Source of the DNA: Ceratodon purpureus
Taxonomy: Eukaryota; Streptophyta; Bryopsida; Pseudoditrichales; Ditrichaceae
Reading direction: 5' to 3'
Length of the DNA stretch: 64,000 nt
NCBI GenBank assembly: GCA_014871385.1
Contig: CM026429.1
Location: forward strand, 3,386,869 to 3,450,868
Every line of letters starts with the position of its first letter. Within the stretch, counting starts at the first letter, position 1. Of the stretch, positions 1 through 64,000 are shown in pieces. The notes under the pieces were generated by a model that saw nothing but the letters and a program-made list of their open reading frames with translations, ran no database searches and was not told the DNA's origin. Made by a program: the position numbers and the translations under genes.

Positions 1-287
1 GGGTACCATTGATAATAAGAAATTTTACTATCGTTGGCGCATAAAGTAGATCAATTTCTGGGAAAACTTAGAATATTTATAGAAATAAATACAAATATAC
101 AAAAATGTCTGGATTGAACCGTATACTAAACGATGCTCATGCCAACACATGATCTGAATATCCGACATGAATACGAGCTGTTTTGCCACCGCTTTAATCT
201 GTGACGTAATAGGAATAAAAATGTCACCGAGTTCGTACCGAGCGCCCTAGGATGAAGGTAGGGGAAAAAGACACATCAGAAGCAAAC

Positions 288-3200
288 CTAGACATTGATA
301 AGCGAAAGAAGGCCACTCTGAAAAATAGCCTTGACCTCGTTAAAGCTGAGGCTTGGAGCATGGATGTAGGAGTCCTGGTGAATATCAAGGTTGCATATAG
401 CATTGAAGATGTAATAGAGATGCTTGCAAGGCACCCAGGGAGGTCGTTTTCCCAGCGACTTGACGGACATTTCCTTGAAGTTGGGGCAGGTGCAGGCGGG
501 CTCCGGGCCAATTGTTATTTTGTAGACGTTGGACTCCGACACGGTCTCAGAGACAACGCTGATGATGCACCCGAAACCTGGGTTAGGTATGAGTGTGACT
601 GATTGGATTCGAATGGTGAGTAGAGTAGATGAGGCCCAGTTGTTCTCGTGCTCTGTTCGTGGCACCCGGTTACAACGCCGAATCTTGAATCCCCCTCGCA
701 CCGTGGGATATATTCCTGGAGCAGGGGGTACACTCCACTGCGATAGGTCAAACCGTGGCCGCTGTGGGAGAGATGCACCGTCGTGAAAAACTTGGTGAGC
801 GGGTAATTCTTGGCGTTGAGGGAGTCTGAAACCGGCTGCCTCGAGGTCAAGTATCTCCCTCTTTGAAAGGCGAGAGCCACGCTTGACAGGCCAGATAAGC
901 GGGGGAGGGGGCATGCTGGAGACCCAGTTCCGCTTAGTACCCATGACGCATCTCTGGATGTCGTCGTTACAGAAGCAGAACTGCATCCATTTTTGCTGAT
1001 CCTTCCTGACGTCGGTGAAGATGCCCCAGTAGCATGGCACAATTGTAGCCTTCTTTCCCCGTATGAGCCTCGCCGTGCACTTCTTATTCGTCCTCGCCTG
1101 TTGAGCAAAACACGCCTTCGCCGATCCCTTTGGAAGCCTGACAAGGTGCCACATACTCTCGTCCACATCCGTCTCCTCCACAGCGGTTACGTGATGACGA
1201 CTCCTGTTCTCGTCCGGGCTTGAGACTGGCGATGGGGGTGCCGCTTGGACCGTTTGTGGAGGTGAATCCTCTGGTTCAGCATCAGGCTCCTTGCGTGCTC
1301 GCGTATTCCTAGTGCTCAGACGAGGTTGAGAAAAATTTACCTTGTCCGGCCTGTGGGAGTCATATTCGGATCCGATCGGTTGATTCAGCTTCCGTTTCGT
1401 GGACCCAAAGAGCTCCTCGCCTTCGCGATGTGGCTCACGGGAGAGCAACTGTGGAGCGTCATGGAAGTGTTCAGTGGCATCCGCAAGGCGCTTGGGAATC
1501 CCTGATTTTTGAGCTCGCCGTAAACGGAGTTCGGCTTTGCAAGGTCCCTTACCCGGGGTCTCACCTCGCAGGTAGGCGCTATAGTTAGTGCATTGCATGA
1601 AGCCCCTGACATAATCGTCCACCGTGGCAAAGTAGATGTTGTCGCCACGATTGCCCGACATCTGAAGCCATATATTGTGCACAGTCTCCGAGAGGTTGCA
1701 AGAGGGCATCTCGTCCTTCTCGGCGTCCGTAAGGTCCTGCAATCAAAGAAATTGCTGATTCAATCAATTCTACGTCAAATAAGTGTATTAAGTGACTGGA
1801 TAAAAAAAGAGATGTTGTACTCACCAATTGCATGAAGCCTCCCCACTGCCGATATCTAAAGTGCCAAAATACGAGCCAGAGTTCGAGGTCACGAAGACCG
1901 GAGGCAGTAGTAGCGCCTGAGGAGGTCCACCATGCTCGGATCGCGTGGAAACGAATGTCGGCTTCTTCCATGTTCTTTGCATCACGATACTGCTTGCAAA
2001 GCACGTAATGCTGCCTCTGCAAATCTGATCCGATGATGTGAGCCTCAGTGTGCTTCCTAAGTGAGGTTGCCCAATGAAACTGGCACGTACGCTCACGGTC
2101 TGGCATTGGAACCGTCGCGTCGCCACTTCCATAGATCTTCCGCACACAGTTCCAGTTGGCCTGGGCGCTGTCCGCCATGAAGCCCTTGAAGTTGACTTTG
2201 TCATAGCCATATTTTGCCATTATTCCGTTCAGGAATTGCCACATCACGGTCTGGGCCCTCACGTCTTCTGACTGCATATCACAAATGGCGATAGTCATGA
2301 CCCGGCAATACTGAGAGTCATAGACATGACATGCCATGGTTGTCCAACCCTTTGTGCGCTTGACGTGATCAAACATAATCCAGGAATCCTGGAGATCCCC
2401 GCCAGGTTGCATTCGCTTTACAAGGTCCACTCCCGACCCGGGACCTTTCTCGGACATCTTAAAGATAAAAACCTTATCCCCTTCAGAACCCTGCCCGGGA
2501 AATTTATTGTCATGAATAAACTCCCACTTGCTGCAGCCCCGCAAGGCAGCGATGCCGTCGATAATGCCCAGGTTACCGATCCCCCTGAAGGTCGTCACGG
2601 CGTTCTTAAGCCCGGGCTTGCTGAGTGTATAATACTTCTTGAACACCTCATCCAACTCTTCGTACGAAAGAATGGTCCGCTTCTCCCCCGGTGCAGTTAG
2701 GAGGTACTCACTCAGAAAATCCTTACTCGCCTCTAGAGCTAGGGCCGATGTCTTGGCGTACGGAGTGTTCTGCATATGCAACTCGAGTAGGTCGAGAACC
2801 TTCTGCTTGGTCTCCCTGCACTCAACGTATCCAACAGGGTGGTTATGTGTACCGATATGGATACACGCACGTGACATCGCAGGATTCCCGAGCACGTAGT
2901 ACATCCTTGCAGGGCACGTGGCGATGCATTCCGGGGGATATCTGCAGATTTTGCATACAAGTGTGGACTTCGGAGGAGGATCACAACCAACGACAAACGG
3001 GGTAAGCGTGACACCGTCCCACTCAGACTCGTTCACCTCCATCTTGCGTTTGTCTCCTCGAAGCAAGAAGTCGCACTTCTCGTTCTGGCATTTCAGATGA
3101 CCTGCACATACAGAATATCTGAAAGTCAGTCCTTGGTCGTTTGTGATGTTGGTCGTCATGGTCTTGCACCATGGATGTGCGTCGTACTTCTTATCCATCC

Positions 3201-3849
3201 CTGCCATCGACTTTGCGCTCGCTGCAGTGCCGCGATCAGGGATTGGTGGAAGCTCGAAGAGCACGTCCCCGTTAAACTCGGTCGGTAGAAATGGCACCCG
3301 ATCCCTCTGAAGTGCTCTAAAGTCCAACCTCGACAATGCATTCCTCGCTCCGGGTTTGGAAAAAAGACGCATAAGGCCGGGGATGACACTGAAGCTACCC
3401 GATACTGGTTTCTGCGAAGAACTAGGCTGAGCTTGGGACGGCGTAACGAAATCATCCTTATCTGACTCACTTAGGACATGAATGCGTTGAGCTACGGGTT
3501 GTTTCACAGGAGGATTGGGCTCGGTTCCAACATCGACAGTCGATGTCATGGATCGGCCCGGTGTTAATATCTCAGTGGATGCAGCCCAACGATCCGCAGT
3601 GAGTCCCCTCACGACATATCTTCTAGCCTCAAGAAGCCACTCCCTACCATCCTTAGCTCTAATCGGCATCTGATATACAGTTTGAATCAGTTCGCCGTCG
3701 TCGTTGACAATTTCTTCCTCAAGATGGACGGACTCAAGAACAAGGTTGTATCTCACGCTCAACAAGATAGCGGTAATCGACCCTACACCCTCCGAATTAC
3801 ATGGGACACAAAATGGAACATCGTGACCTTCAGCACGTATACGAGCCAT
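288..3849 (-). CDS. MULE-type transposase with GCM/WRKY-like zinc region and C-terminal SWIM finger (E1)
   Basis: Two exons are joined, 3849-1825 and 1736-288, with an 88-bp GT-AG intron in phase 0, giving about 1157 residues. Visible domains are a Cys/His zinc region at about residues 245-340 (CQNEKC, CKIC, ending HNHP), then the catalytic core with candidate Asp residues in MFDHVKR (about 491) and MADSAQANW (about 557), and the C-x2-H motif CQFHW (about 588) typical of MULE transposases. A SWIM finger (CTCP...CKH) lies near residue 1092. The third acidic residue is not assigned with certainty. The protein is homologous along its whole length to the split E2 transposase, including the intron position. 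It probably cuts and joins element ends in the nucleus. The first ATG is uncertain: similarity to E2 begins a few codons upstream, so a small 5' exon may exist. The frame is intact, so this is the only apparently complete transposase in the nest. Confidence 0.85.
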
Positions 3850-4290
3850 CTCTACGGGTAAGATGTGCACAGAGTGGAAGAGCCGAAGTGAAGCAGGAAG
3901 GCTGTTGCATTGGGTGGTTTAAGAGTTTTGTAACCAAGTACGTGATAGTTCACCATTGCAGCGTGGTTCAAGACCAGTATCATGTCCCAGAATATAGTTG
4001 AACAGCTTTTATTTTGGGCACACAATCAGCATTAATGACTGAGAGATTCAAAAATAAATCGTCTATGAGAAGAAACCGTCATGGCAAAGCCTATGACGCC
4101 CTATGGAACCTCAATTAATAGGCGAACTTAGAGCTCGGTGGGGGACATTTAGCCTAAGTGCATCACACATTGGCCTTAGTCATTTTCAACATAGCACGGT
4201 TGAGGTTCATTTCTCTCTCAATGCATCAAGGATCTGATAAGAGTATGAGCCGGTTTTGTCTTCGAAGTAAGTTTACGTTCACCGTCACAG
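3850..4290. promoter_or_regulatory. Divergent intergenic region between E1 transposase and E1 ParB-MTase gene
   Basis: About 440 bp separates the reverse transposase from the forward ParB-MTase gene, so it must hold both promoters. I see no clear TATA box and no copy of the CTGTCGGATCCGACAG palindrome here. The last bases before 4291 read as a 3' splice site (cacag), so a further 5' non-coding exon of the forward gene is possible. Confidence 0.4.
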
Positions 4291-4629
4291 ATGCCCAAGT
4301 CACATCGGAGTGGGGGGTTAGGCTCCCCCAGTGAAGAAACCCAGGAGAGATCAGGGAAGAAGCGCAGAAAGAGTAAGACGGGGTTGCGCTTGACGGACAG
4401 GAAGTATCAGAGTCAGAGCAAGAGTCAAAGCAAGGTTGTTCGTTCAGTAAGCTCGATTCTCAGGGACTCGAGATCCAAGATTGAAGGGTGTCCGAGCGTC
4501 AACACTGGAGGATCGGCCACGAAAGTTAGCAGCAATCACTTCGTCGACGGGCAAATGACGGTGGCCGTCTCAAGGAGGGTGTTCAGCGATCTACACGCCA
4601 GTTCCATTCTTCAGCCGCGACATTCTGAT
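4291..4629 (+). CDS. Probable first coding exon of E1 ParB-MTase gene (basic, nuclear-signal-like)
   Basis: The open frame starts with ATG at 4291 and encodes a Ser/Lys/Arg-rich segment with KKRRKSK, a likely nuclear localisation signal. A good donor (GAT|gtaagc) ends it at 4629 in phase 0, matching the phase-0 acceptor at 5614/5615 of the ParB exon. With this exon the eight-exon model totals 3897 nt, an exact multiple of three. E2 has a comparable basic first exon (RRARKRRESRRK) at the same relative position. The link to the downstream exon is inferred from splice signals only. Confidence 0.5.
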
Positions 4630-5614
4630 GTAAGCTTGTCAGCACGATGTCTTGGTACGTTCTAGACGCAGCTGTAGCATCATGATTGATCAGCGAGATT
4701 TTCGCTAGCCAGTGCCAGGTCGGGATCAAGTACTCGTAGGACTGGTTTGCGGCATCAGAATAGTGAGTGGTGTGATCGTCATGATAAGTGTTTTATGGTT
4801 TAATAGTTTGCCGTCGCAATTTTCATGGTACGCTGGGCGTAGAGGAGGGAGTGGTTGTTGTCATCATCCAACCGGGTTGAAGCCGGCCGCGGTGTGTACT
4901 AATGGCTTATGAGGGTTTTAAAAGTTTGTAGGTTCTTGGCATGCATCACAGTCATTGTCATACTTAACTTTGAGTAGGAAGTTGGTGCAGTCATCATTGT
5001 AGTTAGCTGTAGGAATTGATGGTTGTCGCGTTTAAGGTAGAGTGGGGGCCGCCGCGAGCAGGAAGTGTGGCTTAGAAGCTAATCGTGGAAAGGGTGTGAG
5101 CAAGAAGTGTGACTTAGAAGCCTCTCGAGGCAAGGGAGTGAGCACGCATAAATTGACAGACGGGAACCCTTGCTCTTCAGTTTCCTGAGGGTTGCGGTGT
5201 TGGAGGTCGGAGATGCAAGGAGGGGGTTTGGAGTGAGGTTCTTTGGTAGGTTAAGGGTATGCTGAAATGGTGTAAGTATAGGTTTTGAGAGGGTCTGAGA
5301 GGGGCGGCTTCAGAGCACATCTCCATCTGGGTTGCCGTTGCAAGGTTTAGGTGGATAGTGCGAGGTCTGAATTATTGTGGCCGAGAAGGGTTTGTGGGTG
5401 TCAAGAGCGGCGTTTTTTCAAGGCTTTAATCATTGGCAGTGCACAACAACTAGTGACGGATTGCCGTATAATACGCATTACATCTGTAAGTGTTGCTTAG
5501 GGTTTTTGTGACTTCTTAGGGTTTATGATGTTATGCTTCGCATTTGGGTGTATTTGTTGTGCTCTGAAATGCGGCCTTCTATTGACTTGCATGTAACGTG
5601 CCTCTACCTTGCAG
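4630..5614 (+). other. Probable intron 1 of E1 ParB-MTase gene
   Basis: This 985-bp stretch lies between donor gtaagc (4630) and acceptor ccttgcag (ends 5614). It is G/T-rich, with no credible reading frame or recognisable repeat. Confidence 0.4.
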
Positions 5615-7133
5615 GGCGCGATGAGCACTTCCCACGATATGGTAGACGCGGCCACAGAGGCAGTGAAGAGCGTGATAGACGATATTCCTAGAGGTTCCTT
5701 CATGGACGAGGATATGGGTAGTTCGCAACCTCCCATCCGAAATGGCAGGGCCCCACCAAAAGTAAACTTTATGGGCTCCTTGCTCGAAGGAGATGATGAA
5801 GTGGGCAAGGCGGGCTTCTCGAGCGAGCAGCAGGAGGAGGGCTCGCGTGAGCAGCAGGAGGACGGCTCGCGTGAGCAGCAGGAGGATGGCTCGCGTGAGC
5901 AGCCGGAGGAGGACTGGTTTCAGCAAGAACCCAGCAAGGACAAGGACAGCAAGGAGGATGACGATCAGACCGAGGATCAGACCCAAGTTGGTGATGGCGA
6001 AGCCGGCGCTGATACTCTATTGAGCCTTGGTGGGCAGGTGGAAGAGATTGAACCTCCTCGAAAGCCTGTGAATGTTCGGCAAGCATTCCGTCAATTCAGG
6101 GAGGAGTTGAAGCCGGACCCATACGCTGCATTACTCAAAATGCGCCGCAGACCTCACCAATATTCAATGATCAAGATTCCCTTATGCCGGTTAATCCCAT
6201 GTGATTTCGTGCGTCCAGCAATGCAGAGTGATGTACAGAAGTTGCAAGCTGAGTTCTTCAACGGCATAAGACCCGGGTCTGGGGCATTTTATGTTGCAGA
6301 TACATCGCACACGGGGGACGTCGCAAGTGTCACCGAGGAGATGAAGTCAGGATGGTGTAATGCTTGGAAGGTGTTGAACGCTGCGTTCGAGGATGAGATC
6401 AGGCAGCACAGGGAGACAAAAGATCTTACAGGAAAGATGTTTTATGTCTTCGATGGTAACCACCGCACAAGGGCATGGCGGGAGTTCATCGAAGTGGAAT
6501 ACCCAGATGATCTTGAATGGGCTAAAGCAAACGGAAGGCCTGACTGTATTCTGCTCGATGTGAAGGGAAGCCGTGAAGCTCTAGTGACAGCAATGCATGC
6601 CATCAACAAGTGAGTCCTAAACTGTGCAAGAGTATTGTGTTTTCTCCGGATGTTGATGTTGGATATAATAACATGGAAATTTAGAATCTTTGATATTAAA
6701 GAAGTGTGTGTTGTATTCGACACAGGGCCAATGAGGATGCTTACGTCAAAGAAAGGCTGCCGCACACTCTACACAAGATACAGACGTACGGGCAAATGTC
6801 TGTGGAGGAGCTGGAAAGGAGTGGAATTCTAACGCCGGATCTTCTGGCGCGCACGAAGAGTTCAACTAAGAAGTCGTGGCACTCGATGCCTCAAGAAGTA
6901 TTTGTGACGTTTTTACACAGCGTAAGTGTTATAAGAAATCAGTGCTGTCAATTCGTAATTGGATGATTCAAGTCCCGAGATGTTAATGGCACGTGGACTG
7001 AAACAGGCAACATTGGCCCAAGTCGCAGAGGAGGCTTCTCAAATTTGGATCAACGAGCACCCTGGTGATGATTCAGGGCACGAGATGAGGGCAGCTGTGG
7101 ACAAGGCCGTGAAGGAAGCCAAGGATAGGCTGC
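5615..7133 (+). pseudogene. E1 ParB-MTase gene, 5' part (acidic region + ParB-like domain), disrupted by E2
   Basis: Exons are 5615-6609, 6726-6921 and 7007-7133, the last cut by the E2 insertion. An in-frame ATG lies at 5621. The N-terminus is acidic, with four near-identical EQQEDGSR-type repeats. A ParB/Srx-like domain follows: box-I-like IPLCRLIPCDFVRP and box-II-like FDGNHRTRAWREF, comparable to the GERR/GNHR-x2-A motif of ParB proteins. The third piece (ATLAQVAEEASQIW) aligns with the third ParB-MTase exon of E2. At 7124-7133 the frame reads AKDRL and then runs into E2. It resumes in frame at 34,380, so the gene was intact before insertion. The original product would be a nuclear DNA-binding protein of about 1298 residues. 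Its DNA target and activity are unknown. Confidence 0.8.
7124..7133. repeat. Left target-site duplication of E2
   Basis: The sequence GATAGGCTGC is repeated exactly at 34,370-34,379 and flanks E2 on both sides. A 10-bp length fits MULE transposition (8-11 bp). Confidence 0.95.
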
Positions 7134-7342
7134 GGACGTAGCTTGTACGTGAGCGGAGAGCGTAGAGCGGAGAGCGGTGAGCGCAGATTTGGAGAGCGGA
7201 GAGCACAGAGTGGGGGACAGAACCTAAAAATAGCACTTTTTTTACTAAAAATAAAATATAAATTTGGAAGATTCGAATATTCTCAGTATATTTTTGGAAA
7301 AATACTAATTTTAGTAATTTTATTGACCCTATAACCGTGGAA
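7134..7342. repeat. E2 left terminal inverted repeat and subterminal motif
   Basis: The terminal GGACGTAGCTTGTACGTGAG is followed by iterated GAGCGGAGAGCG units to about 7215, then an AT-rich stretch, then GACCCTATAACCGTGGAA at 7325-7342. The same block occurs in reverse at the right end of E3 with few differences. The repeated units and the conserved subterminal motif are likely transposase contact sites. Confidence 0.85.
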
Positions 7343-8321
7343 TAATTACAGTGTTTTCATTGAATTTGTAGTTCGTTTTCTCTTTTTTTTGATGATTAAT
7401 TTTTTAACGTGCACCAATTACTATGCTCCAGCTCCTTCTAACTAGTTTAGGCATACATTAATTCCCTTTATCTCCTCAAATTTATATGCAAATTACCGCA
7501 TAAAATGTATTGGTATTAAAGCTCTTAAGAGGGATAAAGTAACATTTAATATCGTAACAATTTCTTAACATTGTTAGAAATCATCCGCCATGGTCTACAT
7601 GGTTCATATCTTTTATTCTTCATTTTAACTTCCATTACTCTATCTATCTTTCCTTTCCTTTAATTCTCTTTCATTTTCTTTTCTCTTTCATTTTATTCTC
7701 TCTTTCATTTTATTTTTTCTTTCATTTTATTTTCTAGTTCCTTATATTTTCTCTTTCATTTTATTCGCTCTTTCATTTTTTTTTCTCTTTCATTTTATTT
7801 TCTCTTTCATTTTATTCTCTCTTTCATTTTCTTGTCTCCTTCATTATAATTTCTCTTTCATTTTATTTTCCTTTTCATTTTATTTTCTCTTTCATTTTAT
7901 TTTGTCTTTCATTTTATTCTCGCTTTCATTTTATTGTCTCATTCATTTTATTTTCTCATTCATTTTATTTTGTCATTCATTTTATTTTGTCTTTCATTTT
8001 ATTTTCTCTTTCATTTTCTTAGTCGCCTTCATATTATTTTCAACCTTAATATTTATTTTTGCTTTTTTTCGTTTTTGCTTTTATAATTTTTTTTTTATTT
8101 TTTTTATTATTTTTAAATTTTAAAAGCTAAATGACTTCTGCTCAACCCTCATCCTTTTCCATTCAGTTGAGAAAGATGCAACTTTCAAATGAATGAATAG
8201 CCGATTTTCAAGGGCGCCAAGCATCTCCTTCACGGATATTTAAGTTAGGATTATGGAATGTCTCTTCCTCTTTTCTGTTGGTGTTTTGTGAAGCTCTTTT
8301 CCGTACTGCGGGACAGCAGTT
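7343..8321. repeat. E2 left-arm non-coding DNA with a (TTTCTCTTTCATTTTA)n pyrimidine-rich minisatellite
   Basis: No gene is visible. From about 7655 to 8115 the forward strand consists of imperfect 14-16 bp units TTTCTCTTTCATTTTA, almost free of G. The equivalent arm of E3 (about 20,220-20,480, opposite orientation) has a much shorter purine-rich version, so the tract has expanded or contracted since the copies diverged. The stretch just before 8322 is presumably the promoter and 5' leader of the small gene. Confidence 0.7.
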
Positions 8322-8774
8322 ATGGAAGACGTCAGAGATATTGTTGTTTCACTTGCTGACGATGTTTGTCCATTTCAACCATATGTTGAGGTGGAGGACG
8401 AAGAAGAGGTGATGGCCAGCAGCCAAGGGCGTCCTTTAACAACGGATGTTGACGTGCAACCGGATGTTAGAGCTGACCCTCCACGTTCAGAAAATTCGGA
8501 TGATATCAGAGTGCTGGAGGAGGACGCAGATGTGCCTTTGCAACCTCATGCATACTCCAAGGTTGGAAAGATCCCAAGGGGAACCTATTCCAGGGAATCA
8601 GTGAATCGGAGGCGGGGAGGTGGGCCATTGCTGAAACGATCATACCAAGGACACGCTCCAAGCGTGGGAACGAAAGTGAATGCGAATGTAGTTTGTCCTG
8701 CAGTACAGTCAGAGGTTCGGAGCCCTGCTGATAGTGTAGTGGGCAACCCTAAACGTGTTAGGTTCGAAGATTAG
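8322..8774 (+). CDS. Small conserved terminal gene of the element family (E2 copy)
   Basis: A 150-residue single-exon protein starts MEDVRDIVVSLADD. The N-terminal half is acidic (VEVEDEEEV, VLEEDAD) and the C-terminal half is basic (NRRRGGG, NPKRVRF). A diverged but intact copy, about 83 percent identical, lies in E3 at 19,567-20,019 at the same distance from the element end. Preservation of a full frame in both copies suggests selection. I recognise no family. By position it could assist transposition or bind the terminal repeats, but that is inference only. A possible polyadenylation signal (aataaa) follows at about 8805. Confidence 0.7.
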   Translation: MEDVRDIVVSLADDVCPFQPYVEVEDEEEVMASSQGRPLTTDVDVQPDVRADPPRSENSDDIRVLEEDADVPLQPHAYSKVGKIPRGTYSRESVNRRRGGGPLLKRSYQGHAPSVGTKVNANVVCPAVQSEVRSPADSVVGNPKRVRFED

Positions 8775-9028
8775 GACATCTAATAACAAGTATATGTTTG
8801 CTGTAATAAAGGGTACATGTCAGAGGATACGAGGTATATAGTGCACTTCTTCAAGATAGAATGTATTGAAATAGAATGCAATCAATGTGAACGACAAAGC
8901 CTTTAATATAATGAAAAAGTCAATACAGCTTCTGAATAGCTGACTTAGTACATGGTATATTACTAAAATCATTCACTACGTGACAAATGGCCATTGTGGA
9001 AATGGCAGTTCTAAAGTAGGAGGGCTAC

Positions 9029-11154
9029 CTACTTCTTCGCCAAGGGGTGACGCAAGATTCCACTCTCTAGGAGAAGCTTGACCTCGTTGAAGCTAAAGGT
9101 AGGCGCATGGATGAAAAGCTCGGCTTCGGGATCACGGTTGCAGACCTTCAAGAGTATGTAGTAAAGGTGCTTACAATACGTGAACTGAGTCCTGCCTTTG
9201 AACGTAGTCATCGTCTTCTTGAATGCTGGGCAAGTGCAACCAGGGTAAGAACTGATGGTAATCTGGTAACGCGTGATGTGTGGAGCGACGCCCGAATCCA
9301 GCCCAATGATGCAACCGTGGCCCGGCTCAGGTATCATGGTGACGGAACGGAGGCGCGCTTTGAGAGACTCGGAGGAGCCCATGGATAGTCGCTGCGCCGG
9401 ATTGGGACGAGTGGCAGTGCGCTTCACCATCTTGCCGTCTCTCTTGCCTGGGTAGCGGTCAGCGTCTGCAGGGACTGGCACCGAGCTGAGATTTGCAGGG
9501 GGCGGGGCAGAGGAGAAGAGGCGTCTTGGGGAGACGGGCTTTTTAGGCGGAAGTTGAAAGCCTGCTGCTTCGAGGGCAAGAATCTCAGTCAGTTTTAGAT
9601 TAGTACCTAGTTTCACTGGCCAGACCTCTGGAATGGAGGGGAATTCCTGGTCCTTTGAGTAGTGCGCTACCCACTTGCGCTTAGAGCCTTTCACGCAGCG
9701 CTCAATATCGTCGGAGCAGAAGAAGAACTCTGTCTTCTCCACTAGGTTCCTGCGATAGTTAGTCCAGAGCCCAGTGTAGGTCGGTGCAGCTGTGCAATGG
9801 GGCCCTCTGACGATTCTCTCAGTGCACTTCTTCTTCGTTTCAGCTCTTTGGGCCCAGCAGCACTTTGCAGAAAGTTTGTGAAGTCTGGAAATGTGCCACT
9901 CCTTTACGTCCACCTTGGTTTCTTCAACCGCGTTGACATGGCGAATGCCGCCCTTGTTCACAGGTGAAGGTAAAGGGGAATGAACTTCCTGGGCAGGAGG
10001 TTGCGTACATTGTACCTCGGTGTCTTGTTCGGAGTCGTCTTCCTCAATGACGGGCATCTGCATAGGGCGAGCCCTGACGGCACGTCTTGGGCCTCTTGGG
10101 CGTGAGAAGTTTGTCTTGTCCGGGCGATGAGACTCCTCGTCAGCTCCGATAAGGACGTCGGCTTTTCGCTTCTGTGAACCAAAGACTTCCGCTCCAGGCA
10201 TGATAGGCTGACGAGTGCAGAACTCATCCGCGCCTGGCATATCGAGCATGGGCTTGTCGAGCACTGTAGGATTTCCCCATTTCTTCGCGTTGCGTTCAGC
10301 CATCCGGAGCCTGAGTTCCTTCTTGGATGGTCCTGTTCCGCCGACGTCACCTTTGAGGAACTGGTAGTAGTTGACAACCTGTAGAAAAGCCCGAACAAAA
10401 TCGTCCACGGTAGCAACGTAGAGGTCGTTCCCATTGTTTCCTGAAGCTTGGAGCCACTTGTTGTGAACTGTTTCGGCGAGGTTACAGGTGGGCATCTCTG
10501 TGAGTTCTTCTTTCGTGAATTTCTGCAGATTTGACAGTAGGTGCCGTTAGATTCACGGATTAGAGTTTTGTAGGTTAGGGCTAGGAAACCAGTATCAAAA
10601 ACATGAAAACAGAGTGCAGAGATAATACCTCGGTCATGAATCCCCCCCACTGGCGGAAGCGGTGGTGCCAGAATGACAGCCACTGATCGAGTTTGATGAG
10701 CCCGCTCTCGCCAACGACCCCGGTGGATGCCCACCATGCTCGCAACGCGTGGTACAGAGTTTCCGCCTCTGCCATGCTGGTCGCATTCTTGTACTGAGTG
10801 CACATCTTCTTGTGCTGTTCCCAGAGTTCTTCGGGGAAGTGCTTCTGCGTATACGCCACCATGTTCTGAGTCCAGTGGAACAAGCACGACCTCTCCCGGT
10901 CCTCCATTGGGTCCTCTTTGTTGCCATTGCCGTAAAGGATTCGCACTGCATTCCAATTCGCCTGTGCGTTATCCGCCATGAACCCCTTGAAGTTCGGCGC
11001 TGCAACGCCATTGATCTCCATGACCAGGTTCAGGTTTTTCCAGAAGACGAGCTGGGCGTCCGTGTCCTCGGACTGCATGTCGCAAGTGGCGATCGTCATC
11101 ACGCGGCAGTAGGTGGCGTCGTACACATGGCACGCCATCGTCGACCAGTCTTTG
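9029..11154 (-). pseudogene. E2 MULE/SWIM transposase, C-terminal half (separated by E3)
   Basis: Exons are 11,154-10,629 and 10,522-9029 (stop TAG), with a 106-bp intron at the same place as in the E1 transposase. The fragment begins in the core just after FDHVKR and contains MADNAQANW (second Asp), CLFHW (C-x2-H) and a C-terminal SWIM finger (CTCP...CKH). It continues in frame from the N-terminal half at 20,990-22,532. Together the pieces would make about 1190 residues. As it stands the gene is broken by E3 and this half has no start codon of its own. Confidence 0.85.
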
Positions 11155-11164
11155 ACGCGTTTGA
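11155..11164. repeat. Left target-site duplication of E3
   Basis: ACGCGTTTGA is repeated exactly at 20,980-20,989. Both copies are in coding sequence of the E2 transposase. Confidence 0.95.
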
Positions 11165-11284
11165 GGGGAAAGTTCGTATGTGAGCGGAGAGCGTAGAGCG
11201 GAGAGCGGAGAGCACAGAATGGAGAGCACAGAATTGACAATTAGCAAAATTTTCAAAAGCAAAGTAGACCCTATAACCGTGGAA
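11165..11284. repeat. E3 left terminal repeat with subterminal GACCCTATAACCGTGGAA
   Basis: Terminal GAGCGGAGAGCG units are followed by the motif at 11,267-11,284, 102 bp from the tip. The distance is identical at the matching right end of E2. Confidence 0.85.
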
Positions 11285-11752
11285 AATTACTAAATTAAGG
11301 CTTGATTTTGACACTTTTTTTAGGAAAAGAGTATATTACCGTGGAGATCAGGGTTATCTCTGGTAAGAATTTATTACGTTTGTTCTCTAAAATAAAAATT
11401 AGGGCTGATGTCATGATGACGTCATCCATACAATCCTTTAGATTTGGTCCCTTATTGGATCTAGATACGAGTATTCCAGCATCATGTTCTTAGATCACAA
11501 CATTAAATATTGCATAGAAAAGTATAGGAAAAAAAAAAATCACAAAAGCTAAAGTTTATGGTTTGAAACCTTCGTGGAATATATCAAAGTTCGTGTACAA
11601 TAATCGAGCTGCGAAAACCAAGATGTATACCATGTCAGAGTGCTTGTTTTGGTTGAAGAATTCTCGGTCTTTAGATAGGACTATTCGTACCTTTAATGTC
11701 AAGGAACGATCTACATAAACCATTGGGACGTCCTTGAAGTTGTATTAGCTCA

Positions 11753-12055
11753 ATGGTTTTTGTAGAACTTAAGCTTGTACTTACTAGGGAGTTGTTTGAA
11801 GGTATGGGCGATTCATTTGAGGTCGTTGCCTATGAAACAATTTTACAGGATTTGCTTAAGCAGATGGCAGATGGGCCTAACCCCTGGGATCATATAGGTA
11901 GTAGTGCAACGCAGGGTTGGACTCCTCCGACAGTAATCACGTTTGAAGACGTCGAGAACGCTCGTGCTTTGTCAAAGAGGTGGAAGCGTGAGATTGACAG
12001 CAGTCCTGAATACGCATGCCTTCGGCTAGCGAGGTGCGATTACTTTTTGTACTTT
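11753..12055 (+). CDS. Orphan reading frame of unknown function near the E3 end
   Basis: About 100 residues start at ATG 11,753 (MVFVELKLVLTRELFEG). From about 12,055 the frame runs into sequence antisense to the truncated ParB gene. E2 has an unrelated-looking antisense ORF at the same relative place (33,228-33,644). I recognise no domain. It may be the remnant of a gene joined to the ParB fragment by an internal deletion. Confidence 0.25.
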
Positions 12056-14282
12056 TCAGAGAACGGAGAGATTTTAGTCGCCTTCCTCTTCCTCTCTTCG
12101 GTGGAGGAGCAGAAGATTGATCCTCCAGTCCTTCATCTTCGTCTGCACCATCCACGGAGGCTTTGACCACCACCTCACCCCCATCGTGTAGCATCTTGAT
12201 GTCCGCCTCCGAGTCAATAGTGAAACCACCAATACAATCAAGATACCAGCATCCAGCATCCAGGTGAGCAGTTTTGTACCTTTTTATCTGCTGGGGAGAG
12301 TACATACACTGGTCCGAGGTTGTCTGCGTCCAAAGCTTGAAGTACTTGGGGAGGTGCTGAACGCTGATGGCCCCCTTCAGAAGAAGCTCTCGCTTGAAGT
12401 ACCTATGGGAAGACATATAGAAGGTAAGTATAAGAAACAATTAGAATGAAAATTATGAAATGGAAATGCGATTAAGTTAGGTAACGTACCGGTAAGTAAC
12501 CCGCTTGACAACTTGAGCGGTTCCATGGAATTTTGCAAAGTTGGACTTCTTGTCGAAGTGCTTCTCAGCCTTTTTTCCAATGAACGTAGGGAAGGCCTTG
12601 TCCCACAACAGAATACGTGAACTCTCGACAAAATCGCCCGGCTGTTGGACATCAGGAAATGCCATCCAATTTAAATTGAGATTCTCCGCCTTGAATATGT
12701 CCTCGACTTCGTGGATGACGGCTTCCTCCAACTGTAATAAAAAATTCATATAAGTAGCAACGAAGAAGGAATACGATAAAATAATAAAGGAACAAGGAAT
12801 TGGAAAGGATTTTTTATGAAAATTACCCCAGCCCAGAATGAAGCTTTGTTCAACCATGGGTCGAATTCGGTGTCTTTGAATTCAGAGGGCAGAAATCTGT
12901 AAGACATTCGAGCACTCGGGGATGAGTTCCACCGCTTCAACCAACGAGCCTTGTATTTGGCCTCAACGGCTGCTGGAACAATCTTGTGAAGCTTATCGAT
13001 TGACATCTCAGGCTTATTGTTGAGACTGAAATGGCGATTGATCTGCAAGAAGCACCGAAGTTTTAAAAAGGATTAATACAGAAATTATTGAAGTCATACG
13101 AAACAGTGAATTGAACAATGATCAGTGAGTCACCTCATTGAGGAAGTCGTCACCATTCTTGGGATTTGCGACAGCCAAGTACTTGGTAAAGTCCTTCTTC
13201 TTGATGGCTTCAACCATTCTATCTGATGCCTCATTCATGACATCCCAAACTGCACTTGCGGACTGCTCATCCTCGGGTGTCTTGTTGCGGTAGGCCCTGG
13301 CTGCTTCATCGGAGGCCACAGCGATTTCCCGCTGTAGAAAGATAATTAAGCCTTAGAGAATTCCATGAGTATTGAATAATAAGAAGCAAATAGAGAGAGG
13401 AGGTAGGACTTACTCGGTACAAAAATGCGATGAAAACTTTAGTTGTCAAGGGAAACCAGGAGGGATTAGGTGGCTTGTTCTTCAAACATGCGTCAAATTC
13501 TTCACGACTGAGGAGGTCTTTAAATTCCTCCAGCTTCATCATTCCGAATGAGCGGATTCGAAATAGTTTTGCGGGGAGATTATTCTTCACGTGGTCATTC
13601 TCAGTCGACCTAAAAATAAACCAAAATACGTATTATGAATAATAGAGATGAGATAGGGTAACAAATGAAAAAACGGGAAAAATGAAAGAAGTACATACCA
13701 GTTGATGTCATGCATTGCGTGAAGAAGATTGCCAACATGGCCACGGGGGTCGAGTACTATGCAGTGCACAGATATGTGCCATGACGGGTCGTCTGCATGA
13801 TGCTTGTTGATATAACGAAGCCATGCTGAGAGGCGATGGTTACCTTCCCAGACAAAAAACATCTTCTTCGAGAACTGCGACCACTCCTCGTCACTTTGAA
13901 TCTCAAATTCAAAAGCATAATTCGCGTCCCTCCATAATGGGCTCCATCTGGCCATGACCTCATCCGTAACATCTCTTGTCTGCTCTTTGTTGTTGTACAT
14001 AGAGATGTACATGACGCGATCGCCATCTCTATATCCCTTAACGAACTCTCGCTCCAAATGCTGTACCCCCACTTCGCCAACTGGTCTAACCTTGGCCATT
14101 GGGATCATCCTGCACAGGGGCACCAACATTTGGGACTTTTGCGATGGCTTGATCCTGAGCTTGTTGATGACAGCTATAGAGTCCACCTTGTATTGGGTTC
14201 GATGTTGCAATTCCCCTTCCCTAGCAGTCTTCAAGTTTATTGGACAAGATGGTTTCACCAACACATCTTGTGTTTGCGTAAC
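12056..14282 (-). pseudogene. E3 ParB-MTase gene, 3'-truncated (ParB domain kept, MTase lost)
   Basis: Exons are 14,282-13,699, 13,609-13,414, 13,331-13,134, 13,042-12,827, 12,731-12,490 and 12,402 to about 12,056. Each matches an E2 ParB-MTase exon in sequence and boundary. The ParB-like domain is intact (VPLCRMIPMAKVRP; WEGNHRLSAW). Similarity to E2 stops inside exon 6 just after the basic GRGRRLKSLRS segment, at about 12,056. Everything encoding the methyltransferase-like domain is missing. The remaining frame is open, so a truncated DNA-binding protein could still be made, possibly a competitor of the full protein. Confidence 0.8.
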
Positions 14283-14427
14283 CTGCGAGAAGGTGCGCAA
14301 ATTAGGAGAACAAGCACAAACAAAGAAATTCATGCAAAGAAGACAAGTATGTATAAAAAAGTAACAATATATCTTCATACTGTCATCTCTCTTGTAACAA
14401 CTCAATCATCAATTGTGATTGATAAAA

Positions 14428-14877
14428 CTATCTACGTGAGGATTGACTATAGTACTCCTTAGACTGTCTACAGTTCCAGTGACGGCGCCTCCTCCAAAAT
14501 CGCCTGGTCTGTTGGACAAGGCACGGCAGAATTGCCGGAAGAGCAACGACCACATGGGCTGGCCTCCTGACTCTAATCGGCGAGGAAGGAGAGGGTGGAG
14601 ACATCGGCGGGGAGCCCTGTGGAGGAGACGTGGGCATATAGCCCGGGGAGGTTGGCTCATACACCGGGGATGTAGGCATGTACACTGGAGAGGTAGGCAT
14701 GTACACTGGAGAGGTAGGCATGTACTGTGGAGCGTGGACCTCGAGAGGTCCACTTTCCACACCTACAGGGTTGGCTACATCACAGGTACAGTAGTACTGA
14801 TCAAATGAATCCGAAAGATCGGAATCATTGATCACAGAAATGGGGGAAGTAGCGGACATTTCAGGAGCATCGGATGA
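14428..14877 (-). CDS. E3 CTD-like exon with five YMPTSPV-type heptads
   Basis: The exon encodes a Ser/Asp-rich start (SPISVINDSDLSDSFDQ) and then five tandem heptads, YMPTSPV three times, YEPTSPG and YMPTSPP. A Pro/Ser tract ([17 protein letters not shown]) and an Arg-rich end (WRRRRHW, REYYS-type) follow, with a TAG stop. The heptad has the period and the Y1, P3, T4, S5, P6 positions of the RNA polymerase II CTD repeat YSPTSPS, but position 2 is Met/Glu. The acceptor before it (ctaag|tatc) looks damaged compared with E2 and E4, so the exon may no longer splice correctly. Equivalent exons are at 28,202-28,612 and 41,308-41,781. Confidence 0.7.
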   Translation of the reverse strand, partial: SSDAPEMSATSPISVINDSDLSDSFDQYYCTCDVANPVGVESGPLEVHAPQYMPTSPVYMPTSPVYMPTSPVYEPTSPGYMPTSPPQGSPPMSPPSPSSPIRVRRPAHVVVALPAILPCLVQQTRRFWRRRRHWNCRQSKEYYSQSSRR

Positions 14878-15015
14878 TACTTAGAGTAGAAGAAATGAAG
14901 TGAGGATTAACTTCCATTTTTAAAAGAGTAGGAAACAAAGAAGGGTACAGGGCGAATAGAACTCAAATTCATAAACACAAGAAAACAATATAAATTGTAA
15001 ATTGAATGAAATACC

Positions 15016-15084
15016 TCAGTTTCTGCTGGCGTCGGGTCTTGACGTTTGCTCCCCAGATGGTCTCCATCAGAGTCCTTAATCATA
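15016..15084 (-). CDS. E3 short exon ending PTPAETE (upstream of CTD-like and ParB exons)
   Basis: A short segment reads MIKDSDGDHLGSKRQ then PTPAETE and ends at a donor (GAG|gattt-type gtattt) in phase 0. E2 (28,026-28,085) and the 41-kb copy (41,137-41,178) have the same PxPAETE|gt ending before their CTD-like exon. The upstream limit is uncertain. A start at the ATG near 15,084 is possible. Confidence 0.5.
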
Positions 15085-15239
15085 AACAATGTTATAATTA
15101 TTAGAAAAAACAGCAACTATGAAGAAACAAACCACAACCTCAACAAGGCTCCCAAAAAAACCTTAAAAACTCATTAAAACTTAGAAGATTTTCATCAAGA
15201 TTTTGAGAGCAAAACTCCATTCAATTAACACAAAAATTC

Positions 15240-16480
15240 AAAGAAAAGAAAAAAAAAAACATTTTTCAAAAATCAACAAATGGACCCCCACACTCCCGGC
15301 CTACTGTCGTTGACGACTGTAGGCTTGCGGGTTTTTTATTTTTTAAAAAATACAAAAAAAACATTAAAATCCGTTAACCAATCCAAAAGAATTCAAATTT
15401 TCATCATATCTTTGTGAGCAAAATCCATTTTAATTAACACAAAAATTCAAAGAAAACAAAAAAAAAAAAAAAACATTTTTCAAAAATCAACAAATGGACC
15501 CCCACACTCCCGGCCTATTGTCGTTGACGACAGTAGGCTTGCGGGTTTTTTATTTTTTAAAAAATACAAAAAAAAACATAAAAATCCGTAAACCAATCCA
15601 AAAGAATTCAAATTTTCATCATATCTTTGTGAGCAAAATCCATTTTAATTAACACAAAAATTCAAAGAAAACAAAAAAAAAAAAAACATTTTTCAAAAAT
15701 CAACAAATGGACCCCCACACTCCCGGCCTACTGTCGTTGACGACAGTAGGCTTGCGGGTTTTTTATTTTTTTTAAAAATACAAAAAAAAACATAAAAATC
15801 CGTAAACCAATCCAAATGAATTCAAATTTTCATCATATCTTTGTGAGTAAAATCCATTTTAATTAACACAAAAATTCAAAGAAAACAAAAAAAAAAAAAC
15901 ATTTTTCAAAAATCCCCAAATGGACCCCCACCCTCTCAGCCTATTGTCGTTGACGACAGTAGGTTTGCGGATTTTTTAATTTTAAAAAAAAAATACAAAT
16001 AGCAATAAAATACGTGAAAATCTTCAAAATGTCCAAATTTTAATTATTAATTTGTGAGCATCCATGCAATTTTATGAAAATCTACAAAACATTCAGATTT
16101 TAACTAATAATTTCTAAGCATCCATGCATTTATATGACAATATATGTCTAAAAAAAAAAAGAAAAAAATCCAATTCAAAAATCCCCAAAATCATCACCCT
16201 CCACCCGGCCTACTGTCGTTGACGACAGTAGGTTTGCGGATTTTTGAATTTTCAAAAAAAAAAAAAAAAAACCAATAAAATGTGAATATCTACAAACCAA
16301 ACAAATTTTAATTAATAATTTCTAAGCATCCATACATTCATATCACAATATATGTCACCAAAAAAAATAAAAAATAAACCAATTCCAAAATCCCCAAAAT
16401 CATCACCCTCCACCCGGCCCACTGTCGTTGACGACAGTAGGTTTGTGGATTTTTGAATTCTCAAATTAAAAAAATAAAAA
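15240..16480. repeat. E3 tandem satellite, about 210-bp unit with a perfect hairpin CTGTCGTTGACGACAG
   Basis: There are six units. Each has A-rich DNA, then CCCGGCCTACTGTCG-TTGA-CGACAGTAGG, then GCGGG/GCGGA and a T-run. Inverted repeats are centred near 15,311, 15,525, 15,738, 15,951, 16,220 and 16,429, at spacings of 209-269 bp. The 10-bp arms are perfect in units 3 and 5, with one or two changes elsewhere, while surrounding A-rich DNA varies more. There is no coding potential. Confidence 0.9.
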
Positions 16481-16584
16481 ACCTCTTAGGCCGAAGATAC
16501 AGTACACTCCGACAAACGGATTGAACAACGTGGGTGGGCAGTCTCTCAAATCCCGTAGAGTGTATGCGTGTCCACTCTAGAGAT

Positions 16585-16720
16585 CCGTCCGCGAGTCAGT
16601 CAGCGTAGTGCGTCGTATCGTGGACTGAGAGGTCGGAAGTTCGAATCCTCCTGGTATTTTTTGAAGACTCAGGGAATTTATGGGTGTGGATCTGGAGGTC
16701 GGGAGTTCGAATCCCTGTGA
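16585..16720 (+). repeat. tRNA-like (pol III B-box-like) sequences, probably SINE or tRNA relic
   Basis: Two close copies of a B-box-like element occur, AAGTTCGAATCCT near 16,640 and GAGTTCGAATCCC near 16,705. The first is preceded by an A-box-like CAGCGTAGTGCG. No complete tRNA cloverleaf can be folded by eye. I call it a relic, not a tRNA gene. Confidence 0.3.
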
Positions 16721-16739
16721 AGACTGATGGAATTTTTGG

Positions 16740-19380
16740 GTGGTTTAGTTGAGAGCATGGACCATTTGTTATTTTGCAAAGTAGAACGTTTGCAAAAGAT
16801 TTTTCTTTTTGCAAAGTATAAAGTTTGCAAAAGATTTTTCTTTTTGCAAAGTATAAAGTTTGCAAAAGACTTTTCTTTGCGAGGAAGAGGATGAAGATAT
16901 GGCTAATGGCGAGTTTTAACGTCGGTTCAGTTGCGCGAGTTCAATGACATTCTCTTGTTCCAAATCCTGGGGGACCGTTCACCGCTATAGAACATGGAAG
17001 AGAAACACAGACACAGTGGTTCAAAGACTCATTCTGAAACAATCATAAGATCATTTCAATATTTTCTACACATGCGATGTCTTCCTTAGTTTGTATTCAA
17101 TAAGCAATCCCGATTTTTAACGTTTTACCTTCAATCTATAATGATGAGAGCGCCACCTCCATGAGCTCAAAGATATAGCATTGAATTTGACTTAAAATTC
17201 TCCAATCTCCCCCATACTCTACAAACCACCAAATAAGATCGACAAGCCGTATACGGTATCCAAAAGCAAGCATGCACTTCCATGCAGATTTTGCAAGTAT
17301 ATCACCTGTTGTTGCATCTCAAGGAACTGACGTTCCAAAGTCCGTCCTTTGGAATACATGACAAGCATAAAATGTGATGAAAATCTTTAGGCTAGTATCC
17401 AATTAATTCAGATACAAGGATACTTGGATCTCCATAGCCGTCAACACAAATACCGAGCATCTCATATGGATGCTTGCTTCCCGATAGATACTTTGAGTCT
17501 GTACATTAGATCAGTTCAAAGCTTAAAACGTAGATAACTTCCTTCTAAGATGTATCCTCTTCGTAGCTTCCGTCTGTTTGCTGTAGATTCTGCAATTGTC
17601 TTTGAGGCCAACTGAGAAGAAGAAACTGTACCTGAATTAAATCTTTGTGATCTGCACGTCAAGCGTATATGCATATACAATCTCACCATATCATTTACTA
17701 ACACCTTACATGTCAAGTCTAAAATACTACTGCTGGTAGATATTCCTGTGAATGCCTCCGCATTTGTACATAATATGAACTCTTGTGAATGGTAATCTTG
17801 AATGACAGTACACGAATCACATGTGCAATTGCTAAAGGTGCTTTTTGTAGAACTCTACTCCTTCAATATGCTTTGACAGACTTGGCTCTGTAGCATATGA
17901 ATGATTTCTGAAAAATCACTTCCTACATTTTTGTTGCAATACTTTGAATTTGTAGCTCCCAGTTATTACGAAGTTCCATCATATGAGCATTCAATCGTCT
18001 TCATACGCCCACCTATAGAGCCCCAGCAAACTAAAGTATGCTCGCTTTTTCCAAAAGGATTGACTATTAAATGAATTTGTGTTGTCTTTCTTTACTAAAA
18101 TTTTGATCTAAGTTGTGTGACCCGCTGATAATCAGACCATTCAACAGCTGACAACATATAACATTTGAAAAGTACAAAAAAATAATTGAAGAGAATACTG
18201 CCTTCCATCTACGGATCTCTGCCTGAAAATCACTGTGGAGTATCATATTTGAGGGACTCAACATCCAGAATTAAACAATGGGGTACATAGTAATATTTTT
18301 TTTTTAATAGTAGCATTCACTCTTAATGACAAAAGGTTGGCTGTGGCCCCAACATACGAGATGATTGGCGGCAAATTCTGACATAAGAAAGAATAAGGCC
18401 TTGTTAAAGAAATCTTGTGCTGCACAGTCGAAGATTTTACACATGACAAAGGTTTTTTTTTGGGGGGGAGCAAATTAAGAAAATTCATTACAAAAATAGA
18501 TTATGACAAAGGTTTAACAATGTTACTTTAAATAAGAAAATTCCTCCTTCAAGCTCCTTAGGAGCTGCCCATTCAAAGAAAGGCTCTATCATTGATGTGA
18601 ACTAAAATATGGTAGTTCAAGCCTTTAAGCCTCAAGAATATCAGAGCATGACGAGCTTCAAGGTGGTTGGAGTATCACCAGCTTTTAAGGTAGCAGCACC
18701 AGAAACCATCGCAGCTTTCTGAGCCTTTTTGCTGGTTGAATAGCACAGTTGGTGTGGAAAAATACACAAAGGTTGGGTAATCATAGAGAATATGGTTTTT
18801 AGAAATTTAATTTTTTGTGAATTTTATCAATCTAAAATCAAAAGTTCTAATAAATGGTGATAGGAGGGTGCTAGAGTTATTTCTAAGTGAACCAGAAACC
18901 AAGAAAGAGTCTTGTTGATTAAAGCTACTTACATACATCCACTTGTTGCTTTAGGTTGCTTCCATTTATTAGTGCACCTACGTTGACCAGTTAGTCCTTT
19001 TGGGTTATAACTTATTGGTACTGTTATCTAATGCACCATAACCACATCATTAGATAAGTCGTTATACTAGCTACCCTCCAAGAAAAATTTGTCTTTTCTT
19101 TTTGAGAAATAAAAGGTTCACTCTTCAAAAACAAACTTGATTTTGAAACGATTGAATATTTTCAAAATAAGTAGATCACTAAATTGAATGTCATTAATAT
19201 GGGTTCCACTCACCTAAGCAATGGCCCTCATTGACACACCAAACTGAAAATGACATGAAAGAAATGAAGAAAATAAAGTGAAAGTAATATGAAAGTTAAA
19301 ATTAAATGAAAGAACTGTTTCAACTCCATTAACAATTTAGATAGAATAAAGGAAGTTAATAAAAAATACAAGATAATTAT
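16740..19380. other. E3 internal non-coding segment of unknown origin
   Basis: About 2.6 kb with no convincing reading frame, terminal repeats or similarity to E2. It occupies the place where E2 has its transposase. It starts with two or three short direct repeats TTTGCAAAAGATTTTTCTTT (about 16,785-16,880). It may be captured host DNA. Confidence 0.4.
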
Positions 19381-19566
19381 ATAATATTCCATGTACTAAG
19401 TCAGCAATACAGAAGCTGTATTGACTTTTTCATTGTAAAGGCTTTGTCGTTCACATTAATTGCATTCTATTTCAATACAATCTATCTTGAACAAGTGCAC
19501 TATAAACCTCGTATCCCCTGACATGTACCTTTTATTACAGCCAAGATATACTTGTTATTAGACGTC

Positions 19567-20019
19567 CTAATCTTTGAACTTAACACGTTTAGGGTTGCCC
19601 ACTACATTATCAGCAGGACTGCCAGCCTCTGACTGTACTACATGACAAACTACATTCGCGTTCACTTTCGGTCCCACACTTGGCAAGTGTCCTTGGTATG
19701 AACGTTTCACCAATGGCCTACCTCCCCGCCTCTGATTCACTGATTCCCTCGAATAGGTTCCCCTTGGGATCTTTCCTACCTTGGAGTATGCATGAGGTTG
19801 CAAAGGCACATCTGCGTCCTCCTCGAGCACTATGATCTCATCCGAATTTTTTGAACGTGGAAGGTCAGCTCTCACATCCGATTGCACATCCACAGCCGTG
19901 GTCAAAGGACGCCCTTGGCTGTTGGCCATCACCTCCTCTTTGTCCTCCACCTCAATATACGGTTGAAATGGGCAAACATCGTCAGCGAGTGAAACAACAA
20001 TATCTTTGACGTCTTCCAT
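19567..20019 (-). CDS. Small conserved terminal gene of the element family (E3 copy)
   Basis: This is a 150-residue frame starting MEDVKDIVVSLADD, the same length as the E2 copy at 8322-8774 with about 26 substitutions and no indels. Flanking DNA on both sides (19,388-20,979) is also homologous to the E2 left arm in reverse. Frame conservation in a non-autonomous element suggests a cis-useful or recently active protein. Function unknown. Confidence 0.65.
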   Translation of the reverse strand: MEDVKDIVVSLADDVCPFQPYIEVEDKEEVMANSQGRPLTTAVDVQSDVRADLPRSKNSDEIIVLEEDADVPLQPHAYSKVGKIPRGTYSRESVNQRRGGRPLVKRSYQGHLPSVGPKVNANVVCHVVQSEAGSPADNVVGNPKRVKFKD

Positions 20020-20771
20020 AACCGCTGTCCGCCACTACGAAAAAGAGCTTTACAAAACACCAACACAAAAGAGGAAGAGACATTCCATAATCTTAACTTA
20101 AATATCCCTGAAGAAGATGCTTGGCGCCCTTGAAAATCGGCATTTCATTCATTTAAAAGTTATCATCCTCCTAAACTTAATGAAAAAGGACGATGGTTGT
20201 GCAGAAGTCATTTACCATTTAAAAATTAAAAAATTAAAAAACATCTTAAAAAATGAAATTATAAAAGAAAAAAGAAAAAAAGAAACATTTATAAAAAATG
20301 AAATTAAAAAAGAAAAGAAAAAAGAAAAGAAAAAAAAAATATTAAGGTTGCAAATAATATGAAGGAGATTATAAAATTGAAAGAGAAAATTAAATGAAAG
20401 ATAAAAATAAATAAAAGGACTCTTTTGACTCCATTAATGAGATAGATAGAATAGAGGAAGTTAATACAAAATACAAGATAATTACAAATAAAATTAATAA
20501 AAAGATTAAAGGCACCTAGACTAGAATGGATGAGTTCTAGTAATGTTAAGAAAATGTTACAATATTAAAGGTTACTTGATCCCTCTTAAGAGGTTCAATA
20601 CCAATACATTTAAAGCAGTAATTTGGATATAAATGTGAGGGGATAAGGGGAATTAACGTATGCCAAAACTAGTTAGAGGGAGCTGGAGCATAGTAATCGG
20701 TGCGCGTCAAAAAATTTATCACCAAGAAAAGAGAAAACGAACTACAAATTCAATGAAAATACTGTAATTAG
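20020..20771. other. E3 right-arm non-coding DNA
   Basis: This is a counterpart of E2 7343-8321 in reverse. It contains a short A/G-rich tract (about 20,220-20,480) where E2 has its long pyrimidine minisatellite. No gene seen. Confidence 0.6.
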
Positions 20772-20979
20772 TCCACGGTTATAGGGTCAATTAAATTACT
20801 AAAATTAGTAAATTCCCAAAAATACACTAAGAATATTCGAATCTTCTAATTTTATAATTTATTTTTAGTAAAAAAAGTGCTATTTTAAGGTTCTGTCCCC
20901 CATTCTGTGCTCTCCGCTCTCCAAATCTGCGCTCACCGCTCTCCGCTCTGCGCTCTCCGCTCACGTACAAGCTACGTCC
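20772..20979. repeat. E3 right terminal inverted repeat and subterminal motif
   Basis: The reverse complement reads GGACGTAGCTTGTACGTGAG followed by GAGCGGAGAGCG-type units. The motif TCCACGGTTATAGGGTC sits at 20,772-20,788, 191 bp from the tip, the same distance as at the E2 left end. Confidence 0.85.
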
Positions 20980-20989
20980 ACGCGTTTGA
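20980..20989. repeat. Right target-site duplication of E3
   Basis: ACGCGTTTGA, identical to 11,155-11,164. Confidence 0.95.
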
Positions 20990-22532
20990 CATGGTCGAAC
21001 ATGATCCATGCGTTCTCCAAGTCGCCACCAGCTTGCATACGGCTGACCAAGTCGACACCACTTCCCGGCCCGACCTCCGACATCTTGAAGACGAAGACTT
21101 TGTCACGCATAGCTCCCTGACCAGGAAACCTATTCTCCTGGACATACGCCCAGAGACTGTTACCACGGAGCTTGGTGATACCGTCCATGATTCCGTACCT
21201 GTTGAATTTTTTGAAGGTGGCGACTTTGTTGCGGATGTTTGGTGACGCCATGTCTTTGCATCGATCCAGAACAGGAACCAGCTCCTCCATCGTCAGCTTC
21301 CTCGGTGGTGCATCCTCGGGCTGTAGGAGGTAGCTCCCGATGAGGAGTTTGCTCGCCTCCAGGACAACGGCGCTCTTTGTTGCTTTGTTGTTCATCTCTA
21401 CCTGCTCTTCTATTAAGCTACTAATCTCTGCTTTAGAGTCTCTGTAGTCTCCAACTTTCACTGGATGATCATGTGTTCCTATGTGAATACACGCTCTAGT
21501 CTGATTCGGTTTGCCCACAACGTAATAAATCTTAGCCTCGCATGTAGCTACACATGATGGAGGTTCTTTACATACCTTGCACACTAGCGTGGAGTCAGAT
21601 GGAGGAGGCTGGTCCATGACAAAAGCTTGCAGGGTACAGCCTTCGAACTCAGTCTCGTTGACCTCGAAGATCTTGGGAACACGCTTGAGGAAGTCACACT
21701 CGTGGTTGCTGCACCGGAGCCATCCGACGCAGGTGGAACTTCGAAAAGAGAGTCCGAAGTCGTTTTTGATGTTTGTTGTGATGGTCTTGGTCCACAAGTG
21801 TCCGTCGTATCGTTTGTCCATTCCCTGCATAGACTTGGCGGCGAGCTTAGAGGAACCTGCAGCAGCTGGGGGCAACTCAAAAAGAACCGGACCATCAAAC
21901 TTCGCAGGCAAGTACTCTACTCTCTCGTGTCTAATAGTGGAATAGTCTATCTTCTTCAAAATGTTTTTGGACCCACGCGTCTTAGCAATCTCTTGAAGGA
22001 GCGGAACAATGCTAACTGTGACCTGGGACAATGGAGGAGACACATTGGAAGGAGGAGCATCTGCATGGACCTTAGGCACCAACTTCACGGGACTGACTTC
22101 GTCATCAGAAGAGAGAGATATGACGGTCGGAGGAGGTTTCTCTACATCTGAAGTCTCGGTACCAGGCTCGACTTTGACTTTGACATCACGAGGTAAGGGA
22201 GTCTGAATTGTGCAAGTAGAAGAGCGACGGGGGGTGAGGATCTCAGTGGATGCAGCCATCAGAGAATCAGTAAGACCATAGACTCTATAGGATCCAGGGA
22301 GGAGTCTCCACTGCAAAATGTTGTTCTCATCTCTCACTGAAGGTTGCCCGAGGGTGTGGGTAACCTCGGCAGTAACGTCATCAAAGATCTCCTCCTCTAT
22401 ACTGATGGAATCCTCACGAAAATGGAATCTGAGACTGAGGCGAAGAGAGGACACCGTAGCTAGACCATCGTCATCTACGCGAAACCTAAGAGGGATGCCC
22501 ATGCCTTGGGCGTACAGACAGACCATCCCCAT
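20990..22532 (-). pseudogene. E2 MULE/SWIM transposase, N-terminal half (separated by E3)
   Basis: An open frame runs from ATG 22,532 to the E3 junction, about 515 residues. It includes a Cys/His zinc region (CSNHECDF, CKVC, ending THDHP) and the first catalytic-core segment to MFDHVKR. After E3 the reading frame continues at 11,154. Similarity to the E1 transposase holds along the whole length (for example AASTEILTP). The true start may lie in an upstream exon, since conservation begins just before the first ATG. A truncated product ending soon after FDHVKR could still be translated into E3 (stop near 20,961). Confidence 0.85.
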
Positions 22533-23330
22533 ATTCGCAGGCAACTCAAGTATACTAGAGGGAGAAGGAAGAAGAGTGAGTGTACTAGCAAAGCAGTATC
22601 GCGAGAGCGAAGTGAGAGGAATGATGCATCGTTGTTGATCATTTTATTCAAATTGGAATGTCCATGTGGACGACTAGGTAATGATTCATTCTGCTACGTA
22701 ACGAATGTATAGTTAAAGAGAGACGGCGCTAACTAATTATGATGTTGCTTTTTGCAGGCCCAGAAATATGTAGTAAGATTTTCTAGAATATTGCTTCGCG
22801 TATTTGAATGGTGGAGCAGATTCTTTTTTTTATGGGGTGTGATTGGATTAAAAAGAGCCGTCTATTCCTTCTGCATTGAAAACAATAAATATATAGAATT
22901 TGAATTAATCAAATTCATGCATTAGTTATATATTTATAGGACTAATGCAAGCATATGATTTATTCAAATTCTATATTTTATTCAGTGTTAGAGTTCCTCT
23001 ATTTTCAAAATAAATTACTGGACAGACAGACTGTGAGTGAGATTAGAGTGAGCCGTCACTTGCATCCATATTTAATACAAGTATTTCTGTGCTTAATTCA
23101 AATCTTTTAATATTATGTGGGCTTTGTTTATTCTCTTCAAATATAGATTGATCTCATCAGCTTTAATTCAAATTGCAATTTATTTATAGTTTTCATTAAT
23201 TCAAGTAGGTTTAGAATATGGGAAGTATTTAGGGCTGAGTCAGGGGGGTTGCAGGTTTGGGATATAAGAGTTAGAGGAAAGTTAGTAGAAGAGCTGTATT
23301 GTGAGGAGAGTTCTCTCGTTAGTTAGACAC
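22533..23330. promoter_or_regulatory. Divergent promoter region between E2 transposase and E2 repeat/CTD gene
   Basis: About 800 bp between the reverse transposase and the forward gene. The forward half is AT-rich with several imperfect copies of AATTTGAATTAATCAAATTC-like words around 22,890-23,220. No clear TATA box was identified. Confidence 0.4.
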
Positions 23331-26300
23331 ATGAAGGAGAGTGGAGGGTCAGCTCCCTCCACTTATGTCACTCCTAAACCTAGAAGAAAAGCATATGGTA
23401 CAGATTTTACGAATAGGAGAGCGAGGAAGAGGAGAGAATCACGTAGAAAGGAGAAGTCGATAGGCAACCTCTTGAGTGCACCTCTGAAGGTTCGAGGAGC
23501 TGGGCTGCCTTTAGCAATTAAATTTTGTAGCATTCGTAAACTCATTCTAGAGTCCATAGTAGAGGTGAAAGAAGAGGATTTAGAGGTGAACGTAGTTGAG
23601 CATCAGGAGCATGAGGTAGAAAGTACCCAGGAGAAAGACATAGAGATGACAGAAGAATTAGGGTTCAATTCCAGTCCAATTTTGGAGACACCGCAACCTT
23701 CTTTCGGATTTAAGGAGTGTTCAACAAGAGGGACGGGTACTCAATCGGGCGAGCAGTCTAACAAGGATATGGTAAGTTTCTTAATTTATATGCTTCACGT
23801 AAATTATGTATATTATTAGAGGTATATTAAGTTTTATGTATTGTCTTCGTTGCGGGTTTATTTATTACTGCAATGAATTTTGGATGCGTCATGAATCGAA
23901 TGGTTATTTAGAATAAGATTCCCGAAGTAGTAATTATCGTCCTAGTCTTGAACATTTGCGCAGATTGACGACTGGTTTAGGATTGAGCAAGAAGTTGTAG
24001 AGGAGAAGACGCCAGAAGTGGATGCGGGCGAGGAGTCAGATCCAGAGACATTGATAAAAGTCGCTCGGAGAGCGAGACGTGAAATCATGGAGGCGGGCGA
24101 AGGTGGGGTTGTAACAGCTGCTAGACGAGCGGGGCGAGGGCACCCTGAAAGTCCTACTGAGACTAGTGGGGAGGATGTTGATTTGCTCGACATTGCGGTA
24201 GGCCCAGGAGAAGAGGATATGGATGAGGGGTCGGCCCGAGGGAGAGGTCGGGGAGATGAGGTGCGGGGTCGAGGTAGGGCTAAAGGTCGAGGTGGGAGAG
24301 GGAAAGCATCTTCGCAAGCCCCATTCAAAGACACACCCGCGGAACCGGAAGAGAGAGAGACTGTGAAGGAGATGGAGGGGCGAGGAGAGGAGCGTGTGGA
24401 GATGGAGGGGCGAGGAGAGGAGCGTGTGGAGGAGGAGATGGCGAGTGAGCAAGGTGGATCGGATCGGGGCCCTGCTACCGAGGAGGTAAGTATTCGTGTT
24501 CTATGTGTTGCTGTTGTGGGTGTCGGTGTACAGGGAGAGTGGATTGAAAACATGAGTGTTGTGGCCGCGGAGGTGATTGTGGAGGAGGAGGGGAAGGTTG
24601 ATGGGGAGGAGAGGCGCAACTAGATTTGGGAGATGGAGGCATCCATGGCAGAGGCCCATGTGAGCGGAATCGGCAGCCCTCTTGCGGCCTTTGCTGCATT
24701 GAATCCAGGGGAAGCGAAGTGTACGGAAGGGTTTGCTTAGCAGTCCGCAGCCACTGCCGCGAAGTTGGAGGTGGGTACTGAGGCACAATGGGAGGTGGGT
24801 ACCGCAAGAATGGAGACCATGGCCGCGGCTGCAGCCACTGCCACAATGGGGAAGGCGGATACCGCAGCGGAGTGGGAGGTGGGTACCGCAAGCAAGGAGA
24901 CCATGGCCGCGGCTGCAGCCACTGCCGCGATGTGGAAGGTGGGTACCGCAAGCATGGAGACCATGGCCGCGGCTGCAGCCACTGCCGCGATGTGGGAGGT
25001 TCGTACCGCAAGCATGGAGACCATGGCCGCGGCTGCAGCCACTTTTGCAATGTGGAAGGTGGGTACCGCAAGCATGGAGACCATGGCCGCGGCTGCAGCC
25101 ACTGCCGCGATGTGGGAGGTGGGTACCGCAAGCATGGAGACCATGGCCGCGGCTGCAGCCACTGCCGCGATGTGGGAGGTTCGTACCGCAAGCATGGAGA
25201 CCATGGCCGCGGCTGCAGCCACTTTTGCAATGTGGAAGGTGGGTACCGCAGCGGAGTGGGAGGTGGGTACCGCAAGCATAGACACCATGGCCGCGAGGGA
25301 GAACCCTCATGAGGTGTGGCATTCTGTACAGAATGCCCCCCATGAGGAGAGGGAGATTTCGAGGAGAGGGGCCGCGGACGTGGGTACCGCAAGCAAAGAC
25401 ACCATGGCCGCGTCTGCAGCCACTGCCGCGATGTGGGAGGTGGGTACCGCAAGCATGGAGACCATGGCCGCGGCTGCAGCCACTTTTGCAATGTGGAAGG
25501 TGGGTACCGCAAGCATGGAGACCATGGCCGCGGCTGCAGCCACTGCCGCGATGTGGAAGGTGGGTACCGCAAGCATGGAGACCATGGCCGCGGCTGCAGC
25601 CACTGCCGCGATGTGGGAGGTTCGTACCGCAAGCATGGAGACCATGGCCGCGGCTGCAGCCACTTTTGCAATGTGGAAGGTGGGTACCGCAAGCATGGAG
25701 ACCATGGCCGCGGCTGCAGCCACTGCCGCGATGTGGGAGGTGGGTACCGCAAGCATGGAGACCATGGCCGCGGCTGCAGCCACTGCCGCGATGTGGGAGG
25801 TTCGTACCGCAAGCATGGAGACCATGGCCGCGGCTGCAGCCACTTTTGCAATGTGGAAGGTGGGTACCGCAGCGGAGTGGGAGGTGGGTACCGCAAGCAT
25901 AGACACCATGGCCGCGAGGGAGAACCCTCATGAGGTGTGGCATTCTGTACAGAATGCCCCCCATGAGGAGAGGGAGATTTCGAGGAGAGGGGCCGCGGAC
26001 GTGGGTACCGCAAGCAAAGACACCATGGCCGCGTCTGCAGCCACTGCCGCGATGTGGGAGGTGGGTACCGCAAGCATGGAGACCATGGCCGCGGCTGCAG
26101 CCACTGCCGCGATGTGGGAGGTGGGTACCGCAAGCATGGAGACCATTGCCGCGGCGGCAGCCACTGCCGCGATGTGGGAGGTTGGTACCGCAAGCATGGA
26201 GACCATGGCCGCGGCTGCAGCCACTGCCGCGATGTGGGAGGTTCGTACCGCAAGCATGGAGACCATGGCCGCGGCTGCAGCCACTTTTGCAATGTGGAAG

Positions 26301-28612
26301 GTGGGTACCGCAGCGGAGTGGGAGGTGGGTACCGCAAGCATAGACACCATGGCCGCGAGGGAGAACCCTCATGAGGTGTGGCATTCTGTACAGAATGCCC
26401 CCCATGAGGAGAGGGAGATTTCGAGGAGAGGGGCCGCGGACGTGGGTACCGCAAGCAAAGACACCATGGCCGCGGCTGCAGCCACTGCCGCGATGTGGGA
26501 GGTGGGTACCGCAAGCATGGTGACCATGGCCGCGGCTGCAGCCACTGCCGCGATGTGGGAGGTGGGTACCGCAAGCATGGAGACCATGGCCGCGGGGGAG
26601 AAGCCTCATGAGGAGAGGCATTCTGTACAGAATGCCCCCCATGAGGAGGGGAAGGATACGGGGAGAGTGGCCGCGGAGGTGGGTACCGCAAGCATAGACA
26701 CCATGGCCGCGGGGGAGAAGCCTCATGAGGAGAGGCATTCTGTACAGAATGCCCCCCATGAGAAGGGCGACGATACCGGGAGAGTGGCTGCGGAGGTGGG
26801 TACCGCAAGCATAGACACCATGGCCGCGGGGGAGAAGCCTCATGAGGAGAGGCATTCTGTACAGAATGCCCCCCATGAGGAGGGGAAGGATACGGGGAGA
26901 GTGGCCGCGGAGGTGGGTACCGCAAGCATAGACACCAAGGCCGCGGGGGAGAAGCCTCATGAGGAGAGGCATTCTGCACAGAATGCCCCCCATGAGAAGG
27001 GGGACGATACCGGGAGAGTGGCTGCGGAGGTGGGTACCGCAAGCATAGACACCATGGCCGCGGGGGAGAAGCCTCATGAGGAGAGGCATTCTGTACAGAA
27101 TGCCCCCCATGACGAGAGGGAGATTTCGAGGAGAGGGGCCGCGGACGTGGGTACCGCAAGCATGGAGACCATGGCCGCGGCTGCAGCCACTGCCGCGATG
27201 TGGGAGGTGGGTACCGCAAGCATGGAGACCATGGCCGCGGCTGCAGCCACTGCCGCGATGTGGGAGGTGGGTACCGCAAGCATGGAGACTATGGCCGCGG
27301 CTGCAGCCACTGCCGCGATGTGGGAGGTTGGTACCGCAAGCATGGAGACCATGGCCGCGGCTGCAGCCACTTTTGCAATGTGGAAGGTGGGTACCGCAAG
27401 CATGGAGACCATGGCCGCGGCTGCAGCCACTGCCGCGATGTGGGAGGTGGGTACCGCAAGCATGGAGACCATGGCCGCGGCTGCAGCCACTTTTGCAATG
27501 TGGAAGGTGGGTACCGCAGCGGAGTGGGAGGTGGGTACCGCAGGCATAGACACCATGGCCGCGGGGGAGAAGCCTCATGAGGAGAGGCATTCTGTACAGA
27601 ATGCCCCCCATGAGGAGGGGAAGGATACGGGGAGAGTGGCCGCGGAGGTGGGTACCGCAAGCATAGACACCATGGCCGCGGGGGAGAAGCCTCATGAGGA
27701 GAGGCATTCTGTACAGAATGCCCCCCATGAGGAGGGGAAGGATACGGGGAGAGTGGCCGCGGAGGTGGGTACCGCAAGCATAGACACCATGGCCGCGGGG
27801 GAGAAGCCTCATGAGGAGAGGCATTCTATGAAGAATGCCCCCCATGAAGAGGGGGAGGATTCAGGGAGAGAGGCGGAGTGGGAGATGGGTACCGCAAGCT
27901 GGGAGAATGCCGCCCATGTGGAGGGGGCAGCTGTTTGGAAATTATTTGAAACGATTACAACTCTTGCTTATTTTTATGATGCATTCTATTCATTTTCTAT
28001 AATCTATAAACTGTATGTTTTGCAGGAGTTCACGGATCAACTCACTGCGACTGAAGGTGATGGTCCAACTCCTGCAGAAACTGAGGTAATTTAATCCATT
28101 TTCCTTTTTGTATTGAATTTGGCATTGTCAATTAAACTTCCTTTATAAGTTTTGTAAACTAAAATGGTAACTTGACAATGTCTTTGTTCCACTTCTTGTA
28201 GGTATTCTCAGATGCACCCTTGTCCATCAGTTCCCCGATCTCAATTATCAATCTTTCCGACCTTTCGGATTCATTTGATCAGCCCCATTTATGTAGGTGT
28301 GATTTAGGAAGCCCTGTAGGTCTAGGAAGTGGACCTCTCGAGGTCCACTCCCCTCAGTACATGCCTACGTCTCCTGTCTATGAGCCTACATCCCCAGGCT
28401 ACATGTCTACTTCTCCACGGCTTGGTACCCCGCCGATGTCTCCACCTTCTCCTTCCTCGCCTATTAGAGTGAGGAGGCCAGCCCATGTTGTCTTCGCCCT
28501 CCCGGCGATACTACCATGCCCTGTCCAACAGACCAGGCGTTTTTGGAGGAGGCGCCGTCATTGGAACTGTAGACAGGCTAGGGAGTATTATAGCCGTGCT
28601 CCACGTACATAG
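23331..28612 (+). CDS. E2 repeat protein with C-terminal Pol II CTD-like heptads
   Basis: Proposed exons are 23,331-23,771, 23,964-24,485, 24,741 to about 27,932, 28,026-28,085 and 28,202-28,612. All join in phase 0 and total 4626 nt (about 1541 residues). Exon 1 is basic (RRARKRRESRRK, nuclear-signal-like). Exon 2 is acidic, then Arg/Gly-rich. Exon 3 is a long tandem repeat (VGTASMETMAAAAATAAMWE). The last exon has SDLSDSFDQ, three heptads ([21 protein letters not shown]), a Pro/Ser tract and an Arg-rich end. The stop at 28,610-28,612 is conserved in the other two copies. Exon 4 ends in phase 0, so it could instead splice to the ParB exon at 28,749, giving a giant repeat-ParB-MTase protein of about 2455 residues. 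The donor of exon 3 is weak (GCT|gtttgg) and that intron may not exist. Confidence 0.55.
24765..27890 (+). repeat. Coding tandem repeat: 60-bp and 117-bp units with a 20-bp palindrome
   Basis: The 60-bp unit (GTGGGTACCGCAAGCATGGA...) encodes 20 residues, rich in Ala, and occurs more than 30 times. A second unit of 117 bp, encoding PHEERHSVQNAPHEE-type sequence, contains the perfect palindrome GGCATTCTGTACAGAATGCC. Copies start at 25,318, 25,939, 26,389, 26,617, 26,734, 26,851, 27,085, 27,586 and 27,703, with imperfect ones at 26,968 and 27,820. Higher-order duplications of several hundred bp (for example 24.9-25.3 kb against 25.5-25.9 kb) are evident. Unit lengths are multiples of three and lack stop codons in most frames, so long antisense frames here are by-products. 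Confidence 0.9.
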
Positions 28613-28748
28613 TTGCCTATGTACACCTTTCTACTGATGACGATTGGTATCAGTACATGAAGCTATTGTTCTATTCATTTTCATAATTGCATTACTTGTT
28701 TTGATCCTTATCTTGGAATCAATTTTGAAAATGTAGTACTTCTTGCAG

Positions 28749-31700
28749 GTAACTCAGACACAGGATATGTTGCCAGCGCCATCTTGTCCTCCTGATTTGA
28801 CGAATGTAGTGGACAGTGAATTGGAACATCGGGTACAACACAAGCAAGACTCCAATGGCGTCATCAATAAGCTCCGAATACTTCCAAAGACAAAGTCGCG
28901 TATCCAAGTTCCCCTTTGCAGGATGCTCTCAATGGCCAGAGTGCGACCTGTAGGAGAAATGGGAGTTCAACATTTGGAGCGAGAGTTTGTCAAAGGCTAT
29001 AGAGATGGAGACCGTGTCATGTACATTTCCATCTACAACCACGAAGAGAAGACAGCCGATGTCACTGAGGAGATGAAGGCTGACTGGAGCCCGTGTTGGC
29101 AAAATGTTAATGATGCTTTTGAAGATGAGCTCTTGGCCGACCCGGATTGGAAGGAGTTCTCCGGGAAGATGTTCTATGTCTGGGAAGGTAACCATCGCCT
29201 TGCCGCATGGTACAGACATATCAACAAGCATCACAGCGACGATCCAGCGTGGCACATCTCTGTGCATTGCATTGTTCTTGACCCTCGCGGTCATGTTGGA
29301 AACCTTCTTCATGCCATGCATGACATTAATTGGTAAGAATTAACTCTCTCTACTTTGTCTATACCTCTTGAACGCCGATTGAACTTGTACTTTATGCTTA
29401 TTATTAACTTACGTCTATTTGTACAGGTCTACGGAAAATGATCACGTGAAGAGTAATATTCCGGCAAAACTTTATCGTATTCGCTCCTTTGGTGTGATGA
29501 AATTGGAGGAATTCAAGGATCTGCTTTCACCACAGGAGTATGCTTTAGCATTGAATCACAAACCAGCTACTCCATCCTGGTTTACATTGCCAACAAAAGT
29601 ATTCATCGCTTTTCTTTATCGGGTAAGCACTCATTCCTCCCCCCCCGACGCTTCCATTTGGCAATTGATTTACGGTGCTTCATATAGTTCCTCTAACATT
29701 GCTTTGTGTTCCAGCGAGAAATTGTGGTAGCTTCTGACGAAGCTGCCAGAATCTACAAGGAGAAAACACCCATTGAAGACCAAACCGCGACTGGTGTTTG
29801 GGATGCCATGAATGCGGCTTCAAACAACATGGTGGAATCGATTAAGAGGAAGGACTTCACCAAGTACTTGGCAATTGCAAATCCCAAGAATGGAGACGAC
29901 TTCCTCAACGAAGTGAGACCCTCATCGTGCCTGAGTTCACTATTTTGTATCACAACAACATTTACGTATTCTTTTTTTCTAAAACTCCTGTACTTATTGC
30001 AGATTAATCGGCATTTCAGTGACTTCTCAAAACCTGAGATGTCACTTGATAAGCTCCAGAAGATTGTTCCAGCGGCCGTTGAGGCCAAGTACAAGGCTCG
30101 TTGGTTGAGGTGGTGGAACTCATCTCTGAGTTCCCGATTGTCTTACAGATTTCCACCACTTGAATTCAAGGATACCGAATTTGACCCATGGTTGAATAAG
30201 GCCTCATTCTGGGCTGGGGTACAATTTCTTAAAAAACCTTTCCCATTACATTACGCATTACTCTCTTCGTCGATTCTTTCTCATTGCTAATTAATTGAAT
30301 TCTGAATTACAGTTGGAGGAAGCCGTTATTAACACATTCGAGGACATATGCAAGACGGAGAACATCGTTATCAATTGGAAGGCCTTTCCGGAAGTACAAG
30401 AGCCGGGCGATTTTGTGGAGAGTTCACGTATTCTCTTGTGGGACAAGGCCTTCCCTACGTTCATTGGAAAATCGGCAGATAAGCCCTTCGACAAGAAGTC
30501 CATTTTTGCTAAATTTCCTGGAACCGCTCAGGTTGTCAAGCGGGTTACTTACCGGTACGATACATTCCTTTTAATCAGATTCAAATTCCATAACGAGGTC
30601 TCTTTATCTCTTTGATACTAACCTTCTACATATTGGTTTACATAGATACTTCAAGCGAGAGCTTCTTCTGAAGGGGGCAATCAAGGTTCAGCAGCTCCCC
30701 CCCTACTTCCTTGCTTGGACGTCGAAAACCTCGGACCAGTGTATCTATTCTCCCCAACAGTTGAAAAGGTACAAAGCTCCTCACTTGCTTGAAGGATGCT
30801 GGTATCTTGATTGCTCTCGTGGTTTCACGATTGACTCAGAGGTAGACGTCAAGACTCTACACGATGGGGGTGAGGTTGTGGTGGAGGACTCCGTGGATGA
30901 TGCAGAAGGTCGTGAAGGAGAGCAGGATCAGTCTTCTGCTCCACCACCGAAGAGAGGGAGAGGAAGGCGACTGAAATCTCTGCGTTCTCGGTCGGAGGCA
31001 TCACAGCAAACTGGTGCGGAGTCTTCCGCGCCAGCTGAGAAGGCACCAGAGCCGTCTCCGGGTGTTGTCGTTACCAACCCTTCTCCAGCTTCTTCGCCAG
31101 CTCCTTCATCGATTAGTGCTTCGGAGATCACCAGAGGTCTCCTTCAGCAGAGGAAGGCCAAACTATATCCTCAAACAACTTCTTCCGCTGGAGCTTCGAT
31201 TTCCACACATGTTTCCGTCTTCAACTCATCTGTGGATTCTATGTTACGGCGAAATAGGAGACAGGAGAGAAAAGGTGGCGACCCGGATTGGATCAAGACT
31301 CAAGACTTCATTCGCAAGGTTTGTTCCTATATTTTGACATTTAATGGATTCTGCCACCTCTACTCGCTATGTAGTTACTAACTCTGCTTTCTTGTTTCCT
31401 CTAGTTTGGAGCAGGCCGCGAAAACATAGTTGGGGACCGGTGCAAACAAGAGGACCATCTGGGAGTCGATTTGATCATTGCCGACATCCCTGAGAATCTT
31501 CCCGTCCCATCCGTTTCCGTTCCCCCCACGAGTATTCCGCCTTGGAACTCTCGCTACAAGGATTATTTGTACGACATCTTCCATTTTGCAGATGATTTTC
31601 TGCAGAAAGATGGTGCCATCTGCCTCATCTACAACACTGATCAGAAGCTGGCTAAGGATATCGAGGAAGAAGCTGCTAATGGTGGATACGTGCTGTTCAA

Positions 31701-32721
31701 GGACTGGTGGGGTGTCAATGTACTCGGCCTGACTTCTCCTACGAACCCCGAGAACTTGGTACTTTTCCTGAACATGCCCTTCTCTTCGCTTACTGATAAC
31801 CCTTCCGCTTCATTTTACTCACTTGTTTTGCTTGACTGCAGACTATGCGATTCTGGATTCGCGTCTACGTTCGTAGTGGCAGTACTTTCTCCTTCCAGAC
31901 GAAGAAGGAAGACCTGATACATGGGCTCCTCAACATTACCGAGAGTGATGCCATTTTCAACTTGACCGATGTGGATTCGCAGCTCATGAATGGGGAGGTG
32001 CCGTGGAGAGGCCCAAGGGAGAAATCCATCGAGATGATGCAGGGCATACTTGAGGAGCTGTCGAAGCCCGGCGACATAGTTGTTGATTGGAATGCTGGGA
32101 CAGGTAACTCTTCATGCATATCTTTGCTGAATTATTCTTCTCGTTTTTACCACAGTTTCTCATTTCTTAGTATCTCTCCGAGTTTCAGGAGCCTCCATCA
32201 AGGCTGCCCAGGCTACTGGTCGCCACATTCTCGCTTTTGAGGAGGACGAAGCCATATTCAACGCCCTTCTCAAACCATCCGCCATGGGCCCTCCTAAACA
32301 TCCAAGGCCGGCAGCAACAGACGAAGCGCCTCCAAAGAGACCAAGACCTGATAAGTGGTGTAAGTCTTCTATTCTTTGTTCAAATTATCCATGCATTACT
32401 TCTCTTTGCAGCTCTACGTACTCGATGTAACCACAGTCCGTTCTCTATTGCAGAGTAGTTTCAGCAACACCGCCACGTGGGCCAACATCAGTGTCCACTC
32501 CATCCTGGCGTCTTCATTCCAGCCCGATTCAGCCTTTCATACTTCCGGACTACGCAGAGGACTTAGCACAGGCGTTTCAATCTGGAGCCCTTACATATGT
32601 TCCTAGTCGGCCAACTACTTTTGATCACAGAGCCCTTCTATTCGTCGATGACGAGGCGGTAGAAGGAGATTCAGAGTCATCTAATTCTGAGAGTGGAAGT
32701 AGCGATGGTAGCATGTTTTGA
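28749..32721 (+). CDS. E2 ParB-MTase protein: ParB/Srx-like domain fused to N4/N6-MTase-like domain
   Basis: Ten exons are proposed: 28,749-29,332, 29,427-29,622, 29,715-29,912, 30,003-30,218, 30,313-30,554, 30,646-31,318, 31,405-31,758, 31,842-32,103, 32,189-32,359 and 32,465-32,721. They total 3153 nt (1050 residues). The ParB-like part has VPLCRMLSMARVRP and WEGNHRLAAW. A helical middle region and a basic GRGRRLKSLRSR linker follow. The C-terminal domain has, in beta-class MTase order, VDLIIADIPENLPVP (motif IV position, DIPE instead of DPPY), then EVPWRGPREKS, then PGDIVVDWNAGTGASIKAA (SAM motif I) and ILAFEED. The tail is acidic (SESGSSDGSMF). It is the only undisrupted copy in the window. 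There is no own ATG at 28,749: the first exon begins at a splice acceptor, so the start is in an upstream exon, probably 28,026-28,085 or earlier. DNA binding is likely, methylation doubtful. Confidence 0.8.
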
Positions 32722-33227
32722 GTTTGAAGGAGGCTTCGGTCTTTCATTGTTTTTATTGGATTTGCTTTGATTTAATTGGAGTTCATTGCGTAATCCTTCG
32801 TCTACTCTACTACCCTGAATCTATACTTGTTACATTTCCAAATCGTCTCCTCCTATGTAGAGGATGAAATGTCACAACTGTAATGCTCAAAATATAATAT
32901 GAAGAATGAAATGTTACAAAAGAAATGCTCAAAATTTAAATTGCGCTGTAACTTATATTTTAACCATTCAAAATCCCACATTTCCTAACCATGTTACCTA
33001 TTCTTGACTTGGTGTACATCTTGGTTTCTTCTACTCCATTATTCTACAGGAACTCTGAAATATTCCACGAACTTTGAAGACCATCTCTTTTAGTTGGTTT
33101 CGAGTTCTCTTATTCCTAGAATCATCTATATTATCTAAAACCATCATGGTGGAATACTCGTATCTAGATCCAATGAGGTACCACATCTAAAGTAATGTAT
33201 TCGAACACCCCACTAGACTTCACAGTA
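32722..33227. other. 3' flank of E2 ParB-MTase gene
   Basis: AT-rich, about 500 bp. It has two imperfect copies of a GAATGAAATGTTACAA-type word at about 32,860-32,920. No gene seen. Confidence 0.4.
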
Positions 33228-33644
33228 CTAATCCTTCGAAGGATATACAGTCCAACTCTTGTCCATATCAAACCAGCAAGTTTCGCCATCCGATATGATC
33301 ACTTCGGGCAGCTGAACAACTGGATTCTCATCGACGTTCGATAGCAAGGGATACGGGATTAGGGACAACTCCATAATACGGAGAAGCTCATTGGTACAAA
33401 GCACTGTCCAACGCCATTCACCTTCACCAACATGGAGGCTTCCGATGTGCCTAAACGGTGGCAGGTCCATGCCTCGTTCTCTAGCGCGCTCCACCTCCAA
33501 CAGCCACGGCCGCAGCTCCTCATAACTCGCCGGTGCCTTTGGGGGCAAACCTACAGCCGCTCTCGTCCTCCTGGATCTCGCATTACACACCTTCGGCATC
33601 GCCCAACACACTGAATTCTTGTAGTCTTCAAACGTTACACTCAA
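33228..33644 (-). CDS. Unknown antisense ORF near E2 right end
   Basis: An open frame of about 135 residues (VTFEDYKNSVCWAMPKVCN; later WRWTVLCTNELLRIMEL; ends YPSKD). No ATG precedes the frame, so the start is an unseen exon or an internal Met. It lies 0.7-1.1 kb inside the right end, antisense to the ParB gene. E1 has a reverse-strand gene at a comparable place (49,490-50,110), which hints at a conserved accessory slot, although I cannot align the two proteins. Confidence 0.4.
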   Translation of the reverse strand: MSVTFEDYKNSVCWAMPKVCNARSRRTRAAVGLPPKAPASYEELRPWLLEVERARERGMDLPPFRHIGSLHVGEGEWRWTVLCTNELLRIMELSLIPYPLLSNVDENPVVQLPEVIISDGETCWFDMDKSWTVYPSKD

Positions 33645-34249
33645 GCTTGCATATTGACATCCCCGAACTCATACGCTACCTTCGCATACAGCACAGCATG
33701 CCAAGGACTGTGTCACTATCCAAATACGCCACCTAGAGACAAGCTCATGAAACCAAGAGTGACCTCCTTCTCTGGAACCCAGCTTACCAAGTGTTGTTTC
33801 ATGATGAAAATCTCCTACTTCTATCACTCAAATTCAGATGCTTCGCTGCCTAGGAAGAGAGAGTAATCTTCGATGAAGACAAGGACTCTGACAAGGTATA
33901 TCTTGGTTTCAGCAGTCAAGATATTATACACGAATTTTGAAATATTCTAGGAAGTTTTCAACCCTTGCCTCCTTTATGTTCTGTGATATTTGTTTTTTTC
34001 CTTGTGCATTTACATAATCCTATGAAAGAATTATGTGTTTGATCTAAAACTGAACGCGTGATCATTGTATCTTGCCTAAACCGTTGACAAATCTAAAGGA
34101 ATGTATGCATGACGTCATCATGACATCAGCCCTAATTTGTATCTTAGAGAACAAACGTAATAAATTCTTACCAGAGATAGCCCTAATTTCCACGGTAATA
34201 TACTCTTTTTCTAAAAAAAGTGTCAAAATTAAGCCTTATTTTAGTAATT

Positions 34250-34369
34250 TTCCACGGTTATAGGGTCTACTTTGCTTTTGAAAATTTTGCTATTTCTCAA
34301 TTCTGTGCTCTCCATTCTGCGCTCACCGCTCTCCGCTCTACGCTCTCCGCTCACGTACGAACTTTCCCC
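34250..34369. repeat. E2 right terminal inverted repeat and subterminal motif
   Basis: TTCCACGGTTATAGGGTC (34,250-34,267) lies 102 bp from the tip. The terminal GCTCTCCGCTC units end in ACGTACGAACTTTCCCC. Confidence 0.85.
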
Positions 34370-34379
34370 GATAGGCTGC
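34370..34379. repeat. Right target-site duplication of E2
   Basis: GATAGGCTGC, identical to 7124-7133. Confidence 0.95.
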
Positions 34380-37300
34380 AAACAAAGTTCAACAGAGAGC
34401 AAGCCGTTGCAAATCCAGTCCATGGCAAGGGATTTCAAAACGAGGTAAATACTTTGGAGTTGATCAATTGGGTTATTCTTTGAATATAGGACGTTAAAAT
34501 TCGTGGTGATGAGTGGAAATTGATCTCAAAAATGGTCTGTCGGATTGTTCTCTAAATCTTTGGACGTTCGGATTCCGAGGGGATGTGCCCATTTAGTTCG
34601 TAGAAATGATCTGTCGGATTCTTATGAGAAATTTAGGATGTATAATTTCCAAGGGGATGTGCCCATTGAGCTCCTTTAAAATGATCTGTCGGATTCTTGG
34701 AAGAAAATTCGGACGTTCATATTCCGAGGGGATGTGCCCATTAAGTTCGAAGAAATGATCTGTCGGATTCTTATGAGAAATTTAGGAAGTATAATTTCCA
34801 AGGGGATGTGCCCATCGAGCTCCTTTAAAATGATCTGTCGGATTCTTGGAAGAAATTTCGGACGTTCAATTTCCGAGGGGATGTGCCCATTAAGTTCGTA
34901 GAAATGATCTGTCGGATTCTTATGAGAAATTTTTGATGTTCAATTTCCAAGGGGATGTGCCCATTGAGCTCCTTTAAAATGATCTGTCGGATTCTTGGAA
35001 GAAATTTCGGACGTTCAACTTCCGAGGGGATGTGCCCATTAAGTTCGTAGAAATGATCTGTCGGATTCTTATGAGAAATTTTTGATGTTCAATTTCCAAG
35101 GGGATGTGCCCATTGAGCTCCTTTAAAATGATCTGTCGGATTCTTGGAAGAAATTTCGGACGTTCAATTTCCGAGGGGATGTGCCCATTAAGTTCGTAGA
35201 AATGATCTGTCGGATTCTTATGAGAAATTTTTGATGTTCAATTTCCAAGGGGATGTGCCCATTGAGCTCCTTTAAAATGATCTGTCGGATTCTTGGAAGA
35301 AATTTCGGACGTTCAATTTCCGAGGGGATGTGCCCATTAAGTTCGTAGAAATGATCTGTCGGATTCTTATGAGAAATTTCGGACGTTCAAATTCCGAGGG
35401 GATGTGCCCAATGAGCTCGCGGAAATTTTCTAAAAAATCCGACAGATCGATTTATAACACTCATGGTAGCAAGGTACCACAGAGATTTTACATACGTTTA
35501 GATGATTTGGATCAATTATTTGCACTAAGATGTGTTTTTTTAGTAATTTTAAGGAAAATGTGCCTCAAAATGCGAAAAATACCGAAGTACCCTGGAATGT
35601 TTGAGTCGAGAAATCATCTTTAGAATCCGACAGATGGTTTTTCTGTGTACATTTACCTAGGTACTCTGGGAAACTAGTCGCAAGAAATTATCTCTAGAAT
35701 CCGACAGATGGTTTTCGAGTGTCAATCATCTCAAGGTACCTTGTCAAGTTGGTGATAGCAAACAAGTTAAGAAATCCGACAGATGATTTTATTGTTTCCA
35801 TTTACCTGGGTACTCTGGAATTTTTGTCCGAAGAAGTAATCTCTAAAATGTGTCAGATGATTTTAATGTGTCGATTACCGCAGGGTACTCTGTCAAGTTG
35901 GAGAATTTAGATTAGCTCTGAAATCCGACATATGGTTTTGATTGTGTCAAATTACCTTGGTACTGTGGGAAGTAATACAGTAGAAATAATCTCTAAAATT
36001 AGACTGTTGAATTCAATGTGGCCAATTCGTCAAGGTACGTCAGGAAATTAGATATCGTAAACAATCTAAAACCTATGACAGATGGTTTATTTGTGTCAAT
36101 CTACCTAGATACCTTGGAAACTTGGAGACATGAAATAATCTCAAAAATCCGACAGACGATATTGATGTGTCGACTTCCGCAAGGTACCTTGTCATGTTGG
36201 CGATCAAAAATCATCTCTGAAATCCGACAGAGAATTATTTTGTGTTCACCTAGCTAGGTATTGTGGACTATATGACTGAAGAAATATTCTCTGAAATCCG
36301 TTTCATGATTTTTATGTTTCGAATACCCCAAGGTACCTCGGAAACTTAGCATTGATAAATCATCTGTCTCATCCGATAGATGAAATCTATATCGTATTCT
36401 TTACATGGTACTGTGTTGCATTCGTATGACAGATCAGCTGTTGGACCCTTTAGCGGTGATCTAACACACTTTCTATGAAAGAAAATGATGATTTTACATA
36501 GATAGTTAATGCTCTGTTATGAGGAAATTTGGTATTCGATGCAATGATGTCTCTCAGATTCTAATCTTCACTAGTCTGATTACTTGGGATGCTGTTGATT
36601 TTCAGATCAAAAGACATTATGATCGGCACCAAACCAAGGTTGAGATGACCATCGACAAGCTCCAAGCAATTGCAACATCTGAGGTGTCGGCCAAAACCAA
36701 AGCGAAATGGCTGAGGTGGTGGAACGGGTCGGCGAGTTCAAGGAAAACATTGAAGTTTCCACCATCACCTTGCTCAATTGAAGTGCTTAACCCCTGGATT
36801 ACAAAAGCTGCATTTTGGGCAAACGTAAGTGTAGTTCATCATTTCTAGAACTCTGGGTTGTTACACTGATTCGAGGTTATAGCCGATGGCGTCCTCTTTA
36901 GTTATTTGTGTCTCACTCTTAAGTTGATTCTTTTGTATCAGTTGGAAGACGAAGTCGAGAAAGAGTGCCTCAACTGGTTGGCAACCAGTTCCGATGCAGA
37001 GGAAGACATTAACTCCAAGCGCACTCCTATGGCCGAGTACATCGAGAAGTGGCGTGTGCTTCTATGGGAGAAGGCATACTTGTCGTTCTTCACTGGAGCT
37101 AATGTGTATTCGAAGTCGCAACCATTCAATTCCCAACCAGGGACCGACATGGCTTGGAAGCGATGTCTGTATCGGTACTTTAAGCGGGAGCTCATCCCAG
37201 CTGGTGTAGTTAAGAGTATACCACCTCCGTGGTTCAGCTGGACGGAGACATCGAATTCCGAGTTCATCTTCACAACCAACCAGCGGAAGATGTTCAATTT

Positions 37301-39103
37301 GAACCATCTGATTGAGTGCTGCTGGTATATCGAGTGCCCAAAGTCATTTGTAACTGCTGAGGAGAAGGCTGTAAGGGAGATGTTTACCAAGAGGAAAGAT
37401 GGGGAAGACGACACCCATGATATTTCAGATGAAGCACTTCTTGCTCAGGATGCAGAGCCAGAACAGGATACACAAGTCGTTTCGACATCCACTGGTGCCG
37501 GGGATGCGAGCACAAAGAAACGGAAGAGGGGAGCGAAGTCGGCATCGAAGGAGTCCCACCAGGAACCAGTGAAGAAGAGGAGCAGGGGGAAGAAGTCGGA
37601 CCCAGCGACTGTTGAGCCGAATGGTGCGGAGAATGGGACATTCTCTCCAAGGATTGGACATGCTGAGAAGCCAGACGTCAGCGCACCTCAAGCAAGATGC
37701 CCTGTTCATGAGTTGATTCTGAATGAATCAATAACTGAGTGGCAGAAGGCAAATCCTAGAATGAGGTTAAAAAGCATGCCAAAGGCTTTCAACGACATGG
37801 TCCAGTGGATTCGGAGCGTCACCCCTCAACGGGTCCGGATGAAGGACGGGAAGAGTGTTCGGGGGGGTGGATTGGCAGATCTCATTATCATTGATATTCC
37901 GGAGGGTCTACCGGTCCCTGGTATATCCGATGAGGACGAGATTCCAGATTGGAACAGCAGAGGCGACAATTACCTTGCAGCCGTCTTTGGCTTTGTTAAA
38001 CTCGTTCTCCAAGACCAGGGGTGTGTGATCATTATCCATCCGGATGACAATGGCGAAATTGAGGACGAGATTCGTGATTTTCATCAAGTGGTTGAATTGA
38101 AGTCTGAGAGGTCGTGGACAGGCATCAATAGATTGCTTCTTCGCTCCGCAAAAATAAGCGGCATGACAACATGCTTCTTTAAGGTGCAACTTCTTACATT
38201 ATCCTCGAATAACAGCTTTGACTTCAGACCGACACCCGAGGATTACAAGAAAAAGAGCATCGACATCGTTGACCGTGATGTCATCCTAAATTGGGTTACG
38301 CTGGAGCAACAGACGATGCGCAAGGAGGTGCCATGGCGAGGAGCGAGGGAGAAAGACGTGCTGTTCATCGAGAGCTTAATCAGAGCCACCACCGACCCTG
38401 GTGACGTCGTCGTCGATATCGGCGCCGGAACGGGTAAGTCTCGTCGTTTTTGCACATGCGAGGTAACTTTGAACAAGGCCTTTTTTTTGAAATTTGAAAC
38501 TACTAAAATCTAACAGAGAGGCACTCAATTGTATCAGGTGCATCAATCAAAGCATGCCGGCAGTCAGGACGGAACATAGTTGCGCTTGAGGATGACCCTG
38601 AGCTGTATACAGAAGTCCTAAAGAAGTTGGCTCTGCCGCCACTGCCTCTTCCGAAGGCGGATTCATCTCATGTACCGATCAAGCCGATGATCGAAAAAGA
38701 AGTTCTGGCCACCCCTAAGCCGGTGAATAAATTCATCGCCATGATGACTGAGGAAAGCGACGACGAGTAAGTGAGTATTTCAATGAACATTTTCTAAATG
38801 TGACATTTTGAAATGACATGGTTTTTTGTTAAATATGAATCTGTTTTTTGATACGGTTGTGGTTGCAGACTGCTGAGTCCGCGATCTGGTGGGATAATTA
38901 ACGAGTGCATCAAGAAGATAGCTCTATCACCTGATTTGCTACGTCTTCTAGAGTATGCCGAGCTAGGGGCTCAATTTCAAGCTAATGTGGAGTCTCCAAC
39001 ATTGAAGAAATTTACGCGTAGAAAATACGATGGTCGAGTCCTAAGCTTTGTGGATGTTGAAGCTGTAGTTGAATCTCATAGCCTTCTTGTTGATCCGGAG
39101 TGA
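34380..39103 (+). pseudogene. E1 ParB-MTase gene, 3' part (middle region + MTase-like domain)
   Basis: Exons are 34,380-34,444 (rest of the exon cut by E2), 36,606-36,824, 36,942-38,433, 38,538-38,766 and 38,869-39,103 (stop TGA). They continue the frame left at 7133. The large exon covers what are four exons in E2, so introns were lost in E1 or gained in E2. Visible motifs are LADLIIIDIPEGLPVPG (DIPE at the DPPY position), EVPWRGAREKD, PGDVVVDIGAGTGASIKAC (SAM motif I) and IVALEDDPELY. Lys/Arg-rich blocks (KKRKRGAKS, KKRSRGKK) suggest nuclear location. This half has no start codon or promoter of its own, so the gene is inactive unless the 27-kb insert is removed. Confidence 0.85.
34445..36605 (+). 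repeat. 2.2-kb intron of E1 ParB gene made of two opposed minisatellite arrays of ATCTGTCGGATT
   Basis: The intron has donor gtaaat and acceptor ttttcag. From about 34,540 to 35,430 some 11-12 units of about 75 bp, alternating between two subtypes, each carry GATCTGTCGGATTCT. From about 35,443 to 36,440 another 10-11 degenerate units of about 73 bp carry the reverse complement, AATCCGACAGATGG. The two arrays face each other around 35,430. The first array is much more uniform than the second. Confidence 0.85.
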
Positions 39104-39600
39104 CCGCAGTATTACATGTTCATGAATTTTAATTTTCCAGTAATTCTCTGTGTATACAGTTTTTAATTCAACAATACGGCCTATATACGTGGTTTGCATA
39201 GTAGTTACTTATTTGAATGAACTCTTCTTCATTACACCGTTTTCATTCTTTCTAAATTCATGGTATAAATGAAATAGCCGACTCAATCTTATTCGCTATA
39301 ATGCTTATTTGCTGTTTTGGTATTTTTATTCTGTTTAGTATCTTCTATTATTCTGATAATCTGTTTCTACTATCTTCCATATTAGGTTAACTCTCTCTTG
39401 TATTCTCAATCAAATGTATGATTATTCAAGAATTCATTAACTTATTTCATGTTTATGCCTGAATTTCACAAATTTATTTTTGAAAATACTTTCATTAAAT
39501 GTTTTATAATCTTTTACAAATTTAATTTTCAATTAATATTCTATTAATAAAATGTGCACAGCTCTTTTACATTCAATATCAATCCCGGAGAAGGATTCCA
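39104..39600. other. AT-rich intergenic DNA after E1 ParB-MTase gene
   Basis: No gene or structured repeat seen. Presumably 3' flank. Confidence 0.5.
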
Positions 39601-39619
39601 AATGTCCATCGTCTATATT

Positions 39620-40010
39620 GACAGGGAGTCTTTTTGAACTTAAAGACCAAGACCTATATCCGCGCGTCACCTACCACCGACCCCGGTGGTTTTCATGGAG
39701 CTCACAAACCTTGTGACAAATCCGACAGTTGGTTTCGGCTTGCGTTCTATGCCACCGGGGGTGTCATACCCGGGATGCTGAAACCCTGTAATTGCGACCC
39801 GCAGCTTCCAAATACCAACCCCGGCGGCAATCTGCAAAGCCTAAACATCGCTGTCGGATCCGACAATGGAAATCTAGCCTCGTCGAAATCCGCCGGCCTC
39901 TACGACCTTGTGCATATCCCATACTTTGGCGCCTAGTCAACCCTTCTTATTATCTTCTGACCTAGCCGCCGCGGCCCTCGTATCCTGAAGTTTTACTATA
40001 AATACCTTTC
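39620..40010 (+). promoter_or_regulatory. GC-rich promoter module with GTCGGATCCGAC palindrome and TATA box
   Basis: The GC-rich block contains GCTGTCGGATCCGACAATGG (palindrome at about 39,851-39,865), then TTCTGACCTAGCCGCC (about 39,955), then TATAAATA at 39,997-40,004, followed by a leader. A homologous module (AATCCCGGCG, GCTGTCGGATCCGACAATCG, GACCTAGCCGCC, TATAAGTA) occurs at 45,880-46,670 before the gene at 47.8 kb. Confidence 0.6.
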
Positions 40011-40135
40011 ATTTTTCATAGTTTGTCACCTTCTGCTTAATCCATTTTGGTGAGTTTCATCCTCTATTTTTTTTGTTGTTCACTTTGATTGCCTTTCTGC
40101 TATTTTCGTCTCTCTCATTTCCGTTGCATATGTGA

Positions 40136-41060
40136 ATTTGCTAGTGTTTGTGCTTTGTTACTGTGGCTATGGAGGTGGGGGGCCGAGGCTCCAGAGGGCC
40201 GATGAAGCCTCTCCCGGCCCCTCATTTGTATGTGTGCTTGTGTTTATGCTTCGTTACTGTGGCTATGGAGGTGGCGGGCCGAGGCTCGAGAGGGCCAATG
40301 AAGCCTCTCCCGGCCCCTCATTTATGTGTGTGCTTGTGTTTATGCTTCGTTACTGTGGCTATGGAGGTGCGGGGCCGAGGCTCTAGAGGGCCGATGAAGC
40401 CTCTCCCGGCCTCTCATTTGTGTGTGTGCTTGTGTTTATGCTTCGTTACTGTGGCTATGGAGGTGCGGGGCCGAGGCTCGAGAGGGCCGATGAAGCCTCT
40501 CCCGGCCCCTCATTTGTGTGTGTGCTTGTATTTATGCTTCGTTACTGTGGCTATGGAGGTGGCGGGCCGAGGCTCGAGAGGGCCAATGAAGCCTCTCCCG
40601 GCCCCTCATTTGTAAGTGTGCTTGTGTTTATGCTTCGTTACTGTGGCTATGGAGGTGGGGGGCCGAGGCTCGAGAGGGCCGATGAAGCCTCTCCCGGCCC
40701 CTCATTTGTATGTGTGCTTGTGTTTATGCTTCGTTACTGTGGCTATGGAGGTGGCGGGCCGAGGCTCGAGAGGGCCAATGAAGCCTCTCCCGGCCCCTCA
40801 TTTGTAAGTGTGCTTGTGTTTATGCTTCGTTACTGTGGCTATGGAGGTGGGGGGCCGAGGCTCGAGAGGGCCAATGAAGCCTCTCCCGGCCCCTCATTTG
40901 TGTGTGTGCTTGTGTTTATGCTTCGTTACTGTGGCTATGGAGGTGGCGGGCCGAGGCTCGAGAGGGCCGATGAAGCCTCCCCCGGCTTGGAATTAGTGTA
41001 TTTTCTTGTGTGTGTGCTTCCTTACTGTGGCTATGGAGGTGGGGGGCCGAGGCGGTTTCT
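40136..41060 (+). repeat. GC-rich 96-bp minisatellite (about 9.5 units)
   Basis: The unit contains TGTGTTTATGCTTCGTTACT, GTGGCTATGGAGGTGGCGGG and CCGAGGCTCGAGAGGGCC. Units are nearly identical. The length of 96 is a multiple of three and frames stay open, but whether it is translated is unclear. The same minisatellite lies at 47,140-47,760 in front of a different coding exon. Confidence 0.9.
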
Positions 41061-41136
41061 TCGCAGGTTGAAGAATGCTATAAAATCTAATACGCAATTC
41101 ATTGGTTTTTTCATTAGGAGTTCTCTAAAGAAAATA

Positions 41137-41781
41137 ATGGGGAGCAGTGATCAAGTACCGCCACCAGCTGAGACCGAGGTACTAGAATAATAGTACACTA
41201 AACCTAAGATATCTCTGATTCACATACATGACTCCTGCCTCCTAATGTTTTGCCCTCCTCTCATCTGAAAGAGAAATCTAACCTTCTAATTATTTCTGCT
41301 ATTCTAGGTGTATACCGATGCATCTGAGAGGTCTATCTCCAACCCCATTCCAGTGATCAATGTTTCCGATCTCTCGGATTCATATGATCATCAATTCTGT
41401 ACCTGTGCTGGAGCAAGCCCTGTGAGTCTTGGTGGTGGGCCGTTCGAAGTCCATTCTCCACAGTATATGCCTACCTCTCCAGTTTACATGCCTACATCTC
41501 CAGTGTATGAGCCTACCTCTCCAGTTTACATGCCTACATCCCCAGTGTATGAGCCTACCTCTCCAAGCGCCTTGCCCACTTCTCCTGCACCGGATTCACC
41601 GCCAATGTCTCCTCCCTCTCCTTCATCGCCTATTCGAGTGAGGAGGCCAGCCCATGTGGTCTTTGCCCTTCCGGCAATACCGCCTTGCCCTGTTCCAAAA
41701 ACCAGGCGATATTGGAGGAGGCGCCGCAACTGGAATTGTAGACAGGCTCGGGAGTATTATAGTCATGCATCACGTAGATAG
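41137..41781 (+). CDS. CTD-mimic protein with six heptads ([14 protein letters not shown])
   Basis: Exons 41,137-41,178 ([14 protein letters not shown]) and 41,308-41,781 give 171 residues. The protein has a Ser/Asp motif ([14 protein letters not shown], resembling a SUMO-interacting motif) and a short Cys pair (CTC). Six consecutive heptads follow, [35 protein letters not shown] and ALPTSPA. Next come [11 protein letters not shown], then [13 protein letters not shown] and an Arg-rich tail (YWRRRRNW). The heptads match the Pol II CTD consensus at positions 1, 3, 4, 5 and 6. No ParB exon follows in this copy, which supports the CTD-like exon being a separate product. If the minisatellite is translated, the protein would be longer at its N-terminus. 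Function unknown. Binding of CTD-recognising factors is a hypothesis. Confidence 0.65.
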
Positions 41782-42682
41782 TACCTGTGTATCTAAAATA
41801 GATTGGATGATTATCTAGCTAAGGAATAAATAATTTGAGAAACATAAAGCAACCACATATATATCCTACAGAATAGTATACAGTACATGGAGATAGAGTA
41901 CATGAAACAAATAGAATACAGTACTTATAACAACCTTGTCAAAGTTAGTATCTACCTTGCTTGATATACATTCTCATATGGACACACTATTAGTAATAGA
42001 TTGTATATATGAATATGCTTGTTATTTTATCGGATTATCATTCACTAGAAATAGATTAAATTTAACTAACCTACAGAATTTATGAAAATTGGTATATAAA
42101 ATAAACAGCCTAGACCTTCAATAGTCCAAGGACCATTATCTATTCAACATTTAATTGTGACCCAAAGTTCAAATGTCACCCATCTTTAAAACTTATCCTC
42201 GAATTTATCTGTAATCCTATTCTTTAATTGTTTCTTTACTAGTTGCTGTATTCAGTTCTGATTGTCATTTAGAGGTGGTGTCTAAATCAATAGAGATTTC
42301 TATATGAAATTAGAAATGTAATCAAATAAAATATCGGATACTAATAGCATGATCTTATCATGCTGGCTTGTTATGTAACAGATGAAAGTCATTAAAACAT
42401 ATTTAGATCATAGCAATGGAAACAATAGTTGAAACTTTATCTTTAAACAAAGGTGATCTTCATATTATTTGCTATATTTCCATTTAACATTCATCCAAAC
42501 ACGATAGTGTCAATATCAATTTTCTCGAGTTCTGACTTATTTAATATTCTAATCCTGTAACCTCAGCTTTTCAGTGACATCCCCATACTTTAAATGCACT
42601 CGATACAATCCCCTTGGAACCTCCCTAAAGCTCTCCTTGCAGCAGCGTTCTTGGCCCCGGGGATTCTTCGTTTTATGGAAAA
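41782..42682. other. AT-rich intergenic DNA
   Basis: About 900 bp with no credible gene. Part of it (41,835-42,030) resembles 45,640-45,800: both share GTACATAG...ACCTTGTCAAAG and CTACCTTGCTTGATATACATT. This is further evidence of a duplication within the 40-47 kb region. Confidence 0.5.
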
Positions 42683-42706
42683 CCATCTGTCGGATCCGAC
42701 AGATGG
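42683..42706. promoter_or_regulatory. 24-bp perfect palindrome with core CTGTCGGATCCGACAG
   Basis: The perfect inverted repeat has arms CCATCTGTCGGA/TCCGACAGATGG. It lies about 440 bp upstream of the gene at 43,122, inside a GC-rich island. Shortly after it, at about 42,758-42,835, come five or six imperfect copies of CCCGGTTATGGCG-type words. Confidence 0.85.
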
Positions 42707-43121
42707 ATTTCACTTCCAACAAAAACCGACGACCTCCATTCCACGCTCGGTTTTCGCGCCCGGTTATGGCGCCCGGTTATGGAACCCGGGTATGGTGCCC
42801 GGTTATGGCTCTCGGGTATGGCGCACGGAAAGGGCGCTCGTTTCAACTTAGCTTTTAAATAATTCAGCGTGGCAAAAATCCAACAGATTCTTTGACCGCA
42901 ACGGTTTTTGGCATCGTTGAATTAAATAACTATTATGCTCAACCGTTCTCTATATTGAAAGGGTATATCTCTTACTGATAAGGCATCATGAGTGATATGG
43001 AAGGATGGGCAAAATGCACAACCCTTTTTGTCAACATTTGAAAAAAAAAAAAAAAAAAAGTTCTGTCCTCGTTATTTTAAATTTCCTAATCTTCAATTAG
43101 AATTCACGTTTACTTAATAGC

Positions 43122-44153
43122 ATGGCAGATCATAGACTCAAATGCGTTTTTTCACTATTCTATGTCTTAATTCTGACAACTTTCCTACGAGTACAATCAT
43201 TTGATGAAGAAATTATACAGAATGTATTGTCACCAGTTGAAATTACAAATAATATGCACAAGAAGGTATGGCTAGATTGCTTCGAAAAGATATATGATCA
43301 TGGTGTGCCAATAAAGCAAAACGTTGTGTTTGATCAAATTAAAGCTTATGCATCTGTCGAAGTTGGCCGCGGTCTTCTCGATTTTGAAGATAATTTGTTT
43401 TGTGATTTTGAATACGAAATCCGCGAATGGAATTGTGCCATAAAATATGAGATAGATTACATGTGCATCTGGGAGCATCCACATGCTCGTCTTATGCGGC
43501 ACGAAGATGCAAATTTCAACAATGACAATTGTCCAATCTGTGAACAAGGTCCCAGCCCTGATACATATTTGTGTCGATGGAATATTGAACGAGATGGTTT
43601 GTATGTTTCTCAGTTCCATCCTATTAGCGGGAGACATCAGTACAAGCTATTTCAACATTGGAAGGAGGACGAGGACCACCACAAATTCCTCGCAGAGTAC
43701 AGGATCTCTATTTTTAATGATTTGGATGATGAATTAATGCTTACATTTGGAGTTGTGGATGGCACAAGGAACACTGTGAAAATTCCTGGACGCCTTCGAG
43801 CACACATATCTGAACAATTTTTTCAAATATCCTTAAATCGACGCACTGATGAGCACTTACTAGGTTCGACTTGGATATGTAATTTTAAAGACCTTGGGAG
43901 TATGGCTTATCGTAGAGATATTAAAATATGGACACCTCCTCTGCAAAACCACGTTTCAGTTCCTATCGAATGTATAGATTGCGCATGGAAAGCAGATAAT
44001 GAAGGCATTTGGCTGGATCGGGTTGGATGTGGACAGACCGGATCAATTTGGGAAAAACGATTTGACTGGGTTCCAATACGAAAGCGGACAAGAGAACCTG
44101 GCAATGAAGATCAACCACCAAAGCGTCCAAAACTGGAGCACTTGGAACTTTAA
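43122..44153 (+). CDS. Unknown 343-residue single-exon protein with hydrophobic N-terminus and nuclear-signal-like C-terminus
   Basis: The frame starts at ATG 43,122. Residues 10-25 are hydrophobic (FSLFYVLILTTFL), resembling a signal peptide or anchor. The body is rich in Trp, Asp and Cys (DNCPICEQGP, LCRWN, WICNF, CIDCAW). The C-terminus is strongly basic (RKRTREP, PPKRPKLE). I recognise no family. The frame is long for AT-rich DNA and has no introns. It lies in the 40-51 kb cargo region, downstream of the palindrome at 42,683. Confidence 0.6.
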   Translation: MADHRLKCVFSLFYVLILTTFLRVQSFDEEIIQNVLSPVEITNNMHKKVWLDCFEKIYDHGVPIKQNVVFDQIKAYASVEVGRGLLDFEDNLFCDFEYEIREWNCAIKYEIDYMCIWEHPHARLMRHEDANFNNDNCPICEQGPSPDTYLCRWNIERDGLYVSQFHPISGRHQYKLFQHWKEDEDHHKFLAEYRISIFNDLDDELMLTFGVVDGTRNTVKIPGRLRAHISEQFFQISLNRRTDEHLLGSTWICNFKDLGSMAYRRDIKIWTPPLQNHVSVPIECIDCAWKADNEGIWLDRVGCGQTGSIWEKRFDWVPIRKRTREPGNEDQPPKRPKLEHLEL

Positions 44154-45060
44154 AATTTTAAAAAATAGAGGCGTTATTACTATAAGTATTTTATCCATTT
44201 TATATCATATTGATACCTCTTATTTTATGATTGCTTTCAAAACTCTATTAGTCAGCGTTTGAAAATATGTATTCTGTAATTCATCATGGTAGGTAGAGAA
44301 AGTAATATATAGTGTGCAAATGGTGGTGGCCTACACCATGCTCAACAGTAAAACCTCTCTGTTTATTTCATTTTGCCTTGCAATTAACATTCTGTTATAT
44401 TGTTTAATTGTTTCCTTTTCATTTCGTTTTATACATATGTATATATGCTTTTTACTTTATTTATTATTTTACATCTATCCACATTGAATATACAGATTCA
44501 GTTCATTTTTTTTGGTTTAAACCTGTAATAGACTATATTCTAAAATTTTCTTTATTAAAAAGACATTTTCATTTCAAGTCCTTTTATGTCTCTGTTCTGT
44601 ACTTGAGCTTAAAGACTATGACTTATGGTTTGTAAATATGTATATTCTAATCAATCTTATAGATATGAATCCCCTTATTGATCCTAGAGGATTGAAAAAG
44701 TCTTCCAAGGTGTGCACATGGTGATGGCTTATAGCATACTCAACCCTGATACCCCTATGCCTAATATATTTATCACTGCTTTCATTTTTTGATTATTTAA
44801 TTTATCATTTATTAACGTTCTATCAACATAGAGTTCACAAATTCCTTTCCCTATTTAAGGTTTAAACTGATTATGGAATCTTTTACCTTGTAGTGTATAT
44901 TGTAAAAGTATCAAGTCGGATATTTGCATATTATTGTTCTTTAAATCAACTAGTTTATTCAATAACTAGTTAGTCACTTGTATGACGCCCATCATATGTT
45001 TCCTTTTACACTTCCCCGTTCATAAGTCAACTAGTCTAAGACTTCAGAAGCACCTTCCGT
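44154..45060. other. AT-rich intergenic DNA
   Basis: About 900 bp. Two imperfect copies of a segment with GTGCAMATGGTGRTGGCYTA...CATRCTCAAC occur at about 44,315 and 44,712. No gene seen. Confidence 0.45.
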
Positions 45061-45189
45061 AAAGGGTGAGCCCCCCCTGCGGGTGGCTCACCCTTCATAA
45101 CCCCCGTTGGAAAACACTAAAGTTTGGGCAGGTTGCAAAATTTTACTATCAAGTTACATTAGCCAAGCATGAGTTCTGGGCTCAATCTC

Positions 45190-45262
45190 CATGGAGACTT
45201 GGCCTGGTAGGTTCATGTTGCGGCTCTTGCGGGGTGCCGGGTTCGAATCCCCTCGGAAACAC
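45190..45262 (+). repeat. tRNA-like relic (A- and B-box-like)
   Basis: TGGCCTGGTAGG (A-box-like, about 45,200) and CCGGGTTCGAATCCCC (B-box-like, about 45,238) are spaced about as in a tRNA. The T-arm and acceptor stems do not pair well, so this is more likely a SINE fragment than a functional tRNA. Confidence 0.3.
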
Positions 45263-45879
45263 GACCCATCGGGTAGCCTGGAAGGATTACAAAATTTTTG
45301 ATCGTGTCCGGTCTTTGAGCCCCGCGGGTTTTATGCAGCACCCCGCCCCGACCCCGGCGGTTCTTCCAAATCTCAGAATCCATCTGACGGATTTTTATGA
45401 TGTTTTGGTCTCATTAGAGCAACCACCGGGGTTCACCTAGAGGGCTGTTCTGCGTCTTAAATTTTGAACGTTCATATTTTTTTAAAATTTCATAATTCCT
45501 TATTGTATATATCTCGTTCATTTGACCTATTTCTTGTTTGTTGAGTTTAGTATTATCTTTTAATCTTTTGCAAGCATGTGTTGAACATCTCACTTCCTTT
45601 TTTTAACACCATTAAACATTTATTGGATGATTATCCAACTAAAGATTATTTAATATGAGTGACATAAAGCAGTCACATGGATAACATGTATAAGGAACAA
45701 GTAGAATACAGTACATAGAAATACCTTGTCAAAGCTAGCATCTACCTTGCTTGATATACATTATGATATGAAGACACTATTAGTAATAGATTGTATATAT
45801 GCGTATGCATGTTCGGAAGCTGAATACCTGGCATCTGATACCCGACCTGTTGGGACCCTCGCTGCTGAGACCCGCAGCT

Positions 45880-46670
45880 TCTCAATATCAATCCCGGCGC
45901 AATCATGCAATCCTCTAACCTTGCTGTCGGATCCGACAATCGATTTCTGAGTTCTCCGAAATCTGCCGGCCTTGGTCTCGAACATTTCTTGTAGATAACT
46001 TGTCATTATGCATAATTCAAAAGTAACTAAGCTACTTTATGTTTTAAATTCATTATATGAGGTTTAACAACTTAGTTATTTATTCCTTTAGTGGGCTCAC
46101 GACCTTTGGCTATACAACATTTATATCTGAACCAACAGTTAAATGTTACCCCACATTTATATCTGAACCCACAGTTAAATTTTACCATTTCTGTTCATTG
46201 CCAATATCAATATTCAGACGCTCCTGTATCAGTTTTCACTTTGTTGTTAAATTTTATGAATATTTGAATATGCTCGAGATATTTAATCCAATATTGTTGG
46301 ATCCGACACTGAAATACTGGCTTCATAGAATGTTTGCAACCCACATGCTATCCGAGTTCTTTAACCCACACTCCGGTCATCAACCGCTGCGGTCATACGG
46401 GTGTCAACCACGCCGGACAGTCTTCCCCCCCGGTGATACTAGGAGAAGTGCGATTCGGTCTGCCGGATCCGACAATCGATTTCAGCCAAAGCTCAAAACC
46501 ACCGACCATCGTCACGCGCTTGATATTCCGCATTGTTCAGGGAGCTGCGCGGTTTCGGTTCCTAGCCGCAAGTACCATGACCTGATGCCTTGACCTGGTT
46601 TCGGATCGCATACCCTGACCTAGCCGCCTTTCTCGGATTCCGAGACGCCGCCATCCCAGGGCTATAAGTA
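45880..46670 (+). promoter_or_regulatory. GC-rich promoter module with three GGATCCGAC sites and TATA box
   Basis: It contains GCTGTCGGATCCGACAATCG (about 45,923), TTGTTGGATCCGACACTG (about 46,294), TCTGCCGGATCCGACAATCG (about 46,459), GACCTAGCCGCC (about 46,617) and TATAAGTA (46,663-46,670). The block is homologous to the module at 39,620-40,010. Confidence 0.6.
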
Positions 46671-47139
46671 GTTCTATTCTCTTACAAATTTCTCACTTGA
46701 ACTACAACGCCTTCTATCCGGTGAGTTCCTTGCTTTCTTGTATTCCTCTACTATTTTGTGAATTCTGTACTTCCATTGGCTGCTCGTAGCTTGGTCATTT
46801 TTATGCACAGTCGTATTCGGTACATTAGCTTGTCGTTTCTTTTTAGTCTAAGCTCGTTATATTGTATTTTTACTATAAGCTTCTTGATATCGCATAATCA
46901 CCCTTCCATTGTCTTCGGTTGATCACTGCAAGCAGCTGCTCCTTACTTGTTGGCTGACAGTGAAGAAACGAGCGTCCACGACAAGCTTCGATACGTTCAG
47001 GACCGACTTCGGCACTGTAAGGTACCCGCATTAGTAGAGAACTGATTGAAGTTGAGGAAGATATGGCCATCTGTTTTGTGAGGGGTGAGGGAGGGCGGAA
47101 AGGGGTGGGAGGGGATGTGAGTAAGAAGAGAGATGGACA

Positions 47140-47760
47140 GTAGAAGGCCGAGGCTCGAGAGGGCCAATGAAGCCTGTCCCGGCCCCTCATTTGTGTGTGT
47201 GCTTGTGTTTATGCTTCGTTACTGTGGCTATGGAGGTGGCGGGCCGAGGCTCGAGAGGGCCAATGAAGCCTGTCCCGGCCCCTCATTTGTGTGTGTGCTT
47301 GTGTTTATGCTTCGTTACTGTGGCTATGGAGGTGGCGGGCCGAGGCTCGAGAGGGCCAATGAAGCCTCTCCCGGCCCCTCATTTGTGTGTGTGCTTGTGT
47401 TTATGCTTCGTTACTGTGGCTATGGAGGTGGCGGGCCGAGGCTCGAGAGGGCCAATGAAGCCTCTCCCGGCCCCTCATTTGTGTGTGTGCTTGTGTTTAT
47501 GCTTCGTTACTGTGGCTATGGAGGTGGCGGGCCGAGGCTCGAGAGGGCCAATGAAGCCTCTCCCGGCCTCTCTTTTGTGTGTGTGCTTGTGTTTATGCTT
47601 CGTTACTGTGGCTATGGAGGTGGCGGGCCGAGGCTCGAGAGGGCCAATGAAGCCTCTCCGACTTGAAATTAGTGTATTTGCTTGTGTGTGTGCTTCCTTA
47701 CTGTGGCTATGGTTTGGGGGGCCGAGGCTCAAGAGGGCCGATGAAGCCTCTCCCGGCCAC
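47140..47760 (+). repeat. Second locus of the 96-bp GC-rich minisatellite (about 6 units)
   Basis: The unit is the same as at 40,136-41,060. The last unit is degenerate (GGTTTGGGGGGCCGAGGC). It precedes the coding exon at 47,839. Confidence 0.9.
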
Positions 47761-47838
47761 GCATTTGTGTATTTGCTTCCGACTTCTCTTTGTTTGAATT
47801 TATGTATGCATACTCATCGTGTTCTTGTGGTTATGCAG

Positions 47839-48300
47839 ATGGCTAGATGTTCCCCGACTAATCCAATGGTCTGCAAGACTTGCCCTGCCCCCGGTGCTTG
47901 CGCCTGTCTCAGATTGTGTAGCCCACCAGTGCTCGAAGTCCCGGTCCCGATCAGATTGCCCCCAACTCCATCCGAGGTGCACATTGACCACTGCGGCGAA
48001 TCTTTATCTCCAACCAAGGACCGTATGCACGTGATGTGTGTAGAAGGTCACGGGCGCTCTATTTGCTTTGAAGTGAAGAGTTCTGAGGATGGTCTTCCCG
48101 AGTGGGTCCAGAAGTGGATGGACGACGTCGCCGCTGGAGGCGACGGGCGTGATTACTACCCAGAGGATGGTGGTTACCCTTTTGAGGATGAGGACTCGGA
48201 TTGTTTAGAGTACGCTGGAGAGGAAGTTTACGACGCAGTAGATAGTCCTGGTATCCCTCTTGTACTTCTCAGCAAGGACGAGGAAGATTCGGATAAGTAG
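47839..48300 (+). CDS. Unknown Cys-rich/acidic cargo protein
   Basis: The coding exon begins directly after a splice acceptor (atgcag|ATG) and ends at TAG 48,298-48,300, 153 residues. The N-terminus is Cys-rich (CKTCPAPGACACLRLC) and the C-terminus very acidic (FEDEDSDCLEY, LLSKDEEDSDK). It shares its promoter module and minisatellite leader with the CTD-mimic gene at 41 kb but encodes an unrelated product. An upstream in-frame extension through the minisatellite is open, so a longer form is possible. No family recognised. Confidence 0.55.
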   Translation: MARCSPTNPMVCKTCPAPGACACLRLCSPPVLEVPVPIRLPPTPSEVHIDHCGESLSPTKDRMHVMCVEGHGRSICFEVKSSEDGLPEWVQKWMDDVAAGGDGRDYYPEDGGYPFEDEDSDCLEYAGEEVYDAVDSPGIPLVLLSKDEEDSDK

Positions 48301-49489
48301 ATGTGGGCTTCTCTAATTATCTGACTTTCAATTGCATACTTTTTTCTCCGCTCTGTGAGATGATGCTACTGTTAAGCACTTAGAGCCCATCAAACACTTT
48401 TGAATGTGTATCACTATAAGTTATTTGTAAATAAATATATCGGCTTCTAACAAATTTTCGCATTCCGTGGGTTTCCTGCTAAGAAGCAAACTTAAATTCA
48501 TATGAAGCGACCTTTCGAATTAGTACTTGCTTGGTTTAGATTTTCCAAAATAAGCGAGTAAAGATGATAGTAGTAGGAGTAGAACCATGCGCGCAACGGG
48601 GGTCGGTGGATCATTGCGAAGGAATTAATACCTTCTTGAATATCCTACGGACATTGGTATCTGCTGCGAGGCAACTATAACTCAACATCGGAGAGATCAT
48701 GGTGAGGCAATTTTTCTCTATCGGATCCGACACACGGTTAGAGCTCATTATCTAACTTGCTGACCCCCAGTTTAGCTCACCCTTGGGAACCCCCACTTTG
48801 AAGTAGGAAGTCATCTTCAGATTGCTACCAAAACTCTGATAGTTGTGTGATTCACATTCATCTAGTCTGCAGTATATGAAAGTAGATGTTTGGATGCATC
48901 CCTTCTGAATGATGAGAAACACTGGCCCATTTTCATGAATCATAGTTCAGAAGTGCAATTCTTTACTACCAATGCAGTTCAGGACATACATGACTTCTGA
49001 AGGCTATCCACTGTTGAAGTATAGTTCCAGCCTTTAATTAGTCGTAAATCATATCCTCAATCAACATGAGAGCTTTATACATAGTAGTATACGCCACTTA
49101 AGAGCGCCTGGCCGTATTAGTAGAATTTAAGCATTAATCCGATTTCCCCATTCTAGTTCTACCAGCCTAAATTTAATAGAATGTTACATTGAAAAATGCC
49201 AATTTCAAACTTTAAGTTGATGAGGGATGTCACCTTCATTTAATCAACTCGACTTTGGTTTAAATCCCTAAAATGCAACAATCCATTTGCCCACCACTGA
49301 ATACGCAATTCATATAAAATTCTTGGCATATAACAAACTAAGTGATAATTGAAACTACTCCCTCAACTGCAACATTAAGTAGACATTTTTAATTAGCAAC
49401 CACGTTGACCATGACAATATCTACCGTAGAGCCTGAGAGTTGCTACGGCAAAAACATTGAATGAAAGGATTACACGAACCTTGTTTTCA
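48301..49489. other. Intergenic DNA with one GGATCCGAC site
   Basis: No gene seen. A site CTATCGGATCCGACACACGG lies at about 48,718. Confidence 0.5.
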
Positions 49490-50110
49490 TTATCGCTTTC
49501 CAAGCACCGCGTTGAGATGCACCTTCCTTCGCAAAGGCCACGAGAGAAGACCGCAACGCAGTGCTCGTGGTGCCCAATACTTTGGAAACATTTTCCTCTC
49601 GTTGGATGAAGACCCTGGTCCAGAGATGGAGGATTGGCCAATGCTGTAGCCCGGAGGAGGGCCCATCACCTCCATGGTATAACTATTTCGCAGGTGGTCA
49701 CGCAAAAGTACCTTCTGCTGCAATGAAAGATCCCGGAGCTCCATTTCTACAAGTTTCTCGTCAATCTCAAATGGGATAATCCGGTCTGTCATAAACAAGG
49801 TGAGGGCCTCAGTCCAGTATGCATGAACCATACCTGTACCCCACTCGTCTTTCCGCTTCCTTGCATCTCGCGACTCCTTGAAAGCCACCACATACGCCGA
49901 CCATGCTGGCATGGAATCAATCAGCAGCACCCATCGATCACCTCTTTGTCGCAGGTTCTCAAGCAGCGTCATGTAGTCATAGCACCAGTCCGAGTTCTCA
50001 ATGTATTCTCGATGCAACTCGGGCATGAGGTCTGGAAAGAGCTCAGCCATCGCTGACTCAGGCGTGACCCAACTCTGGCTGAACAAGTCGGTGATCACTG
50101 CGAAGTCCAT
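49490..50110 (-). CDS. Unknown 206-residue cargo protein
   Basis: The frame runs from ATG 50,110 (MDFAVITDLFSQSWVTPES) to a stop at 49,490. It is Trp-, Asp- and Leu-rich and apparently globular (WCYDYMTLLENLRQRGDRW, WSAYVVAFKESRDARKRKDEW). The last 40 residues become basic and low in conserved character, so the gene may instead splice near GPPPGYS. It is divergent from the gene at 50,584, and the spacer holds a GTCGGATCCGAC palindrome. No domain recognised. Confidence 0.5.
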   Translation of the reverse strand: MDFAVITDLFSQSWVTPESAMAELFPDLMPELHREYIENSDWCYDYMTLLENLRQRGDRWVLLIDSMPAWSAYVVAFKESRDARKRKDEWGTGMVHAYWTEALTLFMTDRIIPFEIDEKLVEMELRDLSLQQKVLLRDHLRNSYTMEVMGPPPGYSIGQSSISGPGSSSNERKMFPKYWAPRALRCGLLSWPLRRKVHLNAVLGKR

Positions 50111-50268
50111 ACTACAATTCTCAAACTAAGGAGGCTAAAAACGAAGCACAAACAAAAGTGATAACTCAAGAGAGACATACTTGAGATCACATCCTCCGAA
50201 TCCAAACAGGTTAACCCTAAACTTGCACATTAATGCGCAGTACCTCAATAACATTGTAGTCCAGTTTT

Positions 50269-50289
50269 TGACTGTCGGATCCGACATCA
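50269..50289. promoter_or_regulatory. GTCGGATCCGAC palindrome in a divergent promoter
   Basis: ACTGTCGGATCCGACATC lies between the reverse gene starting at 50,110 and the forward gene starting at 50,584, where an operator for both would be expected. Confidence 0.55.
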
Positions 50290-50583
50290 TGTTTTGGGAG
50301 ACTAAGATGTTGAAGGGTGTGGCATTCAGTATATCCGTACGTGCGAGTTTATTGCAATGTGCCATGGCCGCCAAAAACGTTTTAATTAACCTCCAATTAT
50401 GAGCTAATATTTATGAATGGTTTCCTCCACCAACGGCTGAGCCTCTTATTTGTTGCTAAGAGCAACCGCATACAAACGCATTGCTCCTTGTCTCTCACAC
50501 CCCCCTTGATTATTTTCTGACCTACATTGCACACCAAAGCTTCACTCCATCTTCTCTCTCATTCTCTTGCAATCACCGTGGTC

Positions 50584-51186
50584 ATGGATCAGTCTCCCCC
50601 CTCTGAACAGCCCGTTCAATCCTCGTCCACTAGCCATACTTCGTTACGAGAGGAGATCAAGTCTTCGATGCCTCCAACTTCAGAAATGCTCCGGGTTCGA
50701 TTCATTGCCTCTTCTGTTGATTTGATTATCTTTGAATTTACTTTACTCCCTTCGGTTTAAGCTAGGTGTTTGCATTTTCTTCAAGATTCTGTACGTCACT
50801 TACCCTTCTTCTTCCACTGCATGCAGGACGGGTTACCATGGCATAATTGGGAGCTGAGGGAGTTTGTTTCGAGAGTGACCGACAAGTACAAAGATCGTCG
50901 GCCTGGTAAGGAGGTGGACATGTTCTCCGACGTCCAACAGCTTCGTCAAGTGATCCGATCAAATCGAGGCCAGATAGACTGGACCGAGGACGACGTTCGC
51001 ACACTCAAGCGTGTTGAGAGTGCTTCCGGGATATCATGTCTAGAACCCGAGCTGTTTCATTACTACATTCCAAGACTCAGATCAACATGGACTTCTACGG
51101 ACAACGTTGTTGATTTTGGCAATGGAGCTCCCGGACCATCGGCTTTCTTAGAGGAAGATTTTGATTGGGTAGAGGATAATGAGTAG
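50584..51186 (+). CDS. Unknown 156-residue cargo protein near E1 right end
   Basis: Exons 50,584-50,694 and 50,827-51,186 join in phase 0 (donor CGG|gttcga is weak, acceptor catgcag good). The protein begins MDQSPPSEQPVQSSS and is then globular (WHNWELREFVSRVTDKYKDR; DWTEDDVRTLKRVE), with an acidic end (LEEDFDWVEDNE). Upstream TTATTTTCTGACCTA matches the promoter word TTATCTTCTGACCTA at 39,950, linking it to the other cargo genes. No family recognised. Confidence 0.55.
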
Positions 51187-51366
51187 CCTAAGCCTTCCAA
51201 TTCCGAGAACAGTGACAGCCCCCCCCCGGTGATTCTAAGGATCATTTTTAATATTTACAATTTTTTTTCAATATATAAATTTCGCGGATTCTGGGATCTT
51301 GGTGTCTGAATTTCATTCATCCACTTCATCCGCTCATGGGTTTATAGGAACCCCGGCGGTAATTTT

Positions 51367-51485
51367 TTCCACGGTCATAGGGTCCCCGGTGCGTTTTTTG
51401 TCTGCTCACTTTTGACCCCCGGTGCGTTTTTTGGCTGCTCACCGCTCACTGCTCACTGCTTGCCGCTGCCACACCAGAATGCCCG
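51367..51485. repeat. Probable right end of E1 (subterminal motif plus CTCACTGCT repeats)
   Basis: CCACGGTCATAGGGTC matches the E2/E3 subterminal motif CCACGGTTATAGGGTC. About 60-100 bp further on, GCTCACCGCTCACTGCTCAC parallels the GCTCACCGCTCTCCGCTC terminal units. The exact tip and target duplication cannot be set without the left end. Confidence 0.6.
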
Positions 51486-52546
51486 TCCTCCACAGGGCAG
51501 GGATGTAAGATGGGACCAAGAGAAATGCAATGTTGGGTGATGTGGAGTACCTTATTGAATCTGATTATTTAGCCTTTATGTTAGCGGTAAGGATTGTGCA
51601 TTAGATTTTTCTAATAGGTTTCAAACAAAGTCTTCAAAATTAAAAGTGCAGTTGAACACAAATTCCAATGCTAAACAGAAGTACGTAGATCAGCGAGTTT
51701 AAATGTGCATCTAGTTAAACCCCGAGTGCATTGGGCGGAAGCAAGGTCCTGCACGTGCTGATGGGAGAAAAATAGTCAGCATACATGGTAAAATAGGCCT
51801 TTAAACGTTTAATACGGTCAGAACGTGACACCATGTTCACCTTCGAAAATTTTAAAGGCTCTTGAGTCATGTCGGGGAGTAGGATTTCGTGCACTTCATG
51901 ATCAAGATACCATGATCTGCCGTTGAGACTATTGCTTTTCACTCCCGGATAGCAAAATCTGAATGCAAACCAGTCACTGCTTGATCATCCACATGGGTGG
52001 CCTCACGGTCAGGGTGTCAGAGTTTCACATTGCGCTTCAACAACATCATCATTAAGTCTCGAAGTTCTTGCAGTCACTCACAAACACACAAATAACTTAA
52101 TTGCACAATTCGTAAGCTCGACGATGAACTGTCCACATTAAAACTTCAAGCATGAGATGTTACACCACAACAAGCTATATATGCACCCAGATTGTAATCT
52201 TAACTAGGCAACCCCCTTAAATTAACTTGATCAACCATGATCATACATCAAGTATCTTGAGTACTGCCAGGAACAAAATTTAAGACATCATGGAGAGCAG
52301 AATATCTTTCCAAATACTATAATCTATCCACAACGAATGTGCAAATACGACGAGATTCAGATGATTCCATCGCACAGCTGCGTCGTAACAACCGTTTCAG
52401 TCACTCTCATCTTCCACATGCCTACTAACAAAAAAAACTTTCCATCTTCAATGCACGCAGTTGCACGTCGATCACCATGCGTCCATTCTTCCTACCAAAT
52501 CGTACAATTTGGCAGAAGGAGGTTCATGTGCTCTCCTCTCAAAGAG
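51486..52546. other. Flank between E1 end and F-box locus
   Basis: A reverse-strand frame at 51,942-51,715 (GRSWYLDHEVHEILLPDMTQ) extends upstream without stop to about 51,985 and looks protein-like. It could be a terminal exon or gene fragment, but I do not recognise it. The rest shows nothing. Confidence 0.3.
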
Positions 52547-53587
52547 TCATCTCGGGTTCTGAGGCCAATCACGATCCCATGTTCCTCTCACCACGTCAAA
52601 CGACTTCATCTCTCCAGACCTTTCAGACATAAAGATGAGAGAGCTTCCGAAGCGAAACACCTTTACAGTTCGCCAAATCTTTGGATCCGCACCCAAAAGT
52701 TCAATATGTTTGGCTTTAGAATGATCGAGCACCATCTGTTTAGTCCTTTCAGAGACCTTGATTTCAGTCTCTATGTAAACCAAGGTTTGGGCTCTGTCCT
52801 CGATCCGTCCCAAAAACAACCGGTTGGCACTGACAATGAACTCAGAGATGAAACTTCCACCGGCCACATACGATCTCTCCCATACATCCTCTACAAGGTT
52901 AATTCTCCACACCTCATTCTGGATTAAAACATACACAGAGCCTTGGAATATGATGTGCTTTACAATGCTACCAGTTTTTGTCGGAAACCACGTCGGGTTC
53001 TTCATGCCCTTCCATTCCTTAGTTGCCGATTCATACACATGCATCACGAATCAGTGCTGTTCCATATCAACATTGCGGGGGAATAGAATAACCTTGAAGT
53101 TATCGAAAGTATTGGTGTCAATAGCCAAACATAACTCTCCACCCTCATGATCAATCGGTGCAGTCGGTAGCACTTTACCTTTGTTTGCAATTGGATTACT
53201 CACAGTAATTGATTTATAATGTGTATATTGATTCTCCACATATACACAAACCAGACCTCCTCCCATGCCAATGGTTAACCATCCATACTTTGTATATTTT
53301 GTACATCTGAAGTTGTACCATCGTTTAGCGTTCAAGTCGAGGACGCTCCAAAAACTAGTTGTTGATATGGCACTTCTAATCCCTGTATTGACAATGAAGG
53401 TCATCTTATCTAGCCGCTTTGATGCATTTAGTGCGTGAACTGCAGCAAATCTAAGGTCTCTGATGAGGTGGTTCCATGCCTTACACACAGTGCGGTACCT
53501 GCAAAGGTCTGGAACTGGGACGAAGGATAGTACTTGCTCCATAATTTCAAAGGGAAGCCCACTCCATAAGGCAGCTTCCAAGTCCAT
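52547..53587 (-). pseudogene. F-box protein gene (F-box/kelch-like) with an in-frame TGA
   Basis: The frame starts at ATG 53,587 with a typical F-box (LPFEIMEQVLSFVPVPDLCR, then YRTVCKAWNHLI) at residues 10-45. A C-terminal region follows that looks like plant F-box/kelch beta-propeller segments (WLTIGMGGGLVCVY; LIFMSERSGEMKSFDVVRGTW). After NVDMEQH a single TGA (53,053-53,051) interrupts. The same frame then continues (FVMHVYESATKEWKG) to the stop at 52,547, for a total of about 346 residues. No frameshift or other stop is seen. It may be a recent pseudogene, an allele or a sequencing error. An intact protein would recruit substrates to an SCF ubiquitin ligase. Confidence 0.75.
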
Positions 53588-56500
53588 GGCTCCTCCAAGC
53601 ACACCCTAAAACGGAAGTCTAATCTTGAGGGAAATATTGATGGCAGCTTTTATATGAGAGAGGTATTTTGTTAAGAAGACGAGTACCTTCAAGTTTCAAC
53701 TCTTTCACTAGAACAATCTAGTCTTTTGCCTTCAAGTCCTCTGTAGACACATATTTCATAGTTAAGCTTGGAAAAACTTCATTCTCCAGAAGCTTTGCCA
53801 CTCAATATCCTATCACAATGCCTGACAATAACATACAATCAATGTAATCATTCTCAATTTAAAGTGATCTAACTTGAGTGCACCTCATCTTTGAATTGTT
53901 CACTTTTAGAGCATGGTCTAATTTTAGTGCACTATATGTACAATTATCTAATTCACTGCACTACATCTAGAATTGTCTAATTTTAGCAGTTACATATAGA
54001 GTTGTCTAATTTCAATATACATGTTGTCAAAAAAGAATTGTCTAAATCCGTTCCATCCATCACCTTCAACGAGGAGTTATCTTGCTCCCTTCAACCTCTG
54101 CTAACAGAATGCCACATATGGTTAAAACATTCATTCATTCATTCATCATATATCTCTAGTTGTATTTCACTCACTTGTGTGTTTAATACAACAATGGGGA
54201 CAATATATAAAATTAGAAATTCCAGCCATAGCCTCTTTCTAAGAACTTGACCGCAATTCACACAATTATGAACTCTCTCCTTTATTTCCTTTGCAGATGC
54301 ATCGCTTCTGCTTAGTGGTTGATTAGTAGCGAGGCCCGGAGTTAGTTAATTGATTCGACATTGCCTGATGACGGCACCAAGTGCCTTGTAAAGCCATTGG
54401 AAAGTGTTCCCTCTTCCCAGCAATCCTCCAAAAGATTACAAGGATCAAGAACTTTTCATCAAGTTGGGTCCAAAATCTTCACCACATAATTCACCGCCAA
54501 TTACTGCTGCGGATGAAATCATTCTACCCTGGTGCTGTACACAATAAATCCAGGAATAACAGTAGGAATATGCCGAGTGCTGAGAGATCCCTCCGATAGT
54601 ACAAGCAGTGAAACCATTGTCCAACCCCAGTCACAACCACAGTGGGGGCAGTAAGGGATTAGGCAATGATCTCACTACTTGTACTCTCAGAGAATAGCGC
54701 AAGAGCCGAGTTTTTCTACAGTCTCTTCAGTTGGCGGCTGTACCTTTCCATTCACAGGCTCTACAAATCTCAGTTGTTGCTATCCTCCCATATATCGTGA
54801 AGAGCTTTCAGTTCAAGGCCGTAGAATTTGACTTGCCCCTAGTAGGCTTAGTCTTGCTTGAGGTTTCGTTCCCAAAACAGCGCCGTAACTTCTGTTGTGT
54901 GAAGGTTGTAGGAGAAAGGGTAAGATCATCCAGCACGCTTGTCTCCTGCGAAACTTCGAATGTTAGAATCGTCATGGAATTGCAACTTAGTGGAGTTCAC
55001 TTGAAAACGCAAAGTATCATACAGAGCAACTCACGAAGGACTTGACCACAGAGCAGTGAACAGTTCAAGAAAAAGCCATTTCCGAAAGCGGAAACTTATG
55101 CCCATCATGTGCAGTACTGATCCAAGTTGCACTCCGTTACAGTTCTGATGTATTTACAATATAAGAAAACGGTGCAACTATGTCGTCGATACTCTTGACA
55201 ATGACGCACAGAAGTGCACACAGGCACCTGAAATAGATGGTCGGCAGAGCGGAAAAGGTCAAGCTGATTATCAGAAGCTATTCCGCTACGCTTTGCACTT
55301 GCCAATCCTGACCAGGTTGTTTGTAATAAACTTCGTATGCCGTACTTCAAAATGACCTGACTCCTGTCTCAGCCCCGCACAAAAGTTCATTTCAGTGACA
55401 AGTTGACATCAGAAGATGAAATTCTTGACACACCTTTTTGTGAAATCTAAAATTTGGTGCAAAAGTAATTAACATCATATACATTATATTAGTACAAAAC
55501 CCCCAACTTATTTAGTGCAAAAAAAATTGACTAAAAGAGAAGTCAAAGTCTGTTGATCTTATTTGGAAAAGATTAAAAACAAAAAAAAAAAAACAAAAAA
55601 AAATACAATGTTCTTACTTTAAACTCTACAATCTCTAATCCAAGTTGTCAAATTTATTGAAGTTTTTTGTGCATGATTGTGTAGAAGTTTTAATTTAGAT
55701 CCTATGGTTGGAGATGCAAAAAACAATTTAATTTTGGGTTGTTCGCTCTTGTTACCGAAATGATAGTTTTTGGAATGTTTTTGGTGACAAATGGTCACGG
55801 CTGATTAGGAGTTAAATTTGAAATATTGATTGTTAGTGGATGGATCGACTTTTTAATTATTAAATTTGAATATTAATTACTTGTGGGACTCATGCTGTTA
55901 AGCACATTAACGGCAACTCAGTTTGTCTCCTCGACAGATCTCAGCACAAAAAGGTCAAGTGAGACCAATAGAGCTGTATTGTATAATAGATTAATTCAGA
56001 AATATTGATACTAACTATCAATATTGAAACATCCATCGACACAGCAACCATGGGTTTGTGCACGTCATCAAGGATGGCTACTGGTTTCAATGGCCATAAT
56101 ATTCTGCCTCCAATACTTTTTGTTTTTTTATTGATATATTACCGTTTGTGTACCGGAATCATAGTATTATCTACCTGATGCTTACATTGGAGTGAGTTAA
56201 ATCTATATATCATGAAGATAATGTTGGATTTGGTTGCCTGCAGGAGACGTACATCATACTCATGTTCGTTCCACTTTGGTTCCAAGTGTAGTTCCAATTT
56301 TTTTGCTACAATTGTTCAATTAGTTTTGAAATTTCTTAAACAAGTAGTTAACATGATTTTTGAGGTTGTCAAAGAAAATGTTTATTTTAGTGGAAAATGT
56401 TTTATCACAAAAGTTGTCAAAGATTTTTTGGCCAGAAAAAGATGTACTTGATGGCTACATATTAAAGAACATCATTCTTAAAACTATGTATATTCAACAC

Positions 56501-56868
56501 TTTTCTAGAAGAAAATTGAGAAGCATCAATCATAGATTGTAGTAGTTCCAAATTTAATGAAATTTAAAAAGTAAAAGAAGTTGAGAATAAAATCAAAAAG
56601 TAAAATAGATGATTATAATATAGCCATTGAAATTGGAATATAAGTCAAATTATTACATTTATATTGTCAATTATCCATTAATGTTACTTCTCATCAGCAC
56701 AAGTATATAAGTTGAATATATATTACTCTTCAAGCATTCCATAACTCATTATATTCCTAAAATCCAATTTTACAAACATACAAATAAATAAATTGGATTT
56801 CATTTCACAAGTAATTTGAAACAATTTTAGCCATTGGAATTTGAATTGTTCAATAAAAGCTAACATCG
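53588..56868. other. Long intergenic region
   Basis: About 3.3 kb, mostly AT-rich. No gene was recognised on either strand, and short frames lack codon character or domains. At about 53,850-54,010 a TCTAATTTTAGTGCA-type word recurs four or five times. A-rich stretches lie at about 55,570-55,610. Confidence 0.5.
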
Positions 56869-57543
56869 ATGGGAAAGATTGTTAGAAAAAGCTATAAGAA
56901 GAAACCTTGCTTATTAATAGCAGGTTTAAATTACGTTGTTCCAAATGATATTAATAAAACACGTGTTGTATCAGTTGTTTTTCATTATATAGATTTTTAC
57001 CAAAATCAAATCAAGTTGTGTAATCTTGACTTTGATCCAAATGCTTTAGAACAGTGCGGGATATGCTTTGAAGAAATCAACAAGCCAATCGTCTCACCTT
57101 GTGGACATTGGTTTTGTTCTTTTTGCATATTGCATTGGACTAAAACTCAATTTTGTGATAATGGCAGAATAGAATGTCCAATCTGTCGTAAAGACCTCAA
57201 ACAAGGTTCTCAAATTCATTTCCTAAATTATGATATTTATCTTCATAATAATTCATCCAATCCATTAAGAGATCTTGAGATTGAATTATTACGAGGGATC
57301 AAGATTTTAGAGAAGAATTTGCATTTTTTTGCTTATGACTGTACAATGAATATAGGACATTCCAAAATAATTATGTCCGCAGACAATTTTGGGAAGATTA
57401 TGGATTCTGTCAAAGAAATGTATATGAGGAATAATAAAGTTACTATGGTAGATTGTGATGAAAAAAAATTGAACAAAAAGATGTTACATTTTGTCAACAT
57501 AAATTATTATAATCTGTTTAAATCACGTTACTCAAAAAATTAA
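56869..57543 (+). CDS. Single-exon RING-finger protein (probable E3 ubiquitin ligase)
   Basis: The 224-residue frame starts at ATG 56,869. The RING-HC finger at about residues 64-108 has CGICFEEI, CGHWFCSFC and CPICRKDL spaced as in C3HC4 rings. It should bind an E2 enzyme and promote ubiquitin transfer. The substrate is unknown. The N-terminus is basic (RKSYKKK) and the C-terminal half has no recognisable domain. Base composition is very AT-rich, without introns, unlike the phototropin gene nearby. This is compatible with a retrocopy or a fast-evolving lineage gene. Confidence 0.7.
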   Translation: MGKIVRKSYKKKPCLLIAGLNYVVPNDINKTRVVSVVFHYIDFYQNQIKLCNLDFDPNALEQCGICFEEINKPIVSPCGHWFCSFCILHWTKTQFCDNGRIECPICRKDLKQGSQIHFLNYDIYLHNNSSNPLRDLEIELLRGIKILEKNLHFFAYDCTMNIGHSKIIMSADNFGKIMDSVKEMYMRNNKVTMVDCDEKKLNKKMLHFVNINYYNLFKSRYSKN

Positions 57544-57736
57544 TTCAGTGATTTGATATTCTGTTTTCAATTTTAACATAGTACTTATAATAAATTTCAT
57601 TAGATATTTTTTTATATTTTCAATAATCTTTTGGATTACTCAAACATTAATAAATTCCATATTTCAACCAAAAGATCATTGTTATTGAATCAAAGACAAA
57701 GAGTTTTAGTTTTGGATTCCATTTTTAGGACATTAA

Positions 57737-58566
57737 CCCCTAAACGGCCATTGTCCTCGAATGGGCTTTTTTGAAATTTGGGCAGGTTCCTAAAAATTCA
57801 AATTTACTTGAAATTTTTTGAATTTTTTTGTGGTAAAAGGTTTTTTCAAGAGGTTTATGGGGATATTTTTTTTATTTTTTTTGGATGAAGTGAGAAAAAG
57901 TTATGCTCCTCTGAGCATAAAACGCCCTTCCGCGGGCAGGCTCTCAGCCACTGTGAATGCAGCAATTTCTGCCCAAAACTGCCCAAAACTGCCTAAAGAC
58001 GAAACTTTGAAATTCCACCAAAAATTGAGATTTTGATATTTTTCAAAAATAAAAATTTCTATGTATTGATAAGGTAGTAGAGCATGTTCTCACCGTTCGG
58101 ATTTTCAATCCAAATTTTTTTCATATGCTATTTTTATTGTCAAAAAACAGCCTTTGTTTGTGAATTTCAGTATACCCCCAAGCGAAAAATGATTGTTTTG
58201 GCAACCTTCTACAACTTTTTTGAATATAATTTTTCTAACACAATTAGCTAACTCAGTCTTCTTTGACGTGCATCAAAACCCCCAAAATCCATAATGGAAA
58301 AAAATGGTTTTTTGGGCCTTCAAAACTCTGCTGATCCCTTTTTGGCAGGGAAAAAAAACTTGTTTTTCAACTTTGAACATTATGATCTTGCAATTGGTGA
58401 GGAATAAGTGTGTAAGATTTGGTGGACATGTATACATAGAAGTTAGCTACAAGATCTTACGGTTAGATGTACTATTTAAGACCCCAAGTTTGCAAAATCC
58501 ACCTTGCTTTGAAGAGGGGCTGGTTTCAGGCAGTTTTGATGAAAAACACCCTTGGCCGTTTAGGGG
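57737..58566. mobile_element. piggyBac-like MITE, 830 bp, TTAA duplication
   Basis: The left end CCCCTAAACGGCCA and the right end TGGCCGTTTAGGGG form a 14-bp perfect terminal inverted repeat. TTAA lies directly outside both ends (57,733-57,736 and 58,567-58,570). A TTAA target and a CCC start are hallmarks of the piggyBac superfamily. There is no transposase frame, so it is non-autonomous. Confidence 0.8.
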
Positions 58567-58570
58567 TTAA

Positions 58571-60103
58571 TGCGTGATTTTTTTCTTGTATATGTGTACA
58601 AGGCAGGTAAATTTATTTATTTATTTTTCCAAGCTTCTTGAACGAAGCACTGTACTGTACAAAAGCCTTGTAAATATAAGGAATTTAATGGATATATTTT
58701 TTTAATGGATACATAGTGGATTCCAAAGATCATTTCTTTCTCGATTTAAATGCTTCAAAGAGGGCTTTAAAAATGGGTGTCTGCGAAGCACTTGGGCAGA
58801 AGAGAATGAAACCATTTTGCACAGATCAGTGTCTTCTACGTATACAAATTGATGTATTTAACTCCACTCATGGCTTGTGAATACGAAAACTGTGAATTCA
58901 TTTCACGGGATAGAAACTGAATTTGGGCTTCTTCCTCCCACATGGTAGTGTTCCTTCTTCCAGAATGAACACTACCATGTGCAGTAGCTAAGGTAAACTT
59001 TCAAGGATGTGCTCTACCACGAAACATCAACATCGTATCATGAGCTACAGCAAATAGTATCTCGACTAGACATTTGCCTGATACGTGAGATAAGCAGGCA
59101 GCAAATACTAAGTTGAAGTTGCAAAGACAGTATTTGACACCGAAGGAATAGATAGAAAGGTTAATGCATGCTGATAACATGTACAGTCCCATCGTAATGA
59201 GTCCAAATTCAACTTGTTGACATTGTAAAGGTGCACTTCGATTCAGCTAAATAATGGCAAGTTGACAGAAGGCATCATCACTATATACCTCAAAACCTTA
59301 TGACGGTTGAAAAGAGAATATACCAGAAACATTCCTAGACTGTTCATTCTAATACAAAATGTAATTCCACAAGCACAGCAACTGTTTTGGAAGTTGCTAC
59401 CTGAAATCTCACTGTCTACAATACAAATCCGTCCACCATGAAACACCTGCTCCGCTCTTCCATCACTGCTGAATCTTTTCAGGACCAGTGGTCACGATCA
59501 TATGTTGCTGCAGAGTGCGAAAAAATGTAATGAACTGGAAGCGCCGATTGAGCTGCGCTGTTATTTACCCACATGGACATATGTTACAGCGTGGGCATTC
59601 TTGATCCCTGCTCACCAGGTCACCAGGTTGCTGGACCCTGTGTTCAATGCACAACCGCCGTCAGTGGTACTCGTCTGATATGTGCCTTTGTGGCCAACAA
59701 TATTTGTTAACAGCTGAGAACATTCTTCCACTTCGGATGGTACAATAATTTTGTACAAGAAAGGTTAGAGCGCACCTGGCTATTTCTGATGCAGATTCGC
59801 AGCTGGATCACATCAGAAAACTACATGTTTAATCTGATTAGTACAAGATGCCAGAAATCTAATCAGATTCGAATGGACGGAAACGATTCACTCAAACAAC
59901 CTTCGCTGACCTGCACAAATAAAAAGAAATTCCAGTTAGAGCACAAGAAATGGAGATTTAATTTTGGCATTACATTTCCATTCTTGCTTGGGAAGCCAAG
60001 TTTTGACCTACTTCGTCTAATTCTCGTTAATCATCCTCGGACGTCTGGAAGAAGGAGAATCTGGAAGATAGAAGAGCCTGCTTGAGTTTGGTATTGCACC
60101 GTT
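58571..60103. other. Intergenic region and phototropin 3' flank
   Basis: No gene recognised. It contains a hairpin at 58,939-58,981. The part nearest 60,104 is probably phototropin 3' UTR. Confidence 0.5.
58939..58981. repeat. Perfect 15-bp hairpin CACATGGTAGTGTTC/GAACACTACCATGTG
   Basis: The arms at 58,939-58,953 and 58,967-58,981 are exactly complementary with a 13-nt loop. Too short for a typical plant microRNA precursor. Role unknown. Confidence 0.6.

Positions 60104-64000
<3,897 letters not shown>

Follow-up and report, generated by a model that had tools for sequence, protein, structure and literature searches.

A methyltransferase-like gene reading DIPE at motif IV in a high-copy superfamily of TIR transposons of the moss Ceratodon purpureus

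A ten-exon gene in a 64-kb stretch of the Ceratodon purpureus genome (the window) is conserved and under selection as part of a high-copy superfamily of large TIR transposons whose transposase is placed in divergent orientation. Far from being a rare cargo, this methyltransferase-like (MTase-like) gene belongs to the regular equipment of the superfamily. Since the usual catalytic residues of its MTase-like domain are absent, the gene probably aids the transposon by binding DNA and not by marking it.

The gene lies in element 1, a large, recently mobile TIR transposon at 7134-34369 (plus strand). Its TIRs (7134-7187 and 34316-34369) are identical at 48 of 54 positions and are bordered by a perfect 10-bp TSD, GATAGGCTGC, at 7124-7133 and 34370-34379. 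When the flanks of element 1 were joined, all 40 scored matches in the genome were full length and uninterrupted (98-100%), and represent empty sites; here and below, genomic copies were counted in the genome of the window. Nested in element 1 is element 1b (11165-20979, minus strand), a non-autonomous element which holds ORF-A, a CTD-like exon and ParB-like exons, is devoid of a transposase and of the MTase part, and has TIRs identical at 44 of 54 positions and a perfect 10-bp TSD of its own, ACGCGTTTGA (11155-11164 and 20980-20989). It sits inside the transposase of element 1, and joining its flanks restores a continuous transposase frame of 745 aa. Element 1b has moved although it carries neither an MTase part nor a transposase; from this it follows only that both can be provided in trans. 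ORF-A, of 150 aa, lies near the 5' TIR of element 1 (8322-8774, plus strand), is identical to its counterpart in element 1b at 128 of 150 residues (dN 0.071, dS 0.191), and had no match in Pfam. Element 1 is itself inserted in the homologous gene (third exon) of a third, outermost element, belonging to family 2, whose left end apparently falls beyond the window; its right end was not found. The TIRs, the two perfect TSDs and the empty sites of element 1 bear out the proposal, made in a preliminary description of the window, that the gene is tied to a transposon.

The transposase of element 1 is encoded on the minus strand in two parts, 20990-22643 and 10581-11164, severed by element 1b, and an additional ORF is present on the same strand (9029-10546). 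The first part has 79 scored genomic copies (97-100%, window included), with a stop in 2, and the 745-aa frame is open in 53 of the 79. Transposase ORFs of the outermost element (1585-3918 and 288-1742, together 288-3918, minus strand) could be aligned with it, the two parts of the element 1 transposase being 51 and 55% identical to the family 2 core. The label 'MULE-like' is plausible on the basis of TSDs, TIRs and motifs. The TSDs of the Mutator/MULE superfamily are 8-11 bp long, mostly 9-10 bp, and we found two perfect 10-bp TSDs, that of element 1 verified by its 40 scored empty sites. TIRs are present in both elements 1 and 1b, and classical MULE TIRs are longer than the 54-bp TIRs seen here. 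Conserved D and CxxH-like motifs in the transposase were seen by eye only. The tie to MULEs drawn in the preliminary description thus stands as far as the 10-bp TSDs, the TIRs and these motifs go, but not at the level of Pfam, where no MULE or related transposase domain was matched: searches returned no transposase family for the ORFs of the window (E ≤ 1), nor one for a 731-aa transposase query joined across the insert (E ≤ 0.1). An AF2 model of the transposase core (pLDDT 37) was too poor for use.

The gene itself (28749-32721, plus strand) has GT-AG introns and an open frame of 1,050 codons from the first splice acceptor. The ten-exon model held up, with the frame open in all eight copies retrieved (L001-L008, L001 being the window's own), and as judged from the sequences the gene is under purifying selection (pN/pS 0.26 for the whole gene, eight loci). 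All exons lie on the plus strand: exon 1 (28749-29332) encodes a putative ParB-like domain; exons 2-6 (29427-29622, 29715-29912, 30003-30218, 30313-30554 and 30646-31318) a middle region without an assigned fold plus a low-complexity linker; exon 7 (31405-31758) the N-terminal half of the MTase-like domain; exons 8 and 9 (31842-32103 and 32189-32359, spanning 31842-32359) motif I and the C-terminal part of the MTase fold; and exon 10 (32465-32721) an acidic, Ser-rich tail and the stop. Exon 1 has at least 150 scored copies in the genome (88-100%), far above chance, 14 of them with a stop, and its dN/dS between elements 1 and 1b is 0.106, with dS near saturation. A CTD-like exon at 28202-28612 (plus strand) carries heptads resembling those of the RNA polymerase II CTD, YMPTSPV and YEPTSPG, and ends in a stop; its match to PF05001 (E=0.0019) is under the family cut-off, and dN/dS is 0.17-0.27 among the three window copies. 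Its upstream donor and phase could be those of exon 1 of the ParB-MTase gene.

Three related copies had been described in the window, and three are present, although the minus-strand copy, in element 1b, lacks the MTase part and a transposase. The third is indeed a related gene, but a single one, of family 2, split by element 1. Its ParB-like exon, in a plus-strand ORF at 5597-6613, is 38% identical to exon 1 and has 62 near-full-length scored copies (91-100%, window included). Its downstream exons, with the MTase-like domain, lie at 36510-38771 (plus strand); an ORF that begins at 36870 reaches a donor at about 38434, the exon after it opens at 38538 and closes with a stop near 38771, and there may be one more exon beyond those mapped. 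The MTase ORF matched PF01555 below the cut-off (E=0.0033), has 61 near-full-length scored copies (91-100%, window included) and gave a pooled pN/pS of 0.20 (30 loci). In the MTase, families 1 and 2 are identical at 99 of 279 positions, and families 2 and 3 at 51-52%. Of the 62 family 2 matches to the ParB-like exon, 50 had the MTase ORF after them, as did 13 of 17 chosen family 3 matches, a count from which ten partial MTase matches had been dropped beforehand; the 17 family 3 ParB-like matches (69-73%) were chosen by hand, leaving out nine others at 67-73% (eight on contig C6, some partial). For families 3 and 4, the information is limited to positions and scores.

The association with a transposase, predicted for other copies of the gene, was also found. 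On contigs C1 and C2, 18 of 19 scored transposases had a DIPE motif (described below) in divergent orientation, 6.5-12.6 kb away, and a scored first exon lay within 12 kb of 42 of the 79 transposases, against 0.29 expected. Nine of 40 scored 5' ends were accompanied by a scored transposase, at a distance of 5.6-5.7 kb in eight, the ninth being the interrupted copy of the window. Counting against the association, the other 31 of the 40 had no scored transposase within 25 kb.

The C-terminal half of the protein is, by its sequence matches, a beta-class (D12-type) N6/N4 amino-methyltransferase domain. It matched PF01555 (E=6.4e-7, 30 bits against a cut-off of 26.7, aa 879-934) and phrog_6952 (9.4e-11), a two-family MTase profile matched PDB entry 5hek (9.3e-6), and hhalign placed it with phage ParB-MTases at 95.7%, so that the MTase-like domain first recognised by eye is well founded. 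In the alignment to the phage proteins, DIPE falls under DPPY. This motif IV position (31483-31494, plus strand, exon 7) reads DIPE in all 38 retrieved loci (8/8 of family 1 and 30/30 of family 2, window copies included), and the catalytic (D/N/S)PP(Y/F/W) was found in none of the 38. Across the genome, the DIPE pattern occurs at 673 sites, with 0 in a control read backwards, and a looser DPPY pattern at 2, both on C6, which points to transposons, and not host enzymes, as the bearers of several hundred MTase-motif sites in a single genome. Motif I, the SAM-binding motif, reads DWNAGTG, starts at 32085 (plus strand) and spans the intron between exons 8 and 9. A regular expression for the SAM motif (WNAGTG or IGAGTG) matched 35 of the 38 loci (8/8 of family 1, 27/30 of family 2). 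A role in DNA modification, which had been suggested for the gene, is unlikely because the DPPY of motif IV is replaced by DIPE.

The ParB label is unproven and rests on one short box, G-N-H-R-L-A-A-W (29187-29210, plus strand, exon 1), the sole ParB/Srx-like motif. The ParB box has the form G-x-(H)-R-x-x-A. We found GNHRLAAW in 27 of 30 retrieved copies and GNHCLAAW, with Arg changed to Cys, in 3; the box of family 2 is GNHRTRAW, and when one sequence was shuffled 200,000 times, a similar box arose in 127 of the shuffles. ParB_N (PF02195) was not matched by exon 1 in Pfam, PHROGs, NCBIfam or PADLOC, and phmmer and hmmsearch against the PDB gave no ParB match for the ParB-like part. In hhalign against phage ParB_N the Prob was 0.2, with controls of up to 2.5, for a moss profile that is shallow (Neff 1.4); the targets were 36 phage ParB-MTases (phage WO and 35 of 46 loci, one of 36 viral-contig ORFs having been dropped beforehand as too short), and the controls were one reversed and 30 column-shuffled profiles. 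An AF2 model of the ParB-like exon was too poor for use (mean pLDDT 42), with a strand/helix order compatible with ParB/Srx, and Foldseek on this low-confidence model gave no match at E ≤ 0.001. With no support from the profile, PDB and hhalign searches or from the model, the proposed ParB fold was not confirmed.

The reading that we tentatively favour, at a little under an even chance, is that the protein serves the element as an accessory for DNA recognition, with a role analogous to that of VANC, and not a DNA-marking enzyme. Its N-terminal (possibly ParB-like) and pseudo-methyltransferase parts would bind element DNA, either the TIRs or tandem arrays, with SAM as a structural or sensing ligand of the pseudo-methyltransferase part. 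The bound protein would aid transposition, or shield element copies from silencing as VANC does for VANDAL in Arabidopsis, and would not be expected to write 6mA or 4mC. A precedent exists in anti-silencing factors which are encoded by the elements themselves and bind tandem repeats (PMC10398659). Part of the tandem repeats of the present element may be coding.

It is possible, if on the unlikely side, that the protein is instead a subunit of the transposition complex that is needed in cutting, in choosing the target or in synapsis (acting at the ends, say, as a ParB-like clamp or a nuclease) and not in anti-silencing. That gene and transposase are paired almost one to one on C1 and C2 would fit such a two-gene machine, but the domain searches matched no nuclease family. 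Distinctly unlikely is an active writer, in which the domain with DIPE still transfers methyl groups, to amino groups of DNA or to some other substrate, and so protects or licenses element DNA. The SAM motif, the purifying selection on the MTase domain, and the retention of the Asp and the second Pro of motif IV are consistent with this, and DIPE could in principle act on another substrate; PMC8885841 also mentions a 4mC enzyme from the liverwort Marchantia. In rotifer N4CMT, changing SPPY to APPA abolishes 4mC (PMC8885841). Against an active writer, none of the 38 moss loci keeps the first Pro or the aromatic residue of DPPY, and DIPE outnumbers the looser DPPY by 673 sites to 2.

Pieces of genes get captured by MULEs, and the gene might be a fragment of a host gene acquired by chance, Pack-MULE style, without a role in the element. 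We consider this very improbable and rejected it, as 18 of the 19 transposases scored on C1 and C2 have the motif next to them, and at least three families carry the gene in frames that are mostly open and selected. An endogenous segment from a virus or bacterium (giant virus, phage or contaminant) would fit the phage-type nature of ParB-MTase fusions, as in phage WO, but is barely credible for a gene with ten exons, GT-AG introns, TIRs, TSDs and hundreds of dispersed motif sites, and a viral origin of the locus was rejected on its TSDs and empty sites. Short-peptide pattern scans found no relative of the ParB-like alignment in viral sequences, and none of the MTase alignment in viral and prokaryote sequences; such scans miss distant relatives because of the short peptides used. 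The domain itself may have come from a phage-type gene.

A DNA-recognition accessory could also be set in a wider and, taken as a whole, unlikely scenario. A phage-type ParB-MTase fusion would have become a SAM-binding reader and, paired with a short protein with CTD-like heptads (possibly an alternative splice product of the same gene), would join self-recognition to engagement of host transcription and thereby escape silencing. A pseudo-methyltransferase gene that is kept and selected in a high-copy, recently mobile superfamily would be a new type of silencing-escape accessory protein, and would show that a eukaryotic parasite has put a bacterial-type DNA-marking enzyme to use as a reader. 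We found no description of such a transposon gene in searches of open-access literature, and plant transposon proteins for escaping silencing are few (VANC and MURA; PMC10398659).

Among known systems, the beta-class N6/N4 MTases (PF01555; DpnA 5hek, RsrI, CcrM, MboIIA) resemble the moss protein in having motif IV before motif I and a SAM motif with A-G-T-G, followed in the next strand by GR-x-I-x-A-x-E; they carry DPPY, whereas the moss gene carries DIPE and is eukaryotic, transposon-borne and split by introns. The phage ParB_N-N6_N4_Mtase fusions (Wolbachia phage WO type, L070) likewise have an N-terminal ParB, putative in the moss, and then the MTase. The phage WO protein matched 98% of the MTase query, but at 23% identity and E 0.02, and MT836278 gave a stronger MTase match (E 4e-6, 93% coverage) without a ParB match. 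Unlike the phage WO fusions, the moss protein contains a long additional stretch in its middle, and the ParB parts could not be aligned by profile. VANDAL elements of Arabidopsis, which are MULEs, are also plant TIR transposons with an accessory gene, VANC, beside the transposase, and with tandem repeats. The likeness to VANC proposed here is one of role, and excerpts of PMC10398659 make no mention of an MTase domain in VANC. Finally, N4CMT of bdelloid rotifers is, as described in PMC8885841, also a bacterial-type amino-MTase in a eukaryotic nucleus with a link to transposons; it is a host gene which keeps SPPY and deposits 4mC at transposons, whereas the moss gene is the transposon's own and has no SPPY-type motif.

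The window contains three transposons, one inside another like dolls. Element 1 (7134-34369), bounded by terminal inverted repeats (TIRs) that are 48/54 identical and by a perfect 10-bp target-site duplication (TSD), carries its transposase on the strand opposite to the ParB-like/methyltransferase (MTase)-like gene. Element 1b (11165-20979), with its own TIRs and its own perfect 10-bp TSD, is inserted in this transposase, and joining its flanks gave a continuous frame of 745 aa, the open-frame length in 53 of 79 scored transposase copies. Element 1 (family 1) itself splits the third exon of a homologous gene belonging to the outermost element, which is of the divergent family 2. Since the joined flanks of element 1 matched full length at 40/40 scored genomic places (of 99 candidates), with 24 matches at 100% identity (9 with full score), 15 at 99% and one at 98%, the insertion of element 1 is recent. 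The preliminary description reported three related gene copies tied to elements; three nested elements were indeed found, but the copy in element 1b has neither the MTase part nor a transposase. Element 1b was nevertheless mobile, and retains ORF-A (a 150-aa ORF near the element 1 5' TIR), a CTD-like exon, and ParB-like exons 1-5 with part of exon 6. The 10-bp TSDs and TIRs fit the proposed MULE identity, but no Pfam transposase match was obtained for the transposase ORFs, and we use 'MULE-like' as a working name. The family 1 and family 2 transposases share the motifs CDMQSED, FKGFMAD.AQANWN and C.FHW.

The gene (28749-32721, + strand) was modelled as ten exons with GT-AG introns forming a single open frame of 1,050 codons, counted from the exon 1 splice acceptor (phase 0). 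The same splice sites and open frame were present in 8/8 fetched near-complete copies (L001-L008, L001 being the window's own), and the ten-exon structure described earlier thus holds. By eye, three introns, which respectively follow exon 1, precede 'LEEAV' and split the SAM motif, are placed alike in this gene and the divergent family 2 gene, which supports the model. An exon ending at 28085 could be spliced, by prediction, either to exon 1 or to the CTD-like exon at 28202-28612. A GC-rich (62%) tandem array at 24741-28094 (+) is open in several frames, with 1,117 codons in one; it is either coding, as an exon of element 1, or a repeat array whose open frames arose by chance.

Copies were sought in the assembly of 362,488,568 bases and 151 contigs, where the window occupies C9:3386869-3450868 and contig C6 alone exceeds 110 Mb. 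For the whole gene 37 matches were scored: 15, the window's own among them, had 99-100% identity, 19 had 94-97% and 3 had 87%. Exon 1, the ParB-like part, is present in at least 150 genomic copies (88-100%), with a stop in 14 of 150 scored. A separate list of 150 scored matches to the family 2 ParB-like exon contained 62 near-full-length ones (91-100%). C6 holds 51/150 scored first exons but only 9/79 scored near-identical transposases, and of the 14 stop-bearing first exons 10 lie there; older, decaying copies may have gathered there. The motif-IV pattern D-L-I-I-x-D-I-P-E occurred at 673 genome sites, against 0 in a control read backwards, and a looser form at 1,024 sites, one of them within a family 3 MTase ORF (C1:6092826), against 2 in its control.

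The tie between gene and transposase was also seen in other copies. A divergent first exon (of 150 scored) lay within 12 kb of 42/79 scored transposases, whereas random placement of first exons in 500 trials paired 0.29 on average and never more than 2. On contigs C1 and C2, where the motif-IV site list is complete, 18/19 scored transposases had a divergent motif-IV site at 6.5-12.6 kb, the unpaired one being one of two transposases with an internal stop. There, 22/27 scored first exons were followed on their own strand by motif IV, at a distance of 1.5-6 kb. A ParB-like exon was followed by an MTase ORF within 12 kb in 50/62 family 2 cases, the window's split gene being among the 12 misses, and in 13/17 family 3 rows chosen by hand; the window was the one place in which linkage of family 2 with its own transposase was observed. 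The picture is not a simple one, however: among 40 scored near-identical 5' ends, only 9 come within 25 kb of a scored transposase and 8 of a scored first exon, and therefore many element copies are probably non-autonomous, or have genes beyond the matches listed.

The MTase-like domain was recovered as such. Matches to PF01555 (6.4e-7), phrog_6952 (9.4e-11), a PADLOC type II MTase (6.8e-9) and, in the PDB, DpnA (9.3e-6; RsrI and CcrM weaker) came mostly from the C-terminal part with motif I. The two moss families, combined in one profile, aligned with 36 phage ParB-MTases over 206 columns (Prob 95.7, E 1e-8; reversed control 0.4), the moss DIPE falling under the phage DPPY. In the phage collection, coverage was highest for the phage WO ParB-MTase fusion (98%, at E 0.02). 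However, a match that scored better (E 4e-6, with 93% coverage) is an MTase that has no ParB match, which leaves descent from a fusion as a possibility. As to the suggested DNA modification, a SAM-type motif I was matched in 35/38 fetched loci, but DPPY is replaced by DIPE in 38/38 (window copies included). Mutation of SPPY to APPA in the rotifer N4CMT is reported to abolish 4mC (PMC8885841); in light of this, the missing aromatic residue would speak against the domain being a canonical amino-MTase. DPPY in a looser motif-IV frame occurred at only two genome sites, C6:21741121 and C6:21819757, on opposite strands ~79 kb apart; they may represent two paired host amino-MTase genes or a chance occurrence.

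For the ParB/Srx fold, no ParB match was obtained in Pfam, PHROGs, NCBIfam, PADLOC, PDB, hhalign to phage ParB or Foldseek searches, although with a shallow moss profile (Neff 1.4) such negatives are no disproof. A G-N-H-R-x-x-A box is present in 27/30 copies, with Cys for Arg in the other 3, and a poor AF2 model has a strand/helix order compatible with ParB; we retain 'ParB-like' as a lead on these two features alone.

Selection was evaluated among related copies, which are not independent of one another. Exon 1 of elements 1 and 1b gave a dN/dS of 0.106 (dS 1.86, near saturation) and ORF-A 0.37; with window copies included, pN/pS was 0.30 for exon 1 (30 loci), 0.20 for family 2 MTase ORFs (n=30) and 0.26 for the whole gene (8 loci). 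These values, and those of the CTD-like exons below, fit proteins required by spreading copies. The three CTD-like exons of the window, at 28202-28612 (+, ending in a stop; PF05001 E 0.0019), 14428-14880 (-, within element 1b) and 41308-41781 (+), all below the PF05001 cut-off, gave dN/dS of 0.17-0.27; they contain between 2 and 5 complete heptads resembling those of the RNA polymerase II CTD, the number differing by copy, and a conserved Arg-rich C-terminus.

Elsewhere in the window, a ~96-bp unit forms two arrays ~6 kb apart (40127-41053, directly ahead of a CTD-like exon, and 47146-47778; long matches 91-96% alike), possibly parts of a further element. Host-like genes encode an F-box protein (53054-53605, -), a RING finger protein (56857-57540, +, in a 29% GC stretch) and a kinase fragment (61902-62234, -, below cut-off); 43128-44150 (+) weakly resembles S1 self-incompatibility proteins.

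By title or abstract, no item listed in a mainly open-access library described an element of this kind. The protein is best read as a putative DNA-recognition accessory with a pseudo-methyltransferase, which would bind DNA and SAM and would counter silencing or aid transposition. Its role would be nearest that of VANC proteins, the precedent, which are described as binding tandem repeats within the elements that encode them and as removing methylation (PMC10398659).
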